A DNA stretch of 64,000 bases from positions 124,001 through 188,000 of the forward strand of contig NZ_CP042809.1 of the NCBI RefSeq assembly GCF_004014775.2, read 5' to 3'. This document shows, piece by piece, positions 1 through 64,000 of the stretch (positions are counted from its first letter, which is position 1; the number at the start of each line of letters is the position of its first letter). The stretch is from Acetobacter oryzoeni (GTDB lineage: Bacteria > Pseudomonadota > Alphaproteobacteria > Acetobacterales > Acetobacteraceae). The position numbers and the translations under genes were made by a program. The notes beneath the pieces were generated by a model. The model did no database searches. It worked only from the letters and a program-made list of their open reading frames with translations, and was not told where the DNA came from.

Positions 1-313
1 GCAGGCTCCACGCGACACGCACGGCGCGTGGTGTTTCTACTTTAAAGCGAAGGGTGGCTACTTCATAGAAGTAACGACGTTAACACCGGTTCGGCCCACA
101 GAAGCGTATCAGGGAAACCTACAATAATGCCCGGCATGAACGGCTGAGCAACCTGAACAGCCTGTCTGATCTACGATGCGGGATCAGACAGGCTGCAACT
201 AACTTCATGTCGAACAATCCGAATCACAGAGGGATGATCTCAAAGCGGACGACGCTGGCCAAACTTTCTTGAGTGACTTTTATTCACTCAGGTGAGTATC
301 AATGTCCGACAGG
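1..313. other. Intergenic region with two inverted repeats
   Basis: No convincing gene is seen. There is a perfect 14-bp inverted repeat, CAGCCTGTCTGATC at 158-171 with its complement at 182-195 and a 10-nt loop; no T-run follows, so it is not a classical terminator. A second one, TGAGTGA (270-276) and TCACTCA (284-290), lies just beyond the 3' end of the efflux gene and resembles the palindrome upstream of the TetR gene at 3593-3608. Confidence 0.6.
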
Positions 314-1732
314 TCAATTTGGTATAAACTGGCGTTTCCTATCTGAAGGCTTGATAAAACGCGTGGCGAGCAACAGAGCGCCATGGAATAACGCGAGCAA
401 TGCAAATGTTTCAGCATAAGCTTCCGACCCGGCATGGGAGGGGCCGACCGTCGCAAGTCGCCACCCAAGGAACGTGGCGCATGCTGTAATCAATGTCGGC
501 CCGCCAATCCTTTGCATGATGTTCAGCGCGGTCGTCGCCATCGGAATATCCTTGCGTGCGATCGAAGCGTATCCGGCGCTCATCGCCGGAATGCCGACGG
601 CACCCCCACCACCACCACGCAATAACAATGCTATGGTCAGCAGGGTGACGTTCAGACCGTGATAGGCGAGCACCATCAAGACTACTGTTCCGACTAAGGA
701 CAAAAGAGCCCCGCAACCGGTCAGATCGCGCGCGTCAAACCGGTCACTCAGACGACCAATGAGCGGATAGACGCACATCATCCCCAGACCCAGGGGTGCC
801 ATGAACAGGCCCGTCCGCTCGGGCGAGACACCGCAGGCGTGGATCAGCCATACGGGTAGAAGCATCTGACCCGCGAACGACACCCCGTTCGTCAGAAACA
901 TGATGATCGCTGACACCGAAAAAGCGGGTGCACGCAGCAGGCGCAGGTCAATCAGCGCGTCATCGCCCTTGCGTCGCGCGGATCGGACATACAGGACGAA
1001 CAGTACGAGGGACGCGCCTAAGGTCGCCTGTCCATAAGGCTGGGCGACATGATCCATGCCGTAGAGAAACGAGACGAGAGCGGGCGCGAGAAATCCGAGC
1101 CCTGTCAGGTCAAGTGGACGGGGGCGTTCGTCATGCCGATCGTCAGGGAGAAACAGAACGGCAAGGGCAAAAGCCGCAAGCCCGACCGGCACATTGAGAA
1201 GAAAGATCCAGCGCCAAGACGCGACGGAGAGAATGGCACCGGCGACGACGGGTCCAAGAAGCGGCGCGAGCAGAACAGGTGCCGTCATTGCGCTCGCAAC
1301 CCTCGGCATCTGTCGGCCCGCGACACGAGCAACCGTCATCTGCGCCATAGGGGCAAGCAGGCCGCCCGCCATACCTTGCAGCAGACGGAATACGATCAGG
1401 GACGGCGCAGACCACGCCAGCGTGCACAGGCCTGATGTCAGCGTGAAGGCACCGAAGCACCATAAATAAACCGCTCGCCCCCCGAGGCGGCTTACGAGCC
1501 ATCCATTCAGCGGCAACGTCAGGGCGAGCGCCAGCAGATAGCCGCTGACCACCCACTGTATGTGTGAAAACGGCGCGTGCAGGGTCGTAACGAGATCGGG
1601 GAGCGACACATTGACGATCGTGGCGTCCAGTTGCGCCATGAAAGATCCGACCGCCGCAACGCTCACGATTTTCCAGATTCCCGGAGGCAGTTGATCCGGG
1701 TCTGAGCCTGGCGACGACGTTCTGGCGTTCAT
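314..1732 (-). CDS. MFS drug-efflux transporter (DHA2/EmrB-QacA type)
   Basis: A 472-residue inner-membrane protein with about 14 hydrophobic segments, the usual length for the DHA2 branch of the major facilitator superfamily, which exports drugs in exchange for protons. Residues 30-50 carry the family pattern FMAQLDATIVNVSLP, and the loop after the second segment has GWLVSRLGGR, the MFS motif A region. It lies 48 bp downstream of an isochorismatase-like gene on the same strand, so the two probably form one operon. The TetR-type gene at 3628 is the likely regulator, although an IS630 element now lies between. The substrate cannot be read from the sequence. Confidence 0.88.
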   Translation of the reverse strand: MNARTSSPGSDPDQLPPGIWKIVSVAAVGSFMAQLDATIVNVSLPDLVTTLHAPFSHIQWVVSGYLLALALTLPLNGWLVSRLGGRAVYLWCFGAFTLTSGLCTLAWSAPSLIVFRLLQGMAGGLLAPMAQMTVARVAGRQMPRVASAMTAPVLLAPLLGPVVAGAILSVASWRWIFLLNVPVGLAAFALAVLFLPDDRHDERPRPLDLTGLGFLAPALVSFLYGMDHVAQPYGQATLGASLVLFVLYVRSARRKGDDALIDLRLLRAPAFSVSAIIMFLTNGVSFAGQMLLPVWLIHACGVSPERTGLFMAPLGLGMMCVYPLIGRLSDRFDARDLTGCGALLSLVGTVVLMVLAYHGLNVTLLTIALLLRGGGGGAVGIPAMSAGYASIARKDIPMATTALNIMQRIGGPTLITACATFLGWRLATVGPSHAGSEAYAETFALLALFHGALLLATRFIKPSDRKRQFIPN

Positions 1733-1780
1733 GAATGATCTCGCTGGGAACTGCGAGACGCGCAGCCATGAGTCATGCGT

Positions 1781-2347
1781 TTACGCATTCAGCGCGATCG
1801 CGTCGCTCATCGTCACCCGGCCAAGACGGGGAAAAATCTCTTCGCAGGCAAAGCGGTGCATGTCTTCGGTGAATGTGGACATGACATCCTCGACCAGCAC
1901 GACGTTGTATCCATGCTCATGCGCCGCTCTGGCGGTAGATTCCACACCCAGATTGGTGGCGATCCCGCCGAGCACGATGGTCGTGATACCACGTCGCCGT
2001 AACTGAAGATCGAGATCCGTGCCGTAGAAGGCACCCCATTGCCGTTTCGTGATGCGCAGATCGGTCGGTTCGGGAAGCCCCTCGACCAGTTCTGCCCAGT
2101 CTGGTGCGAAGCCGCCAGGCGGTGAAAAGGAGCGATCGACAACCGCATGCACGGCATCGGCGAAATCTGGCGCAAACGCTACATTAACCAGAATGACCGG
2201 AGCCCCGGCGGCCCGGAAGCGGGCTGCGAGTGCTTTCGAGCGCTCCACAATCGCCGCACCCGATGTCGGAGCCAGGGGAAGCCCCGTAATGCCCTTCTGG
2301 AGATCTATCAGAACGAGGGCCGTCCTGGTGGCCGGGAGTGAAATCAT
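1781..2347 (-). CDS. Isochorismatase-family cysteine hydrolase
   Basis: About 188 residues. The start at 2347 (MISLPATRTALVLIDLQ) follows a GGAAGG ribosome-binding site; longer readings run into the IS630 end. The N-terminal ALVLIDLQKG holds the catalytic Asp of the family, and the segment LRRRGITTIVLGGIATNLGV is the place where the nucleophile Cys usually stands in a G-x-x-T-x-x-C-V pattern. Here the residue after AT is Asn, so the catalytic Cys appears replaced. Members hydrolyse isochorismate, nicotinamide or related amides; the true substrate is unknown. The downstream neighbour is the efflux pump, suggesting co-transcription. The IS630 insertion is about 24 bp upstream of the start and probably separates it from its original promoter. 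Confidence 0.8.
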   Translation of the reverse strand: MISLPATRTALVLIDLQKGITGLPLAPTSGAAIVERSKALAARFRAAGAPVILVNVAFAPDFADAVHAVVDRSFSPPGGFAPDWAELVEGLPEPTDLRITKRQWGAFYGTDLDLQLRRRGITTIVLGGIATNLGVESTARAAHEHGYNVVLVEDVMSTFTEDMHRFACEEIFPRLGRVTMSDAIALNA

Positions 2348-2388
2348 GGCAAGACCTTCCCTATCGGCGTTATACCAACCGTTGATTG

Positions 2389-2940
2389 CTATAACCCATG
2401 AGCCCAATTTCGCAGTCCGATTGACATGATGCGCCAAGGTTGATCGACGAGCTGGTTCCAGGCATGGCAGGCGATATCGATGATATCGTCATAGGTTCTG
2501 AATATCCTGTTTGAGAGCCACGTATTGCGCAGGAACTGCCAGAGATTTTCCACTGGGTTCAGTTCAGGAGCCCGGGGAGGCAGTGGGAGAATGGTGATAT
2601 TGCAGGGAACATTCAGTTTCTGACTGGTGTGCCAGGCCGCCTGATCCACTATGAGGACGGCGTGAGCGCCCTGCGCGACCGTGCGTGAAATCTCCGCGAG
2701 ATGGAGTTGCATGCTATGCAGGTTGCAGACAGGGAGCACGAGGCCTGCTGCCGTTCCCTTTTCAGGGCAGATAGCCCCGAAAATCCACGCGGATCTGGTG
2801 CGCAGGTCAGCTACAGCCCGGGGCCGGGTGCCCCGTTTCGCCCACCGCCGCGTCAGCTTCGTTTTCTGGCCGATCCGCGCCTCATCAGACCACCAGATTT
2901 CGATGTCTTTTCCCGGATGTCTGGCCCTGATTGCCGCCAT
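2389..2940 (-). CDS. IS630 transposase, C-terminal DDE catalytic frame
   Basis: 183 residues carrying the DDE domain of IS630/Tc1-mariner-like transposases: WWSDEARIG (first Asp), VLIVDQAAWHTS (second Asp) and the downstream PELNPVENLWQFLR holding the Glu. It is expressed as a fusion with the upstream frame through a -1 frameshift in the A/T run at about 2955-2966, a known strategy in this family. All three catalytic acids are present, so the element may be active. Confidence 0.85.
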   Translation of the reverse strand: MAAIRARHPGKDIEIWWSDEARIGQKTKLTRRWAKRGTRPRAVADLRTRSAWIFGAICPEKGTAAGLVLPVCNLHSMQLHLAEISRTVAQGAHAVLIVDQAAWHTSQKLNVPCNITILPLPPRAPELNPVENLWQFLRNTWLSNRIFRTYDDIIDIACHAWNQLVDQPWRIMSIGLRNWAHGL

Positions 2941-3446
2941 GACACCGGGGAACTCTTTTTAAAAATGTCCTGCGCTTCTGTATCCTGGCGGTAGTGCCGT
3001 GGCCGGGCTGTCAGCAGACGAAACCCTTCACGACGTATAATCTGACCCAGACGGGTTTCCGACAGGGTGACGCCATAGCTCTCATGCAGCCAGGCGCACA
3101 GATCGCACAGTCTCCAGCGGACAACACCATGCACCGCAGGAATTGGCCCTTCTTCGAGCCGGGTTTTCAGGGCAGACAGCATCTGTGGTGTCAGGCGGGC
3201 TTTCTGTCCCCCGCCATGACGATCCACAAGGCCATCCGGGCCATCCGCATTGAAACGCACTACCCAGTCACGGATACTCTGACGGTCTGTCCCAGCAAGC
3301 AGGGCCGCCTCGCCGCGCGAGGCGCCATCATAAATCGCCGCAAGCGCCAGCAGGCGACGCGACTGACCTGCATGCCGGCTTCTGCGCGCAAGGCGCCGCA
3401 ACTCCGAACTATCATGATCGTCACGCAGGGACAGAGGGCTGCCCAT
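2853..3446 (-). CDS. IS630 transposase, N-terminal frame (helix-turn-helix)
   Basis: Upstream frame of the IS630 transposase. It contains helix-turn-helix-like segments (AALLAGTDRQSIRDWVVRF) and a second winged-helix-like region ending near DIFKKSS. The useful reading continues in the other frame: at about 2955-2966 the minus strand reads TTTTTAAAAAG, and a -1 shift there gives a continuous FKKEFPGVMAAIRARH, the normal linker of IS630 transposases. The residues of this frame past that point are out of frame. Confidence 0.75.
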   Translation of the reverse strand: MGSPLSLRDDHDSSELRRLARRSRHAGQSRRLLALAAIYDGASRGEAALLAGTDRQSIRDWVVRFNADGPDGLVDRHGGGQKARLTPQMLSALKTRLEEGPIPAVHGVVRWRLCDLCAWLHESYGVTLSETRLGQIIRREGFRLLTARPRHYRQDTEAQDIFKKSSPVSWRQSGPDIREKTSKSGGLMRRGSARKRS

Positions 3447-3592
3447 ACAGAATGCCTCCTTCTGAGAATACTCAGCATCCTGTGAATCACATTTTTGACC
3501 CGATGGGTACCCCCTGAGTCACCTCAAGCAACGGTTGGTATTAGAACCGCCATCCCGAACCGTTGTCGGGAACATGCGGAAACGTTAAGAAG

Positions 3593-3608
3593 TTGAGTAG
3601 GCACTCAA
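3593..3608. promoter_or_regulatory. Probable TetR-type operator
   Basis: Palindrome TTGAGT-AGGC-ACTCAA, 20 bp upstream of the TetR gene start. A related half-site pair, TTTGAG and ACTCAAA, overlaps the start codon at 3621-3638. This placement fits autoregulation. Binding is inferred. Confidence 0.5.
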
Positions 3609-3627
3609 ACAGAGGTATTATTTGAGG

Positions 3628-4284
3628 ATGGACTCAAATTCGTCAAGGGGTAAACGGACGTCTCTTCAGCCGATGCGCGCGGCTGGGCGTCAGCGCGTCG
3701 AGGAATTACTGGAGGCCGCGTCCGACCTCATGGCGGAACGAGGGTACGAGGCGACAACCATGGCGGAGATCGCCGCGCGCGCCGGGGCGAAGATCGGCTC
3801 GCTCTATCGCTTCTTTCCGAACAAGGAGGCTGTGGCGGACGCTCTTGTGCAGCGGCATATCGCCGTTCTGGAAGACGAATACGCGGCACTCGCCAAACGT
3901 GCCGCCACGCTATCTCCAGACGCTCTTGCGGACGTTCTGATCGAACTGCTTGTCACGCTTCATCCTCGCGTGAAATCTCTGTCTGCGCTGATGGAGGCAC
4001 GGACTGACAAGATGGAGATCCGTGATCGTGCACGAGGACATGCCATAGTCGGAATTGCGGCAGCGTTGCGTGTCTGTGCGCCAGGGTTGGAGGAAGCACT
4101 GGCGAGAGATATTGCTGCGGTCGTTCTAAACACTATGAAAGTGTTGCGCGGCATGATTACGAAGAACGCGCCCACGACGCCTGACGCGCCTGACGAATTG
4201 CGGCGGATGCACCGTCTTTATCTAGCGGACCGGCTGGAGCCGTTTCGGCGTGCTCCAGACAGCATAACGGACGCAGAGCCATAA
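3628..4284 (+). CDS. TetR/AcrR-family transcriptional regulator
   Basis: About 218 residues. The N-terminal TetR helix-turn-helix is clear: TTMAEIAARAGAKIGSLYRF followed by FPNKEAVADAL, at residues about 43-72. The C-terminal half is the variable ligand-binding domain and does not reveal a ligand. An ATG at 3628 is preferred over the in-frame TTG at 3622. It faces away from the isochorismatase/efflux operon, the usual layout for a repressor controlling a divergent efflux operon, but an IS630 element now separates them. A palindromic operator lies just upstream. Confidence 0.88.
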   Translation: MDSNSSRGKRTSLQPMRAAGRQRVEELLEAASDLMAERGYEATTMAEIAARAGAKIGSLYRFFPNKEAVADALVQRHIAVLEDEYAALAKRAATLSPDALADVLIELLVTLHPRVKSLSALMEARTDKMEIRDRARGHAIVGIAAALRVCAPGLEEALARDIAAVVLNTMKVLRGMITKNAPTTPDAPDELRRMHRLYLADRLEPFRRAPDSITDAEP

Positions 4285-4466
4285 TTTCGTGGATTGGTGC
4301 AGTAATCGCCCCACGACCTAAGAGCCTTGGTGCTGTCCCGGAGAGCGAGATGCCGTGGGAGCTTGCCCCGCATTGCTGCCGTTAAACGAACTGTTCGGCT
4401 TCTCCAATAGCGGCCCACTGCCGGTTTTTCTTGACGTAGGAAGCAGGAGCAGCCAGCGGTGAAGGT

Positions 4467-5729
4467 ATGGATACGATCAGCCTTCTCGCTCTGCTTCTAA
4501 CCCTCTCGGCAGGGTTCAGCATTCTCAATCACCACACATTTCGTCTTCCTGTAACGATCGGTGTGCTGGTCTTCTCATTACTGGCGTCCCTGCTGGTCAT
4601 GATCCTGAATCCGTTAATACCGGCCTATGACCTTCAGGCTCTCCCGCGATCTGTGCTCGGAGCGATCAATCTCCCCACGGCCCTCCTGAATGGCGCGCTG
4701 TCCCTGCTTCTGTTTGCCGGGGCCACACAGGTAAACGTTGGACATCTGCGCGCAAAGCTTGCCTCTGTGGCTGCTCTCTCTGTTTTGGGAACCGTTCTGG
4801 CCGTTGCCTTTCTGGCGATCGCGGCATGGTATGTCTTCCCTGTGTTGGGTCATGCCATTCCTTTCACGTGGTGCATCGTCCTTGGGGCCATTCTCGCGCC
4901 AACTGATCCAGTTTCAGTTGTCGGTATGCTGAAACGTCTCGGACTGCCCGGCCCCCTTCAGGCCGTTTTCGCAGGGGAGAGCCTGTTCAATGACGGCGTA
5001 GGCGTGGTGATTTTCGGCGTCACGATCGGACTGGCAACCGGGGACAGTCTGGGAGTGACCGCCTCCGAGATTGCTCTGAGTTTCTGCCGTGAGGCAATCG
5101 GTGGCGGTCTGCTGGGCGCACTGACCGGATGGATTGCGCTCCGTGTGCTTAAGGGACAGCGGGATCCGCATATCGATCTGCTGACGTCGTTGGCTCTGGC
5201 GACTGGAACCTTCAGCATCGCCAACCAGCTTGGCATGTCGGGGGCTATTGCCGTCGTCGTGGCGGGACTGTGCTTTGGAACAAGCTATAGCCATTCCGTT
5301 TTCGATGAGGCATCCCGAAAGGAACTCGATATCGCGTGGACACTTATTGACGAAGTCCTGAACGTCCTGCTGTTCATGCTGATCGGCTTTGAAATCCTGG
5401 AGATCACGCCGCATCTGTTTACGGTGCTGGCGACACTTGCCGTGATCCCGCTGTCCGTTGCCGTGCGGGCATTGAGCGTGCTGTTTTCAACGTTTCCGGT
5501 TCACCTCAGGCAATGGGAACGAGGTCGTGTTCTTGGTATCCTGACCTGGGGCGGTCTGCGTGGTGGCATCTCGGTTTCGCTGGCACTTGGATTGCCACCA
5601 GGAAACTTACGCGAGCTGCTACTGCCTGTCTGTTACGGCGTCGTGGTCTTTACGATCATTGTGCAGGGACTAACCATGGAGCGAGTTGCCCGCAAGCTCT
5701 ATCCGTCCTCTAAGCTTGGACCGCAATAA
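4467..5729 (+). CDS. Cation:proton antiporter, CPA1 (NhaP/SOD22-like)
   Basis: A 420-residue integral membrane protein with about 12 hydrophobic segments, exchanging Na+ (or K+) for protons. Signature motifs are present: LAPTDPVSVVGMLKRLG around residues 150-165 and AGESLFNDGVGVV about 15 residues later, which hold the acidic ion-binding residues of the CPA1 family. TWGGLRGGISVSLAL near residue 360 is also typical. The start follows a GAAGG ribosome-binding site. It stands alone between a TetR gene and a convergent MarR gene; 182 bp upstream and 105 bp downstream show no further gene. Confidence 0.9.
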   Translation: MDTISLLALLLTLSAGFSILNHHTFRLPVTIGVLVFSLLASLLVMILNPLIPAYDLQALPRSVLGAINLPTALLNGALSLLLFAGATQVNVGHLRAKLASVAALSVLGTVLAVAFLAIAAWYVFPVLGHAIPFTWCIVLGAILAPTDPVSVVGMLKRLGLPGPLQAVFAGESLFNDGVGVVIFGVTIGLATGDSLGVTASEIALSFCREAIGGGLLGALTGWIALRVLKGQRDPHIDLLTSLALATGTFSIANQLGMSGAIAVVVAGLCFGTSYSHSVFDEASRKELDIAWTLIDEVLNVLLFMLIGFEILEITPHLFTVLATLAVIPLSVAVRALSVLFSTFPVHLRQWERGRVLGILTWGGLRGGISVSLALGLPPGNLRELLLPVCYGVVVFTIIVQGLTMERVARKLYPSSKLGPQ

Positions 5730-5834
5730 TACGGCTTTGATTATTTGAATAAATATTCGTAGAGAGGAAAGTCATGGCAGCTTTTTCATGCTTTTCAACA
5801 GATAGAAGCCAGTCCGCTCCTTAGGCCAAATTTG

Positions 5835-6293
5835 TCATTCGTTACTCGTGAGGTTGTTGATAACTTGACGTAACAGATTCAGCAGTAATTCACCGTTTTC
5901 CACCGTTAGATGCATGTGACTTCTGGCATTGATTGCGGCAACGGCCGCAGAGATATCTGGCAATCTGTCCGCCGCCGAAGAAGACAATGATATCAAGGCA
6001 CTTCTCCGGTCATTCGGGTCTGGGGTGCGCTGAATCAGTCCATCTCGTTCCATACGTGCGAGAGTCTTTGCCATGGTGGACTGCTCTACCGCAGCGAGAC
6101 GCACCAGCTCCCGCTGTGGCTGCTGTTTTCCGTCGGCGAGGGCAAAAATTACGGGCAGTTGTCCCGACATGAGGCCAAATGGCCGTAAGGCTTCGTCCAT
6201 CTCACGCGCAAAAAGTCTCGCTGCCCAGTTGACCATATAACCAAGCGATTGTTCCCGGGATTGCCATTTATATGGCTTGCTATCTTTATTCAT
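5835..6293 (-). CDS. MarR-family transcriptional regulator
   Basis: 152 residues with the winged helix of MarR proteins: QRELVRLAAVEQSTMAKTLA as recognition helix region and RMERDGLIQRTPDPNDRRS as the wing, with the conserved D-x-R-x pattern (DPNDRRSALI). It is transcribed away from the small membrane protein gene at 6341. Imperfect inverted repeats TTTATATGGCT (6267-6277) and AGCTATATAAA (6298-6308) span its start and may be the operator. The inducer is unknown. Confidence 0.88.
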   Translation of the reverse strand: MNKDSKPYKWQSREQSLGYMVNWAARLFAREMDEALRPFGLMSGQLPVIFALADGKQQPQRELVRLAAVEQSTMAKTLARMERDGLIQRTPDPNDRRSALISLSSSAADRLPDISAAVAAINARSHMHLTVENGELLLNLLRQVINNLTSNE

Positions 6294-6340
6294 GGCTAGC
6301 TATATAAATCTCCTAGGTTCATCGACGCAAGGACGATAAC

Positions 6341-6778
6341 ATGCAGAAGCTTCTCCGTCGCATCCACCCTCTGACAGGAGCGATGGCCATTCTGTGCATA
6401 GCCAGTTTCATGACAGCTTCCATCATTGCAGAACTATATGGAAATCCTCAGACCATAGCCGTCATGAAGCACGCCATTCTGTGGGGATTGCTGGTTCTCA
6501 TTCCCTGCCTTGCTCTCACAGGCTTGTCTGGATACCGGACAACAGGGACAGCGCCACGCGGTCTGGCGCTCACGAAATTCAAACGCATGCGTGTCATTGG
6601 GATCAATGGTGTCTGTATCCTTGTCCCCTGTGCAGTTTTCCTTGCGCTCCGTGCATCTGAATTAAAATTCGACTGGTTATTTTATGGTGTTCAGTTGATT
6701 GAACTACTGGCGGGAGCAACCAACCTTGCGCTTCTCGGTATGAATTTTCGTGATGGACTACGCATGACTCGATCCTGA
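6341..6778 (+). CDS. Small membrane protein, four predicted helices, unknown function
   Basis: 145 residues with about four hydrophobic segments (roughly 15-35, 47-67, 82-102, 110-130). I do not recognise a named family. It is divergent from the MarR gene with 47 bp between starts, so it is the obvious candidate target of that regulator. The N-terminal basic segment MQKLLRRIHPLTG followed by membrane spans suggests an inner-membrane protein with the N-terminus in the cytoplasm. Confidence 0.7.
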   Translation: MQKLLRRIHPLTGAMAILCIASFMTASIIAELYGNPQTIAVMKHAILWGLLVLIPCLALTGLSGYRTTGTAPRGLALTKFKRMRVIGINGVCILVPCAVFLALRASELKFDWLFYGVQLIELLAGATNLALLGMNFRDGLRMTRS

Positions 6779-7054
6779 TGAATGTCGACACGTAAATAGT
6801 ATCTGCATATCTGAAATAACCTAGCTAATGACTTTATCCCGATTGTGAGTTGATGTCGGGTGTTCGCGCCGCTGTCCCAGAACCGGTCCTTCTGCTCTCC
6901 ACCCCCCAATTGCTGCTGGTCGGCGCATGAATTCGAAGCAGACTGGCAGCTTCCGCCTCATGTCGGTCACAGAAAGAGCTATCAAAGTTCAGGGAAAGCA
7001 GACGATCTGCAACAGTCCTCGTTATTCGCCGATAATTGAGAGGGATTGTGCAGA
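6779..7054. other. Intergenic region carrying a copy of a dispersed ~100-bp repeat
   Basis: No gene is supported. Positions 6931-7034 match 9268-9370 over about 100 bp with many substitutions: both share AAGCAGACTG, a CGCCTCA..TCGGTCA block, and a TCGTTAT.CGCCGAT end. The same family recurs at several other intergenic sites in the window. Confidence 0.6.
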
Positions 7055-8146
7055 TTATGGGATGTGCAGTGTGGCCAGGAGCGTCAGGCTGATCCCGGTC
7101 AAGGCGAGCAGCGACAGGACCACCGCCGCCGTCACCCTGCCACCCGCTCTTGCCACGGTACGGATATCCACACCGAGTCCAAGCGCCGCCATGGAGACGA
7201 CCGTCAGCAGCGTCGCAATGCGCCCGATCGGCGCGATGGCGGCGGTCGGCACCAGTCCCAGTGAGCGGCAGATCAGCAGCGCGGAGAAGCCGACAATAAA
7301 CCAAGGTACGAGGTGGGCGATGTTTATCCGCCTGGCAGTAGGTGCATCGGATACGAACTCATCTTTCGGCGGCACACCCAGCGCAAGACGCGGCACTGCC
7401 AGCGACAGGACGAGACACACTGGGCCGAGCATCAGCACGCGCACCAGCTTGACTAGCATTCCCATCTGAACCGCTAGGGGACCCACCGGCGAGGCGGCGG
7501 CGATAACCTGCGGCACTGCGTAGACAGTGAGCCCGGCGAGAGTGCCGAAGGCGACCCCACTCAGGCCCAGGACCAACCCAAACAGCGGCAGGACAAACAC
7601 GACCACCACGCCAAGTACCGCTGTAAAGGCAATGGAGGCGGCTACGTCATCGCTATCAGCATTGATCACTGGTGCTACCGCTGCGATGGCCGAATTGCCG
7701 CAGATCGAATTGCCGCACGCGATCAGCAACGCCATGCGCACCGGCAGGCCAAGCAGTCGGCCGATACCGAAACTGACAAGGATAGAGGTCGCCACCACGC
7801 CAGCGATTCCGATGAGCAGCGGCGCTCCAGCGGCCAGAATGATGCCGGTGCTGACGGAGGCGCCGAGTAGCACCACTGCTACCTCCAACAGATATTTGGC
7901 GCTAAAGACAATGCCCGCGTGCCACCTAGTGCCTGGCGTCCAGAAGCTACGCAACGCGGCGCCGATCACAATCGCGATCACCAATGCTTCCAGCCATGCC
8001 TTACCGACCAGCGCATATTCAGCCGCTTCCATCGCGTAGGCAACCCCGGTCACGGCAAGACAGAGGCCAATACCGGGCAGTAGCCTAAGCAAGAAGCCAG
8101 GCTGAACGATCGGGGAGGCGAGATGATGATGGGCGAGACTGGCCAT
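7055..8146 (-). CDS. YeiH-type putative sulfate/anion exporter (UPF0324)
   Basis: 363 residues, about ten hydrophobic segments, the normal length for the UPF0324/YeiH membrane family. Family landmarks include LIACGNSICGNSAIAAVAPV around residues 140-158 and AVPQVIAAASPVG around 215-227. Members are annotated as putative sulfate exporters but the substrate is not well established. It is transcribed divergently from a LysR-type gene (start 8258), the same pairing seen with YeiE/CysB-like regulators elsewhere. The shared intergenic region is AT-rich. Confidence 0.85.
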   Translation of the reverse strand: MASLAHHHLASPIVQPGFLLRLLPGIGLCLAVTGVAYAMEAAEYALVGKAWLEALVIAIVIGAALRSFWTPGTRWHAGIVFSAKYLLEVAVVLLGASVSTGIILAAGAPLLIGIAGVVATSILVSFGIGRLLGLPVRMALLIACGNSICGNSAIAAVAPVINADSDDVAASIAFTAVLGVVVVFVLPLFGLVLGLSGVAFGTLAGLTVYAVPQVIAAASPVGPLAVQMGMLVKLVRVLMLGPVCLVLSLAVPRLALGVPPKDEFVSDAPTARRINIAHLVPWFIVGFSALLICRSLGLVPTAAIAPIGRIATLLTVVSMAALGLGVDIRTVARAGGRVTAAVVLSLLALTGISLTLLATLHIP

Positions 8147-8257
8147 GGCGGTATTCCTTCCGCCACACGATCTATGTCTTGGTAATCAATCAGTCCAACG
8201 CATTATTTATGTTATTCTGATCGCTATTATAGATTGTTTTATGCTATACAATGTTGC

Positions 8258-9136
8258 ATGACGTTAGAGCAGCTTCGCATTTTTGTCGGCGTGGCCGAGC
8301 GCGAGCATATGACCGCCGCAGCTCGCGCATTGCACGTCACGCAATCGGCGGCTTCGGCGGCAATCGCCGCGCTTGAGGAGCGACACGCGATCGAGCTGTT
8401 TCACCGCGTAGGGCGTGGTATCAGGCTGACGGAAGCCGGACGACTGTTACTGACCGATGCTCGCGGGATTTTAGCCCAGGCGGACGCAGCCGAGGCGATG
8501 CTGGGAGAGCTCAGCGGTCTGAAGCGGGGTACGCTGCGCGTCGTTGCCAGTCAGACCATTGCCGCCTATTGGTTGCCGCCGATCTTGGCTGTTTTTCACG
8601 AACGCTACCCGGCGATCGATATCGAATTGGCGATCAGCAATAGCGAACAGGCTGCGACCCGCGTTCGTGACAGCAACGCCGATCTAGGCATCGTCGAGGG
8701 TGAAATCGACGATGCCGCGTTTGAGAACTGGTCGGTTAGCGAGGACCGGCTGCTGCTTGTCTGCGCCACGCCGTTTGGTGACGCTCAAATCGACGCCGGA
8801 TGGCTACGACGAGCACGATGGGTGCTGAGGGAGCCGGGGTCGGGCACGCGTTCGACGTTCGACGGCCATCTGCGTAGCATAGGCGTCGATCCAACCACGC
8901 TCGATGTGACACTGACCATGCCATCCAACGAAAGCGTGCGAACGGCCGTAGAGGCCGGGGCAGGCGTTGCCGTTCTGTCGGCACTTGTGGTCGGGCCGGC
9001 TATCAAAGCAGGCATGCTGCATGTGGCGCCGATCACATTCCCTGCTCGCCCCTTCTTTGGATTGCGGCACAAGGAGCGTTATCGCACAAAAGCTACGGAT
9101 GCGCTGCTTGACGTGATCGGGTCGTGGCAAAAATAG
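8258..9136 (+). CDS. LysR-family regulator, probable controller of the divergent exporter
   Basis: About 292 residues. ATG at 8258 (MTLEQLRIFVGVAE) matches the usual LysR N-terminus; a TTG at 8234 would add eight atypical residues. The helix-turn-helix is at residues about 15-40 (HMTAAARALHVTQSAASAAI). The substrate-binding domain follows, with TLRVVASQTIAAYWLPPIL as its first strand region. It resembles YeiE/CysB-like regulators in its LARYEPAID-like segment FHERYPAIDIELAISNS. Divergent placement 111 bp from the YeiH-type gene supports local control. Confidence 0.88.
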   Translation: MTLEQLRIFVGVAEREHMTAAARALHVTQSAASAAIAALEERHAIELFHRVGRGIRLTEAGRLLLTDARGILAQADAAEAMLGELSGLKRGTLRVVASQTIAAYWLPPILAVFHERYPAIDIELAISNSEQAATRVRDSNADLGIVEGEIDDAAFENWSVSEDRLLLVCATPFGDAQIDAGWLRRARWVLREPGSGTRSTFDGHLRSIGVDPTTLDVTLTMPSNESVRTAVEAGAGVAVLSALVVGPAIKAGMLHVAPITFPARPFFGLRHKERYRTKATDALLDVIGSWQK

Positions 9137-9267
9137 GTTCCGATGTAGGCATTCTCAGAACGTCATCGTCGTAGGAATGCTAGAGCACTTCCCACGGCAG
9201 CCAATGCTGCCTCTGTATCCAAAAATCGACAGTCGCCTCTCCCCTCCCAAGCTGTCTGTTGGCTTCA

Positions 9268-9370
9268 AGAACTAAGCAGACTGACTGCTTTCGCCTCACC
9301 TCGGTCATTAAAGGTGCCGTTCCAGTTTCCGTAAAGCGGACGGTCTGTAATGTTCTCGTTATCCGCCGAT
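9268..9370. repeat. Dispersed intergenic repeat, copy 2
   Basis: About 100 bp, clearly related to 6931-7034 and, more distantly, to 10788-10880, 23776-23880 and 56931-57011. It begins AAGCAGACTGACTGCTTTCG and ends in ATCCGCCGATG. It lies upstream of the recombinase gene. Short ORFs across it are not convincing. Confidence 0.6.
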
Positions 9371-9424
9371 GTCCTCCTGCAGACTTCTGATTGCTGCATG
9401 TGCAGCTGATCAGGAGAAAGTATC

Positions 9425-10063
9425 ATGGAAAAGAAAACGCGTTTTCCATCGCCTACGCTAAAGGCGTCCGTGCCTTGGAATGCAGGAAAAATGGTTGGCG
9501 CCAAGCGGGCGCTCAAAGAAAAGCACGTCTGGGCTATTCGGTTTTGGCTGGGGAGCGAACAGCGTGTCAGAGACAGAGCTTTGTTTGATCTTGCTCTCGA
9601 TAGCAAACTCAGAGGCTGCGATCTTGTCAGCCTTCGTATCGGCGACATCGTTACCGGTGGTCAGGTGCGCCACCGAGCCATGGTCGTTAAGCAGAAAACC
9701 CGGCGACCTGTGCAATTCGAAATTACAGAAACAACGCGAGAAAGCGTGCGGGCGTGGCTGGAACATCGAGGTGGTGGCTTGAATGAGTATGTTTTTCCAA
9801 GTCGCCTAAGCGCCAAAACTCACCTGAGCACAAGGCAATACGCCCGGCTTTTGGATCAATGGGTCCAGGCGGTGGGACTGATCGCCGGGGAATATGGAAC
9901 TCATTCGCTCCGCCGGACTAAGGTTGCCATGATTTACAAACGAACCGGTAATATCCGAGCCGTGCAGATCCTGCTGGGTCATTCAAAACTGGATAGTACG
10001 GTTCGATACCTTGGGGTGGATGTCGAGGACGCTCTGGCTCTGTCGGAAGCCACTGATCTCTGA
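9425..10063 (+). CDS. Tyrosine site-specific recombinase (integrase)
   Basis: 212 residues comprising essentially the catalytic domain. Visible active-site residues: Arg in LDSKLRGCDLVSLRIGDI (about residue 61), the Lys in VVKQKTRRPV, HSLRRTK (His-x-x-Arg, about residue 160), GHSKLDST (second His) and the nucleophile Tyr in VRYLGVD (about 199). It lacks most of an N-terminal arm-binding/SAM-like domain, so it is shorter than phage integrases and similar to small plasmid or island recombinases. Start ATG at 9425 follows AGGAG. It is followed immediately by a TA pair. No attachment site was identified. Confidence 0.87.
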   Translation: MEKKTRFPSPTLKASVPWNAGKMVGAKRALKEKHVWAIRFWLGSEQRVRDRALFDLALDSKLRGCDLVSLRIGDIVTGGQVRHRAMVVKQKTRRPVQFEITETTRESVRAWLEHRGGGLNEYVFPSRLSAKTHLSTRQYARLLDQWVQAVGLIAGEYGTHSLRRTKVAMIYKRTGNIRAVQILLGHSKLDSTVRYLGVDVEDALALSEATDL

Positions 10064-10090
10064 AACAAACATGCCTCAGGAATTCTCTAC

Positions 10091-10133
10091 CTCCTCCCTA
10101 TGTGTACATGTTATGATGACACATAGGGAGGAG
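10091..10133 (+). promoter_or_regulatory. Perfect 15-bp inverted repeat covering the antitoxin ribosome-binding site
   Basis: CTCCTCCCTATGTGT at 10091-10105 and its exact complement at 10119-10133, with a 13-nt loop. The right arm contains the AGGGAGGAG Shine-Dalgarno sequence of the antitoxin start at 10137. As DNA it could be the TA operator; as RNA the hairpin would hide the ribosome-binding site. Both roles are inferred. Confidence 0.6.
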
Positions 10134-10136
10134 ACC

Positions 10137-10409
10137 ATGGGCCAGCATCTTTCAGATAACGTACCATTACCACAGAAAATCGGTGTTCGGGAGTTCCGGG
10201 GAAACCTGACAGCGTATCTGCGTCAGGTCAGGCAGGGCAGTACGATCTTGGTGACGTCTCATGACCAGGTCGTAGCCGAACTGCGGCCGCCAGCCTCTTC
10301 CTATCGCCCCCGTCGTCGACCCGGCGCATTGCGCGGACGGATCAGAATAAGCGAAGATTTTGATGAGACACCGCCGGACCTTCTTGAAAGCATGGAACGC
10401 GACTTGTGA
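10137..10409 (+). CDS. Antitoxin, Phd/YefM type
   Basis: About 90 residues. The start ATG at 10137 is chosen for its strong GGAGGAG site; the frame is open further upstream into the recombinase gene. The N-terminal IGVREFRGNLTAYLRQVRQG and TILVTSHDQVVAELRPP match the Phd/YefM DNA-binding fold. The C-terminal tail (ISEDFDETPPDLLESMERDL) is the usual acidic toxin-binding tail. It overlaps the PIN toxin by 4 bp (GTGA). Confidence 0.87.
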   Translation: MGQHLSDNVPLPQKIGVREFRGNLTAYLRQVRQGSTILVTSHDQVVAELRPPASSYRPRRRPGALRGRIRISEDFDETPPDLLESMERDL

Positions 10410-10789
10410 AGGTTCTGCTTGATACGCATGCGTTGCTGTGGTGGCTTTCGGACTCCGACCGTCTGGGTGAGACTGCACGGGAAATCATCGCAGATCCGGT
10501 TCACGATATTCTGGTGAGTACCGTGTCTCTCTGGGAGATTGCGATCAAAATCCGTATCGGGAAGCTGGATGCGGATATGAACGATATTCTGGCAGCCATT
10601 CCTGAAGAAGGTTTCTCTCTATTACAAATACAGACCGAGCACCTACAGATCCTGATGTCTTTGCCTCTGCATCATCGTGATCCGTTTGACCATCTCCTTA
10701 TGGCGCAGGCGCAAGCTGAACACGCCACATTTCTTTCGGAAGACGGACAAATGGATCATTACCCCATCAAGCGAATACGCTGTTCGTGA
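10406..10789 (+). CDS. PIN-domain toxin (VapC-like ribonuclease)
   Basis: 127 residues, start GTG overlapping the antitoxin stop. Acidic PIN-domain residues are visible: MKVLLDTHALLWWL (first Asp), VSLWEIAIK (Glu), HHRDPFDHLLMAQA (Asp pair) and FLSEDGQM (last Asp). These residues coordinate metal for RNA cleavage in VapC-type toxins. The WEIAIK variant places it in the group paired with Phd-type antitoxins. The C-terminus seems complete (DHYPIKRIRCS). Confidence 0.88.
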   Translation: MKVLLDTHALLWWLSDSDRLGETAREIIADPVHDILVSTVSLWEIAIKIRIGKLDADMNDILAAIPEEGFSLLQIQTEHLQILMSLPLHHRDPFDHLLMAQAQAEHATFLSEDGQMDHYPIKRIRCS

Positions 10790-10880
10790 AGCAGAAACTG
10801 CCGTCAGAACCGCCTTCATCTCGGCCGTGTTCAGACTTGCTCAAAGTTTCGATAAGCAGACATTGTATATCGGCGACGCA
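10788..10880. repeat. Dispersed intergenic repeat, copy 3, at TA/arsO-fragment junction
   Basis: About 90 bp relating to 9268-9370 and most closely to 56931-57011. Both this copy and the 56931 copy run directly into the 3' end of an arsO coding sequence (shared GCTCAAAGTTT / GCTCAAGGTTT and GCGACGCAAGCCAGGCC or its variant). The repeat therefore supplies the last codons of both arsO copies. Confidence 0.6.
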
Positions 10881-11265
10881 AGCCAGGCCGCCAGTTGCTG
10901 GACCATGGATTTGGCGACACGGCCGGCGCCCAGCAGCGTGGCAGATGCGGGGCCACACCAGGAGCCATAACCCAGCAGCCAGAGACGTGGCTCCCTGACG
11001 GCCTGTTGCCCGTTAACACGAATCAGCCCATCCGGCTCGATCACGTCGAGTGATGCAAATACACTAAGCGCGGGTCGGAAGCCGGTACACCAGATGATCG
11101 TGTCGATGACTTCTTCCCGCCCATCGGGCCAGACGACGCCCGTCGCCGTCATACGTACAAACGGGCGCACCGCGTGGAGCACGCCCCGCTCCCGGGCGGC
11201 TCGCACTGGCGGCACCATGACGATGTCGCCAAAACCGCCGACAGGCATCGCGGATGGCACGCCGC
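10841..11265 (-). pseudogene. Truncated arsO-like flavin monooxygenase (C-terminal third)
   Basis: About 139 residues closely matching the C-terminal part of the complete gene at 56973-58064: both share [32 protein letters not shown] and [17 protein letters not shown]. The FAD-binding and first NADPH-binding portions are missing. The left boundary abuts the stop codon of the VIT-type gene (11267), so recombination joined the two. Being C-terminal only, it cannot be a functional monooxygenase. Confidence 0.85.
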
Positions 11266-11266
11266 A

Positions 11267-11962
11267 TCACACGCCGAACAGGCGGCCAATCCCACCCGTC
11301 ACGATCATCGCAACAATACCCCAGAACGTCACACGCAGCGCCGGGCGCAGAGGTGCCGCACCGCCGGCAAGCGCGCCGACGACGCCCAGAACAGCGAGAA
11401 CCACGACGGATGTTAGGGACACGCCCCAGGATACCCACGCGACAGGGGTCAGAACAGCTGCCAGCACGGGCAGCAAGGCTCCGGACGAAAAGGCGGTTGC
11501 CGAGGCGAATGCCGCCTGTATGGGTCTTGCCGCCGTGGCCTCGGACAGACCCAGTTCATCCCTGGCATGAGCGCCGAGGGCATCGTGCTTCATGAGGGCG
11601 AGGGCAACCTTGCGCGAGAGGTCTCCATCCAGCCCTCTTTTCTGATAGATCCCGGCCAGTTCGGTGACTTCCCCGTCCCAGTCCGTGGCCAGTTCCTGTT
11701 TCTCGCGGGCGATGTCGGCGTGTTCTGAATCGGCCTGGGAACTGACCGAGACATACTCACCAGCCGCCATGGACAGGGCGCCAGCGACCAGCGCGGACAA
11801 TCCCGCGACGAGAATGCTGCCGCGTGTCGCATGAGAGCTGGCAACGCCGACGATGAGGCTGCCGGTCGACAGCGTGCCGTCATTGGCGCCGAGAACGGCC
11901 GCGCGCAGCCATCCCAGTTTCTCGACGGCATGACGTTCGGCCAGAGGATGGAGACGCGACAT
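11267..11962 (-). CDS. VIT1/CCC1-family Fe2+/Mn2+ transporter
   Basis: About 231 residues; ATG at 11962 (MSRLHPLAERHAVEKLGWLR) fits the family start. The first helix has AAVLGANDGTLSTGSLIVGV, the conserved N/D-G region of VIT transporters, and SALVAGALSMAAGEYVSVSS is the second hallmark. A soluble acidic/helical insert (about residues 80-145) and three C-terminal helices complete the fold. Members move Fe2+ or Mn2+ across membranes. Its 3' end abuts the truncated arsO, so the original downstream context is lost. Confidence 0.9.
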   Translation of the reverse strand: MSRLHPLAERHAVEKLGWLRAAVLGANDGTLSTGSLIVGVASSHATRGSILVAGLSALVAGALSMAAGEYVSVSSQADSEHADIAREKQELATDWDGEVTELAGIYQKRGLDGDLSRKVALALMKHDALGAHARDELGLSEATAARPIQAAFASATAFSSGALLPVLAAVLTPVAWVSWGVSLTSVVVLAVLGVVGALAGGAAPLRPALRVTFWGIVAMIVTGGIGRLFGV

Positions 11963-12119
11963 AAGATGACCTGTTGCTTCTGATAAATACAAACCAGATT
12001 TAGGACCCTGTTTTTGCTACGGCAATAGGTATTTTATTCTGATATTGCGAGTTATTTCCAATAATATTTATGTTTTCGGAAAATCTGTTCTGTTCAGAAT
12101 CCTGTCAGGTGAGGATGAT

Positions 12120-12725
12120 ATGAGAGTGGATTCAGATTCTTTTTGTGCCGAGAGATGTATGCCCTATCCAGTGCCAGACATTACCGACACCCTGCGCTAC
12201 GACAGGCCGACGATCATCCTTCACTGGCTGACGGCTTTTCTGGTTCTGTTTCAGTTTGCCATGGGCGAGACCTGGAAGTGGCCGGCAAAACCCGTCCATC
12301 ATCTGATGGTTGTCGCGCATCTGACCGCCGGTATCCTGCTGACGGTGATCATGGCGTTCCGCATAGTCTGGCGTCTGACGAAAGGGCGGCATCTGTCGGA
12401 CCTTCTCCGTCCAGTGGACCGGGTATGCGCTCTCGGAGCGGAGTACGCGCTCTATGGGCTGCTTCTGGCGGAAATTTTGTTGGGCTACCTCTGGCGATGG
12501 GGAGCCGGGCAGACGATGAGTTTTTTCGGTCTTCTGATCCCATCCCCCTTCGCACGGTTCCCGGCGGAAACCGTGACGTGGTTTCACACGCTGCATGAGT
12601 GGAACGCCTGGCTGATCATGGGCCTTGCGACAGGCCATGGCGCGGCGGCGCTTTTTCATCAGTTCGTCCTGAAGGACAAAGTTCTCGGGCGCATGTTGCC
12701 GCAGTGTTCCTTGCCCCGTCAGTGA
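12120..12725 (+). CDS. Cytochrome b561-family membrane protein
   Basis: About 201 residues from the ATG at 12120. It shows DRPTIILHWLTAFLVLFQFA in the first helix, HLMVVAHLTAGILLTVIMAF in the second, and a late FHTLHEWNAWLIMGLATGHG. The repeated His residues (ILHW, VAHL, LHEW, TGHG) are the expected haem-b ligands of four-helix b561 proteins, which pass electrons from quinol or to acceptors such as superoxide. It is divergent from the VIT-type gene and followed by chrA; co-transcription with chrA is possible but a 150-bp gap separates them. Confidence 0.82.
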   Translation: MRVDSDSFCAERCMPYPVPDITDTLRYDRPTIILHWLTAFLVLFQFAMGETWKWPAKPVHHLMVVAHLTAGILLTVIMAFRIVWRLTKGRHLSDLLRPVDRVCALGAEYALYGLLLAEILLGYLWRWGAGQTMSFFGLLIPSPFARFPAETVTWFHTLHEWNAWLIMGLATGHGAAALFHQFVLKDKVLGRMLPQCSLPRQ

Positions 12726-12875
12726 GGTTCTGTCCGTATGACCGGGCACACCGTGATGCTGGGCCGCCAACAAGTCAGAAGTGATGATTGTCTGTTGCCA
12801 TCGGCAGCCACACATGAATGCCGGTGCATGGGAATTGTCTCCTGTCGAACGGGAAAATAAGAAAGTAACGACCGA

Positions 12876-14096
12876 ATGACGATCGTGCCGCGTGGCGTGG
12901 GACCAGAAAGACCGGGGTCGGCTCTTGAGGTGCTCCTCATCTTCCTCAGACTGGGTGTCACCTGCTTCGGCGGGCCGATCGCGCATATCGGGTATTTCCG
13001 GGACGAATTCGTCGTCCGGCGCCGGTGGCTCAATGAGCGCGCCTATGCCGATCTCGTCGGGCTGTGCCAGTTTCTGCCCGGTCCCGCGAGCAGCCAGGTG
13101 GGATTTTCCATTGGCCTGATGCGGGCCGGTTATGCAGGCGGTCTTGCTGCATGGGCGGGATTCACTCTGCCTTCGGCGCTCATCCTAGTCCTCTTCGCCT
13201 ATGGCGCGAACGCGTTTGTCGGCCCGACTGGTGCAGGCCTTCTTCATGGACTGAAACTCGTCGCCGTCGCCATCGTCGCACAGGCCGTATGGGGCATGGC
13301 GAGCACGCTATGTCCGGACCGGGCACGTGCTTCGATCGCGGTCACGGTCGCACTCATCGTTCTGTTCGCCATCTCACCGCTTGCCCAGATTGCGGCCATC
13401 GTTCTCGGGGGCCTCGCCGGCCTGTGGCTTTGCCGCTCTGTGCAGACGTCAGATGGCGAGCATATTACAGTGCCCGTATCGCGTCGTGCAGGGATCGTCG
13501 CACTGGCTCTCTTTCTGGCGTTGCTCTTCGGTCTGCCCTTTCTCGCCCGCCATGGCGCACCGGAGAGCATTTCCCTGTTCGACGCCTTCTACCGGTCAGG
13601 CGCACTCGTGTTCGGTGGCGGTCATGTTGTGCTGCCCTTGCTGCACGAGGCCTTTGTGGCCCCAGGCTGGGTGAGCGATGATGCCTTTCTCGCTGGTTAT
13701 GGCGCCGCACAGGCGGTTCCGGGGCCGCTTTTCACGTTCGCGGCCTATCTCGGTGCGGTCGTCAGCCAATTTCCCCACAGTGTTGCCGGTGCCGCTTTCG
13801 GTCTTTTCGGCATCTTTCTGCCGGGCATCCTGGTCCTGATCGGAGCTTTGCCCTTCTGGGACACCTTCAGTAGCCAGCCGGCCGTTCGGGCGACGATGCA
13901 CGGCGTCAACGCAGCGGTCGTGGGTCTGCTGGGGGCGGCGCTCTATACGCCGGTCTGGACGAGCGCGGTCAGGTCGGTGGCGGATTTCGGGATCGTGCTG
14001 GTCAGTTTCGTCCTTCTGACCGTCCGGCGGGCGCCACCCCTGGTGGTGGTCGGTATCAGCGCACTGGGAGGGATCGTCATTGGGCAGGTGGCATAA
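12876..14096 (+). CDS. chrA: Chromate transporter ChrA (long-chain CHR family)
   Basis: 406 residues, an internally duplicated two-domain membrane protein typical of LCHR ChrA. The first half carries RLGVTCFGGPIAHIGYFRDE and CQFLPGPASSQVGFSIGLMR; the second half repeats these as RSGALVFGGGHVVLPLLHEA and GYGAAQAVPGPLFTFAAYLG. ChrA exports chromate from the cytoplasm. Start ATG at 12876. No ChrB-like regulator is beside it. Confidence 0.93.
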   Translation: MTIVPRGVGPERPGSALEVLLIFLRLGVTCFGGPIAHIGYFRDEFVVRRRWLNERAYADLVGLCQFLPGPASSQVGFSIGLMRAGYAGGLAAWAGFTLPSALILVLFAYGANAFVGPTGAGLLHGLKLVAVAIVAQAVWGMASTLCPDRARASIAVTVALIVLFAISPLAQIAAIVLGGLAGLWLCRSVQTSDGEHITVPVSRRAGIVALALFLALLFGLPFLARHGAPESISLFDAFYRSGALVFGGGHVVLPLLHEAFVAPGWVSDDAFLAGYGAAQAVPGPLFTFAAYLGAVVSQFPHSVAGAAFGLFGIFLPGILVLIGALPFWDTFSSQPAVRATMHGVNAAVVGLLGAALYTPVWTSAVRSVADFGIVLVSFVLLTVRRAPPLVVVGISALGGIVIGQVA

Positions 14097-14801
14097 TGAA
14101 ATGTTCAGTCAGAGACCTACATCGAAGCGTGATCGCCATACCGTTTTTCAACGCACACATTCAATAATGATGCGTCGTTATATGGGCCGCGTTTCGTCCG
14201 TTTCCTGTGTAAGTCAGCCAGAAAACGGACAGGCAGTTTGCCCCCCCATAACTGTCGGAATAATGCGAGGCGGGTACAGTCATGTGAGATATCAATGATC
14301 TCGTGATACGGGATATTCTGGTTGGGGAGGGTACGGGAGTAAGAAGCAACGGCTACATGCTGTTTTTCCCTGAATCGTGAACCACGGATTTGCACTCAAT
14401 GCTTTTTGGTGTCTTCTGGATCGCGGGAAAGGCAATCCATAGTCTCTGACATAGTAACAGACTGGCCGTAGGGCAGGGGGCATCCCGTTCTTTCGGACCA
14501 AGGGTGATAAAGGATCAAACGAAAGTAGAGAAAAATATTTCATTTTTTCAGTTAGTTAAATGTGCTGACAGCCGTTCAAGGAAGCCGCTGACAAGCGGCA
14601 GTTTTCTTTGGTTGTGTGCCCCCGCAACCATGTTTTCCGTTTAATATCAAACCCTTAGGCCGCCTCAAGGGCGGCCTTTTGCGTTTTAGCTCCACGCGCA
14701 GGATGCGTATAGGATGCAATCGGGAGTGAAACTCCAGCGTAGTTAGCGCTTAAAACGCGGCATTATCACGATAGCGTGATGCCCGTCCCAAGCCTCATTG
14801 C
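14097..14801. other. 700-bp intergenic region with several stem-loops
   Basis: No convincing gene; short ORFs here look random. One AAACGGACAGGCAGTTTGCC segment (14221-14240) belongs to the short dispersed motif family. The right third holds three stem-loops in a row on the + strand: GCCGCT/AGCGGC at 14584-14599 followed by AGTTTTCTTT, GGTTG/CAACC at about 14610-14630, and AGGCCGCC/GGCGGCCT at 14657-14677 with a T-run. These could end a small RNA or a readthrough transcript from chrA. Confidence 0.5.
14657..14680 (+). terminator. Rho-independent terminator
   Basis: Stem AGGCCGCC (14657-14664) with GGCGGCCT (14670-14677), 5-nt loop, followed by TTTT. It lies between the + strand chrA side and the convergent dnaE2 gene. 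Confidence 0.7.
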
Positions 14802-17800
14802 TCAGTGAAAATTGCGGGATCTGACGACGAGGTGTTCACTGCCAGAGTCTATGTCGGCGGTGGTATCTGCGGAGGATCGGTTCCCGACGTCCGCCAGTAA
14901 CCCGGAGAGGTCGGTGATCTCCTTCGCCACCAGATGCACGACGTCGCCTTCTTTCTGGAGCATGCCTTTCACGGCCAGCATCTGGCCGCTAAGTACGACG
15001 CGCCGGTTGGCGTCGAATAGATCCGGCCAGATGATGACGTTCATGTTGGCCGTCTCATCCTCCAGCGTTATGAACACCACACCTTCGGCGGAGCCTGGCC
15101 GCTGCCGGACCAGCACCAGTCCCGCTACGGTGAGACGCTTGCCGTCCTTGGCGTTCAGGGCCTGTCGGCAGGGTAGGATGCCCTGTTCCTGTAAATCCTT
15201 GCGCAGAAAAGCTAGGGGATGATCCCGCAGGCTCAAGCCAAGCCGGTTGTAATCCCGCACCACCTCTGCCCCATCCCGCATGGGTTGGAGCAACACATCC
15301 GGTTCCTCTGCTTCCCGCGTGACCTGCGCTGCTGCAAATAACGGCAGCGGTTCATCGCGCAGAGCTTTGATCGCCCACAGCGCTTCGCGCCGTGCCAGCC
15401 CGAGCGAAGGGCGGAACGCATCCGCCTCGGCCAGATGGTACAGGGCTGCTGCTTTGACACCCGCCCGACGCCATAGGTCATCGACCGACGTAAACGGGCG
15501 TGAGGCCCGAGCGGCAACAATGCGGGCGGCATCGTCATTGGCCAGCCCCTTGACCAGACTCATGCCCAGTCGCACGGCGAACATCCCATCTGGTCTTTCC
15601 GGTCCTTCCAGTGTGCTGTCCCAGTGTGAGGCGTTGACGCAAACGGGCCGGATTTCCACACCATGTTCCCGGGCATCACGAACCAGTTGCGCGGGGGCAT
15701 AGAACCCCATCGGTTGGGAATTCAGGAGTGACGCCAGAAACACGTCCGGATGGGTGCATTTCATCCAGGACGACGAATAGGCGAGAATGGCGAAACTGGC
15801 CGCATGGCTCTCGGGAAATCCGTAAGACCCGAACCCTTCGAGCTGCTGATAGATCCGTTCTGCAAAGTCCTCGTCATAACCGTTGGCGCGCATGCCTTCG
15901 ATCAGGCGTGTCTGAAACTGCGAGACCGTGCCGGTATTTTTGAACGTCGCCATCGCCCGACGCAACTGATCGGCTTCGGCTGCGGTAAATCCGGCACAGA
16001 TCATGGCCACCTGCATCGCCTGTTCCTGAAACAGCGGAATTCCAAGCGTCTTTTTCAGAACCTTTTCCAGTTCAGGTGTGGGATAGTCTTCCCGCTCTAG
16101 GCCCTCGCGGCGACGCAGATAGGGATGCACCATATCGCCCTGGATTGGTCCGGGCCTTACGATCGCCACTTCAATGACGAGATCGTAAAACACACGCGGT
16201 TTGAGCCGTGGCAGCATGGACATCTGCGCCCGGGATTCAATCTGGAACACACCGATCGTATCGGCCTTGCGGATCATGGCGTAGGTGCGCGGATCCTCCG
16301 CCGGGATGCTCTGGAGCGTGAAATGCTGGCCCTTGTGGTCCGCCAGAAGATCCAGCCCCTTTTTCATGCAGGTCAGCATGCCGAGAGCCAGAATATCCAC
16401 CTTCATGAATTTCAGAACGTCGATATCGTCCTTGTCCCATTCAATAATCTGGCGGGCTTCCATGGAGGCCGGTTCGATCGGCACCAGTTCATCCAGCCGG
16501 TCATGGGTCAGCACAAATCCTCCGGGGTGCTGTGACAGATGGCGGGGCACGCCGATCAGGCAACGCGCCAGATCCAGCGTCAGGCGGATACGGCGGTCTG
16601 ACAGATCAATGCCGCTGTCAGTCAGGGCATCATCGTCCAGCTTGCGCCCCCAGCCGTGAATCTGGCCCGAGAGTGTGCGGATCAGATCTTCCGGCAAGCC
16701 CATGACTTTGCCGACATCCCGCAAGGCCCCCTTGGCGCGATAGCGGATCACCACGGCCGTCAGGGCCGCGCGGTCACGCCCATAATGCTCATAGACCCAC
16801 TGGATGACCTGCTCGCGTCGTGCATGCTCGAAATCCACATCAATGTCCGGCGGTTCGCCCCGTTCTTCAGAGACGAAACGCTCGAACAGCAGGGAGTTGC
16901 GGGCCGGATCAATGGCGGTGATGCCCAGCACATAACAGACTGCAGAATTGGCAGCCGACCCACGACCCTGGCAGAGAATGTCCTGAGAACGGGCATAGCG
17001 GACGATACTGTTTACGGTCAGAAAATAGGGCGCATAATTCATGCGCCCTATTAGGGCGAGTTCATGGTGCAGGCTTTTGCGAACCTCGTCCGGCACACCT
17101 TCGGGATAGGTGCGGGCTGCCGCCTCCCACGTCAGCGCTTCCAGCGCCTGTTGGGGCGTCTGACCGGGCACGGACACTTCATCGGGATACTGGTAGGCCA
17201 GATCATCAAGTGAGAACTGGCAGCGCTCCATGATATCCATGGTGCGGGCGACCGCTTCAGGGTAACGGCTGAACAGCCGGTCCATCTCCTGCGGGTGTTT
17301 AAGATAGCGGTCCGCGTGACGCTCCCGGACGAACCCGGCCTCGTCGATCGTGGTGTTGTGCCGGATGCAGGTCACGACATCCTGCAGGATGCGTCGGTCA
17401 TGGGTGTGGAACAGCACGTCATTGGTCACAACGGTTGGCACCCGTGCCTGATGCGCCAGGTTCGCCAGTTCATACAATCGCATCTGGTCATTGGGACGGC
17501 GCAGGAGGGTGAGCGCCATGTAGGCGCGATCGGCAAAGACGTCCTTCAGCTTGCGCAGATGCAGACCGCAGGCATCATCTGCCGTGTCCGGGATCATGAC
17601 GACGATCACGCCCGCGCCCCAGGCCACCAGATCTTCCCAGAGCAGATGGCATTTTCCTTTCCCGGCACGGGCCTTGCCGAGGCTCAGCAGGCGGCAAAGG
17701 CGGCCATAGGCGGCCCGGTCCGTTGGGTAGACCAGCACAGGCGGGAAATCCGCCAGATCGAGACGGCATCCCACGACAAGTCGGAGCCCGATCTCTTTTG

Positions 17801-17975
17801 CCGCGACATGGGCCTGCACCATCCCGGCCAGAGAGTTGCGGTCACAGATGCCTAGTGCCTCGATGCCAAGGGCCTTTGCCTGCGCAAACAGTTCGATCGG
17901 AGAAGACGCCCCACGCAGGAACGAGAAATAGGTTGTCACCTGCAATTCGGCATAACGCTGTGCCGAGGTGCTCAT
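14802..17975 (-). CDS. dnaE2: Error-prone DNA polymerase DnaE2
   Basis: 1057 residues, the usual DnaE2 length. An N-terminal PHP domain ([33 protein letters not shown]) precedes a type C polymerase core with [15 protein letters not shown] and the catalytic acids in [14 protein letters not shown]. The helix-hairpin-helix and OB domains follow ([18 protein letters not shown]). In the mutasome DnaE2 does translesion synthesis with ImuA and ImuB during SOS response. Its start overlaps the imuB stop by 4 bp (ATGA), so it is the third gene of the imuA-imuB-dnaE2 operon. SOS control is supported by a LexA box upstream of imuA. Confidence 0.96.
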
Positions 17976-19525
17976 CCGAAAATCCCATGCAGAAACCAGC
18001 CCTGTGAGCCGGTTTCGCCATGCTCACCATCACCGGCCCGGTAAAGCCAGAACCGCTCGCCGCTCGTGTCCTCCACCCGGAAGTAATCGCGGGCAATGGT
18101 CAGTTCCGCGTCATTCTTCCACCATTCGCCGAAGACACGCTCCGGCCCGTCAGCGCATTTCACTTTCCGCCGCACACCCCGCCAGATGAAGAACAGCGGC
18201 GGCTGGTCCGGCAGTTCCGCCATGGCCTGCACCGGTTCCGGTCGTGCCAGCAGTCGGGTAGGGCGCGGCCAGTGCTCCGGCCAGTCCTTTGTCTCCTCGG
18301 GAGCCAGCGCGGGCACGCGGCAGAAGGAGCGTTCGGGGAGATCGCTTTCTACGGGGGCAAAGCGATACAGCGCCTGCATGCCGACACGGTTGGCCAGCGT
18401 GTCGATCAGGTCGGACACATCGGCTTCTTCCTCGGCGATCAGGGAAGACACGGTCTGTCGCCGATCCAAGGGCTCCGCCAGGGACGCGATCAGCACCATG
18501 CGCTCGATGCCGAAACCCGGATTGATCGTTTCGATTTTCTCGCACAGCAGGCGGGTCAGGCGCTTCACATCGCGTACCGGCATGGCGGTCGCGACCCGGA
18601 TCGCCTCGGTGCGGCTGTCCACCCGATGCAGCAGCAGATCAAGACGGCGCACGCCCTGTCCGCGTTCGTCCAGCCCCGGACAGAGCAGCGGCACCAGTTT
18701 GCCGATATAACGGGCGATGGTCTCGGCTGCCCCGATCGGCTCGGCAAAATTACGGCTGACCTCCACGGGATCAACCGGGCGGACAGGCACGATGGCTTCA
18801 CCAATACGTCCGAACGCCTGATCCAGCCTGCGGGCGATGTCGGGGCCAAACCGCAAGGCCAGCGGTGCGCGGGGCATGGCAGCCAGTGGCCCGATACGGG
18901 ATACGCCCAGCGTGGCCAGACCCTCAATGATAGGGGAGGGCAGGCGGAGTGCTTCAAGGGGAAGATCGGCCAGAGCAGAGGTCGTTTTATCTGACGGGAC
19001 AACAGCAATCGCTAACCGGCCATAGCGAGCCAGTGCGTGGGCCGCCCCCCAGGTGTCCGCGACTACGGCCCGAGCGCAAAAACCGGCTCCCGACATGCGG
19101 TGGACCATATCCTTGAGCATGGGAAGTTCGCCACCATGCAGGTGATCCGCCCCCGTCGTGTCCAGCACCAGCCCGTCCGGCGTATCGACGGCCACGATGG
19201 GCGCGATTCTGTGCTGGAACCACAGCGCCAGCTTTTCCAGTCCGAGCCGGTCGCCTTCGGGATCGGCATCCATCAGCACCAGATCGGGATAGAGCGCCTG
19301 GGCCTTGGCCACCGGTATGCCGGGGCGCAGCCCCAGCTTGCGGGCGGCGAGATCGACCGACAACACAACCCGTCGCCGTCCTTCACGTCCGACAAGGGCT
19401 AGTGGCGTCTCAGGCGCGGGCGCGTCTGGTCCAAGCCGCTTCCTGATCCGGTCGGTCGGCCAGAGCGGCAGGTAAAGCGAGACGATCCGCGACCGGGATA
19501 TAGGGTGCGAGCCTTCCTTTGGCAT
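17972..19525 (-). CDS. imuB: ImuB, Y-family-like mutasome protein
   Basis: About 517 residues from ATG at 19525 ([20 protein letters not shown]); a longer reading to 19570 is open. The fold resembles Y-family polymerases ([35 protein letters not shown]), but the acidic catalytic positions of active Y polymerases are not evident, consistent with ImuB being an adaptor that links DnaE2 and the beta clamp. The C-terminal portion has the zinc/ImuA-contacting region of the family. It overlaps imuA upstream by about 116 bp and dnaE2 downstream by 4 bp, indicating tight translational coupling. Confidence 0.92.
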
Positions 19526-20204
19526 CACAGGCCTCCACTTCAAAATCGGCACATTCGCCCGCACGGGCACGGATCAGTTCCAGCAGCCAACGGGGACGCC
19601 CCACACCGGGCACCGGTAAAGGCACGGATGGCAGGACGGACACCCGCCATCGGGTCACACTGGCAGTCGGCTGGCCAAAATCCGCAGCATCCGTCTGCCG
19701 CCGCCAGCGGCGGATGGCGATGCCAAGCGAACCAGACGTCTCGGCGGCGAGTTGCAGACGACGGGATGCGGTCATGGACAGACGCGCCACCTCGGCGACC
19801 ACGGCCCCAAGGCCGCCATGCCGCAGTCCTTCCTCGAAACAGGCCAGCACATCGACGTCTGAACTGGCCTCGACAAAGATCGTTCGCCGTGCCGACAGCC
19901 CGACCTGTTTCAGGGAGGGGGCGAACACATCCTGACGGGTGACGATCCAGAGCACCTTGCCACGTGTGCGGGCCGCAATCCCGGCGCAGAACTGACCGGC
20001 GGCCGCGCTGTGAAGGGCATCATTGCCACCACCGGCCACCTCATGCAGGGCACCCAGCGCCAGACCGCCACCTGGTAGGCGGGCGTCGATCTCGCGCACG
20101 CCAAAAGGCAGCACCGTGCGACGTCGGTCGCTGTGCCCTTCGAGACGGCTGATCGCCGCCCGCAGCGTCTCCAGACCGGGTTTTTTATGGGTTTCAGCAG
20201 TCAT
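19410..20204 (-). CDS. imuA: ImuA, RecA-like mutasome protein
   Basis: About 264 residues from ATG at 20204 (MTAETHKKPGLETLRAAISR); an alternative start is at 20234. The RecA/SulA-like core shows GVREIDARLPGGGLALGALH and a degenerate nucleotide-binding region, then GKVLWIVTRQDVFAPSL and later RWLLELIRARAGECADFEVE. ImuA interacts with RecA and ImuB in the mutasome. The LexA box at 20252-20266 lies 48-62 bp upstream of this start. The 3' end overlaps imuB. Confidence 0.9.
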   Translation of the reverse strand: MTAETHKKPGLETLRAAISRLEGHSDRRRTVLPFGVREIDARLPGGGLALGALHEVAGGGNDALHSAAAGQFCAGIAARTRGKVLWIVTRQDVFAPSLKQVGLSARRTIFVEASSDVDVLACFEEGLRHGGLGAVVAEVARLSMTASRRLQLAAETSGSLGIAIRRWRRQTDAADFGQPTASVTRWRVSVLPSVPLPVPGVGRPRWLLELIRARAGECADFEVEACDAKGRLAPYIPVADRLALPAALADRPDQEAAWTRRARA

Positions 20205-20251
20205 GTCACGGCTCGGCGTTCTTTGTGCAGGCAAATTTCCTGATTATATGT

Positions 20252-20266
20252 TCCTGATTTGTTCCA
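20252..20266. promoter_or_regulatory. LexA (SOS) box, alphaproteobacterial type
   Basis: GTTC-CTGATTT-GTTC, an exact match to the GTTC-N7-GTTC consensus of alphaproteobacterial LexA. It lies upstream of imuA and in the region shared with the divergent DUF1275-SRAP genes. Confidence 0.85.
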
Positions 20267-20488
20267 TACAGTCTGTCGGCGTCAACATTTATCTGTCGGG
20301 AGAGCGTATCGCTTCAAGTTTGTGGTAATTCGCAATCCGGGAAGATATCGTCCTAAGAAATTGAAAACAGGAAGCTTTGTCGGAAGAAGGCGAGCTGTTA
20401 CCATCCTGCTCATAAAAAAGATCGCTGTCCGGGGGACGCCGATGAATACGGAGTCTCCTCATGCGCTCAGTCAGGATGGGAGGCACAG

Positions 20489-21250
20489 GTGCTTGTTCAC
20501 GAGGGGGCGGAGCGTAACGCCAGCATCGACAGGCGTCTGGGCTGCTCGCTGGCGGCCATTGCCGGTGCTGTGAACGCCGCCGGTTTTCTGGCCGTGGGCT
20601 ATTATTCGGCCAACATGACTGGCAATGTCTCCGCGCTGGCGAACGGCCTGCATGAAGGCCATCTGGAACTGGTCCTGTCCTGCTGCGGTCTGATACTGGC
20701 CTTTGTCGCCGGCGCGGTGCTGTCGGCGCTGCTGGTCAATGCAGGTCGTCGCCGTCATCTGCCGTCGATCTACGCACGGAGCATCCTTCTTGAAGCCTGC
20801 CTGCTCGGGCTTCTGGGGGCTGTGGATCTTCTGTTTTCGGCCCAGCCACGGGATCCGGTGCTGGCCTACGGGCTGAGTTTCCTCATGGGGCTCCAGAACG
20901 CCACGGTCACACGCATTTCCGGGGCGCGTGTCCGCACCACCCATATGACGGGAATGCTCACCGATGTGGGGCTGGAACTGGCGGACTGGCTGGAGAGCTT
21001 TTTCCATCCGGTTGACCCGGTCCGACGGACCGGTACGCGCGAACGCCTGGGTCTGCATGCCGCCATTGTACTGTCTTTCACGCTGGGCGGCGTGGCCGGC
21101 GCCTTTCTGTATGGCTGGTGGTCTGCTCTGTTTCTGCTGGCGCTGGCGGGGCTTCTGGCCTGTCTTGCCCTGCCGGGCGCGCTGTCGCATGAGCCTGTGG
21201 CGGAACATGAACCGGCGTTGGTTCCGGCTTGCGGGGAGAAGCATCGCTGA
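20489..21250 (+). CDS. DUF1275 (YoaK-like) membrane protein, probable frameshift near the start
   Basis: 253 residues from a GTG at 20489, with about six hydrophobic segments. The family pattern appears in NAAGFLAVGYYSANMTGNVS near residue 30 and LSFLMGLQNATVTRISGARV near 135, with RTTHMTGMLTDVG after it. Function is unknown; some relatives are called YoaK. A better start seems to be the ATG at 20442, preceded by GGGGGA, but it is in another frame: a one-base change in the G-rich stretch at about 20476-20484 would join it to this frame. The stop overlaps the SRAP start (TGATG), so the pair is translationally coupled. Confidence 0.8.
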   Translation: MLVHEGAERNASIDRRLGCSLAAIAGAVNAAGFLAVGYYSANMTGNVSALANGLHEGHLELVLSCCGLILAFVAGAVLSALLVNAGRRRHLPSIYARSILLEACLLGLLGAVDLLFSAQPRDPVLAYGLSFLMGLQNATVTRISGARVRTTHMTGMLTDVGLELADWLESFFHPVDPVRRTGTRERLGLHAAIVLSFTLGGVAGAFLYGWWSALFLLALAGLLACLALPGALSHEPVAEHEPALVPACGEKHR

Positions 21251-21891
21251 TGTGCAATCTCTACGCCATGACATCAAACCAGAAAGCGATCAGGGAAATC
21301 GCAAAGGTTCTTGATGATCTGACCGGCAATCTTCAGCAATTGCCAGAGATATATCCGAATACAATGGCGCCTGTCGTGCGGAACGGGGAGGGTGGCCGTG
21401 AACTGGTCATGGCGCGCTGGGGCATGCCGACGCCGCCCGGTTACCTGAAGGGACACAAGGTCGACCGGGGTGTGACCAACATCCGCAATCCGTCCTCGAC
21501 ATGGTGGAAGCGCTGGGAGGGCGTGCAACATCGTTGTCTGGTGCCGCTGACGGCCTTCTCCGAGCCGGAACATCTGCCCGACGGGACATCACGACCGGCG
21601 TGGTTTGCGCGGAATGAGGGGGAGCCGTTGGCTTTTTTTGCCGGGATATGGTGTCGATGGACGTCCGTGCGCAAACTGGCGGACGGGGAGACAACGGATG
21701 ATCTGTTCGGTTTTCTGACCACTGACGCCAATCGGGAAGTGGGCGCGATCCATCCGAAAGCCATGCCTGTGATCCTGGTGCAACCGGAGGATATGGAGCG
21801 CTGGATGACGGCACCGGCAGCGGAGGCTCTGGAGCTTCAGCGGCCGCTCCCCGATGGGCTTTTATGTCGGGTGCAGGCCGGCTCTGGCTGA
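21250..21891 (+). CDS. SRAP-family protein (YedK/HMCES-like)
   Basis: About 213 residues. The ATG at 21250 puts Cys at position 2 (MCNLYAMTSNQ), the residue that forms a DNA-protein crosslink with abasic sites in SRAP proteins. Other family residues seen are NIRNPSSTWWKRW, RCLVPLTAFSEPEH and the late AIHPKAMPVILV with the active-site His. The family protects abasic sites in single-stranded DNA. Its 1-bp overlap with DUF1275 and the nearby LexA box suggest DNA-damage control together with the divergent mutasome genes. Confidence 0.92.
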   Translation: MCNLYAMTSNQKAIREIAKVLDDLTGNLQQLPEIYPNTMAPVVRNGEGGRELVMARWGMPTPPGYLKGHKVDRGVTNIRNPSSTWWKRWEGVQHRCLVPLTAFSEPEHLPDGTSRPAWFARNEGEPLAFFAGIWCRWTSVRKLADGETTDDLFGFLTTDANREVGAIHPKAMPVILVQPEDMERWMTAPAAEALELQRPLPDGLLCRVQAGSG

Positions 21892-22018
21892 CTGGGGGGC
21901 GGGATCATACTGCCATGTTCGCGACGCTTGATACATCGCAACGACAGAGCGGCTTATTGGATCGTATGGATGATAAGATTTCTCGCTATCAGCTCTTTTC
22001 AGAAAAAGGACATGCGCC

Positions 22019-23764
22019 ATGAGATACGCTCACAGTAATTACGAGGCTTATGTCCAGCCCCCGGCGCCAGAGGGTATGGAAGGACGATCAGCGTGGATCG
22101 TGGGCGGTGGTCTGGGAGGCATGGCAGCAGCAGCTTTCCTGATCCGGGACGCGGGCATGGCGCCTTCAGCCATCACCATTCTTGAGGCTTCGGACAGCGA
22201 CGGTGGCGCGCTGGACGGAGCGGGGAATGCGGAGACCGGCTGGCTGATCCGCGGCGGTCGGGAAATGGAAGAGCAGTTCCAGTGTCTGTGGGATCTGTAC
22301 CGCTCCATTCCCTCACTGGAAATTCCCGAAGCTTCGGTGCTGGATGAAGTCTGGCAGGTTAATCAGGCTGATCCGTCCACAAGTCCGGTCCGCGCCATGT
22401 GCAATCGGGGACGGCCCCTCGCCGATCGTGACAGGCTGACGCTCACGGGAAAGGCGCGGCGCGAGATCATTGCCCTGATTCTGACCGATGAGGATGAACT
22501 GGCGGGAAAGACGATCGCGGATGTGCTGTCCGGCGATTTCATGGCGTCGAATTTCTGGCTGTTCTGGCGGTCGATGTTCGCGTTCGAGACCTGGCACAGC
22601 GCCATCGAGATGAAGCGCTATCTCGCACGGTTCGTGCATCAGATCCTCGGACTGAAGGATCTGCATACGCTGAAATTCACCAGATATAACCAGCAGGAAT
22701 CCCTGAGCAGACCACTGGCCACGTGGCTTGCCGATCAGGGCGTCGTGTTCCGTCATGGCGTGAAGGTGACGAATGTTGCCGTTGATGTGTCGGGCAGAAC
22801 GAAAGTTGCGACCCATCTCGACTGGCTGGAAAATGGCGCGGCCGCCGGTGTTGACCTGGGTCCGGCCGATCTGGTGTTCGTGACCAACGGTTCCATGGTG
22901 GAGAATTCACGCTGGGGCGACCATCATACACCCGCGCCGATTGATACGACCATCGGAGAGGGGAGCGTCTGGCAGCTCTGGCGCAACCTCGCCACGCAGG
23001 ATACCGCTTTTGGCAATCCAGATGTCTTCTGTGGCGATACAAAAAAATCCCGCTGGCTATCGGCAACCGTTACGACCCGGGATGCGCGGATTCCGGAGCT
23101 TGTAAAACGGATTACAGGGCGTGATCCGTTTTCGGGGAAAATCATCACGGGTGGCCCGGTCACGATCGCGGATTCATCCTGGCTGATGAGCTGGGTGGTC
23201 AGCCGTCAGCCTCATTTCAAGGGGCAGCCCGAAGGTCAGATGGTGGCCTGGCTCTACGGTCTGTTCAGTGACGTGCCGGGCGATTACGTGAAAAAGTCGA
23301 TGCAGGACTGCACAGGTGAGGAAATCACCCGTGAGTGGCTGTTCCATATGGGCGTGCCAGTGGACCAGATCGACGACATTGCGGCGACAGGGACGACGAC
23401 GCGTCCGTGCATGATGCCGTTCATCACGGCGCAGTTCATGCCACGCGCACCTGCTGATCGGCCGAAGGTGGTGCCGGATGGGAGCATCAATCTCGCCTTT
23501 CTCGGTCAGTTCGCCGAAACGCCACGCGATACGGTCTTCACGACGGAATATTCCGTCCGCACGGCGATGGAGGCAGTCTATACCCTGTGCGGCGTCAGGC
23601 GCGCTGTGCCGGACGTGTCGGACGGCATTTTTGATGTCCGGATGCTACTACAGGCGGCAGCGGAACTGCGGGATGGCGAGAAGGTCCCAGCGTCGGGGCT
23701 GATCAGGCACCTGACGCAGGGAACGGAGATTGACGATCTGCTGGAGCGCTACGGGCTGGTTTGA
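22019..23764 (+). CDS. ohyA: Oleate hydratase (FAD-dependent)
   Basis: 581 residues, the normal length. The N-terminal Rossmann motif is VGGGLGGMAAAAFLIRDAG, followed by GGREMEEQFQCLWDLYRSIP and the MNRG-like segment MCNRGRPLADRD, all typical of MCRA/OhyA enzymes that add water to the cis-9 double bond of oleate to make 10-hydroxystearate. The late section FITAQFMPRAPADRP and FLGQFAETPRDTVFTTEYS also match. It stands as a single gene; 128 bp upstream shows no gene. The role may be detoxification of unsaturated fatty acids. Confidence 0.93.
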   Translation: MRYAHSNYEAYVQPPAPEGMEGRSAWIVGGGLGGMAAAAFLIRDAGMAPSAITILEASDSDGGALDGAGNAETGWLIRGGREMEEQFQCLWDLYRSIPSLEIPEASVLDEVWQVNQADPSTSPVRAMCNRGRPLADRDRLTLTGKARREIIALILTDEDELAGKTIADVLSGDFMASNFWLFWRSMFAFETWHSAIEMKRYLARFVHQILGLKDLHTLKFTRYNQQESLSRPLATWLADQGVVFRHGVKVTNVAVDVSGRTKVATHLDWLENGAAAGVDLGPADLVFVTNGSMVENSRWGDHHTPAPIDTTIGEGSVWQLWRNLATQDTAFGNPDVFCGDTKKSRWLSATVTTRDARIPELVKRITGRDPFSGKIITGGPVTIADSSWLMSWVVSRQPHFKGQPEGQMVAWLYGLFSDVPGDYVKKSMQDCTGEEITREWLFHMGVPVDQIDDIAATGTTTRPCMMPFITAQFMPRAPADRPKVVPDGSINLAFLGQFAETPRDTVFTTEYSVRTAMEAVYTLCGVRRAVPDVSDGIFDVRMLLQAAAELRDGEKVPASGLIRHLTQGTEIDDLLERYGLV

Positions 23765-24233
23765 TCTTATTGTCAGAAGCTGAAGCGGACTTACTGCTTT
23801 CGCCTCAACACAGACATCGAAGTGGTGATGGCGGTCGCCCGAAAGCCGACATTGTCAGGCGAACTGCGATAGGCAGAGTTTGGGACAAACCGGCCGTTCC
23901 GAGGTGGTGCCTCGAATGACCGCTATATCCCCGACATCCGACATAGAGAAAGTGTCGTCCGCTCCACGGAAATGTGCAAGACTGGCCGAATGCGGTCCTG
24001 GGCTATCCGTGGTCGAGAGTGGAAGCGGACGTCTGCAACGCTTAGATGTCATTTCAGTTTGACCAAGCCGACCTTGGCGTCCTACCAAAAACTTGGGGTT
24101 CGAAGCGTCTGGAGAGCACGCCCGAGACAGAGCGCTTAATGATCGCAACGGGCGAGTGCTGTTCGAGGCCCACAAGCTGAACGACGAGAGCCTCCCGCCG
24201 AGTTTGAGCCGCCAAGGGTAAGGGCACCCATGT
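23765..24233. other. Intergenic region with dispersed-repeat copies
   Basis: No gene is supported. The segment 23776-23880 belongs to the dispersed repeat family (GAAGCGGACTTACTGCTTTC, then CGAAAGCCGACATTGTCAGG). A further AGTGGAAGCGGACGTCTGCA lies at 24019-24038. ORFs on either strand here look like chance. Confidence 0.5.
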
Positions 24234-25400
24234 TCAGCCTGTTGTCGCCGCGTTTGTGCCCGCCCGTTCTCGTAGGATTCGGCGCAAAAACTGAGGCGGC
24301 ATGGTGCGGACGTGAAACTCCTCTTGCGGGATTACCCCGGCGTTCAATGCGGCGGTCATCCGATGAACGTGGAGGGCCCAGTCAGGATCTCGCAACGGCA
24401 ACCTGCCCACGTTCACGAGAGGCGGTGGGGACATGCGATTCCGAAACAGAGGCATCTTAAGGGCCCGGCTTGGCCGCTGCGTCTGCACATTGATGACCTT
24501 CGCCCGCTTGGTTCCTTCGAGCCGGACCTCGTCCTCCCAGACCGACACCTGCTCATTCCCACGAAGTTCTGCAAGTCGATCGTGATCCGGCGTCCAGCGC
24601 GGCGGATCGTCGCCGGGCCTGAAGTAGATGTTGTCCAGCGCGTTGGCCCATTGAAACTCGTTGAGGGCCATCACGATGCTCGCCGAGGACAGCTTAACGA
24701 CGTTACTGGCCGGATTACCCAGCGAATAGGCTTTTTCATCGTACAAGACGACTGCGTACTCGGGCGAGATGGGCATGACAAACTGCAGGCCGAGATTCGC
24801 CAACCCAAGAACCGAGACGTCCGCGCCGCTGTAGAGCCCGTTGTGCTTGACGGCCGGGTGGTCGCCCAAAACAAAGGGCGTCGAGCTCACATTGTGGAGA
24901 AGCTTGATCTTCAGATCGAGAATCACAGGAGTTTCCAGGAGCGCTGGCCGGAGCGCCTGCGCGGCGGGCTCGGTGAGTTCAATAGTTAGATCGTCGAGCA
25001 CGGCGAGAAGTTCGGGCTCGGTCAGCGTGTACCGTAGCATCAATTTGCCGACCTTGCTGGCCATCTCATTAGCCGCGGCGGCGGCCTGTGCCGTACGCGC
25101 CGACTGGATGAGCAGGAAGGTTGCTAGCACGCGGTGATCGTCGCTGTATCGCGTCGGGGGCAAGCCAGTCGCGATCATCCGTCGCAGGACAGAGCTGGCA
25201 CCGCCTTCGATCTGCCCCAGAACGTGCTCGGCCTTTCCGTCGCGGCCGTAGAACCAATCCCGGCAGGCTTGATGCTTGAGGCTCGCTCCTGTGACGATTC
25301 TGCCAGAGCGTAAGTTGTAAAGACCAACCGATGAGCCATTGACGGAGAAAAATCGCAGTAGGAACTGTGGCACGAAGTGATGGCTTTTGTTCTGCGGCAT
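24234..25400 (-). CDS. DUF4238 protein
   Basis: About 388 residues from the ATG at 25400 (MPQNKSHHFVPQFLLRFFS), the diagnostic N-terminus of DUF4238: a KxHHxVPQFLLRxF motif. The next part (GLYNLRSGRIVTGASLKHQA) also fits. The function of the family is unknown; the His-rich HHFVP start recalls HNH-like motifs but no full nuclease site is visible. The tail is rich in Arg and Pro. It lies downstream of an unrecognised gene on the same strand (160 bp apart) and close to a restriction system, a defence-like setting. Confidence 0.8.
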   Translation of the reverse strand: MPQNKSHHFVPQFLLRFFSVNGSSVGLYNLRSGRIVTGASLKHQACRDWFYGRDGKAEHVLGQIEGGASSVLRRMIATGLPPTRYSDDHRVLATFLLIQSARTAQAAAAANEMASKVGKLMLRYTLTEPELLAVLDDLTIELTEPAAQALRPALLETPVILDLKIKLLHNVSSTPFVLGDHPAVKHNGLYSGADVSVLGLANLGLQFVMPISPEYAVVLYDEKAYSLGNPASNVVKLSSASIVMALNEFQWANALDNIYFRPGDDPPRWTPDHDRLAELRGNEQVSVWEDEVRLEGTKRAKVINVQTQRPSRALKMPLFRNRMSPPPLVNVGRLPLRDPDWALHVHRMTAALNAGVIPQEEFHVRTMPPQFLRRILRERAGTNAATTG

Positions 25401-25560
25401 CGGATTTGAAATCCCCTTCCAAGCCCATAGCGACGAGCCTGACCGTGTATACAGGTGCACGCATTCTGCTCAGTCAAAGTTCGAATCTCACCAAGCGGAC
25501 TAAGAACGATGAAGATGGGATCATGCTTACGTCATAGCGATCTTAGGCCTGCTATGATTC

Positions 25561-26835
25561 TCATCTTGGCGAAGGCAACGTTGGCGTGTCGGATTTCTGT
25601 CCAGAGATATTGTCAATCCAATCCAGAATTCCGTCGAGCACGGCGTGCTTCACGGGAAACCAAGTTCCAGTTCTCATGCGTGCAATAAGGGTATGAAGCG
25701 CACTGATAAAGGCATCCGCTGATGTGAAATGATGGGTGAAAGCGTGAAAAGAATTATAATCCATAACGAGGCCGCCGCCGCTCAACCCTGCGAGCTTCCC
25801 GCACGCCGTCGCATAGGCGTCACCCTCATCATCGAAAAGCTCCTTTACGATGGCTAGCCCGATGATCTGACGCCGTCCGATGGAGACTTCGACATCTTCA
25901 CCGCCTACGACCAGTCTCGCTACCGCTTCGCGACCAAGATACCGAGCCGCACCGTTGATCTGGCGGATAGCGTCGTCGACTTCCTTACGGGTCGCAAGTC
26001 TCTTGCGATCAAGGGAGCGACTAAGACCAGCTTCCGTAGTCGGACTGTCCTTGGCCTGAATGAGAATGGCGACGGAGTCGGTCAGCACGAGATGGTCAAG
26101 TATCTCTTTGGACGTATCCTTACGTAGTGGATTCATCATGATACTCTCCGGCTTGAATGCACGTAACAAGCAAACCGAGATGTCGCGTTCCTGAAAATAG
26201 CCCGGATTAGTGCGCGTCAAAGAGTCGTGCCGGAATCCTGTACTTCCCTGGTAGCCATTCACTTCGGGTGTCATGTCGAGGACAAGGATATCATTGGGCG
26301 CCAGCTCACTCTTGAACACCGCTTGAATGGCACGATCATCGTCATCGCGCGTTCGCTGTCCGAACCAGTTTATCAAGACCTGATGAACGCTTTTAGCCGT
26401 CTCAGGATGGTAGGTGAGCAGATGAATATCCTCCTTGTCGGTGAGGCAGCTCCCACCATCCTCTAGAGCCGTCCTGAAGCTCATCCACTCATAGTTCTGG
26501 TCATCGAAGAAGTAGATATCGACTTCATCATACTTGAGAATGGCAAGTATCTCGCGGGAGAATGAGTCGTCTTCAAACAGAGGGGAGCGGATAATCAATG
26601 GCTGATCGTCATCATCAAAAAAGGCTGTAACTAGTGCGGTGGTCGTGACCGTCGTGGATGGCAGTGCCGGCAGGTACAGGGCAAATCCACCATTCATCTT
26701 CGCCGCTAATATTGCTTCTTTCTGCGTTTTTACAATCAGAGAATATTTTTCGTCCGTGCCAAGTCGAATAGGTATCAGGCCGTCGGCAAACTGCCCGACA
26801 AGCGACCTCACTTCAGGATGAAGGAGAGTCAGCAT
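25561..26835 (-). CDS. Unrecognised protein with a PD-(D/E)xK-like patch
   Basis: About 424 residues. ATG at 26835 (MLTLLHPEVRSLVGQFADGL) is chosen because GGAGG lies just upstream. I recognise no family. The segment LDHLVLTDSVAILIQAKDS at about residues 230-250 has an Asp, about ten residues, then Gln-x-Lys at a strand end, which resembles the D-(E/Q)xK core of restriction-type nucleases; this is inference only. An acidic N-terminal half (FFDDDDQPLIIRS, YFFDDQNYEW) and a C-terminal helical region follow. Its neighbours, a DUF4238 gene and a type I restriction operon, suggest a defence island. Confidence 0.6.
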   Translation of the reverse strand: MLTLLHPEVRSLVGQFADGLIPIRLGTDEKYSLIVKTQKEAILAAKMNGGFALYLPALPSTTVTTTALVTAFFDDDDQPLIIRSPLFEDDSFSREILAILKYDEVDIYFFDDQNYEWMSFRTALEDGGSCLTDKEDIHLLTYHPETAKSVHQVLINWFGQRTRDDDDRAIQAVFKSELAPNDILVLDMTPEVNGYQGSTGFRHDSLTRTNPGYFQERDISVCLLRAFKPESIMMNPLRKDTSKEILDHLVLTDSVAILIQAKDSPTTEAGLSRSLDRKRLATRKEVDDAIRQINGAARYLGREAVARLVVGGEDVEVSIGRRQIIGLAIVKELFDDEGDAYATACGKLAGLSGGGLVMDYNSFHAFTHHFTSADAFISALHTLIARMRTGTWFPVKHAVLDGILDWIDNISGQKSDTPTLPSPR

Positions 26836-27095
26836 AAACGCCTCCGGGTTAGTAGGTTGCATTGCAGAATTTCACCGCCCGGGATCGACGCCCAAACTAG
26901 ATGATATCGTCCGATACTGCAGCGGCAAAATAGAGCCAAGATATCGTCGGCTTTCAGTAGAGTCTTAAGGGTTTATCTGAACGATCGGAATAGAGTGAAG
27001 ACCTTCGCGGGTATCGTCCATATGAATGTCCGGTTTTATCGATCGTCCTGTACAAAGCCGACAGTCCGCTTGCGCCCCATTGCGGTCAAATAGAG
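26836..27095. other. Intergenic region
   Basis: No gene is seen. It contains GATATCGTC repeats (at about 26902 and 26940) and one short dispersed motif (GCCGACAGTCCGCTTGCGCC, 27057-27076). It lies between the unrecognised gene and the end of the restriction operon. Confidence 0.45.
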
Positions 27096-27833
27096 TTATT
27101 TTTGCAGCATCATTTCCGCCATCCCGTCCAGTTGAGCCTTATGTCGTTCCCAGTCCGGCATGGCACGTTCCATGAGCCCCCAGAAAGCAGGGCCATGATT
27201 GTGCTCCTTGAGGTGGCACAGTTCATGCAGGATGACGTAATCAATGCAATCACGCGGGGCTTTGACCAGATGCGGGTTTAGCGTGATGGTCCCACCCGGT
27301 GAGCAGTTGCCCCACTGGGTCTGCATCAGCTGAAGCTTCAGAGCGGGGGGCTTTGTCACCCACAGCGTTGTGGGAAGGAGGGCATTCAGACGGCTTCGAA
27401 ACACCTCCTGCGCCCGCGTAAAATACCAGAGTTCCAGCATCTTCTGGATCCGCAGAGCGTGACGTTCCTGTACGGACACTTCCAGACGCCCCCGCAGCAT
27501 CCGCACGGTCTCAGGCGTATCCGGCTGATGGTGCACTTTCAACAAATGCCGCCGCCCCAGATAGAAGTGGCTTTCTCCGCTGACATACGTGCGAGGCGTG
27601 GCATGTTCCTGCACCGCCCGGAAGTCCCGCAGCTTCTGCCAGATCCAGCGGGTTTTCTGGTGTAGCGCCTTGTCCAGATCAGCCTCTGTCGTGCCATCCG
27701 GGACAGAAGCCTCTACACGCAGATCCGGGTGCACCTTGATCCTCAGGGTTGTGCCGGGGCGCGCTCGGGGGATCAGGTTTACATGGATCTGCTCCCCTCC
27801 ATAGGTCAGAATGCGAGAAGGGGTTTCTTCCAT
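27096..27833 (-). CDS. YgjP-type zinc metallopeptidase (DUF45)
   Basis: 245 residues. The zinc-binding motif is VILHELCHLKEHNHGPAFWG (HExxH with a downstream His) at about residue 205, as in YgjP/WLM-type proteins. The middle holds WGNCSPGGTITLNPHLVKAP, another conserved block. It starts 2 bp after the hsdR stop and so is the last gene of the restriction operon. Genes of this type often accompany type I systems; its role there is not established, but it may process a subunit. Confidence 0.9.
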   Translation of the reverse strand: MEETPSRILTYGGEQIHVNLIPRARPGTTLRIKVHPDLRVEASVPDGTTEADLDKALHQKTRWIWQKLRDFRAVQEHATPRTYVSGESHFYLGRRHLLKVHHQPDTPETVRMLRGRLEVSVQERHALRIQKMLELWYFTRAQEVFRSRLNALLPTTLWVTKPPALKLQLMQTQWGNCSPGGTITLNPHLVKAPRDCIDYVILHELCHLKEHNHGPAFWGLMERAMPDWERHKAQLDGMAEMMLQK

Positions 27834-27835
27834 GT

Positions 27836-30800
27836 TCAGCCCCGTAGAGTATCAGCAGGACCAGCCCGCATGATCTGGATGACCTGCTCAATGATCTCCT
27901 GCGCCTTGTCCACGCCAAAGCCTGCTTTCTGGCCCGTGCTGAACAGCAGCGGCAGCAGTTCTTTCCTGACCGCCTTTTCCATATCCGGGCGACTGAGCGA
28001 GTTCTCCCGTACAGCCTTGTCCACGATGCTGTCGATCTCGAATGCCAGATCAACCCAGCGCTGGTTCTCCTCGTCCGTCTGCTTATGGTTGAAGATGGCC
28101 GCCAGTGTTTTGAGGAACACGCCATAATAGGCCTGCGCATGGCGATGCCCGTCAAAAACAGACGGAATATTGTTGAGTTTGCGTTTCGCTACCTGATCTT
28201 CAAATTCCTGAAACAGCATGAACTGCTTGAGAGGATGGTCGAACAGGCTCTCCGCCTCCTCAATCACCTTGCGCAGCAGGGCCGAGAACGCTTCCTTCGC
28301 GTACGGATCATCCTGCATTTCGTGGTCGATCATCTTCGTCACACGGGTGCGGATCAGGTCCGTCTCGTTGCGGGTTTTGTCCTCACTCCAGTTTTCGGGT
28401 TCGTTGTCTTCGGGCTTCTGGCCCATCTTGCCCACGGCATAGAGCCCCTGGGACTCATGCACTTTCACGCCCGCCACATGCCGGTCCAGCAGCTTTTTGA
28501 CTTGCTCGGCATACTGGTCGAAGTCCACCGTCTCACCGGTATCCTGCATGACCATCTGGCGCAGGCTGGTCATCTGCTTCAGCGTTTCCTTGTAGGTGGC
28601 GCGGTCTTTTTCCGTAAAGCTGGAGTCTTCAAAGAAGGCCACAGATTGCAGCGCCACTTTCAGGCAGGCGGCAAACTTCGTCAGCGCTTCATAAAAGTCA
28701 TCCCGACGCTTGAGGTTCACATCCACCATCTGGCCGTGTTCCTCCACCATGCGCGGCATCAGCACGGCGCGAAGCTGTTGGAGGTCGCTCCTGTTCTTCA
28801 CGCCCTCAAAAATGGCCCAGAGTGCTTTGTGCAGAGCGGGGAGTTCGCGGTATTCCGTGCTCATCTGGCTATACAGCCCGGCAATGTCCTTCGGGTCATA
28901 TCCGCCGACATTCTCGGCTGCCAGCTCGTCATACCGGGCCAGTGTGGTGTCCAGTTCCGCCAGAATACCCCGGTAATCAATCAGCAGCCCATGCTTCTTC
29001 TGGTCATGCAGGCGGTTTACACGCGCAATGGCCTGCAACAGGTTGTGCTGCTTGAGCGGCTTGTCGATATACAGCACAGCATTTTTCGGCTCATCAAAAC
29101 CGGTCAGCAGCTTATCGACCACAATGATCAGCCTGAGGTCTGGATCCTTCTCGAAGCGCTCAATAACCCCGCGTGTGTAATCCTCTTCGTTCTGGCTGCC
29201 GACATTGTTTTTCCACCAGTCCTGAATCTCGGGCTGTTTGCGCTCATCGACTTCCGTATGGCCCTCGCGCGTGTCGGGCGGACTCATGACGATGGCGCTC
29301 TCAAACAGACCGACCTCATCCAGATACTGCTTGTAACGGATGGCAGACAGCTTGCTGTCACAGGCCAGCATGCCCTTGAGGCCGCTGTCGATATTGCTGT
29401 CAAAATGCGTCGCCAGATCCATGGCGATCAGCCTGATGCGGTCATCCGCCTTGTAAACCTGATTGGCGCGGGCAAAGCGCTTCTTGAGGTCCGTGACCTG
29501 CTCTTCGGTCAGCCCCTGCGTGATGCGCTCGAACCAGGCATCAATGGCGCGGTCATTCACATCCAGATCGGGCTTGCGCTCTTCATACAACAAAGGTGTC
29601 ACGGTGCCATCCGAGACGGCCTGCTGCATGGTGTAGGAGTGGATGATCTTGCCGAACCGGCTGGTGGTCTCACTCCCCTTGAGCAGCGGCGTGCCTGTAA
29701 AGGCAATGAAGGCGGCATTGGGCAAAGCGTGCTTCATGCGGGCATGGTTCTCACCGCCCTGACTGCGATGCCCCTCATCCACCAGCACGATGATATCCGC
29801 ACTGTCATTATGGCACTCGGGCAGCGTGGTGGCAGTGTGGAACTTGTTGATGAGCGAGAAGATGATGCGCTCCTGCCCATGTCCGATCTGCTGCGCTAAG
29901 CGGCGACCTGAAGTGGCCAGTGCCTCCTCCTTGTCCTTCTTGTCCGCCAGTTCGCCACCGGTGGAGAAGGTCATGCTTAACTGGCGTTCCAGATCCTTGC
30001 GGTCTGTGACGACCAGAATGCGGCACTGTTTAAGGTCCTCATCCAGAATGAGGGCACGGCTGAGGAACACCATCGTGAAGGACTTGCCGGACCCGGTCGT
30101 GTGCCAGACCACGCCGCCCTCACGCCCGCCGTCGGCGCGGCGGGACTTGATGCGTTCCAGCAGGCGTTTGATGCCGAAAACCTGCTGATAGCGCGCGACG
30201 ATCTTGCCGGCCTTGCGGTCGACCAGCGTGAAGAACCGCGCCATGTCCAGCAGACGCTCGGGCGAGAGCAGGCCGATCAGCAGCCGGTCCTGATCCGTGA
30301 CATGCAGCGGGCGAGACGTCCAGTCCTCGAACCAGTCCCGCGCAGGGGGCTTCCGGTCGGCAAACAGCGCGTCTTTCTGCGCTCCTGGAAGCGGCGTGTT
30401 CTTGAGCGCCTCCATCCGGCTTTCGGGAATGTCCTCTTCCTTCCAGCTTGCCCAGAATTTTTTGGGTGTGCCGCAGGTGCCATAGCGCCCGTCATGCCCG
30501 GTGATGGAAAGCAGAAGCTGGCTGTAGGCAAAAAGTTGAGGGATTTCATCCTTGTTCTGATTGCGGATGCTCTGGGAAATCCCGGCCTCCACTGTCGGGC
30601 CTTTGCCCGGCTGACCATCGGGGCGCTTGGCCTCGATCACCGCCAGCGGAATGCCGTTGACGAAACACACGATATCCGGTCTGCGCGTCTGTGTCAGATC
30701 CGTGCGTAGGACGCTGAACTCTTCGGTAAAGGTAAAGCTGTTATTGGCCGGGTTCTGCCAGTCGATGAGGGCGATGGTCGGGTTCGCCTTGCGCCCGTTG

Positions 30801-31141
30801 ATGAACTCGGTAATGGCGATGCCGAACAGCAGATGTGTTGTCATCTTTTCATTGGCATCACGCAGGCCGGAGACGAAGTCCGGATGTGTGACGATGGAGA
30901 CAAGCCGCTCAATAGCCGGATCGGACAGGGCGTGCTCCTGTCCTTCAAACGTAAAACGGCGTTTTTTCAGTTCCGCCCGCAGGAGTGTGTCCAGCACCAC
31001 GGCACTCTGCTTGCCGCCCCGCAAGGCCAGTGCTTCGGACGGGGGCACAAATCGCCAGCCGAGGGTGCTGAGCAGAGCCAGTGCGGGCAGTTTGGCGCTG
31101 TATTCTTCCTGAAATTTCGGGGCGGGGGGCATAGTTTTCAA
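27836..31141 (-). CDS. hsdR: Type I restriction enzyme R subunit
   Basis: 1101 residues. The N-terminal nuclease domain shows PDIVCFVNGIPLAVIEAKRP (PD-ExK-type). The helicase motifs follow: WHTTGSGKSFTMVFLSRAL (Walker A), VDEGHRSQGG (DEAD-like), AFIAFTGTPLLKG, and later LLTGFDEPKNAVLYIDK. HsdR translocates and cuts DNA with the M2S2 complex. The upstream hsdS gene ends 23 bp before; the metallopeptidase follows by 2 bp. All key motifs are intact. Confidence 0.95.
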   Translation of the reverse strand: MKTMPPAPKFQEEYSAKLPALALLSTLGWRFVPPSEALALRGGKQSAVVLDTLLRAELKKRRFTFEGQEHALSDPAIERLVSIVTHPDFVSGLRDANEKMTTHLLFGIAITEFINGRKANPTIALIDWQNPANNSFTFTEEFSVLRTDLTQTRRPDIVCFVNGIPLAVIEAKRPDGQPGKGPTVEAGISQSIRNQNKDEIPQLFAYSQLLLSITGHDGRYGTCGTPKKFWASWKEEDIPESRMEALKNTPLPGAQKDALFADRKPPARDWFEDWTSRPLHVTDQDRLLIGLLSPERLLDMARFFTLVDRKAGKIVARYQQVFGIKRLLERIKSRRADGGREGGVVWHTTGSGKSFTMVFLSRALILDEDLKQCRILVVTDRKDLERQLSMTFSTGGELADKKDKEEALATSGRRLAQQIGHGQERIIFSLINKFHTATTLPECHNDSADIIVLVDEGHRSQGGENHARMKHALPNAAFIAFTGTPLLKGSETTSRFGKIIHSYTMQQAVSDGTVTPLLYEERKPDLDVNDRAIDAWFERITQGLTEEQVTDLKKRFARANQVYKADDRIRLIAMDLATHFDSNIDSGLKGMLACDSKLSAIRYKQYLDEVGLFESAIVMSPPDTREGHTEVDERKQPEIQDWWKNNVGSQNEEDYTRGVIERFEKDPDLRLIIVVDKLLTGFDEPKNAVLYIDKPLKQHNLLQAIARVNRLHDQKKHGLLIDYRGILAELDTTLARYDELAAENVGGYDPKDIAGLYSQMSTEYRELPALHKALWAIFEGVKNRSDLQQLRAVLMPRMVEEHGQMVDVNLKRRDDFYEALTKFAACLKVALQSVAFFEDSSFTEKDRATYKETLKQMTSLRQMVMQDTGETVDFDQYAEQVKKLLDRHVAGVKVHESQGLYAVGKMGQKPEDNEPENWSEDKTRNETDLIRTRVTKMIDHEMQDDPYAKEAFSALLRKVIEEAESLFDHPLKQFMLFQEFEDQVAKRKLNNIPSVFDGHRHAQAYYGVFLKTLAAIFNHKQTDEENQRWVDLAFEIDSIVDKAVRENSLSRPDMEKAVRKELLPLLFSTGQKAGFGVDKAQEIIEQVIQIMRAGPADTLRG

Positions 31142-31163
31142 ATATCCTGCGAATTGAAATGAC

Positions 31164-32368
31164 TTAATCGACCGTCACGCGGCGCTTGCCGGTGAGAAGC
31201 TGTTGCATCAGGGCTTTCTTTTCCTGACGCAGACGGGAAAGGTCGGATTCAAGGACCATAATTTCTTCGTCTGCCGTTGTCAGGACGGCAGCGATGGCTT
31301 TTTGCTCAGGGAGAAATGGAGATGAAATTATAAAGTTTGAAAACGTTTTTTTGTTTATAATTGGAACAGCCTGCTTGGCCGTGAGCTTATCTATTTGTTC
31401 TTTGTTAGAAAAAATCTGATAATAAATGAACTCATTATTATAATTTTCTTTAACCTCTATAGCGTTAATTTGTTGATTTGTAATGCAATCCCGTGTTGCA
31501 ATTCCCATTTTTCCAATGGTTCCGATACATGAGAAAAATATTGATCCTGCAGGGATCATACGAGAGATCGATGCACCTTTTTCACTCAACATCCGTTCTG
31601 ATTTTTTTACATACTTGCAGTTGCCCAAATCAACAGGCGTAATAAATAGAAATTTTTCTCCGTACAGGCTTTCATCTTTTGTAGAAGGTGTGTTTCCTGT
31701 TGTTATATTTCCTACTTCATATAATTTGTAATTCTTCCACTCCCCCGTGAACCCCGGCAGGCGTTTTTTGCCTGTGAGGAGTTGCTGCATGAGGGCTTTT
31801 TTCTGCTGCTGGCTGTTGGCCAGAAGCTTCTCCGTCCCCTCAATCGCACGATCCCACGTCGAGAGGATCGCCGCGATCTTCTTCTGTTCGGGGAGAGGAG
31901 AATTGGGAATGTCTTAATCATTTCAGCGTTCAAGACGCCCATCGTGCCACCCTGCGCCCAACGCTTAAGAATATTTTGGGTAAAATTGGAAGCGAGAATG
32001 TACTGAATATACGCTGGAATAATACGGTCTTTATTTAACGAAATTCTTAAAAGACGTGGATTTATGATTCCTTGTTGGCACGAGTTCGATAGGAGTAGTG
32101 TTTGCCCAATCGTTCCGACAAGACTAATTAATATATCTCCGGGTGAAACGGAACAGGATTTTAGTTCATTATATTTATTTTCATCGATGAAATAGTCTCC
32201 ATAATTTTCATCATTTGAAATTACTTGTTCTTGCCCGTAAATTTTATATCCGAATGGTTTATAATATTCTTTTTTTAGAGAAGATCCAAAAGGACCGGCT
32301 TTTACTGCTGGTTTCCCTTTTGCACCCAGATTTTCGATTGTAGCGTGTTTCCACCCTTCAGGAAGCAT
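31164..32368 (-). pseudogene. hsdS: Type I restriction S subunit with an internal frameshift
   Basis: Two target-recognition domains are present but lie in different frames. The N-terminal part (32368 down to about 31910, LPEGWKHATIENLGAKGKPA) ends out of frame after EMIKTFPILL; the second frame resumes as PNSPLPEQKKIAAILSTWDR and continues through LLTGKKRLPGFTGEWKNYK to the stop at 31164. A single-base change in the 31886-31915 stretch would give about 400 residues, normal for HsdS. Both recognition domains are AT-rich compared with neighbours, usual for variable TRDs. It may be truly inactive or a sequencing error. The start overlaps hsdM by 11 bp. Confidence 0.82.
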
Positions 32369-33884
32369 AACCCAGCTCCTTCAGATAAACGTCCATCTGG
32401 GCTTCCAGCTTCGCCAGTTCCGCCTTGATCTCCGCTCGTTCGGCCCGCACAGCGTTCAGGTCGATTTCTTCTTCTTCCTCAAACGTATCGACATAACGCG
32501 GAATGTTCAGGTTGTAGTCATTCTCCCTGATCTCGTCCGGCATGGCGAGATGGGCGTATTTGTCCACATCCTTGCGGGCACGGTAGGTGTCCACAATCTT
32601 GGTGATGTTCTCTTCGGTCAGCACGTTCTGGTTCTTGCCCGCCCTGAACTCGCGGCTGGCGTCAATGAACAGCACATCCTTCGTCTTGCGGTCCTTGCGG
32701 AAAATCAGGATGGCGGCCGGAATTCCCGTGCCGAAGAACAACTTTTCTGGCAGGCCGATCACGGCATCCAGCAGGTTTTCCTCAATCAGCTTCTGGCGGA
32801 TCTTGCCTTCCGAACTGCCCCGGAACAGCACGCCATGCGGCACGACCACGCCCATGCGGCCCGTGCGGTCTTTCAGGGTGGCAAGCATGTGCAGGATAAA
32901 GGCGTAATCGCCTTTGGTCTTGGGCGGCACGCCACGGGCGAAGCGGTGATGCACGTCCTGCTCCGCTTCGTCATGCCCCCATTTGTCGAGACTGAAGGGC
33001 GGGTTGGCCGTCACTACGTCAAAGCGCATCAGGTGGTTTTTATCATCCAGCAGCTTGGGGTTGCGGATGGTGTCGCCCCATTCAATGCGATGGTTGTCTT
33101 CGCCATGCAGGAACATGTTCATCTTGGCAAAGGACCATGTGGAGCCAATGGCCTCCTGCCCATACAGGGCGTAATCCTTGCTGCCCTTGTGGTTCTGCGT
33201 CACCTGCCGTCCGCATTTCATGAGCAGCGAAGCCGAACCGCAGGCCGGGTCACAGATACTCTCGCCCGGTTGCGGGTTCAGAATACGGGCCAGAAGTTCG
33301 CTGACTTCCGGCGGGGTATAGAACTCCCCGGCTTTCTGCCCACCACTGGCGGCGAAGTTCTTGATCAGGAACTCATAGCCGTTGCCGATCACGTCCAGAT
33401 TGCCCACGCGGGAAGGGCGCAGGTTCAGGTCAGGCTTGTGAAAATCTTCCAGAAGATGGCGCAGAATGGTGTTCTTCTGCTTCTCATCGCCCAGCTTGTC
33501 GGAATTGAAGCTGATGTCCTGGAAGACGCTCTTGCCTGCGTCTTTCAGTTTGGTGCCGTTCGCTTCTTCAATGGCGTGCAGGGCTTTATCAACCCGCTCA
33601 CCGTTTCCGGGGGCGTTGCGCTCTTTATAGAGCGTATAGAAGTCCGAGCCCTTGGGCAGAACAAAGCGTTCCTGCGCCATCATGGCTTCGATCAGATCGG
33701 GGTTGTCGCCATATTCCTTTTTGTAGCTGTCATAATGGTCCTGCCAGACATCGGAGATGTATTTCAGGAACAGCATGGTCAGCACGTAATCGCGGTAGGT
33801 GTCGGGGCTGACGGTGCCACGAAAGGTATCGCAGGCGCTCCACAGCGCCTTGTTGATGGTATCCTGTGAAATCTGCTCGGTCAC
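32358..33884 (-). CDS. hsdM: Type I restriction M subunit (N6-adenine methylase)
   Basis: About 508 residues from a GTG at 33884 (VTEQISQDTINKALWSACDT); the ORF is open a little further upstream. Methylase motifs are clear: FYTPPEVSELLARIL, ICDPACGSASLLMKCG (motif I, SAM binding) and VVTANPPFSLDKWG (NPPF, motif IV). HsdM with HsdS forms the methyltransferase. It is the second gene of the operon, overlaps hsdS by 11 bp and follows a half-length S-like gene by 34 bp. Confidence 0.95.
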   Translation of the reverse strand: MTEQISQDTINKALWSACDTFRGTVSPDTYRDYVLTMLFLKYISDVWQDHYDSYKKEYGDNPDLIEAMMAQERFVLPKGSDFYTLYKERNAPGNGERVDKALHAIEEANGTKLKDAGKSVFQDISFNSDKLGDEKQKNTILRHLLEDFHKPDLNLRPSRVGNLDVIGNGYEFLIKNFAASGGQKAGEFYTPPEVSELLARILNPQPGESICDPACGSASLLMKCGRQVTQNHKGSKDYALYGQEAIGSTWSFAKMNMFLHGEDNHRIEWGDTIRNPKLLDDKNHLMRFDVVTANPPFSLDKWGHDEAEQDVHHRFARGVPPKTKGDYAFILHMLATLKDRTGRMGVVVPHGVLFRGSSEGKIRQKLIEENLLDAVIGLPEKLFFGTGIPAAILIFRKDRKTKDVLFIDASREFRAGKNQNVLTEENITKIVDTYRARKDVDKYAHLAMPDEIRENDYNLNIPRYVDTFEEEEEIDLNAVRAERAEIKAELAKLEAQMDVYLKELGYAS

Positions 33885-33918
33885 GAACTCAAATCCTGTT
33901 TCAAAACGTAAGGGAGTG

Positions 33919-34515
33919 TCAGCCCGCCAGAAGGTCTCTGGCAAGCCCGGTCATGATCTGTTGATTGGTCTGGCGCAGGCGGTGGAGAAGGTCTTCCTCG
34001 CGCTGCATGGCGCTGGCCAGACCGACAATCTGTTCCTGTCGAGGTAAAGAGGGCAGCAGAACGGGTGTGGCCTCCAGCACCGGCCGGGCAATGTTGCGGA
34101 CGAGGGTGGAACTCTGGGCGTTCTGCTCCAGATGCCGCTGGGCGGGTTCCTGATTGAGCCACCACGCCAGATAGGCTGGCAGCACATCCGAGCGCGACAC
34201 ACGCAGCAAAAAGAAGTGCGGAGCGGCGACAGCCTGAAGGCTGCCGATGCTCTCATTGATCAGAACCGCCAGTGACACATTGCCACGGGCAGGGAAGAGA
34301 ATATCGCCCGGACGCAGCCAGTCCGGCTCACGCCGTCCGGCCACTTCGGCACGCACGCAGGACGTCCAGTCCACCCCAGAAGGCGAGGTGTCACGCATCT
34401 GCACGACGAGCGTTTCCGCACCAGAAACGGGGTCAATCCGTCCTCTGAACGGATGGCCTGCCGAGATGCTGGCCACTGCCACAAGATCCGTTTTCTGTGC
34501 GCCATTTGGTTTCAT
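33919..34515 (-). CDS. Half-length type I S-subunit-like protein
   Basis: 198 residues. It contains one target-recognition-like domain (PDWLRPGDILFPARGNVSLA is the typical end of a TRD) followed by SLPRQEQIVGLASAMQREED, the conserved start of the central coiled-coil helix, and then stops. A standard S subunit would have a second TRD. It is the first gene of the restriction operon, so it is likely expressed with hsdM. Half-S subunits can work as dimers; here it may provide a second specificity beside the frameshifted hsdS. Confidence 0.8.
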   Translation of the reverse strand: MKPNGAQKTDLVAVASISAGHPFRGRIDPVSGAETLVVQMRDTSPSGVDWTSCVRAEVAGRREPDWLRPGDILFPARGNVSLAVLINESIGSLQAVAAPHFFLLRVSRSDVLPAYLAWWLNQEPAQRHLEQNAQSSTLVRNIARPVLEATPVLLPSLPRQEQIVGLASAMQREEDLLHRLRQTNQQIMTGLARDLLAG

Positions 34516-34611
34516 GTTATTGTGGTAGGCGATCGTGAAAGCAACGTCAACAGGATTTTACCATTGGCTTTCGTGCAGAGAAACGCTCCCGTAAATTTTG
34601 TCTTTCTTGGG

Positions 34612-34806
34612 TTATGACACGTCATGACGGTGTCACGCAGGTGTCATTTCTATCGCGCCTTTGGTGCTCCCTTAAGTGCCAGAATGACGGCGTCATGACG
34701 CCACCTCAAATGGTGTCATGGGGCCAGTGACACTGTCAGGCCCTGTCATTGCAGCCGTCATGACGGGGCCATGACAGCTGTCACGCAAGGCGTCATTGAT
34801 GTCATG
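34612..34806. repeat. Cluster of CGTCATGACG palindromes and half-sites
   Basis: Eighteen GTCA or TGAC tetramers occur in about 195 bp, including three perfect CGTCATGACG decamers at 34620-34629, 34691-34700 and 34756-34765 (65-71 bp apart). Such a density suggests cooperative binding by a regulator, a partition/replication protein or the restriction-operon controller. The binding factor is unknown. Confidence 0.7.
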
Positions 34807-34885
34807 AGTCCTGAAAAACGGCAGAAAACAGCCATTTCCCCGTTTTTCGGCTTGTCCTAGCTTTTGGGTGTGTGAGGGCACGCTA

Positions 34886-34936
34886 CCTCAATTTCATACG
34901 CACCCTTCGGATGCATATGAAATTGAAGGGTTTTTT
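34886..34936 (+). terminator. Long hairpin with T-run (terminator, or oriT-like)
   Basis: CCTCAATTTCATACGCA (34886-34902) pairs with TGCATATGAAATTGAAGG (34912-34929) with one bulge, and TTTTTT follows at 34931. This fits an intrinsic terminator on the + strand, although no + strand gene is upstream. The loop side reads CATACGCACCCTTCGGAT, which vaguely resembles MOBQ-type nic regions. Confidence 0.5.
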
Positions 34937-34946
34937 CTTCTCTATC

Positions 34947-34990
34947 GCGGCATTTTTGCGAAGCAAAAATTAAAGCCGCTCTTTTTCTTT
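34947..34990 (+). terminator. Nested hairpin with T-rich tail
   Basis: GCGGC (34947-34951) pairs with GCCGC (34975-34979), enclosing ATTTTTGC (34952-34959) with GCAAAAAT (34963-34970). CTCTTTTTCTTT follows. Together with the previous hairpin it suggests tandem termination in front of the next gene. Confidence 0.5.
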
Positions 34991-35174
34991 GAGTTCAGGT
35001 CTCTTGCAGCTGCGCTGCGCCATGATGACGGGTGTGACGGTGTCATTTTTTCGAGCTGGGCGTTGTGAGGCGCATGACCCTAAATTCCCCAGAGGATTTT
35101 GTTCCCTGTATCGTTGGGGAGTGAGGATTGGGGTGGTGCGTCTCGTTCCTTCATGCTTTGAACGAGAGAAAACA

Positions 35175-35414
35175 ATGTCTGATCGTACTACGATTTCGTC
35201 CGCCACCGAGGTGGACCTCATGCAAATTGTCGCCCTGCACAGGCTGCTTGATTTTGCTGCCAGTGAGGCTCTTGCCGGTAACGTGGATGACAGTGCCCTG
35301 GAAGGCGTGGTCATCCTGACACGCATGGTTGGCCACAAGGTCAGGCTGGTTGCCAACAGGGTGCTGGGTGGTGATGCCTTTTCCTGCGATAACTGCGACC
35401 CATACTGCGAATGA
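35175..35414 (+). CDS. Small unrecognised protein with a Cys-rich tail
   Basis: 79 residues from ATG at 35175 (MSDRTTISSATEVDLMQIVA), preceded by a weak GAGAGAAAA site. The middle is a predicted amphipathic helix pair (LHRLLDFAASEALAGNVDDS, VVILTRMVGHKVRLVANRVL), and the end is CDNCDPYCE, three Cys in eight residues that could bind a metal or form a disulfide. I know no matching family. It is followed 100 bp later by another unrecognised gene. Confidence 0.5.
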   Translation: MSDRTTISSATEVDLMQIVALHRLLDFAASEALAGNVDDSALEGVVILTRMVGHKVRLVANRVLGGDAFSCDNCDPYCE

Positions 35415-35519
35415 GCAGTAAGCCGCTACAGCTTAATTTTCCCTTTTCATAATACACGCATGTTCTCAGAATGCTCGCCGAGCAATGGGAAACGTGCGTC
35501 CACCTCACGGACACTTCAA

Positions 35520-36158
35520 ATGACACCCGCTTTACCGAATAATGATCGTTTTAATAATGCTCTTCCCGCCTGGATGTTTGCTGGTTTTTTCCGCCCGAAC
35601 GACATTGAGCGTTACGCTCAGCTTTCTCATGATCTGCTGGTGACGCCGACGCCGCAGATGCTGGAGTTCTGTGATGGAGGTCGCGAACTGGTCGAGCGAT
35701 ATAACCGCGACAAGGCCTTATGGCGCGCCTTTCGCCAGCGTGTGGCAATGTATCACCGCGATCTTCCCGCCTGGCAGGAGCAGGTTCGCGTCAATAACTA
35801 CCGGATCGGCTCCATTGTGGAACTGGCTGTTTATCGGCGTTTGCTGCAAGAAAAGGAGAGCGGCCTCACGATCATGGTTCAGCCACCCATTCGAGGACTG
35901 GGAAACAGAGGATTTGCGGATTTCGGTCTGTATTTCAAAGGACACCCCACAGTCTACATTGAGGTCGCCGGGACCGTTACGAGTACCGGGCGGTCGGTCT
36001 CTGAAAATGCTGAGAAATTCCGTATTGGTATTGAGGAACGTCTGATGCGCTACATGGGCGTTGCACCTGTAGAGGTGATCCATATCGACGAGGTCTGCGA
36101 TGTGTCCACACAGACCGAGCGGGTTCGTCAGGCAATTGAACGCGCAAAAATTGCATAA
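35520..36158 (+). CDS. Unrecognised protein, possible nuclease-like fold
   Basis: About 212 residues from ATG at 35520 (MTPALPNNDRFNNALPAWMF); an ATG at 35460 is also open. The C-terminal half has RIGSIVELAVYRRLLQ (a Glu in a helix), then GFADFGLYFKGHPTVYIEVA, i.e. Asp, ten residues, Glu-x-Ala, and EKFRIGIEERLMRY. This order resembles a PD-(D/E)xK nuclease but the Lys is replaced by Ala, so it is a weak inference. A nuclease or NERD-like role near the restriction operon would fit, but no function can be assigned. Confidence 0.55.
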   Translation: MTPALPNNDRFNNALPAWMFAGFFRPNDIERYAQLSHDLLVTPTPQMLEFCDGGRELVERYNRDKALWRAFRQRVAMYHRDLPAWQEQVRVNNYRIGSIVELAVYRRLLQEKESGLTIMVQPPIRGLGNRGFADFGLYFKGHPTVYIEVAGTVTSTGRSVSENAEKFRIGIEERLMRYMGVAPVEVIHIDEVCDVSTQTERVRQAIERAKIA

Positions 36159-36495
36159 TTCATTTTATCAAAAAACAACTGCTGACAGGGAAAATTGAAT
36201 CTTACTGGATGGTCTCTATCCGGTGGCGCGGGCCAGTCGGTTCTGGCTGGTCCATATTGATAAACTCCCTATTGATCGTGAATTTGTGCAAATCTGTTTC
36301 CAGCAATCCTGGAAAGACTTGTCTTATGAAATCCGGGTCGCTGTATGTGCGATAAAGGCAGCAGTCAGGAGGTGGCCACCTCCTGACTGCTGGAGAGAGC
36401 GGGTCGGGTCAGGACAGGCCATAATGGGCCGCGAATGAGTATGACCGCCTCTTCTTTTCCTCGGGCCTGAACGGATACCTGGGAGAAAATCCCGG
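36159..36495. other. Non-coding leader upstream of the IS110 recombinase, candidate bridge-RNA region
   Basis: No gene is seen. It contains a perfect 34-bp palindrome without loop (36359-36392; half-site CAGCAGTCAGGAGGTGG) and hairpins such as GGGA-GAAAA-TCCC just before the start codon. In IS621-like IS110 elements the left end upstream of the recombinase encodes a bridge RNA; this gap of about 300 bp would be that region. The exact left end of the element was not found. Confidence 0.35.
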
Positions 36496-37404
36496 ATGAC
36501 AAGCATAGGACAATGGGAAATGGCACAAACATGCGCAAAGCTGGAGAGTAATGCCGTTGTTGTTGGCATTGACGTTTCCAAGGATCATCTTGATGCCGCT
36601 CAATATCCATCTGGTGACCTGATCCAGACTTCCAACGATACGAAAGGCCTCAGAACGCTTCTACGGTGGATTGGCAGGCAACGTGCTGTGCATGTTGTCT
36701 TCGAGGCGACCGGCCCTTTCCATCGTCAACTGGAGAGTCATCTGGCCAAGGCCGGCATCCCATTCTCACGGATCAATCCGCGGCATGCAAGAAAGTTTGC
36801 TGAAGCAACCGGAAAGCTTGCAAAAACGGATCGGGTAGATGCCGTGATGCTGGCTAGGATGGGGGCACTTCTCGAACCCAGGACGTCTGAAATCTGCAAC
36901 GAGCAACAGTCTGCGCTCCAGGAACTGGCAGCTGCACGACGAAATCTGATCCGTGACAGGACAGCCCTGCTCAATCGCCAGCAAAACCTGCAGCTCAGTC
37001 TTCTGAAACGTCTGACACGCTATAGACTTCGTCAGATAGAAGCTCAGATCGCAGCCATCGATCAGGCAATCAGCGAACTGATCACGACAGACGGGAGCCT
37101 CTCTCGAAAACGCGCTATTCTGGTCAGTATTCCAGGTATTGGAGAGGCCACGGCAGCGATGCTAATTGCTGATATTCCCGAACTGGGAACACTGGAGAAT
37201 GGACAGGATGCTGCGCTCGCAGGCCTGGCTCCTGTCACCAGACAGTCAGGAAAGTGGCAGGGTAAAAGCTTTATTCGGGGTGGTCGGATTCATGTCAGAA
37301 ACGCCCTGTACATGCCTGCTCTGGTTGCTATGCGGCATAACCCTGATCTTCAAAGCATCTATCTTAGACTGACGGATAAGGGAAAGCATGCAAAAATGGC
37401 TCGG
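36496..37404 (+). pseudogene. IS110-family recombinase, C-terminally truncated by IS3 insertion
   Basis: 303 residues. The RuvC-like DEDD domain is visible: VVVGIDVSKDHLDAAQYPSG (first Asp), VFEATGPFHRQLES (Glu), KTDRVDAVMLARMGALL (Asp pair). The C-terminal half shows PGIGEATAAMLIADIPELG and GLAPVTRQSGKWQGKSFI followed by ALYMPALVAMRHNP, the transposase_20 part with the catalytic Ser. The frame then meets the IS3 end at 37403 in GKHAKMA, so about 20-30 last residues are missing. Lengths and layout resemble IS621. Start is at 36496, or at 36520. Confidence 0.85.
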
Positions 37405-37441
37405 TAATCCCCCCACTTTTAGTGGGGTTCTGACTGAGAAT

Positions 37442-38449
37442 TCAGGCAATTGCTTTTAGTTTCTGAGCGGGTGTGAACCCGGCGTTCCCCATGTTGGGTC
37501 TGTCATGGTTATATGTCCAGAGCCATTGTGTTGCGACCTCCTGTACGTCCTGAATGCTTTCAAACAGAGACTGCTCCAGCCATTCCTGCCGGACTGTTCT
37601 GTTGTAGCGTTCGATATAGGCGTTCTGTTGCGGATTGCCCGGTTGCCTATAGATCAAGGTAATTCCTTGTTTTGCGGCCCATGAAACCAACGTATGAGTG
37701 ATATATTCAGGGCCATTATCCATTCTGATAGCCCCTGGCCTGCCGCGCCACTCCATAACCTGTTCCAGACAGCGGACAACCCGACAGGCCGGCAAGGAAA
37801 AATCAACCTCAATCGCCAGTCCTTCACGATTAAAGTCATCCAGAATGTTCAGGAGACGAAAAGCGCGTCCATCCAAAAGCCTGTCTGCCATAAAATCCAT
37901 GGACCAGACCGTGTTGGGAAGGGTCGGAACCGAAAGTTTTTCAGGCTTTTCGCGAACCAGACGTCTGCGGGGTTTAATCCGCAGGTTAAGTTCCAGCTCC
38001 CGATAGATCCGATAAACCCGCTTATGGTTCCAGGGTTGTCCCTGCACATTACGTAGATACAGGAAACACAGGCCAAATCCCCATCTCCTGTGAGCCTGGG
38101 TCAGTCCCACCAGAAGAGCGGCAATCCGGTCGTTCTCCGCTGCCAGTCGCGGACGATAGCGAAAGCAGGTTTCCGATATCCCAAAAATCCGACAGGCCAG
38201 CGCAATGCTGACCCCGTGATGCGCCACAGCCTCTACGGCCAGTTCCCGGCGCTGGACTGGCCTCTTCATTTTTTTCCAAGGGCTTCCTTCAGGATATCCG
38301 TCTGCATGCTCAGATCCGCATACATACGCTTCAGCCGACGGTTCTCCTCTTCCAGAGCCTTCATTTGACTGATCATAGACGCATCCATGCCGCCATATTT
38401 CGCGCGCCACCGGTAAAACGTGGCATTGCTGATCCCATGCTCCCGGCAC
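37442..38449 (-). CDS. IS3 OrfB, DDE transposase
   Basis: The relevant part starts near [20 protein letters not shown] (about 38270); residues before it are out-of-frame OrfA sequence. The catalytic domain shows [20 protein letters not shown] (first Asp), [12 protein letters not shown] (second Asp) and [18 protein letters not shown] (Glu), as in the rve/IS3 family. It is produced as an OrfAB fusion through -1 frameshifting. All catalytic residues are present. Confidence 0.92.
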
Positions 38450-38571
38450 AGCTCTGGAACCGGGACGCCACCTTCAGCCTGACGGACCACACCCATGATC
38501 TGCGCGTCAGTAAAGCGATCACTCTTCATCAGAATCTCTTCATTCCATACGCTGAGAAAATTCTCATTCAA
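38266..38571 (-). CDS. IS3 OrfA (helix-turn-helix)
   Basis: 101 residues (about 87 from an internal [20 protein letters not shown]). The helix-turn-helix [20 protein letters not shown] matches IS3 OrfA, followed by the leucine-zipper-like [18 protein letters not shown]. It ends in GKK at an A-run; a -1 shift on GGAAAAAAATGA fuses it to OrfB as [11 protein letters not shown]. Confidence 0.9.
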
Positions 38572-38599
38572 AAGCCACTCTTTTTATGGGGGGATTACC

Positions 38600-39096
38600 G
38601 GCGTGTCTGCACGGGCCGGCAACTCTATCATTAATTTCTGCACGTTTATCGCGATTAAGTGGTTTTTTCGATGATAAAAATCTCAGTCAGCAGAGAATTA
38701 TCATTATCTTCTGGGTTTCAATAAATGTCGAAATACCTTAATTATGTTAGTCAATATTCTTATATTTCAGCATGTTAGTGATACCCTTAATTATGGGAAG
38801 GTCCCTTATTGATGCGAAAAAAGCCCATAATTAGGAGACAAAACGCGACCGCATGTTTATCAACGCACGGGTCTGCTTCCGCCTACATCTCGGTCGTTTG
38901 GACCACAAGATTATTTGTCAAATAGCGGACATCAGCGCTTCAAAGCCTCGTTGTAGAGCTTGTCTGGATTTCACTGATTACACCTATTGAATGATTCCAA
39001 GACACAGGCAGTCCCCCCATGGACGTTACGGTGAAAATTTCGGCGATACGGACTTTTGATCGGATCATATGACAAGCACATCCTTATATCCTTGTC
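38600..39096. other. Intergenic region with long dispersed repeat and CTTAATTA motifs
   Basis: No gene is supported. 38636-38905 matches, with gaps, 54165-54210 plus 56744-56965 (the same repeat interrupted by IS66). It includes TTTATCGCGATTAAGTGG, several CCTTAATTA-like motifs and the GTCTGCTTCCGCC motif. A GTCTGC/GCGGACA pair of the dispersed family lies at 38870-38935. Confidence 0.6.
38636..38905 (+). repeat. Long dispersed repeat C, copy 1
   Basis: About 270 bp. Shared blocks with the second copy: ATCGCGATTAAGTGGTTTTT, ATTATCATTATCTTCTGG, AATGTCGAAAT.CCTTAATTA, GTTAGTCAATA, ATATTTCAGCA.GTTA.TGAT and CCCTTAATTA. The second copy (54165-54210 and 56744-56965) is interrupted by IS66. Confidence 0.75.
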
Positions 39097-39136
39097 ATAC
39101 TGCCCCATAGTATGAAAGGATACTCAAGGGCAGTAT
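39097..39136. promoter_or_regulatory. Double FrmR-type operator
   Basis: Two ATACT-N7-AGTAT sites, at 39097-39113 and 39120-39136, 23 bp apart. Together they form a 40-bp near-palindrome with GCCCC/GGGGC-like spacers. This resembles the known FrmR operator architecture and lies just upstream of frmR. Confidence 0.75.
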
Positions 39137-39154
39137 ATTCGGAGTAAACGTTTC

Positions 39155-40581
<1,427 letters not shown>

Positions 40582-40640
40582 GGTCTGCGTCTCACCGCGC
40601 AACATCATTTCCAATGGTTGGAAATTACAGGAGAACGATC

Positions 40641-41042
40641 ATGGCAGTTATTTCCGGTGACGGTGTTTTCTCTCACGTTTTTCTTGGGGCAGTGGATACT
40701 GCGGTATCCGCGAAATTCTATGACGCCGCGCTTGCGGCTCTGGGCATAAAAAACCTGGGGCCGTTCGGGCATGGGTGGATTCTGTATGGCCGCGAAAAGC
40801 CAGCCTTCATCATTGCACGTCCAGGCAACGGTGAAGCGCCCTCAAGCAACGGTGTCACCATCGGTTTTGCAGCAGCGACACCCGCCGAAGTGGAGGCTTT
40901 TCATGCCGCAGGTCTTGCCAATGGGGGAACCGATGAAGGCGCACCCGGCCCGCGAAGCCACTTACCGGGCGCTTACGCTGCCTATCTCCGGGATCCGGCA
41001 GGGAACAAGATCTGCAGTTATACCTTCACGGACGGTAACTGA
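40641..41042 (+). CDS. VOC (glyoxalase/bleomycin resistance) superfamily protein
   Basis: About 133 residues from ATG at 40641, preceded by AGGAGA. The beta-alpha-beta-beta-beta pattern of VOC proteins is seen: FSHVFLGAVDTAVSAKFYDA, and near the C-terminus GAYAAYLRDPAGNKICSYTF. The LxDPxGN motif matches glyoxalase-like dioxygenases. The exact reaction is unknown. Its place between frmA and fghA suggests a role with glutathione adducts. Confidence 0.88.
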   Translation: MAVISGDGVFSHVFLGAVDTAVSAKFYDAALAALGIKNLGPFGHGWILYGREKPAFIIARPGNGEAPSSNGVTIGFAAATPAEVEAFHAAGLANGGTDEGAPGPRSHLPGAYAAYLRDPAGNKICSYTFTDGN

Positions 41043-41066
41043 CATGCGCAAAAGGCAGTGAGAGCC

Positions 41067-41894
41067 ATGGAACGCAAGGAAACACACGCCTCTTTTGGGG
41101 GTGTGCAGGAAGTCTGGCGACACAAGTCCGTGTCGTTGGGTGTGGAATCAAACTTCGCGATCTACCTGCCGCCGCAGGCAAAAACTGAAAAGGTTCCCGT
41201 TCTTTACTGGCTCTCCGGTCTGACATGTACGGAGCAGAATTTCATTGGCAAGGCTGGCGCGCAACGCGTGGCCGCAGAACTGGGCATCGCCATTGTCGCG
41301 TCGGATACCAGTCCACGGGGCGTGGGTGTGGCTGATGACGATGCGTACGATCTTGGACAGGGTGCCGGATTTTACCTCAATGCGACGCAGGAGCCGTGGG
41401 CTGCGCATTATCGGATGTATGATTACGTCGTCACGGAACTTCCTGCGCTGATTGAGGCGAGCTTTCCGGTTACGCAGCAGCGAGGCATTGCGGGACATTC
41501 GATGGGTGGATTTGGCGCCATCATGATCGCGCTGCGTAATCCTGGCCGCTATCGTTCTGTGTCAGCCTTTTCACCCATTGTGGCGCCAACGCAGGTACCA
41601 TGGGGTGAAAAAGCATTCAGTGCTTATCTGGGTCCGGATCGTGCCAGTTGGGCAGCCTATGACCCGCTTGAACTTGTGCGGACAGCGAAGGAAAGACTGC
41701 CTGTTCTGATAGATCAGGGTCTGGCGGACCAGTTTCTGAAAGAACAGCTCAGACCAGAACTGTTCCAGGAAGCCGCACAGAATGCAGGGCAGGAACTCAT
41801 CCTGAATCTTCGTCCTGATTACGATCACAGTTATTATTTTATAGCCAGTTTCATTGCAGATCATCTCAGACATTTCGTGAGTAAACTAGGATGA
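41067..41894 (+). CDS. fghA: S-formylglutathione hydrolase
   Basis: About 275 residues from ATG at 41067 (MERKETHASFGGVQEVWRHK). Alpha/beta hydrolase of the esterase D family: YWLSGLTCTEQNFIGKAG, the nucleophile elbow GHSMGGFGA (Ser about 150), and the late DYDHSYYFIASFIADHLRHF with the catalytic His. It hydrolyses S-formylglutathione to formate and glutathione, the step after FrmA. It ends the operon; a bidirectional terminator lies about 170 bp downstream. Confidence 0.95.
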   Translation: MERKETHASFGGVQEVWRHKSVSLGVESNFAIYLPPQAKTEKVPVLYWLSGLTCTEQNFIGKAGAQRVAAELGIAIVASDTSPRGVGVADDDAYDLGQGAGFYLNATQEPWAAHYRMYDYVVTELPALIEASFPVTQQRGIAGHSMGGFGAIMIALRNPGRYRSVSAFSPIVAPTQVPWGEKAFSAYLGPDRASWAAYDPLELVRTAKERLPVLIDQGLADQFLKEQLRPELFQEAAQNAGQELILNLRPDYDHSYYFIASFIADHLRHFVSKLG

Positions 41895-42347
41895 ACAGAT
41901 TGTCAGATTTTTTGGATCCGCGCTTTTCTGGCTTCGGGTGGAGACGAAATCTGTTAGGGGCGTCTTGGAAACTGTGGAATTAACTGGCGGCTTTCTGCAT
42001 CTTTTGTCCGGAAGCAGACATTCCGTTTGCCCCTCAGAGCCGACATGGAGTGAGTCCTCGGCGTGAAATAAGCCCGACTAAGAACGGGCTTATTTTAACC
42101 TAATTAGAGGACTCGTTTTAACCCGAATAAGGGCATTTTCGCGGGGTTGAACGGCGCGAAAACGAGGATTCTCCTAATTGAGGAATTTCGACAAACCTTC
42201 CTTTTTCCGTGCGCCCACCTACTTGCAATAAAGGGGAGAAACGGACGTAGATTTTGTGGCAGAAAACCGTTGACTTTGGATATACAGCAAAATTCCTGGG
42301 CTGCTGTTTGTCTGAACAACCGCTATAAGCCTCAACATTCTGATTTA
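41895..42347. other. Intergenic region with terminator and CTTAATTA-type palindromes
   Basis: No gene seen. It holds a bidirectional terminator (42066-42096), a GAAGCAGACATTCCGTTTGC motif (42013-42032) and a second hairpin TTTTCGCG/CGCGAAAA at about 42136-42163. CCTAATTAGAGG (42100) and CCTAATTGAGGAATTTCGAC (42174) flank that hairpin, like the sites at 52766 and 56780. Confidence 0.5.
42066..42096. terminator. Bidirectional intrinsic terminator
   Basis: AATAAGCCCG (to 42076) pairs with CGGGCTTATT (42085-42094); A- and T-rich tails are on both sides. It probably ends the frm operon. Confidence 0.75.
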
Positions 42348-42381
42348 TACGTCATTGACGTATGTGCTGTTGACGTATAAT
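42348..42381 (+). promoter_or_regulatory. Promoter/operator of the HigBA-like pair
   Basis: A near-perfect palindrome TACGTCA-T-TGACGTA (42348-42362) is followed by another TTGACGTA (42370-42377) that runs into TATAAT (42376-42381), a good -10 box. This is the expected layout for TA autorepression. Confidence 0.6.
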
Positions 42382-42390
42382 TTGCCGATA

Positions 42391-42732
42391 ATGTCAAAGC
42401 TGCAGACCGTTGTCGAACTGCCTGAATTCATAAAACGGGCAAAAGCCCTGATGTCAGACGACGATCGTATGGCTCTGATTAACATGCTCGCGGCAATGCC
42501 AGAGTCTGGGGTTTCTCTGGGCGGCGGCCTGCGAAAGATTCGTTTTGCACGTGAAGGTAGCGGGAAGAGGGGAGGTTACAGAACTCTTTATGTCTTTGGC
42601 GGAAGACATATGCCTCTGTTCCTGCTGACTGTTTTTGCCAAAAACGAAAAAGACAATCTAACCCGATCCGAACAGGCCGCTCTAGTAGACTTGAGTAAGA
42701 CACTGATTGCGAAATATGGAGAACCATCATGA
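42391..42732 (+). CDS. RelE/HigB2-like toxin
   Basis: About 113 residues from ATG at 42391 (MSKLQTVVELPEFIKRAKAL). The RelE-like mRNA interferase region is LGGGLRKIRFAREGSGKRGG followed by YRTLYVFGGRHMPLFLLTVF and AKNEKDNLTRSE, typical of the HigB2/DUF1044 branch. It precedes the antitoxin gene and overlaps it by 4 bp, the reversed toxin-first order of higBA systems. Confidence 0.88.
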   Translation: MSKLQTVVELPEFIKRAKALMSDDDRMALINMLAAMPESGVSLGGGLRKIRFAREGSGKRGGYRTLYVFGGRHMPLFLLTVFAKNEKDNLTRSEQAALVDLSKTLIAKYGEPS

Positions 42733-43025
42733 GCACTTATGACAGCATTCTGCAGGGGCTGAATGAGGCTCTCGCATATTCGGAAGCTCAAGCACAAAAC
42801 AGCATTACCCATAAGGTGCGTGTGCCGTCTGTGGACGTTGCTGCCATCAGAACCCGAACGGGACTGTCCCAGGCGCAGTTCGCCAGGAGCATCGGTGTCG
42901 CCAAGGGAACCCTTCTGAACTGGGAACATGGTCGTCGTCAGCCAACCGGACCAGCTCAGGTCTTGCTGGCGATGTTAGATAAGCGTCCATCGTTGGTCAG
43001 CGAACTGCTCTCTGCCGCTCGCTGA
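42729..43025 (+). CDS. Xre-type antitoxin (HigA2-like)
   Basis: 98 residues. A helix-turn-helix is clear: VDVAAIRTRTGLSQAQFARS, IGVAKGTLLNWEHGRRQPTG. This binds the palindromic operator upstream of the toxin gene and neutralises the toxin. It overlaps the toxin stop by 4 bp. Confidence 0.9.
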   Translation: MSTYDSILQGLNEALAYSEAQAQNSITHKVRVPSVDVAAIRTRTGLSQAQFARSIGVAKGTLLNWEHGRRQPTGPAQVLLAMLDKRPSLVSELLSAAR

Positions 43026-43341
43026 TAAAACTGGGACCCTAGACGCTGATTGAAGCAGCTGCTTCGGGGGGGGGGGCGGGAGGTCCGGTTTCGGGTGAAT
43101 AAATCGCAAAGATAACCTCTGATTGAGACTATAACCTTTTGAAATCTTCTACTAAAATCGATCAGAGAAACCGAAAAATTTATTGTCAGTTCCGCCCACC
43201 GAACTATAGCCCCAGAGACTATAATAAATCATGCTGAATACGTTTGAAATAAAAGACCTTCTGATATACTTCGGCTTCGAGTTTAACGAAGAAAAAACGC
43301 ATGCCTTTGGTTTCAGTCATTCAACGTTAAGAAACTAAAGG
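43026..43341. other. Intergenic region with an 11-G run and a broken HNH-gene leader
   Basis: A run of 11 G lies at 43066-43076. From ATG at 43231 a reading frame MLNTFEIKDLLIYFGFEFNE continues to a stop at 43336, in the same frame as the HNH gene starting at 43342. It may be the lost N-terminus of that gene. Confidence 0.5.
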
Positions 43342-44055
43342 GTGTATCTAAAAGTTGACCGCAAGCGTCTTGCAGACGAGCCCAAGCCAGTAAAGAAGCA
43401 GCCGCTTGTCGTTCATCTTGATGTCGGCCAAATTCTTGGTTTTGATGAAACTCGTGTGGGTAAGTCAGAACCCAATCGAGAGTACAAGAACGACAACATG
43501 AGTGCATTCCGCATTGGGGCGAGCTCCAAGGCTATGGGCATCGCTGTCAATGTCGAGGACGTTTATGCTCTGAAAGAGCTACTTGTTCTAATGGGCTGGC
43601 GGCATCCGCAAAATCAAAATAATGCCGAGCAGGACATTGCTGAAGCCACCGATCTGCCAGAACAGGAGACCGAACGGCAGGCGGTAATCGCTGCACGGCG
43701 CGGCCAAGGTATGTTCAGGGCATCATTGGATGAGCATTGGAAGTGCTGTGCGGTCACTGGCTGCGCCACGCGTGCGTTGTTGCGTGCCTCGCATATCCAG
43801 CCATGGCGAGATTCGAGCAATATTAACCGGCTCAACCCGTACAATGGTTTGTTGTTGGCCGCGCATCTGGATGCCGCATTTGACCAGGGCCTGATCAGCT
43901 TTGCGAACGACGGAAGCATCTTAATAGACGAGTATCGCCTTCCTCGTGAACAAGCGGCTTTGATAGGAATTACCTCAGGGATGAGACTAAGTCATGTAAG
44001 TCCAGCACATCATCCGTTTCTGGACAATCACCGCCGATTACATGGATTTGTTTGA
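43342..44055 (+). CDS. HNH endonuclease-like protein, N-terminus possibly interrupted
   Basis: 237 residues from a GTG at 43342. The HNH site is in the C-terminal half: CCAVTGCATRALLRASHIQP (His of HIQP), then LNPYNGLLLAAHLDAAFDQG with the Asn and second His, as in HNH_2/AbaSI-like modules. The N-terminal segment (KKQPLVVHLDVGQILGFDE) is not recognised. A 35-codon open stretch directly upstream in the same frame ends in TAA two codons before, so the gene may be a premature-stop mutant. Its setting by TA systems suggests a defence or selfish role. Confidence 0.72.
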   Translation: MYLKVDRKRLADEPKPVKKQPLVVHLDVGQILGFDETRVGKSEPNREYKNDNMSAFRIGASSKAMGIAVNVEDVYALKELLVLMGWRHPQNQNNAEQDIAEATDLPEQETERQAVIAARRGQGMFRASLDEHWKCCAVTGCATRALLRASHIQPWRDSSNINRLNPYNGLLLAAHLDAAFDQGLISFANDGSILIDEYRLPREQAALIGITSGMRLSHVSPAHHPFLDNHRRLHGFV

Positions 44056-44265
44056 TGCTTAATACGCTGGCCATTTGAACAACCGGTTTGGAAAAATAAC
44101 TGAGGGGCTTTGAATAGCCGAAATGCAGGCATTGCTGCCTGTCTGCTTCTGTACCACTGAGTAGATCTGGGGGGAAAGCGGAGTGTCGGGTTTTCGCCAG
44201 GAGCCAGCCGAAGCAGACATCTCCGGCAGATCAGGCTCGGTCTCAAAATACAAACACGAAGATGA

Positions 44266-45051
44266 TCATTCGGCCCAGTAGTTCATGTGATGCACATGCA
44301 CTTTCAGCTCAGGGTTTCGGGGACCTTGGAATAGAGCCGAATAAGGAGATAAGTATTTTGATTCGGGAATATTGAGTTTAGAGCTAGCGTCCTTATCCAG
44401 ATCAATTGTGCCGTTGAAGCCAGAAATGAGAACAGAGCTGTTTCCATGGCCGCGATACAGTAGGCAGCCTGTTACGCCGAGGTATAATTCCGATCTCGGT
44501 TCTATCGTCAACACTTTATTTGCTTCTTTTTCAAGATCTTCAAACGTAAATTGAAAAGTATTATATCCTCCGTCATTACTGGTTTCTTGAGGAAACACTA
44601 TATCTCCATCTGAATGAAGATGTTTTGCGTAGTTTCGGCAGAGTTCTTTTGGGTTTGGACCAGCTCCTATCACGTATATCCCTGCAATGAATTGTACGTC
44701 CTGAGCCAATCCGGACCCTAGGTTCTTGTATACTGGGTGAGCGTTGAATTTAACAACAGAAGCTATTTCATCCGAGTATTTGGATATGGAAGTATCGGTG
44801 ATTGATACTATCTTCAGCCATGGTCGATTTTGAGAAAATAATGCCTCCCTCGCGATAGCAGTTTGTTCCACAGATGCCACTGCTTGGGTGTGAGCCTCGC
44901 CTACCGCACGCCATGCATAGAAGGCACTGAACCCACCTGCAATCGCGGCAATCATAGCGAACACCAGCGATATCGAGGCTATTAAGCGATCGGTTAATGG
45001 CACAATAAAAGCATTCGCAAGTTCTCTTATCTGACGCGGGCTATGATCCAC
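44266..45051 (-). CDS. Membrane-anchored protein of unknown function
   Basis: 261 residues. One hydrophobic helix at about residues 24-47 (LIASISLVFAMIAAIAGGFS) follows a charged N-terminal segment; the rest is soluble with a coiled-coil-like stretch (VGEAHTQAVASVEQTAIARE) and then beta-rich sequence. The topology is a single N-terminal anchor with a periplasmic or cytoplasmic domain of unknown family. It lies alone between the HNH gene and ccdAB. Confidence 0.6.
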   Translation of the reverse strand: MDHSPRQIRELANAFIVPLTDRLIASISLVFAMIAAIAGGFSAFYAWRAVGEAHTQAVASVEQTAIAREALFSQNRPWLKIVSITDTSISKYSDEIASVVKFNAHPVYKNLGSGLAQDVQFIAGIYVIGAGPNPKELCRNYAKHLHSDGDIVFPQETSNDGGYNTFQFTFEDLEKEANKVLTIEPRSELYLGVTGCLLYRGHGNSSVLISGFNGTIDLDKDASSKLNIPESKYLSPYSALFQGPRNPELKVHVHHMNYWAE

Positions 45052-45228
45052 GATGAAAATCTAACCCGTCAACAAAAAAAAGTGGTCATCTATGTCGAGC
45101 AGAACTGACTGTTAGGCGGCGCGCTCCAAAAGGCCTGTAGATTTCAAATCGATCGAAGTCTGCTTACGGGAGCATGGCGGGGAGTTCTTATGTCTTAGAA
45201 GAAGGCGGAAATCGACTGAAGCTGTCTC

Positions 45229-45534
45229 TCAGAAACCAGTTAAAAGCAGATCGATAGCCTGGGTTATTTCATCCTGATAAAGAGACAATGAAGTCACGCC
45301 TTTCTTCAGATCACGTTCAGGTACAGCAGCCATAAACTGCGTCATCATAACGAACGATTGGTCATCTATTGTGAAAACAGGATTCAGTCTCTTTGCTGGC
45401 TTGGGTGCCACTTTCTGTGCTAAAAGTGGCACCACGATGCGGGTGCCCAATTCATCAAGTAGATCTGCCTGTACATCTACAACAAAACGCGCTTCACCTC
45501 GTCTGGCCAAACGATACACATCAAAACGGGCCAT
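45229..45534 (-). CDS. ccdB: CcdB toxin (DNA gyrase inhibitor)
   Basis: 101 residues. The CcdB fold is clear: MARFDVYRLARRGEARFVVD, GTRIVVPLLAQKVAPKPAKR, and the final FMAAVPERDLKKGVTSLSLY followed by ITQAIDLLLTGF. The toxin traps gyrase. Its start directly abuts the ccdA stop, forming a post-segregational killing pair, a frequent plasmid maintenance module. Confidence 0.93.
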   Translation of the reverse strand: MARFDVYRLARRGEARFVVDVQADLLDELGTRIVVPLLAQKVAPKPAKRLNPVFTIDDQSFVMMTQFMAAVPERDLKKGVTSLSLYQDEITQAIDLLLTGF

Positions 45535-45780
45535 TCAGAAGTTCTTATAATCTGCGAGTGGAAGACCATTCTCTTCGACATATTGTCTGGATGCTTCAAG
45601 GGATGAGCGATTCTCTGCGAGCCATTGTTGAGCACGGATTGAAGCGATCGCTGACTTCACCCCCTGCTCGCAGGCCTGCGATATGTTGAGATCAAGCGAT
45701 TTGGCTTCTTCGAGTAACTGAGACGGCAACGTCACATTAGTCGGACGACGTGTTGGGCTGGCGGAATGCGGGCGAACCAT
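45535..45780 (-). CDS. ccdA: CcdA antitoxin
   Basis: 81 residues. RRPTNVTLPSQLLEEAKSLD is the ribbon-helix-helix, with NISQACEQGVKSAIASIRAQ as the second helix region; the C-terminal QYVEENGLPLADYKNF binds CcdB. The gene is directly upstream of ccdB. Autoregulation is expected but no clear operator was seen. Confidence 0.92.
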   Translation of the reverse strand: MVRPHSASPTRRPTNVTLPSQLLEEAKSLDLNISQACEQGVKSAIASIRAQQWLAENRSSLEASRQYVEENGLPLADYKNF

Positions 45781-46173
45781 AGCTTTACTCCATGTCCTGG
45801 AAACCGAAGTTTAGCACATATTTATGCGCATCTCCATATGCATACTCTTATCCCGACATATGGACACTTTCCAAGAGCTCAAGCAATTCTTTTGACGTCT
45901 GACCTGAGCGACACCGGAATGTCTGGGGCTGTCCGCTTAGTTGATGGAGTTTCCATGCGGCATGATAATTAGAATATTTTTTTATCAGTGAGTTATAAAT
46001 CCATTTAATACGGATAATATTCTATTTAGCCGAGAAAAATTCACTGATTAGTGATAAAAACAGCAAGTGAAATTTGAGAGTTTATCTCTTTAGCGTTTAT
46101 GTCGACAATGGAGGGGAAAGCGGAATGTCCGCAATGGAATTGAACGAGGTGAACAGCGGACATAATGGCAGCC
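45781..46173. other. Intergenic region with direct repeat A
   Basis: No gene. 45981-46131 is one copy of a 150-bp repeat (second copy at 52830-52980). It starts with TTTATCAGTGAGTTATAAAT and contains CACTGATTAGTGATAAAA. It ends in GGGGAAAGCGGAATGTCCGC, the short dispersed motif. Confidence 0.6.
45981..46131 (+). repeat. 150-bp direct repeat, copy 1
   Basis: Nearly identical over about 125 bp to 52830-52980. Shared blocks: TTTATCAGTGAGTTAT, ATCCATTTAATA, GGATAATATTCTATTT, CACTGATTAGTGATAAAAAC and AGCGTTTATGTCG. The two copies are in the same orientation 6.85 kb apart, framing the 46-52 kb gene block. Confidence 0.8.
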
Positions 46174-47060
46174 CTAGAGGAAAGACCAACCCCTTCCATG
46201 GTCGTATGTCATCACTTTTCCAGCGGATGTCATCGGAAAATGCGATGTGAATACTGCTGCGGTGTGTTCGGCAGCATAATTCAAAGCCCATTTGCGCGAT
46301 ATGATGGCTATCTGAGGATCTGCATCAAAAACGGCACTCCACTCCGGAATACATACCTGAATGGGGTGATGCATGACATCACCCGTGAAGAGCGCACGCT
46401 CCATACCTGATTTCAGCACAATAAATGCGTGATGTGGTGTATGCCCCGGTGTGGGATGAAAGGAAATTCCTTCGAGAACATCCGATCCGTCCACGTCAAT
46501 CTGATCTGCAAGACCCGCCGAGATAATCGGATCAACGCTATCAATGCGTGTCATGAAACTGGTTTTATTGCGGACGCTATCATGAGCCGGATTGCTGAAA
46601 AAATCATATTCGGCTCTAGAAAAGACATATCGGGCATTCGGGAAGGTCGGAACCCAGATGCCATTTTGCAGGCGTGTGTTCCACCCCACGTGATCAACAT
46701 GCAGATGGGTGAGAAGAACAAAATCGATATCTTCTGGTCGGACGCCAGCGCGCATCAGATTTTCAAGCCACACGGTCTGCAAGTGATCGAAAAACAGAGC
46801 AGCAGGTCGAGCCTTGCTATTCCCGGCCCCGTATCCACAAGAATGTTCCGACCGCGATCCTTGATGAGCCAGCTATGAACGCTCAAAAGGACTTTCGTTT
46901 CTGAAGCATCCAGCGTTTCAGGTAGATCAGAATAGGCCTGAAGTGCCGTTGCATCATCCCAGCCAGGAAGCAACTGTTCTGGAGTGAGTGCTGCCAGCGT
47001 AAGATCCTGCATTTTTAGTATGCGGGCATCCCCTACAGCATACCACTGAAGATCGTTCAT
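46174..47060 (-). pseudogene. Metallo-beta-lactamase-fold hydrolase with a frameshift
   Basis: The N-terminal part (47060 to about 46830, LQWYAVGDARILKMQDLTLA) ends at ILVDTGPGIA; another frame resumes as GNSKARPAALFFDHLQTVWL and continues to 46174. Together they make about 295 residues with the zinc motif VLLTHLHVDHVGWN, the later TPGHTPHHAF, and GDVMHH. The shift lies in a GGGGCCGGGAA stretch at about 46820-46830, so it could be a sequencing error. The full-length enzyme resembles AttM/quorum-quenching-type MBL proteins, but the substrate is unknown. Confidence 0.82.
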
Positions 47061-47112
47061 AATCCCAAGGCTCTCTTTTCGTTTTTATTTCTCAAAAAAC
47101 ACAGCGCTGTCG

Positions 47113-47445
47113 TCATGAAGGGAAAAGAGACTTCAATTCTTGCGGGAGTTTGCCTGTTGCATGATTTGACAGGCACCCGAATAGTGGGTCCCATTCTTCA
47201 ATCCGCAGATCACAAATCAAACCTTCGGATGCAAAGGGATCACCGGCAATCATCGCGTCGATCTCTTGCCGATTGGCGCCTTTCATAATCAGAAAGCCGG
47301 AGCGCAATGGGGTCCCTTTCAACGGACCGGACGCCAGCAGGCTGCCTTCCTGAATAAGGCGCCTGAGATACAACACGTGTGCTGCGACATGCTGTCCCCA
47401 TCCCTCGCCGTCAGGGTGGTCCATGCGCACAAGATAAACAGGCAT
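47113..47445 (-). CDS. YciI-family protein
   Basis: About 110 residues from ATG at 47445 (MPVYLVRMDHPDGEGW). The ferredoxin-like YciI fold is indicated by HVLYLRRLIQEGSLLASGPL and MKGANRQEIDAMIAGDPFAS, with the conserved Asp-Pro near the C-terminus and a His in the N-terminal half. The function is uncertain. It lies 52 bp upstream of the MBL gene, likely one transcript, and is divergent from a LysR gene. Confidence 0.85.
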   Translation of the reverse strand: MPVYLVRMDHPDGEGWGQHVAAHVLYLRRLIQEGSLLASGPLKGTPLRSGFLIMKGANRQEIDAMIAGDPFASEGLICDLRIEEWDPLFGCLSNHATGKLPQELKSLFPS

Positions 47446-47560
47446 TTCGAAAGTCTCCACCAGAACTGGACTTGCCAATCACTCGAAGCCTTCAGCATAT
47501 TCTTCTTTTCCGCTGGATAAATTGTCGATACGAGACATCAGTCACAACTGAGGAGGATGA

Positions 47561-48472
47561 ATGCTTGACCGGTTAACCAGCATGAAGATTTTTATCAAGG
47601 TCGTGGAATTGGGGTCCTTTGCTGCGGCCTCCCAGCATCTGACTTTGTCGCCGCAGATGGTCGCCAAGCATATAGAGGCTCTGGAGCATCACCTTGGTGC
47701 TCGCCTGTTGCATCGAACGACACGTCGGCAAAGTCTGACCGAAACAGGCCGGCTCTATTGCGAGCAATGTCGGCTTGTTCTGCAGGCTGCTGAACGAGCT
47801 GACAGTCTGGCAGCCAATACGCTTGGCACACCGCGCGGCACATTATCTGTTAGTGTTCCCGTCACCTTCGGGCGAACAGTATTGCTGCCATTTGTTCACA
47901 ACTTTCAGAAAAGATATCCAGAAATTCAAGTCCATTTGTCCCTGTCAGACCAACTGGTTCATCCCACAATGGATGGTCATGAGGCTGTGATCCGAATTGG
48001 TGAACTGGAGACTGACCTTGCAGCGGTCAGTCGTCCTCTGACGGCCTATCGTCGGGTCATCTGCGCGGCTCAAAACTATCTAGAAAAACATGGTTTTCCA
48101 GGGCAGCCCGATGATCTGATGCGCCACGAGTGTCTCGTGTATGAAAATTCCGGCGGCCCTGTAACAACCTGGCACTTTTCTCAAGGAAGCGTTACGCGGC
48201 CTGTCACCGTCTCCGGGCGGATAATCAGTAATGATTCAAGTGTTCTGCATTCTGCAGCACTTGCTGGCGACGGCATTCTGCTGGGATATGAGCAGGCCCT
48301 GCTTCCAGATATTAAAAGCAAACGGCTTGTCCAGCTTATGCCGAGGTGGACAGTTCCGGCCAGGCCCATGCACCTGCTTTATAACGCAGGTCCAGTTATG
48401 ACGCCAAAGCTGCGGGTCTTTGTGACCGAGCTTCAAGAGGCTTTCCAGCCTGAAGCCTCTTTTCGACGGTAG
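47561..48472 (+). CDS. LysR-family regulator
   Basis: 303 residues. The HTH is at residues 1-60 (LTSMKIFIKVVELGSFAAAS, HLTLSPQMVAKHIEALEHHL). The remainder is the substrate-binding domain (GTPRGTLSVSVPVTFGRTVL). It is divergent from the YciI-MBL pair with about 115 bp between starts and probably controls it. The effector is unknown. Confidence 0.9.
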   Translation: MLDRLTSMKIFIKVVELGSFAAASQHLTLSPQMVAKHIEALEHHLGARLLHRTTRRQSLTETGRLYCEQCRLVLQAAERADSLAANTLGTPRGTLSVSVPVTFGRTVLLPFVHNFQKRYPEIQVHLSLSDQLVHPTMDGHEAVIRIGELETDLAAVSRPLTAYRRVICAAQNYLEKHGFPGQPDDLMRHECLVYENSGGPVTTWHFSQGSVTRPVTVSGRIISNDSSVLHSAALAGDGILLGYEQALLPDIKSKRLVQLMPRWTVPARPMHLLYNAGPVMTPKLRVFVTELQEAFQPEASFRR

Positions 48473-48512
48473 GGTGCCTGACTCCTAAGCTCAGTTGGTA
48501 ATCAGTTCCTGT

Positions 48513-49259
48513 TCACCATCCCTGTTCAGTCGGAAGAACAAACAGTTCTGCAACATCCATACGTGCAGGTGATTTCAGAGCAAAAAGGATACTGTCTGCT
48601 ATGTCCTCGCCCTCGAGAAAGGTCATGGACGCTGCAAGATCATCCATCTGTTTGCGGTAATCAGCATCTGTAATGTGGTCGTAAAGCTCCGATTTTACGG
48701 CTCCCGGCTGAATGCAGGTAACGCGGATATTATGCTTTGGTCCGATCTCCATTCTTAGGCCGTCTGAAAACGCTGTCACCGCAGCCTTGGTGGCACAATA
48801 AACGGCGAGACCCGTAAAGACCTTCCGGCCTGCAATCGAGGACATGTTAAAAATATGGCCCGAATGCTGTGCGATCATCTGCGGAAGAACGGCTGCCGTT
48901 GCATTAAGAACACCCGATATATTTACATCCACCATCTGCTGCCATTCGTCCACTTTCAGGCTGTCAACGCTAGATAGGGGCATTAGGCCCGCATTGTTGA
49001 CCAGAACATCAATCCTTCCAAATTGGGCAATCAAGCTCTTTGTCGCTTCTTGACACGAGACAAGGTCAGTAACGTCCGTCACCAGAGGAATAGCTCGACC
49101 GCCAGCCTTGGTAATCTCACTGACAAGTGCATTCAGGCGATCATGACGACGTGCCGCCAGGCCGACTGTCATTCCTTCTGCTGCAAGTTTGCGCGCTGTT
49201 GCCGCACCAATGCCACTGGATGCTCCGGTCACCAGAGCAATTTTTCCTGCAATGTTCAT
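48513..49259 (-). CDS. Short-chain dehydrogenase/reductase
   Basis: About 248 residues from ATG at 49259 ([20 protein letters not shown]), preceded by GGAGAAGG. The Rossmann motif TGASSGIG, the NNAG motif ([10 protein letters not shown]) and the active site with Ser in NMSSIAG and Tyr-x-x-x-Lys in [11 protein letters not shown] are all present. It is a classical NAD(P)-dependent SDR; substrate unknown. The AraC gene is divergent. Confidence 0.93.
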
Positions 49260-49408
49260 AACCTTCTCCACACAACGAGCCTTCAATCGCCCTTGTTTGT
49301 CGAAGGAGGTGTAATTTATGCCAGAAGATATCTCTCTTGGCTTCTTGCTGAAACTATCGCGATTTTGCGCTATAGATAGTCGCGCATGGAAATGAGAGAG
49401 TGTAGCAG

Positions 49409-50323
49409 ATGGTTTTGTCCTGCCTTCCTTCTCGGCGTGCTGCCAGTTTGACACTGGAGCAACTTCTCCCCGGGAAGAAAGTCGCGCAAAGTGAAGGGGA
49501 TGTCTGGAAGGATGTTGACGTCCAGATATTCACTCGCCCGGTACAAGAAGACGAAATTCTTGTACCTGCCGTCGCAGAACCCCTGCTTGTTTGGGTTATC
49601 CGCGGAGAAGCAAATATTGAAGAGCGTGAACTGACAGGGCCTTGGGAACAGAGCAAGGCAAGAGCAGGAACATTTTACCTCACGCAGACGGACACACCCT
49701 ATCTGATGCGGTGGCAGGGCAAGGGAAACACTTGTTTTGAAGTGTTGCATCTCTATCTTGGACTTGAGCTTGTCGATCGAGCTGCCAAGTCATTAAATCT
49801 GACTTCATCCCGTATTCGAATGCGGGATGTTTCGGGCGGGGAGGATGCTTTCATATCAGGCATTTTGAGTGGTCTGATAGCTGAAATGCAATCTTCCGTT
49901 ATTACAAATTCCTTATTTGTAAATGGCCTTCTGGAAAGTCTGACAGTTCATCTTTTAAGACAGTATGCTGATGCCAGAGCTAAGATAAAGCTACGATCCA
50001 CTCTCTTGCCCACATGGAAACTGCGTAGAGTTCTTGATCATATGGAAGCACATCTGGCTGAGCCATTTGATTTGGATTGTCTTGCTGCTTTGTGCGGCAT
50101 GAGCCGTTTTCACTTCAGTCGCTCATTCCGTACAACCACGGGACAAACCCCCTCTGGTTGGTTCATGCAGCACCGCGTCCAGAAAGCATCAGAAATGCTT
50201 CGTAAGACCAATCTTTCCATTATCGAGATTGCCTTGGGGATCGGATACGACAGTCCAAGTCACTTTGCTCAGGTCTTCCGCAGAGTGACAGGTGTCAGTC
50301 CTCGTCACTATAGAAAACTGTAA
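49409..50323 (+). CDS. AraC-family regulator with N-terminal cupin
   Basis: 304 residues. The N-terminal half has beta-strand cupin-like sequence ([20 protein letters not shown]). The C-terminal 100 residues carry two helix-turn-helix motifs: [20 protein letters not shown] and [20 protein letters not shown] followed by [15 protein letters not shown]. It is divergent from the SDR gene, with 149 bp between starts, and is the natural regulator of it. Confidence 0.9.
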
Positions 50324-50342
50324 TCACTCTCTGAATAAGGTT

Positions 50343-50825
50343 TCAGAAAAAACCTTGGTAAAAAAGTTCACCTAAATACAGTCCCATTCCAAAGACAGCA
50401 TGAGCGCTTATACTGAGAAATAGTCCTTTTCCAGGATTGGGAGCCCTAAGCCCGAAAAAACCGCCGCCCAGAGCAGGTTTCATAAACAGAAAAGGGGCTA
50501 AAAGGGTAACAAGTCCGAAGAGTAGACCATTTAGCAGTGTGGGGACTGTCTTTGCTATAACCACCACAAAACTGAGGTACAGTGCGGCATAAACAGCACC
50601 AATCAGATAATGAAATGCCCAGCCAACAGTGGCCTCTCCTTTCAGGGAGGGTCTTTTTCCAATCATTGGGTCATAGATCCTGCCGTCACGCCACCCTATG
50701 ACCCAGCGGCCGGTGACAGACCAGTTGGCTGCAGGAATTCCAGTCAATGGTTTCTGGGCTTGTTGCCAGATATCGGATGCAGCAGTCGCCACGACGCCGA
50801 CTGTCAGAATTTCGAGCAAATTCAT
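50343..50825 (-). CDS. DUF2938 membrane protein
   Basis: About 160 residues from ATG at 50825 (MNLLEILTVGVVATAASDIW). The family marks are GRWVIGWRDGRIYDPMIGKR and later FLFMKPALGGGFFGLRAPNP, in a protein with four hydrophobic segments. The function is unknown. It is divergent from an Rrf2-type regulator, which probably controls it. Confidence 0.85.
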   Translation of the reverse strand: MNLLEILTVGVVATAASDIWQQAQKPLTGIPAANWSVTGRWVIGWRDGRIYDPMIGKRPSLKGEATVGWAFHYLIGAVYAALYLSFVVVIAKTVPTLLNGLLFGLVTLLAPFLFMKPALGGGFFGLRAPNPGKGLFLSISAHAVFGMGLYLGELFYQGFF

Positions 50826-50928
50826 ACAGCATGTCCTCGAAGTAAGAGTGTTCGCGCACACTTTCATGTCACTTTTCGAGTTTCATGATATACTGACGAA
50901 ATCGCACTCTAGCAACACATGAAGTTAC

Positions 50929-51381
50929 ATGAGACAAGATAACAGATTATCCTGTGTGCTCCACGTACTCCTGCATATGGCAGAAGCAGGTGGTCCCATG
51001 ACGTCAGAAGCCCTAGCTCGCGCCCTTAACACCAACCCCGTGGTTGTGCGACGTCTTATGGGCGGTCTGCGTGAGCATGGATATGTGCACTCCGAGAAAG
51101 GACATGGCGGGGGGTGGACGCTTTCATGCCAGTTGGATCGGGTAACGCTGCGAGATATTTACGAGGCTCTTGATGCCCCAAGATTATTCGCCATAGGGAA
51201 CCGGAGTGAAAAGACTGAATGCCTTGTTGAGGAAGCCGTTAACGATGCAATGAGTGGCGTCCTTGCGGATGCTACGGCCCAACTTCTCGCGCGTTTTGGC
51301 CAGATTACACTTGCAGCGCTTCATGCCGACTTCCATCAGAGGCTAGCAGCGCGCCATGCTCCGGCCACGCTCTGCAAGTAG
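50929..51381 (+). CDS. Rrf2-family transcriptional regulator
   Basis: 150 residues. The winged helix is MTSEALARALNTNPVVVRRL followed by KGHGGGWTLS, the Rrf2 wing. No three-cysteine iron-sulfur cluster is seen (single Cys residues only), so it belongs to the YwnA-like group without a cluster. It is divergent from the DUF2938 gene. Confidence 0.88.
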   Translation: MRQDNRLSCVLHVLLHMAEAGGPMTSEALARALNTNPVVVRRLMGGLREHGYVHSEKGHGGGWTLSCQLDRVTLRDIYEALDAPRLFAIGNRSEKTECLVEEAVNDAMSGVLADATAQLLARFGQITLAALHADFHQRLAARHAPATLCK

Positions 51382-51471
51382 ACCAAGGACTGATGGCCAG
51401 GATTGATGCTGACCTTGTGCCTCCCGGAATTCAGATGTCGCAAACAGTGAGTGGTTTAAGCTACATGACGT

Positions 51472-52765
51472 GGAGGGTTCGAAAAACCTCTTGGCTCTGA
51501 GCTATTTTGTGTGATTCCATTTCTTCGGCGTTGATTGGGGATGGTGGAAGATGAAGCAGACCGGTTTCTTTGATGTTGAAGAGCGGCTGGCGCATCTGAG
51601 CGGGCTGGGGGATCAGCTCGAAGCCTTTTCCCAGACTGTGGATTTTGAGGTGTTCCGCCCTGATCTGGAGAAGGCTGTGGCGTATTCGGATGGAAGTAAA
51701 GGGGGTCGTCCTCCATTTGATGCGGTGCTGATGTTCAAGATCCTGGTGATCCAGACGTTGAACAATTTGTCTGATGAACGGACGGAATACCTGATCAACG
51801 ACCGTCTCTCCTTCATGCGCTTTCTGGGATTGGGGCTGTCGGACCGTGTGCCTGATGCCAAAACGGTGTGGCTGTTTCGCGAGCGTCTGACACAGGCGTG
51901 TGCCATTGAAAGACTGTTTGACCGATTTGATGCGACCCTGCGCAACGCCGGCTATCTCCCGATGTCGGGCCAGATCCTGGATGCCACACTTGTGGCCGCT
52001 CCAAAGCAGCGCAATACCAACGCTGAGAAAACGGATCTCCGGGCAGGGCGTATCCCCGAAGACTGGCAGGACAAACCCGCAAAGCTGTCCCACAAGGACC
52101 GCCATGCACGCTGGACATTAAAGTTCACGAAGGCGAAGCGGCAGGACGATGGGACGATCCCCGCAACGGATCTCGCCATCCCGTTCTTTGGCTACAAATC
52201 CCACGTCTCCATCGACCGGAAGTTTCGGTTCATCCGGAAATGGAAGACGACGGATGCCGCCGCCAGTGATGGTGCGCGATTGAGAGAGGGGCTGCTGGAT
52301 AAAACCAATACGGCCTCAAGCGTTTGGGCTGACACGGCCTATCGCTCAAAAGCCAATGAGGATTCCATGGAAAAGCATGGCTTTGTCTCGAAGGTTCACA
52401 GGAAAAAGCCTCATTTCAAGCCCATGCCACGACATATCCAGAGATCGAATGCAGGAAAGTCCGTGATCCGATCCCGCGTCGAGCATGTCTTTGCTGACCA
52501 GAAGTCACAGACCGGACTATTCATCCGAACTGTCGGTATCACCCGGGCCACAATGAGGATCGGGCTGGCCAATATCGTCTACAACATGCGCCGCTTCCTC
52601 TTCCTCGAAAGGTTGAACGCGAGCGCGTAGTTATCCAGCAGGGAAGGCAGTTCCCGATCTGCTCAAAACGCAGAGCGAATGTTACTTCAAGAACCGTAAA
52701 TCAAATCGCCAAAAGCTCAAAATCAAGAGCCAGGCGCATCAACCAACGGTTCTTCGATCCCTCCA
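51472..52765 (+). mobile_element. IS5-type insertion sequence
   Basis: About 1.29 kb. Inverted repeats: TGGAGGGTTCGAAAAACC at the left (51472-51489) and GGTTCTTCGATCCCTCCA at the right (52748-52765), with two mismatches. One transposase gene lies inside. The right edge abuts the CACCTAATTAAGGAATTTCG repeat. No clear target duplication was recognised. Confidence 0.85.
51551..52630 (+). CDS. IS5-family transposase
   Basis: 359 residues. The N-terminal DUF772-like domain is followed by the DDE catalytic domain: LDATLVAAPKQRN (Asp), VWADTAYRSKANE (Asp) and RVEHVFADQKSQ (Glu). It matches the IS5 group with a single uninterrupted transposase frame. All catalytic residues are present, so it may be active. 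Confidence 0.92.
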   Translation: MKQTGFFDVEERLAHLSGLGDQLEAFSQTVDFEVFRPDLEKAVAYSDGSKGGRPPFDAVLMFKILVIQTLNNLSDERTEYLINDRLSFMRFLGLGLSDRVPDAKTVWLFRERLTQACAIERLFDRFDATLRNAGYLPMSGQILDATLVAAPKQRNTNAEKTDLRAGRIPEDWQDKPAKLSHKDRHARWTLKFTKAKRQDDGTIPATDLAIPFFGYKSHVSIDRKFRFIRKWKTTDAAASDGARLREGLLDKTNTASSVWADTAYRSKANEDSMEKHGFVSKVHRKKPHFKPMPRHIQRSNAGKSVIRSRVEHVFADQKSQTGLFIRTVGITRATMRIGLANIVYNMRRFLFLERLNASA

Positions 52766-53151
52766 CCTAATTAAGGAATTTCGACAAACCTTGTCGAAAA
52801 CGAGAAGATAATGTTAATTCGAATGCTGTTTTATCAGTGAGTTATGAATCCATTTAATATGGATAATATTCTATTTGGCCGAGAAAAAACCACTGATTAG
52901 TGATAAAAACAGCAAGTGAAATTTGAGCTCTTATTTTATAGCGTTTATGTCGGCGATGGGGCGGGGAGTGGCATGCCTGCTTTAATTCTGTTAAAAAGAT
53001 CGCGACAGAGCTTCTATGCAGCAATCAGGTCCGATATTGCAACATTTAGAATGCTGTAATCGTGGAGAATTTTCATTCCTGATTGCATATGAAATTCTAA
53101 CCGGGCACCTCGACCTGACTTTTCCAACAGACTTCTCCAATAACAAACAAA
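52766..53151. other. Intergenic region with direct repeat A copy 2 and a hairpin motif
   Basis: No gene. 52765-52795 reads ACCTAATTAAGGAATTTCGA then TTTCGACAA-ACC-TTGTCGAAA, a perfect 9-bp hairpin. 52830-52980 is the second copy of the 150-bp direct repeat. It ends in GGGGCGGGGAGTGGCATGCC. Confidence 0.6.
52830..52980 (+). repeat. 150-bp direct repeat, copy 2
   Basis: Matches 45981-46131 (same orientation). Differences are scattered single bases; the final 20 bp diverge most (GGCATGCC instead of GGAATGTCC). Confidence 0.8.
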
Positions 53152-53577
53152 TTACAGTAATTCTGTCCTAAGACCGACATGAGGTCCTGCCTCAGCGAGG
53201 CGTCGATCCAGAGTGCATAACGTCGCTCCATGATCTGCGCAGACTGCGAGATGTAAAGCATCACCTGCTCGCAGCCCCAAAGTATATTGATCTGAGAAAC
53301 GAGCTGCCGTTTTGAACTGCTGGGTGGTTACAGGCAGAAGTTCGAAGCTTTCAGCGGAAAGGCGGGTGAATAGGGCTAAAGCATTTGCACGATCGGTCAC
53401 TGTGATCTGTGCTGTCCGTAGCTTGATTGAAAGTGCTGAAGAGAATTCAGTAGCAACCCAGTCACTGATAAACAAATCTTGTGGAGCTTGTCTGGCAAGC
53501 CACGACTGCATCCGCTCTGTCTCGGCTTCGTTGGTCAGCGCCGCAACCAGCACGGATGTGTCGATATAGACGTTCAA
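53152..53577 (-). CDS. PIN-domain toxin (VapC-like)
   Basis: 141 residues. Acidic residues: MNVYIDTSVLVAAL (Asp), WVATEFSSALSIK (Glu), LRAGDALHLAVCADHG (Asp) and LCTLDRRLAEA (Asp). It starts within the stop of the antitoxin gene (4-bp overlap). It is complete and belongs to a different branch from the toxin at 10406. Confidence 0.9.
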   Translation of the reverse strand: MNVYIDTSVLVAALTNEAETERMQSWLARQAPQDLFISDWVATEFSSALSIKLRTAQITVTDRANALALFTRLSAESFELLPVTTQQFKTAARFSDQYTLGLRAGDALHLAVCADHGATLCTLDRRLAEAGPHVGLRTELL

Positions 53578-53816
53578 TATCGTGCCTCGTCGCGCATATC
53601 CCGCATCATATCTCTTGCTGGTACTGTCTGGGGTGTCATGTTTGCCGTTAGAGCGCGTAAAGCATTCAAGTTTATAGGTCTACGCTCGCGTGTAATCTTG
53701 TTGATCTGTGCAATAACCTTTCCTCGACGCATAATGCGAACAGGCTCGCCCTGCATTGCCTGATCAATCAGGCGACTGAGGTGGGCTTTTGCATCTACCA
53801 AATTCACAGTCTGCAT
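53574..53816 (-). CDS. Phd/YefM-type antitoxin
   Basis: 80 residues. MQTVNLVDAKAHLSRLIDQA followed by GEPVRIMRRGKVIAQINKI matches the Phd-type DNA-binding domain. The C-terminal TVPARDMMRDMRDEARY is the toxin-binding tail. It overlaps the PIN gene by 4 bp. Confidence 0.88.
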   Translation of the reverse strand: MQTVNLVDAKAHLSRLIDQAMQGEPVRIMRRGKVIAQINKITRERRPINLNALRALTANMTPQTVPARDMMRDMRDEARY

Positions 53817-54210
53817 ATCACACTCCTGACTACTAAACTGGTCACTTTATAGCATGAACATTCTTTTCAGTGTATCAAAATTCAGCCGAGATCAGCCGAC
53901 TTACCGAGTGAATGTCCTCTTACAAAGAATTCTGTTGAAAAAAGTCGTTTACTGTGAGGAGAATCTGGCGCCATTTGGGCCCTTAATTGCAGTCAATCTA
54001 ATTTGAGCCTCTGTTTGAGGCGAATGAACCACTCACGGCAGACAATTATATGGTCTGGCTTGCACCCCAAGGTGAGAATACGGGGCGACGGATCGTCACC
54101 GCACCGTTTGGCTTGTAGCCTCTTGTGTCTATTTATCATCAATCAGTGGATTTTTATCATTATCTTCTGCATTTTTATCGCGATTAAGTGGTTTTTTCGG
54201 CGACAAAAAC
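53817..54210. other. Intergenic region, left part of repeat C
   Basis: No gene is supported. 54136-54210 holds TTTATCATCAATCAGTGG, TTTTTATCATT, TTTTTATCGCGATTAAGTGG and ends in ACAAAAAC, the IS66 target site. An ORF at 54003-54227 crosses the IS boundary and is not convincing. Confidence 0.5.
54165..54210 (+). repeat. Repeat C, copy 2, left part (split by IS66)
   Basis: TTTTTATCGCGATTAAGTGG matches 38644-38663. It continues after the IS66 at 56744. The 8-bp target ACAAAAAC is duplicated (54203-54210 and 56736-56743). Confidence 0.75.
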
Positions 54211-54268
54211 GTAAGGTTCCGGTGTGAGACGCCTTGTTGAGTTTATGGAGTGATGATGTGCTCTGTTC

Positions 54269-54706
54269 ATGACAAAGCGATCAGAACAGAGAGATGCTTG
54301 TGTCGCAGCGACATTCGCTGCGACAGCATCGTGCGCCCCTCAACCGGTTATTGAAATTGTTGGCGAACGGCGTCGTGCCTATGATGACACGTTCAGGCGT
54401 CGGGTTGTGCTGGCGTCCTATGAAGCCGGTCAGTCAGTCCGTGCTATTGCGCGCCAGTTTGGTGTCCATGTCAGCGTCGTTTACCGATGGCGGCAGAAAC
54501 TGGGTTTCGTAACCCCGTCTGCTAAAGAGCAGCTTTCTTTTGTGCCGGTTCATGTGACATCCCCTGTTGAAGGGCTGGGAGGAAACCCGTCCTGCAGGAG
54601 TGGACATGAAGCCAGCATTCTTTTCCCTGGTGGCGAGAAGCTGATGGTTGACAGCCGGATCGCGATTGAAGATCTGCGTAAACTCCTTCAGGTTTTACGC
54701 TCATGA
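54269..54706 (+). CDS. tnpA: IS66 TnpA (helix-turn-helix)
   Basis: 145 residues. FRRRVVLASYEAGQSVRAIA followed by RQFGVHVSVVYRWRQKLG is the IS66 OrfA helix-turn-helix. It overlaps tnpB by 4 bp (ATGA). The role is transposition accessory. Confidence 0.9.
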   Translation: MTKRSEQRDACVAATFAATASCAPQPVIEIVGERRRAYDDTFRRRVVLASYEAGQSVRAIARQFGVHVSVVYRWRQKLGFVTPSAKEQLSFVPVHVTSPVEGLGGNPSCRSGHEASILFPGGEKLMVDSRIAIEDLRKLLQVLRS

Positions 54707-55050
54707 TCCATCTTCCCTCTGGCCTGAAGATATGGCTGGCGGCGGGGACGACAGACATGCGCCTTGGCATGCCCGGTCTGGCTTTGAAAGTTCAACAGTT
54801 TCTGGGGAAAGACCCCTATGTTGGTGATGTTTTTGTCTTCCGGGGTCGGCGCGGCGATCTGGTAAAACTGATCTGGCATGACGGGATTGGACTGTCGCTT
54901 TATGCGAAACGGATTGAACGTGGGTATTTTATCTGGCCCTCGGCAAAGGACGGGGCCCTCCATCTGAGTGCCTCACAATTAAGTTGCCTTCTCGAAGGGA
55001 TCGACTGGCGTAATCCGCAGAAAACATGGCGGCCTGAACTGGCGGGATAA
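54703..55050 (+). CDS. tnpB: IS66 TnpB
   Basis: 115 residues. LAAGTTDMRLGMPGLALKVQ and VGDVFVFRGRRGDLVKLIWH are hallmarks of the IS66 OrfB/TnpB accessory protein, which is unrelated to the RNA-guided TnpB of IS605. KRIERGYFIWP follows. Intact. Confidence 0.93.
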   Translation: MIHLPSGLKIWLAAGTTDMRLGMPGLALKVQQFLGKDPYVGDVFVFRGRRGDLVKLIWHDGIGLSLYAKRIERGYFIWPSAKDGALHLSASQLSCLLEGIDWRNPQKTWRPELAG

Positions 55051-55115
55051 CAAAAAGGGGAGCGGGTGTCATAGTCCTGTACCCTTTTGAACGGTTTTAT
55101 GCTGAACTGTTTTTC

Positions 55116-56705
55116 ATGACGGGAAGCATGGATGACATGACGGTTTTACGTGCGGCACTTGCTGCCGCCGAGGCGCGTGCCCGTGCCGCCGAAACCCGGG
55201 CCACAGACGCTGAAGCCCGAGCAGTCAGCGCCGAAGCCCAGATTGCCCATCTTAAACATCTTATTGCGCGGATGCGTCAGGACCGCTTCGGGGCATCCTC
55301 GGAACGGGGGCGGCGCCTGCTGAACCAGCTGGAACTTGAGCTGGAGGAGCTGGAAACAACGCAAGCCGAAGACACGTCCGAAAATGCGGCGGACCCCGCT
55401 GTCCGCGCAACAGCACCGCGGAATAACCGCGGTCGGCAACCCTTACCCGCCGACCTGCCCCGTGAACGGGTGGTTCTTCCTGCGCCAACACAGTGTCCGT
55501 GCTGTGGCGGGACGCGCCTGAGTAAACTGGGCGAAAGTATCACTGAGACGCTGGAAGTGATCCCACGCCAGTTCAAGGTCATCCAGACAGTACGGGAGAA
55601 GTTCACCTGCCGGGACTGCGAGAGCATCACCCAGCCACCAGCGCCTTTCTACCCGATTGCACGGGGGCGTGCAGGGCCAGAACTGCTGGCGGGTATTCTG
55701 TGTGACAAGTATCTTCAGCATCTGCCTCTGAACCGGCAGAGTGATGCCTTTGCGCGCGAAGGGATTGATCTTGATACCTCCACTCTGGCCGACTGGGTAG
55801 GAGCCTGCACTGCAACGCTGGCCCCTCTGAACGCGCTGATCCGGGCACATGTGCTGGCAGCCCAGCGTCTGCATGCGGACGACACCACAGTGCCGGTACT
55901 GGCGAAGGGGCGCACCGTGACCGGACGATTGTGGAATTATGTGCGCGACGATGCCCCATTTGGCGGTCTTGCGCCCCCAGCCGTGTGGTTCCGCTACTCC
56001 CGAGACCGTAAAGGTGAACATCCGGCCGACCATCTCACCGGCTGGACCGGAATCCTGCAATCAGACGCCTATGGCGGATACACCCACCTGGCAAAGCCGG
56101 GACGTCAGCCCGCGCCTGTTGTTCCGGCCGGCTGCTGGGCGCATGGACGCCGGGGACTGTTCAAGATTGCCGAAAAGGACAAGGCGCCACTCGCCATAGA
56201 GGCGGTGCGCCGGATCGACGCCATATTCGACGCCGAACGCGCGATCAACGGCAGTTCCGCCGCACATCGGCTGGATATCCGCAAGGAGAGCATCGCCCCG
56301 CTGGTCGAGGAGTTGCTCGACTGGATGCGCGATACCTGCCGGCGCATGTCGTCTAAAAACCCCGTTGCCCAGGCAATGAACTATATTCTCAGACGGGTCG
56401 ATACATTCACGGTATTTCTTGAAGACGGTCGGATCTGTCTGACGAATAATGCGGCGGAACGTGCAATCCGCAGTATCGCACTGGGGAGAAAAGCCTGGCT
56501 GTTCGCAGGCTCCGATCGTGGCGGTGAAAGAGCCGCCGCCATGTATTCCCTCGTCGTCACCTGCCGCATCAACGAGGTCAATCCTCAGGCATGGCTCGCC
56601 GATGTGCTCGCCCGCATCAACGACACTCCCAACCCACGCCTCCATGAACTCCTGCCCTGGCATTGGAAACCCATTGCTCAAGGCGAGAATAACATCGCTG
56701 CCTGA
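55116..56705 (+). CDS. tnpC: IS66 transposase TnpC
   Basis: 529 residues. An Ala/Arg/Glu-rich coiled coil (about residues 8-55, many AEARARAAE-type repeats) is followed by a zinc-finger-like CPCCGGTRLSKLGE and CRDCESITQPPAPF, then the DDE domain with HADDTTVPVLAKG (Asp), LQSDAYGGYTHLA (Asp) and NAAERAIRSIALGRKAWLFA (Glu). All parts are present, so the element looks active. Confidence 0.95.
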   Translation: MTGSMDDMTVLRAALAAAEARARAAETRATDAEARAVSAEAQIAHLKHLIARMRQDRFGASSERGRRLLNQLELELEELETTQAEDTSENAADPAVRATAPRNNRGRQPLPADLPRERVVLPAPTQCPCCGGTRLSKLGESITETLEVIPRQFKVIQTVREKFTCRDCESITQPPAPFYPIARGRAGPELLAGILCDKYLQHLPLNRQSDAFAREGIDLDTSTLADWVGACTATLAPLNALIRAHVLAAQRLHADDTTVPVLAKGRTVTGRLWNYVRDDAPFGGLAPPAVWFRYSRDRKGEHPADHLTGWTGILQSDAYGGYTHLAKPGRQPAPVVPAGCWAHGRRGLFKIAEKDKAPLAIEAVRRIDAIFDAERAINGSSAAHRLDIRKESIAPLVEELLDWMRDTCRRMSSKNPVAQAMNYILRRVDTFTVFLEDGRICLTNNAAERAIRSIALGRKAWLFAGSDRGGERAAAMYSLVVTCRINEVNPQAWLADVLARINDTPNPRLHELLPWHWKPIAQGENNIAA

Positions 56706-56735
56706 TCCCGCCCGCGTCTCTCACCGGATGGTTAC

Positions 56736-56972
56736 ACAAAAACGGCAGTCAGCGGCGGATTATCATTATCTTCTGGTTTTCGACAACAAATGTCGAAATT
56801 CCTTAATTAAGTTAGTCAATACTCCGATATTTCAGCACGTTATTGATTCCCTTAATTAGGCGAATATTCCTTATTAAAGCGAAAAGTATCTTTAATTATG
56901 TTAAAGATTGCATCGACATTTTTGTAAGGGGACAGTCTGCTTTCGCCTCATGTCGGTCGTAAAGAGAGTCGC
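56736..56972. other. Right part of repeat C and CTTAATTA motif array
   Basis: 56744-56965 matches 38680-38905. It has TTTCGACA-ACAAA-TGTCGAAA (hairpin), CCTTAATTAAG, CCCTTAATTAGG, CCTTATTAAAG and CTTTAATTATG. The dispersed-motif block GTCTGCTTTCGCCTCATGTC follows, and arsO coding begins in it. Confidence 0.6.
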
Positions 56973-57011
56973 TCAAGGTTTTGGTAAGCGGACACCCTGT
57001 GCCGGTGACGC
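56931..57011. repeat. Dispersed intergenic repeat at the 3' end of arsO
   Basis: GACAGTCTGCTTTCGCCTCA through GGTAAGCGGACACC, related to 10788-10880 and 9268-9370. It overlaps the last ~12 codons of arsO. Confidence 0.6.
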
Positions 57012-58064
57012 AAGCCAGGCCGCCAGTTGTCGGACCATGGATCGCGCGACACGGCCCGCCCCCAGCAGGGTGGCGCATGCGGGGCCGCACCAGGAGCCAT
57101 AACCCAGCAGCCAGAGACGTGGCTCCCTGACGGCCTGCTGCCCGTTAACGCGGATCAACCCGTCCGGCTCGATCACATCGAGTGGTGCAAATGCAGAGAG
57201 TGCAGGACGGAAGCCGGTACACCAGATGATCGCGTCGATGGCTTCTTCCCGCCCATCGGGCCAGACGACGCCCCTTGCCGTCATACGTACGAACGGACGC
57301 AGCGCGTGAAGCACGCCTCGCTCCCTGGCGGCGCGCACAGGCGGTACCATAACGATATCGCCAAAGCCGCCGGTGGGCATGGCCGACGGGCCGCCGAGAA
57401 CCCGAGCGGTCGCCCGCTCGAACAGGACCCGTCCGTCCACGTCATCGGGCAGGAAGACGGGGTCATGCAGCGTGACCCATGTTGCCTGGGCGACAAGGGA
57501 CAGCTCCGCCATAATCTGCGCACCGGAGTTGCCCCCACCCACCACGAGCACACGCTGGCCGGTAAAAGGTGCCGCTTTACAATAATGGGAGGAATGGATT
57601 TGCGCCCCAGAAAATAACCTTTGGCCCGGATAATCGGGAACAAAGGGTGCAGACCATGTGCCGGTCGCCCCGATGACAGCGCGGCTGAGGAAATCACCCG
57701 CGTTCGTTCGGACATTCAGGAATTTCTGGTCAGCGCGTTCCACACGTCGGACCGTCACAGGACGGCGGATCGGCGGCGCATAGCGCGCCTCGTAGCGGTG
57801 CAGATAGTCAAGTACCTCGTCGCGGGTAGGGTAGCTGCCATCGGGCGTGTCGGGCATCGGCCAGCCGGGGAGCGAACTGTAGGACGCGGGCGAGAACAGA
57901 TGCAGGGAGTCCCAGCCATGCACCCACGCACCACCCGCCTGCGTCCCGTTATCGAGAATGACGTAACGCAGCCCGGTCCGTCGTAGAAAATACGATGCGG
58001 CGAGTGCCGCCTGACCACCGCCCACGATCACAACATCGAACTGTTCCGCCATTGCCCGGCTCAC
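56973..58064 (-). CDS. arsO: ArsO-type flavin-dependent monooxygenase
   Basis: 363 residues. FAD site: [20 protein letters not shown]; second dinucleotide site [20 protein letters not shown] (NADPH); [14 protein letters not shown] is the late FMO/pyridine-nucleotide motif. ArsO-type enzymes accompany arsenic operons; the reaction is not firmly known. The start overlaps arsH by 4 bp (ATGA). The last ~10 residues (QGVRLPKP) lie in a dispersed repeat that also ends the truncated copy at 10841. Confidence 0.9.
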
Positions 58065-58783
58065 AGGCTTTCCGGGAGACGGAATTCCGTCTTCCGTTCG
58101 CTATAGCGGTCCACAAGGTAGTCGGCCCGGTCGCGCAACAGCGATGTGAACTTCATCAGTTCCTCCATGACATCCACCATCCGGTCATAGAGGGGGGACG
58201 GCTTCATGCGGTCATCGTCACCGAACTGCGTATAGGCCATTGGTACGCTGGACTGGTTGGGGATGGTGAACATCCGCATCCACCGCCCCAGCACCCGCAG
58301 GGCATTGACGGAATTGAAGCTCTGCGACCCACCCGAAACCTGCATGACCGCCAGCGTGCGGCCCTGCGTCGGGCGGATCGAGCCTTCGGTCAGAGGCAGC
58401 CAGTCGATCTGGTTTTTGAATACTGCCGTCATGTTGCCGTGCCGTTCAGGGCTGCACCAGACCTGGCCTTCAGACCAGATCGAGAGTTCCCGCAGTTCCC
58501 GCACCTTCGAATGACTTGCGGGCACGGAATCCGCTACCGGCAGGCCGGTCGGGTCGAACACCCGTGTCTCGGCCCCCAGTACCTTCAGGATGCGTTCTGC
58601 CTCAAGCACCAGCAACCGGCTGAAGGATCGGGGACGCAAAGAGCCATAGAGCAGCAGGATACGCGGCGGATGGTCCACACGCGGTTGCGGTTCCAGCCGC
58701 GCGAGATCGACCCGTTCAAGATATTCGGGGTGGAGGGCCGGCAAGTCAGGTTCGGTCATTGTGATATTGGTCCATTCGTGCAT
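58061..58783 (-). CDS. arsH: ArsH, NADPH-dependent FMN reductase
   Basis: About 240 residues from ATG at 58783, which overlaps the arsB stop (TAATG). The flavodoxin-like FMN site is [20 protein letters not shown], with [20 protein letters not shown] and [20 protein letters not shown] following; all typical of ArsH. ArsH oxidises organoarsenicals such as methyl-As(III) and affects metal stress. An upstream in-frame extension overlaps arsB and is unlikely. Confidence 0.95.
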
Positions 58784-60078
58784 TACGAGTGGCTGATCCA
58801 GGGCAACCACAGGGACAGCGCCGCGAGTGTGACCAGCAGGACGGGCGGGGTGATCGCCAGTCCAACTTTCATATACTGCCCCCATGTGACCCGATGGTTC
58901 CTGGATGCCAGCACATGCAGCCACAGCAGTGTTGCGAGACTACCAATCGGCGTGAATTTTGGTCCGAGGTCGCAGCCGATGACGTTGGCATAGATCATCA
59001 GGTCGCGTGTCAGCGGCGTGATGTCGTGAGCCTGCTGGATCGCCAGCGCCCCGACCAGCACACTCGGCATATTGTTCATGATGGACGACAGAACAGCCGC
59101 CAGAAAGCCGGTGCCGATGGTGGCCGTGAACGTCCCTTGATGACCGAGCCAGACCAGTGCGGTCGCAAGATAGTTGGTCAGCCCGGCATTGCGCAGTCCA
59201 TACACCACCAGATACATGCCCAGGGAGAAGATCACGATCTGCCACGGGGCGCCCCGCAGCACCTTGCGAACAGCGATCACCCGGCCATACCCGGCGACGA
59301 GTAACAGGGTTCCGGCGGCCAGGCAGGCTACGACACAGACCGGGATATGAAACGGCGCTGTCAGGAAATAGGCCGCCAGAACGAGGGCCAGTAGCGGAAA
59401 TGCCGCCCGGAATACATGAGGGTCACGAATGGCCGTGGCAGGTGCGGGCAGTTCGGCGACGGGATAGGTCGCAGGCACCTGCCGTCGATACCACAGCCAC
59501 AGGACGGCAAGCGTTGCACCAAGGGCTACCAGATCGACAGGGACCATGATCGCGGCATAGCGATCGAACGCAATGCCGAAGAAATTCGCGCTGACAATGT
59601 TCACCAGATTGGAAATCACCAGCGGCAGGCTGGTGGTATCGGCGACGAAGCCCGTGGCGACAATAAAGGCCAGGGCCGCAGCAGGACTGAGGCGGAGTTG
59701 AGTGAGGATGGCGATGACAATGGGCGTGAGCAGCAGGGCCGCGCCGTCATTGGCGAAAACCGCTGCAATGGCCGCTCCCAGCACCACGATCAGCGGGAAT
59801 AGCGTCCGGCCTCGCCCTTTGCCCCAGCGCACGACGTGCAGGGCGGCCCAATGGAAGAACCCGGCCTCATCCAGCAACAGCGAGATGACGATCAGCGCGA
59901 TAAAGGTGAAGGTCGCGTCCCAGACGATGTGCCAGACGACGGGGATGTCGTGCCAGTGGATCACACCAGTTGCCAGAGCCACGGCGGCACCTGCCATTGC
60001 GCTCCAACCGATACCCAGCCCCCGAGGCTGCCAGATGACAAAAACGAGCGTGACAACGAAAATCAGAAGAGCCAGCAT
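58783..60078 (-). CDS. arsB: ArsB arsenite efflux pump
   Basis: 431 residues, about 12 hydrophobic segments. [40 protein letters not shown] and [20 protein letters not shown] are conserved in the ArsB family (IT superfamily). It exports arsenite/antimonite across the inner membrane. Start overlaps arsC stop (TGATG), end overlaps arsH start: a compact operon. Confidence 0.95.
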
Positions 60079-60500
60079 CAGGAGATCCGCTTACCGGATT
60101 CATCGACGATCTTCTCGCCATCCTCTTTGACGAAAGCACCCCGCTGCGGGTTGGGCAGGATGTCCAGAACCGCCTCGGACGGACGACAGAGTGCCGCACC
60201 CAGCGGGGTGACGACGATCGGCCGGTTCATCAAGATTGGGTGTGCGATCATGGCATCGATCAGCGCGTCATCGCTCAGGGCCGGATTATCGAGGCCGAGT
60301 TCGTGAAAGGGCGTGCCCTTTTCCCGCAGGACCGAGCGCACCGGAACGCCCATACGGGCAATCAGACTGACCAGTTCCTCACGACTGGGAGGCGTTTTCA
60401 GATACTCAATAATGCGAGGTTCCTCGCCGCTGTTGCGGATCAGTGCCAGCACGTTGCGCGACGTGCCGCAGGCTGGGTTGTGGTAGATCGTGATGGTCAT
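60078..60500 (-). CDS. arsC: ArsC arsenate reductase, glutaredoxin type
   Basis: 140 residues. The active-site Cys is in [20 protein letters not shown], and the Arg residues [18 protein letters not shown] complete the plasmid R773-like site. It reduces arsenate to arsenite using glutathione/glutaredoxin. Overlaps arsR by 4 bp. Confidence 0.95.
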
Positions 60501-60850
60501 GAGCAGGATTCCCGGGATGGGCAGCAGGAGGACAGGGTCGCGATCAGGGGCGCGCAGAGCTCGGGGCTGCCCGCACAGCAGTCCCTGACGAGGAAAAGCA
60601 TCAGGTCCCGCAGGCTCGGAAGACAGGCGCGATAGACGATCAGCCGGCTATGGCGTTGCGAGGTCAGCAGACCGGCACGGGCCAGGGTGGCGAGATGGGC
60701 CGAGATCGTGTTTTGCGGGACATCGAGGTGCCGCGCGACGTCTCCGGCGGGCAGGCCGTCCGGTTCGTGGCGCACCAGCAGGCGGAAGATCTCCAGCCGT
60801 GTGGACTGCGACAGGGCGCTCAGGGCAGCGAGGGCGGATTCTGTATCCAT
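60497..60850 (-). CDS. arsR: ArsR transcriptional repressor
   Basis: 117 residues. Winged helix: ARHLDVPQNTISAHLATLAR. The C-terminal half has Cys residues ([31 protein letters not shown]) that could bind As(III), in positions unlike the classical N-terminal CVC motif. It heads the arsRCBHO operon. An inverted repeat over its start is the likely operator. Confidence 0.9.
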   Translation of the reverse strand: MDTESALAALSALSQSTRLEIFRLLVRHEPDGLPAGDVARHLDVPQNTISAHLATLARAGLLTSQRHSRLIVYRACLPSLRDLMLFLVRDCCAGSPELCAPLIATLSSCCPSRESCS

Positions 60851-60872
60851 ATATCCTTGTTTGTGGATATAT
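60849..60872. promoter_or_regulatory. Probable ArsR operator
   Basis: Perfect 8-bp inverted repeat ATATATCC-N8-GGATATAT that begins inside the arsR start codon (60850). Position and A/T-rich palindrome fit ArsR-family autoregulation. Confidence 0.6.
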
Positions 60873-61399
60873 TGTCGTAAGTCAAGCTATCCTATGTGAG
60901 GAAACGGAGATCACGACTGTCGGCTTCCTCAATTTTTCCGCTCAGACCAGACATTCCGCTTACTCCCTAAACTGTCTGTCGGCTCAGCAGAAACAGAGCA
61001 GACAGGCGGTAGTCGCCTACATGTCGGACATAAAAGTGGGTTGGCTCGCCTTTCGCATAGCGGACATAGTCCGCGCAGTCCCCCGCTATCACTTGGAGCC
61101 GAGAGTGGGGTGATCGTTATGGGAAATAACCAGCAAGAATACAGGCGCTTAGGTTGGCCGTAGCAAGACCGCCCAAAGCCACTGGGCAGGGAGCATAAAT
61201 CATTTGGATCGGGCAACGATACTTTCGGTTTTCGGCCTTGACACGATGATGTTCGGTGCGGGCGGCAATCCAGATTTTCTGGACAGCGTCAAGATTCATG
61301 AAGGCAATTCCGAACCCACCCAGATGGGGTGGACGGCCTCCCTGCGGCATCAATGTGCCATGATGGAGGTTCACTGACCATCAGGAGGAGACCGCCCGT
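60873..61399. other. Intergenic region with dispersed motifs and IS110 leader
   Basis: No gene is supported. ACATTCCGCTTACTCCC (60950), GCAGACAGGCGGTAGTCGCC (61001) and GCGGACATAGTCCGCGC (61060) belong to the short-motif family. The later part, up to the IS110 start at 61400, is non-coding and may be its leader; no ORF on either strand looks real. Confidence 0.5.
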
Positions 61400-61771
61400 A
61401 TGAAAGCTAGCATAATTGGCCTTGATATTGCCAAATCCGTTTTTCAGGCTCATGGGGCTGACGCAATTGGAAAGTGCGTTTTCAAGCGCAAGCTTGGTCG
61501 CAGTGAAGTTTCAGCATTTTTTGCAAAACTTGACCCATGTGAAGTTGTTCTGGAAGCCTGCGGGTCAGCTCATTACTGGGCACGGGTGATCAGCAGGATT
61601 GGTCATGATGTCAGACTGGTTCCTCCTGATCGGGTCAAATCATTTGTCAAAAAAGGCAAGAAAAATGACGCTGTTGATGCGGCTGCGATCTGCATGGCGG
61701 CGACTCATCCTGATACGATGTGTGTTCCGATCAAGAGCGAAGAGCAGCAAGGTGTCTTGTCACTGCATTCT
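61400..61771 (+). pseudogene. IS110-family (IS1111-like) transposase, N-terminal fragment
   Basis: About 124 in-frame residues: IIGLDIAKSVFQAHGADAIG (first Asp), LEACGSAHYWARVISRIGHD (Glu) and KKGKKNDAVDAAAICMAATH (Asp pair), the RuvC-like DEDD domain. It is cut off in SEEQQGVLSLH by the Tn3-family terminal repeat at 61772; later codons come from that repeat. It is a different subfamily from the copy at 36496. Confidence 0.9.
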
Positions 61772-61799
61772 GGGGTCGTTTGCGGGAGGGGGCGAAATC

Positions 61800-62414
61800 C
61801 TACGCTAAGCTGAGAACGCGCTTCCCATAATCCCTGAGCTCGCCCTTCGGTCCGACATATCTGTATAGAGTGACGCGCTCGATCCCGAGTTCCTTGCACA
61901 GATCGGAAACAGACGTGTCGCGCTGCGCCATGGCGGCCTGGGCGAGACGCACCTGTGCTTTGGTCAGGGCGAATTTTCGCCCTCCCTTTCGTCCGCGCGC
62001 TCTGGCTGCGGCAAGGCCAGCCATGGTGCGCTCGCGGATCAGATCCCGCTCGAACTCGGCCAGAGTGGCAAAGATACCGAACACCATGCGGCCGGATGCG
62101 GTCGTGGTGTCGATCTGAGCGCCTTTTCCGGTCAGCACACGCAGGCCGATCCTGCGGTCTGACAGATCCTTCACGGTGTTGACCAGGTGGGCGAGCGAGC
62201 GCCCGAGGCGATCGAGTTTCCAGACCACCAGCACATCGCCGTCGCGCAAGGATTTGAGGCATGCAGCTAAGCCGGGCCGATCATCGCGGCTACCGGATGC
62301 ACGATCATCATAAATATTACCTGGCTCGATACCGGCGGCACGCAGGGCGTCGTGCTGGAGGTCGAGGGATTGGGAACCATCGGCTTTGGAGACGCGGGCA
62401 TATCCGATCAGCAT
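61800..62414 (-). CDS. tnpR: Serine resolvase TnpR
   Basis: About 204 residues from ATG at 62414 (MLIGYARVSKADGSQSLDLQ). The catalytic Ser is in YARVSKADG; LVVWKLDRLGRSLAHLVNTV holds the conserved Arg residues. A C-terminal helix-turn-helix (LCKELGIERVTLYRYVGPKG) binds res. Its stop lies within the 38-bp terminal repeat. It resolves cointegrates. Confidence 0.95.
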   Translation of the reverse strand: MLIGYARVSKADGSQSLDLQHDALRAAGIEPGNIYDDRASGSRDDRPGLAACLKSLRDGDVLVVWKLDRLGRSLAHLVNTVKDLSDRRIGLRVLTGKGAQIDTTTASGRMVFGIFATLAEFERDLIRERTMAGLAAARARGRKGGRKFALTKAQVRLAQAAMAQRDTSVSDLCKELGIERVTLYRYVGPKGELRDYGKRVLSLA

Positions 62415-62539
62415 GTTTCTTAAACGTTGGTTTGAAGCGGTGACGAACATGAGCACATAAGCTTGCACTATTGTGTATCTTAACCAGCATCGCAATCAAA
62501 CTATCTCAAACCTTACCTTGGAAAGAATAAGGAGCATGT
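62415..62539. promoter_or_regulatory. tnpR-tnpA divergent intergenic region, probable res site
   Basis: About 125 bp of A/T-rich sequence between the divergent resolvase and transposase starts, the usual place of res subsites and both promoters. It includes TTGCACTATTGTGTATCTTA (62463-62482). Subsites were not individually identified. Confidence 0.45.
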
Positions 62540-64000
62540 ATGCCGCGTCGCGTGACCCTGACCGATCGACAGCGCGAGGCGCTGTTTCACTTACCGGTCG
62601 ATCAAGGTGATCTGCTGCGGCACTATACCCTTAGCGATGAGGATCTCGGGCATATCCGCCAGCGCCGGCGCGCCCACAACCGTTTCGGCTTCGCGCTGCA
62701 ACTGTGCGTCCTGCGCTACCCGGGCCGGGTACTCACCCCTGGCGAGCTGATCCCGGCACAGGTATCGGATTTCATCGCGGCCCAGCTCGGGCTGAGCCGT
62801 GACGATCTACTCCTCTATGCCGCGCGCGAGGAGACCCGGCATGAGCATCTGGCGGACCTACGCCGGATCTACGGCTATCGCTCCTTTTCGGGGCGGGGCG
62901 CACGGGATTTGCGCGATTGGATCGCTCGGGAAGCCGAGGCGGCGACATCGAATGAGGATCTTGCCCGTCGCTTCGTTGCAGAGTGTCGCCGCACCCGCAC
63001 AATCCTTCCCGGTTTCTCAACGATTGAGCGCCTTTGTGCCGATGCACTGGTCAAGGCCGAACGCAGGATCGAAGATCGTATCGCCCATCGCATAACACCA
63101 GCCCTGAGCGAGAATTTGGCTCATCTGTTAGAGAATACGGTGGATGGTCGCATCACCCGCTTCGTATGGCTGCGACAGTTCGAAGTTGGCGCAAATTCGG
63201 CGGCGGCCAATCGGCTGATGGATCGACTGGAATATCTCCACAAGTTCGATCTTCCGGCAGATTTGCTGGACGGCGTTCCCGCGCATCGTGTGACCCGCCT
63301 TCGCCGGCAGGGCGAGCGCTATTACGCCGACGGCATGCGCGATCTGCCCGAAGGCAGGCGGCTTGCAATCCTCGCTGTCTGCACCATGGAATGGCGGTCA
63401 TCTCTGGCTGATGTCATCGTGGAGACCCACGATCGCATCGTAGGCCGTCTCTATCGGGTCTCCGAACGCCTTTGCAGCACCAAGATCGCCGACGAAAAGG
63501 CGGCCGTTCGGGACACGCTGAAGTCTTTTGCTGAAATCGGTGGTGCTTTGCTTGGAGCGCAGGACGATGGCGCATCCCTGGACGGGATAATCACCACCGG
63601 TCCAGGCTGGGAACGGTTCAGAACCCTTGTCGCCACGGCCTCTGCGTTGACCAATGTGCTCGCTGCCGACCCGCTCAGCCGTGTGCTGGACGGCTATCAT
63701 CGCTTCCGCCTCTATGCGCCCAGGATGCTGCGCCTGCTCGACATGCAGGCGGCGCCGATTGCCAAGCCTCTTCTGACGGCTATCGCGCTGCTACAGAGCG
63801 GGATCAAATCCGATCCTCCTATGGATTTTCTACGTCCCAACTCCAAATGGCATCGCCATCTTCGCGCTGCGCCCGCCGGCGACTACCGACTTTGGGAAAT
63901 CGCGGTGCTGTTCCATATCCGCGACGCTTTCCGGTCCGGCGATATATGGCTGGCAAAATCGCGCCGCTATGGCGACCTCAAGCAGATCCTGGTCCCGCCA
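62540..64000 (+). CDS. tnpA: Tn3-family transposase TnpA, N-terminal half (runs off the window)
   Basis: 487 codons from ATG at 62540 (MPRRVTLTDRQREALFHLPV), open to the last base. The N-terminus has the DUF4158 domain: TLSDEDLGHIRQRRRAHNRF and FALQLCVLRYPGRVLTPGEL. The DDE catalytic half lies beyond the window. GGAG precedes the start by about 7 bp. Full-length members are about 950-1000 residues. Confidence 0.95.
   Translation, partial: MPRRVTLTDRQREALFHLPVDQGDLLRHYTLSDEDLGHIRQRRRAHNRFGFALQLCVLRYPGRVLTPGELIPAQVSDFIAAQLGLSRDDLLLYAAREETRHEHLADLRRIYGYRSFSGRGARDLRDWIAREAEAATSNEDLARRFVAECRRTRTILPGFSTIERLCADALVKAERRIEDRIAHRITPALSENLAHLLENTVDGRITRFVWLRQFEVGANSAAANRLMDRLEYLHKFDLPADLLDGVPAHRVTRLRRQGERYYADGMRDLPEGRRLAILAVCTMEWRSSLADVIVETHDRIVGRLYRVSERLCSTKIADEKAAVRDTLKSFAEIGGALLGAQDDGASLDGIITTGPGWERFRTLVATASALTNVLAADPLSRVLDGYHRFRLYAPRMLRLLDMQAAPIAKPLLTAIALLQSGIKSDPPMDFLRPNSKWHRHLRAAPAGDYRLWEIAVLFHIRDAFRSGDIWLAKSRRYGDLKQILVPP

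Follow-up and report, generated by a model that had tools for sequence, protein, structure and literature searches.

Why is one short intergenic stretch of plasmid contig C2 of Acetobacter oryzoeni so densely packed with GTCA/TGAC tetramers? The source genome comprises 3.15 Mb in four contigs, and a 64,000-nucleotide stretch of C2 (246,434 bp), referred to here as the window, was analyzed. An initial annotation had reported eighteen of these tetramers in about 195 bp, where one or two would be expected, and suggested that they could regulate cooperatively, serve plasmid replication or partition, or act as a recognition array. Recounting yielded the same 18 motifs (starts 34615 to 34801; array 34615..34804, without assigned strand) against a window mean of 1.84 per 195 bp. 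The next densest 195-bp place in the window contains 7, and no 195-bp stretch there holds as many as 18 copies of any other tetramer pair. Sixty 64-kb sequences simulated from the dinucleotide transitions of the window gave a GTCA/TGAC maximum of 8. Equal density was not seen elsewhere on C2, where no stretch outside the array holds at least 10 motifs, nor in a 12-kb piece of the chromosome, where the maximum was 6. The second-densest stretch noted on C2 (9 per 195 bp) is located within a P-loop gene, read as such by eye (L012 13700-14250, corresponding to C2 about 221,700-222,250). The three perfect palindromes described previously with a spacing of 65-71 bp were recovered as CGTCATGACG at 34620..34629, 34691..34700 and 34756..34765 (no strand), at intervals of 71 and 65 bp; the 3.15-Mb genome contains CGTCATGACG at 5 places, including these 3, and the reversed control word at 3 places. 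A further group annotated at 35024-35046 consists of three motifs (starts 35026, 35035 and 35042; 35026..35045, no strand) and is largely kept in three relatives (L033, L034, L036). Helical phasing of the array motifs peaked at 10.5 bp but fell short of significance for the window copy (p 0.13-0.19). An Rfam scan of 34400-35300 returned zero matches at E up to 1, and a weak terminator scan around the array detected nothing.

The cluster proved to be conserved. A DNA search with 34516-35174 gave matches in 15 of 299 family genomes from several genera, several of these matches being short (24-27 bp) and restricted to a 21-bp core described below or to other parts. In the substantial matches, 10 to 20 motifs are clustered within 195 bp; one of them (L039/L023) uses another repeat word. 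Agreement among ten aligned copies (66-87% identical to the window) was 0.892 at motif columns versus 0.682 at spacers, and when the motif mask was shifted circularly, none of the 201 shifts reached the conservation of the motif columns, which suggests that the motifs are under selective constraint. Across 190 family genomes, dense arrays of GTCATGAC were found as copies of the present block, all other fetched matches staying at or below 8 motifs per 195 bp; viral contigs gave no match to the pattern. The search of Acetobacteraceae for the cluster and its neighbors, as had been recommended, also identified ten Acetobacter plasmid records in PLSDB (including pAPA01-020), which match the left part, the match ending in all ten at window position 34714. 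The three of these records whose features were read (L001, at 6235, L002 and L003) contain the restriction genes and carry an IS3-type transposase gene at this break. Tandem doubling of the block of array and nick-box-like sequence was observed at L038 6910-8650 and L181 5600-7450, with a distant pair of small-protein and nuclease-like genes between the copies. Among the paper titles and abstract openings found on equivalents or on integrative mobilizable and orphan-oriT elements, none names this site.

The surroundings of the array were compared by blastn, and the stretch common to relatives extends over 27056..36253 (no strand), starting at 27056 against L033 and L034 and ending at 36236-36253 against L036, L178 and L180. 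No repeats were found near its left end (26700-27200). Its order is a YgjP-like metallopeptidase gene (Pfam match), hsdR, hsdS pieces, hsdM, a half-hsdS, the array, the oriT-like box, a small protein and a PD-(D/E)XK-like gene. The restriction operon starts with the half-hsdS gene (33919..34515, minus strand), which encodes a 198-aa half-HsdS-like protein matching an NCBIfam type I specificity family weakly (E 7e-4) and is kept upstream of hsdM in 8 copies compared at the protein level (L001-L003, L033, L034, L131, L132 and L178; 84-94% identical). Two overlapping half-length hsdS frames (31164-31790 and 31712-32368) were noticed in the window, and several relatives have a single HsdS of about 380-405 aa, suggesting that the specificity gene of the window copy may be frameshifted. 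On the other side of the array, a 79-aa protein of no known family (35175..35414, plus strand) is modeled as two helices, and this model found no convincing fold match. It is followed by a 212-aa protein (35520..36158, plus strand) with a PD-(D/E)XK-like model, in which D134 and E148 are invariant and the ExK position lacks the lysine; a PDB sequence search with the nuclease-like alignment gave nothing at E up to 1.

The position in front of a restriction operon, emphasized in the initial annotation, is correct for the window, but other systems adjoin the array in relatives. The same type I restriction system is found beside it in the window and in L001-L003, L033, L034, L131, L132, L178 and L180, and its place is taken by a distant type I system whose HsdM is about 30% identical (L035, L037), by HmaB-HmaC (L040), by a DrmD-type SNF2 helicase with a MAD1-like helix-turn-helix end (L036) or by a PIN-domain/Phd-type pair (L181). 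Because the same block is found beside unrelated defense systems, the tie to restriction is not specific but incidental. Eight block copies carry the oriT-like box together with a following recombinase: a tyrosine recombinase in L034, L035, L040 and L182, and a large serine recombinase in L033, L036, L178 and L180, where the block continues with a second, inverted box before the recombinase gene. These inverted boxes at the far cassette end have neither array nor hairpin. The best NCBIfam match of the L036 recombinase is CcrB (E 7e-21, 74 bits versus a cut-off of 900), and the serine recombinases of L033, L178 and L180 are its relatives. Where these relatives have inverted box and recombinase, the window has DNA without counterpart in them (36254..38599), containing an IS110-type transposase gene (36496-37407) and an IS3-type element (37403-38599). 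Lacking the right end of its relatives, the window copy has probably lost the capacity for autonomous excision.

A companion of the array is the sequence AGGGCACGCTACC (34875..34887, plus strand), which resembles the nick box of MOBQ-type oriTs in 9 of 13 letters of the published consensus (PMC3832669). A hairpin directly 3' of the box (34888..34926, plus strand) and a second one (34947..34979, plus strand) fold as single-stranded DNA with -10.8 and -11.5 kcal/mol (z -6.14 and -3.15), so the two long hairpins that had been noticed after the cluster are real by folding energy. A fit of 9 in 13 letters is common, occurring at 612 places on C2; a hairpin follows at 16 of them, and the longest stem belongs to the present box. 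Over 24 copies, 89% of the pairs in the box hairpin are standard and three pairs are changed on both sides, which is modest support as the copies are similar to one another. The box, AGGGCACGCTACCnCAATT across the copies, is followed by the hairpin, with the 79-aa and nuclease-like genes next in most copies. Allowing at most 1 mismatch, 12 of the 49 genomes of the genus contain the box, and the reversed control had 0 matches. Among named genomes, 47 stretches match it exactly; all 20 of those from Acetobacteraceae and 4 of the 27 others were examined, and the hairpin was absent after the box in all 4 examined stretches from outside the family. The single match in viral contigs lies within a coding frame.

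Box and array do not always occur together. In a scripted search of 25 loci, an array (at least 9 motifs in the 330 bp upstream) was present at 17 and absent at 15 of 32 box places, a sample that is biased since many loci were obtained by similarity to the array region. Boxes without array but with hairpin are found in L109, L118, L123, L137 and L143. Thirteen of the 17 array places contain the 21-bp core with at most 3 changes and 4 do not. Three small Acetobacteraceae MOBQ plasmids have a AAGGGCGCACTT-type box, immediately a hairpin and then mobQ in the same orientation, with a divergent mobilization gene on the other side of the box; two of the three are nearly identical there. Among the block copies, L040 has, downstream of the box and oriented like it, a gene for a 700-aa relaxase (MobA_MobL and MobQ matches). 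This relaxase gene was found in 1 of 249 genomes, L040 is the single case of a relaxase neighbor, and none is located beside the window copy. The L174 box stands divergent to an operon encoding a protein that matches TraL weakly and Zeta toxin equally weakly. This locus also contains a 1,115-aa gene after the nuclease-like gene (7292-10637) that has no PADLOC match and is possibly further cargo.

Between array and box lies the core, AACGGCAGAAAACAGCCATTT (34817..34837, plus strand), an imperfect inverted repeat. With up to 2 mismatches allowed, it occurs in 33 of 299 family genomes (reversed control 0). It is placed after the array in most copies, with the box 58 bp from the core start. Two sets of core loci were used to ask what accompanies it, the first comprising 30 loci classified out of 41 core matches and the second 30 fetched loci. 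A significant repeat array (p at most 0.005) was present at 13 of 30 loci in the first set and at 13 of 30 genome loci in the second, the latter being less favorable to an origin reading than the former. Removal of copies of the present block and of repeats of one locus left 14 other array-plus-core loci from both sets, and a replicative helicase/primase-type gene adjoins 8 of these. VapE is found beside L042 and L090, a DUF5906/PriCT-2 gene beside L085 (array word GGGGAAGAT), an AAA_25 helicase gene beside L084 (TGTCACG) and DUF927-type genes beside L068 and L216 (CGGAAC and GGGCCA), the gene of L216 carrying a Cch-type HTH domain. In L039 and L095, arrays of GACGCAAA and GGGTGACGC are located at the end of P-loop genes (assigned by eye) that have no Pfam name and are 56% identical; a toprim gene precedes the one in L039. 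Beside VapE genes the array word is GTGCTA, in pGO128, its near-copy L090 and an A. ascendens plasmid. No replicase was recognized in the up to 3 kb fetched at the remaining 6 of 14 loci, namely L066 (integrase beside), L208, L210 and L215 (upstream of a mraZ-like gene), L211 and L235 (short contig piece). In L210 and L215 the core lies amid six CAGAAC copies, about 130 bp upstream of a gene that we take from its sequence to be mraZ-like.

A separate test did not take the core as its starting point. Of 46 DUF927 and 41 VapE matches, 30 each were taken, and after exclusion of one incomplete locus among the 60, arrays were detected at the 3' end of 14 of 59 genes and in none of 59 control segments taken from within these genes. 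The core itself (at most 3 changes) was present at 1 of these 59 ends. It also stands alone or at chromosomal places, such as upstream of a rplM-like gene or beside DnaA-box-like sequence, and 2 of 14 viral contigs with core have an array. As a general origin mark the core was rejected, being too broad in view of the chromosomal places, the lone cores and the single occurrence at 59 helicase gene ends. In L070 and L069 (also L086 and L087), which represent two genomes of one genus, the core adjoins TTATCCACA-type DnaA-box sequences.

Could the present array serve the plasmid itself? This part of the initial proposal did not hold: the array was rejected as the plasmid's own origin, with the RepA homologue of C2 (35% identity to RepA of pAPA01-020) about 57 kb away beside other repeats, CGTCGGCAATGAACAC. 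One variant of these RepA-side repeats (L009 1701-2023, C2) reads TGTCGGCAGAAAACAC, and GGCAGAAAACA is common to it and the core. A panel of 14 helicase/primase proteins had 0 matches in 24 related loci (287 kb) or on C2. The DUF927 gene of the source genome carries another array (GGAACA) and its VapE gene carries none, so that a cognate initiator, if any exists, was not recognized. Published satellite origins are located directly 3' of rep and have two iteron sets around an AT-rich stretch (PMC6092414), and for SGI1 an iteron origin combined with mobilization is described (PMC7433901). The window has motifs on both sides of the core, 18 to the left and 3 to the right, the right-hand set being small and about 190 bp off. 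The arrays of other words beside helicase genes, the published layout of satellite origins and the combination known from SGI1 are the grounds on which the array is read as iterons.

The explanation that we favor, tentatively and at somewhat less than even confidence, is that array and box combine an iteron-type origin with an orphan oriT and form the cis-acting backbone of mobilizable defense cassettes. The tetramer cluster would be part of a compound cis-acting site that stays constant in integrative mobilizable cassettes with interchangeable defense operons. The GTCATGAC motifs would most likely be iterons: a replication initiator would bind them in several copies and open the DNA near the core, and the resulting origin would be episodic, being used once the cassette has been excised. 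The box with its hairpin, 38 bp past the core, would act as a MOBQ-type origin of transfer and be nicked by a relaxase supplied by another element. The array with its conservation and companions, the exchanged defense operons and the recombinase (once relaxase) genes nearby in relatives were observed directly; initiator binding, origin activity, nicking and mobility are inferred. From the conserved array, the probable start of DNA transfer beside it and the location at the junction of cassettes with interchangeable defenses, the cluster looks like a hitch-hiking control site and not like a switch for a single restriction system. A replication- or transfer-type site is the best supported of the functions originally proposed. 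A wider formulation is more doubtful: acetic acid bacteria may harbor defense cassettes with a double hitch-hiker, a fused, coding-free origin of replication and transfer that usually lacks its own replicase and relaxase, at whose junction defense operons are exchanged and small helical and nuclease-fold proteins stay constant.

Somewhat unlikely, yet the strongest of the competing explanations, is an operator array to which a repressor or nucleoid-type protein binds cooperatively, controlling the divergent defense operon and the 79-aa gene and delaying restriction after transfer. The array does lie upstream of both, at about 100 bp from the first gene of the divergent defense operon and about 370 bp from the 79-aa gene, and defense operons are directed away from it in several relatives. 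However, an identical motif precedes unrelated operons, the defense genes of L040 are directed towards the array, a weak scan found no sigma-70-type promoter match in 34480-35200, and no recognized regulator gene adjoins the array in the examined copies. It is also unlikely, and slightly more so, that the motifs are sites for a transfer accessory protein, forming part of oriT and having no role in replication. This would agree with the finding that array copies, whether obtained by DNA or by pattern search, adjoin the box wherever the contig continues without insertion. The 79-aa protein could, by analogy, be such an accessory protein; MobC of MOBQ4 is described as shorter than 100 aa and as unlike others. 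Against this stand the 15 of 32 box places without array and the core, which ties these arrays to box-less arrays adjacent to helicase genes. Improbable is a recombination site, with the box used by the large serine recombinase for attachment or inversion and the array as its accessory site. In L033, L036, L178 and L180, the recombinase does lie just outside a pair of inverted boxes, about 1.55 kb apart, that enclose the 79-aa and nuclease-like genes, but all four copies have one orientation, and the box is also found near tyrosine recombinases, a relaxase or, in the stretch examined, no recombinase. It is furthermore followed by a long conserved hairpin, which is unexpected at attachment or inversion sites of serine recombinases. 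A plasmid partition site is very improbable: dense short repeats like those of the array are typical of centromeres, but the copies are spread over several genera and adjoin exchanged operons, C2 has its ParB-like gene about 66 kb from the array, and no par gene was noticed on reading the frames listed beside the array.

How bacteria pass on and exchange defense systems is currently under active discussion. A constant cis-site beside restriction, Hma, DrmD-like and toxin-antitoxin-type genes provides a sequence handle for finding such cassettes and allows testing whether helper elements mobilize them. The data also indicate a simple rule, in which satellite-type helicase genes bear repeat arrays at their 3' end (in 14 of 59 tested).

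Reading array and box as an iteron-type origin with an orphan oriT invites comparison with known systems. As in PICI/SaPI origins (layout in PMC6092414), copies of one short repeat are packed into a confined region; motifs stand on both sides of an AT-richer core too, but the right-hand set is small and distant. Different here are the oriT-like box in between, the neighbors (a defense operon and a nuclease-like gene) and the missing rep gene beside the array, the panel having recovered no initiator gene directly 5' of it in the 24 related loci or C2. SGI1 (PMC7433901), likewise integrated and mobilizable, is an island whose iteron origin lies apart from oriT, but it carries its own rep beside oriV, whereas none was found in the present block, and the cargo here is defense. 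With the MOBQ oriTs of pGE2, pGX1 and Novacetimonas p2 (archetype RSF1010) the site shares an AGGGC-type box, an inverted repeat immediately beside it and, in L040, a relaxase downstream; it differs at 4 of 13 consensus letters and in the lack of an adjacent relaxase in the window copy. SCC elements, finally, employ Ccr serine recombinases and a Cch helicase. The L036 recombinase scores far below the CcrB cut-off and the present block has no helicase, but this recombinase still matches CcrB best, restriction cargo is exchangeable in both, and elsewhere (L216) core and array are found beside a DUF927 gene with a Cch-type HTH.
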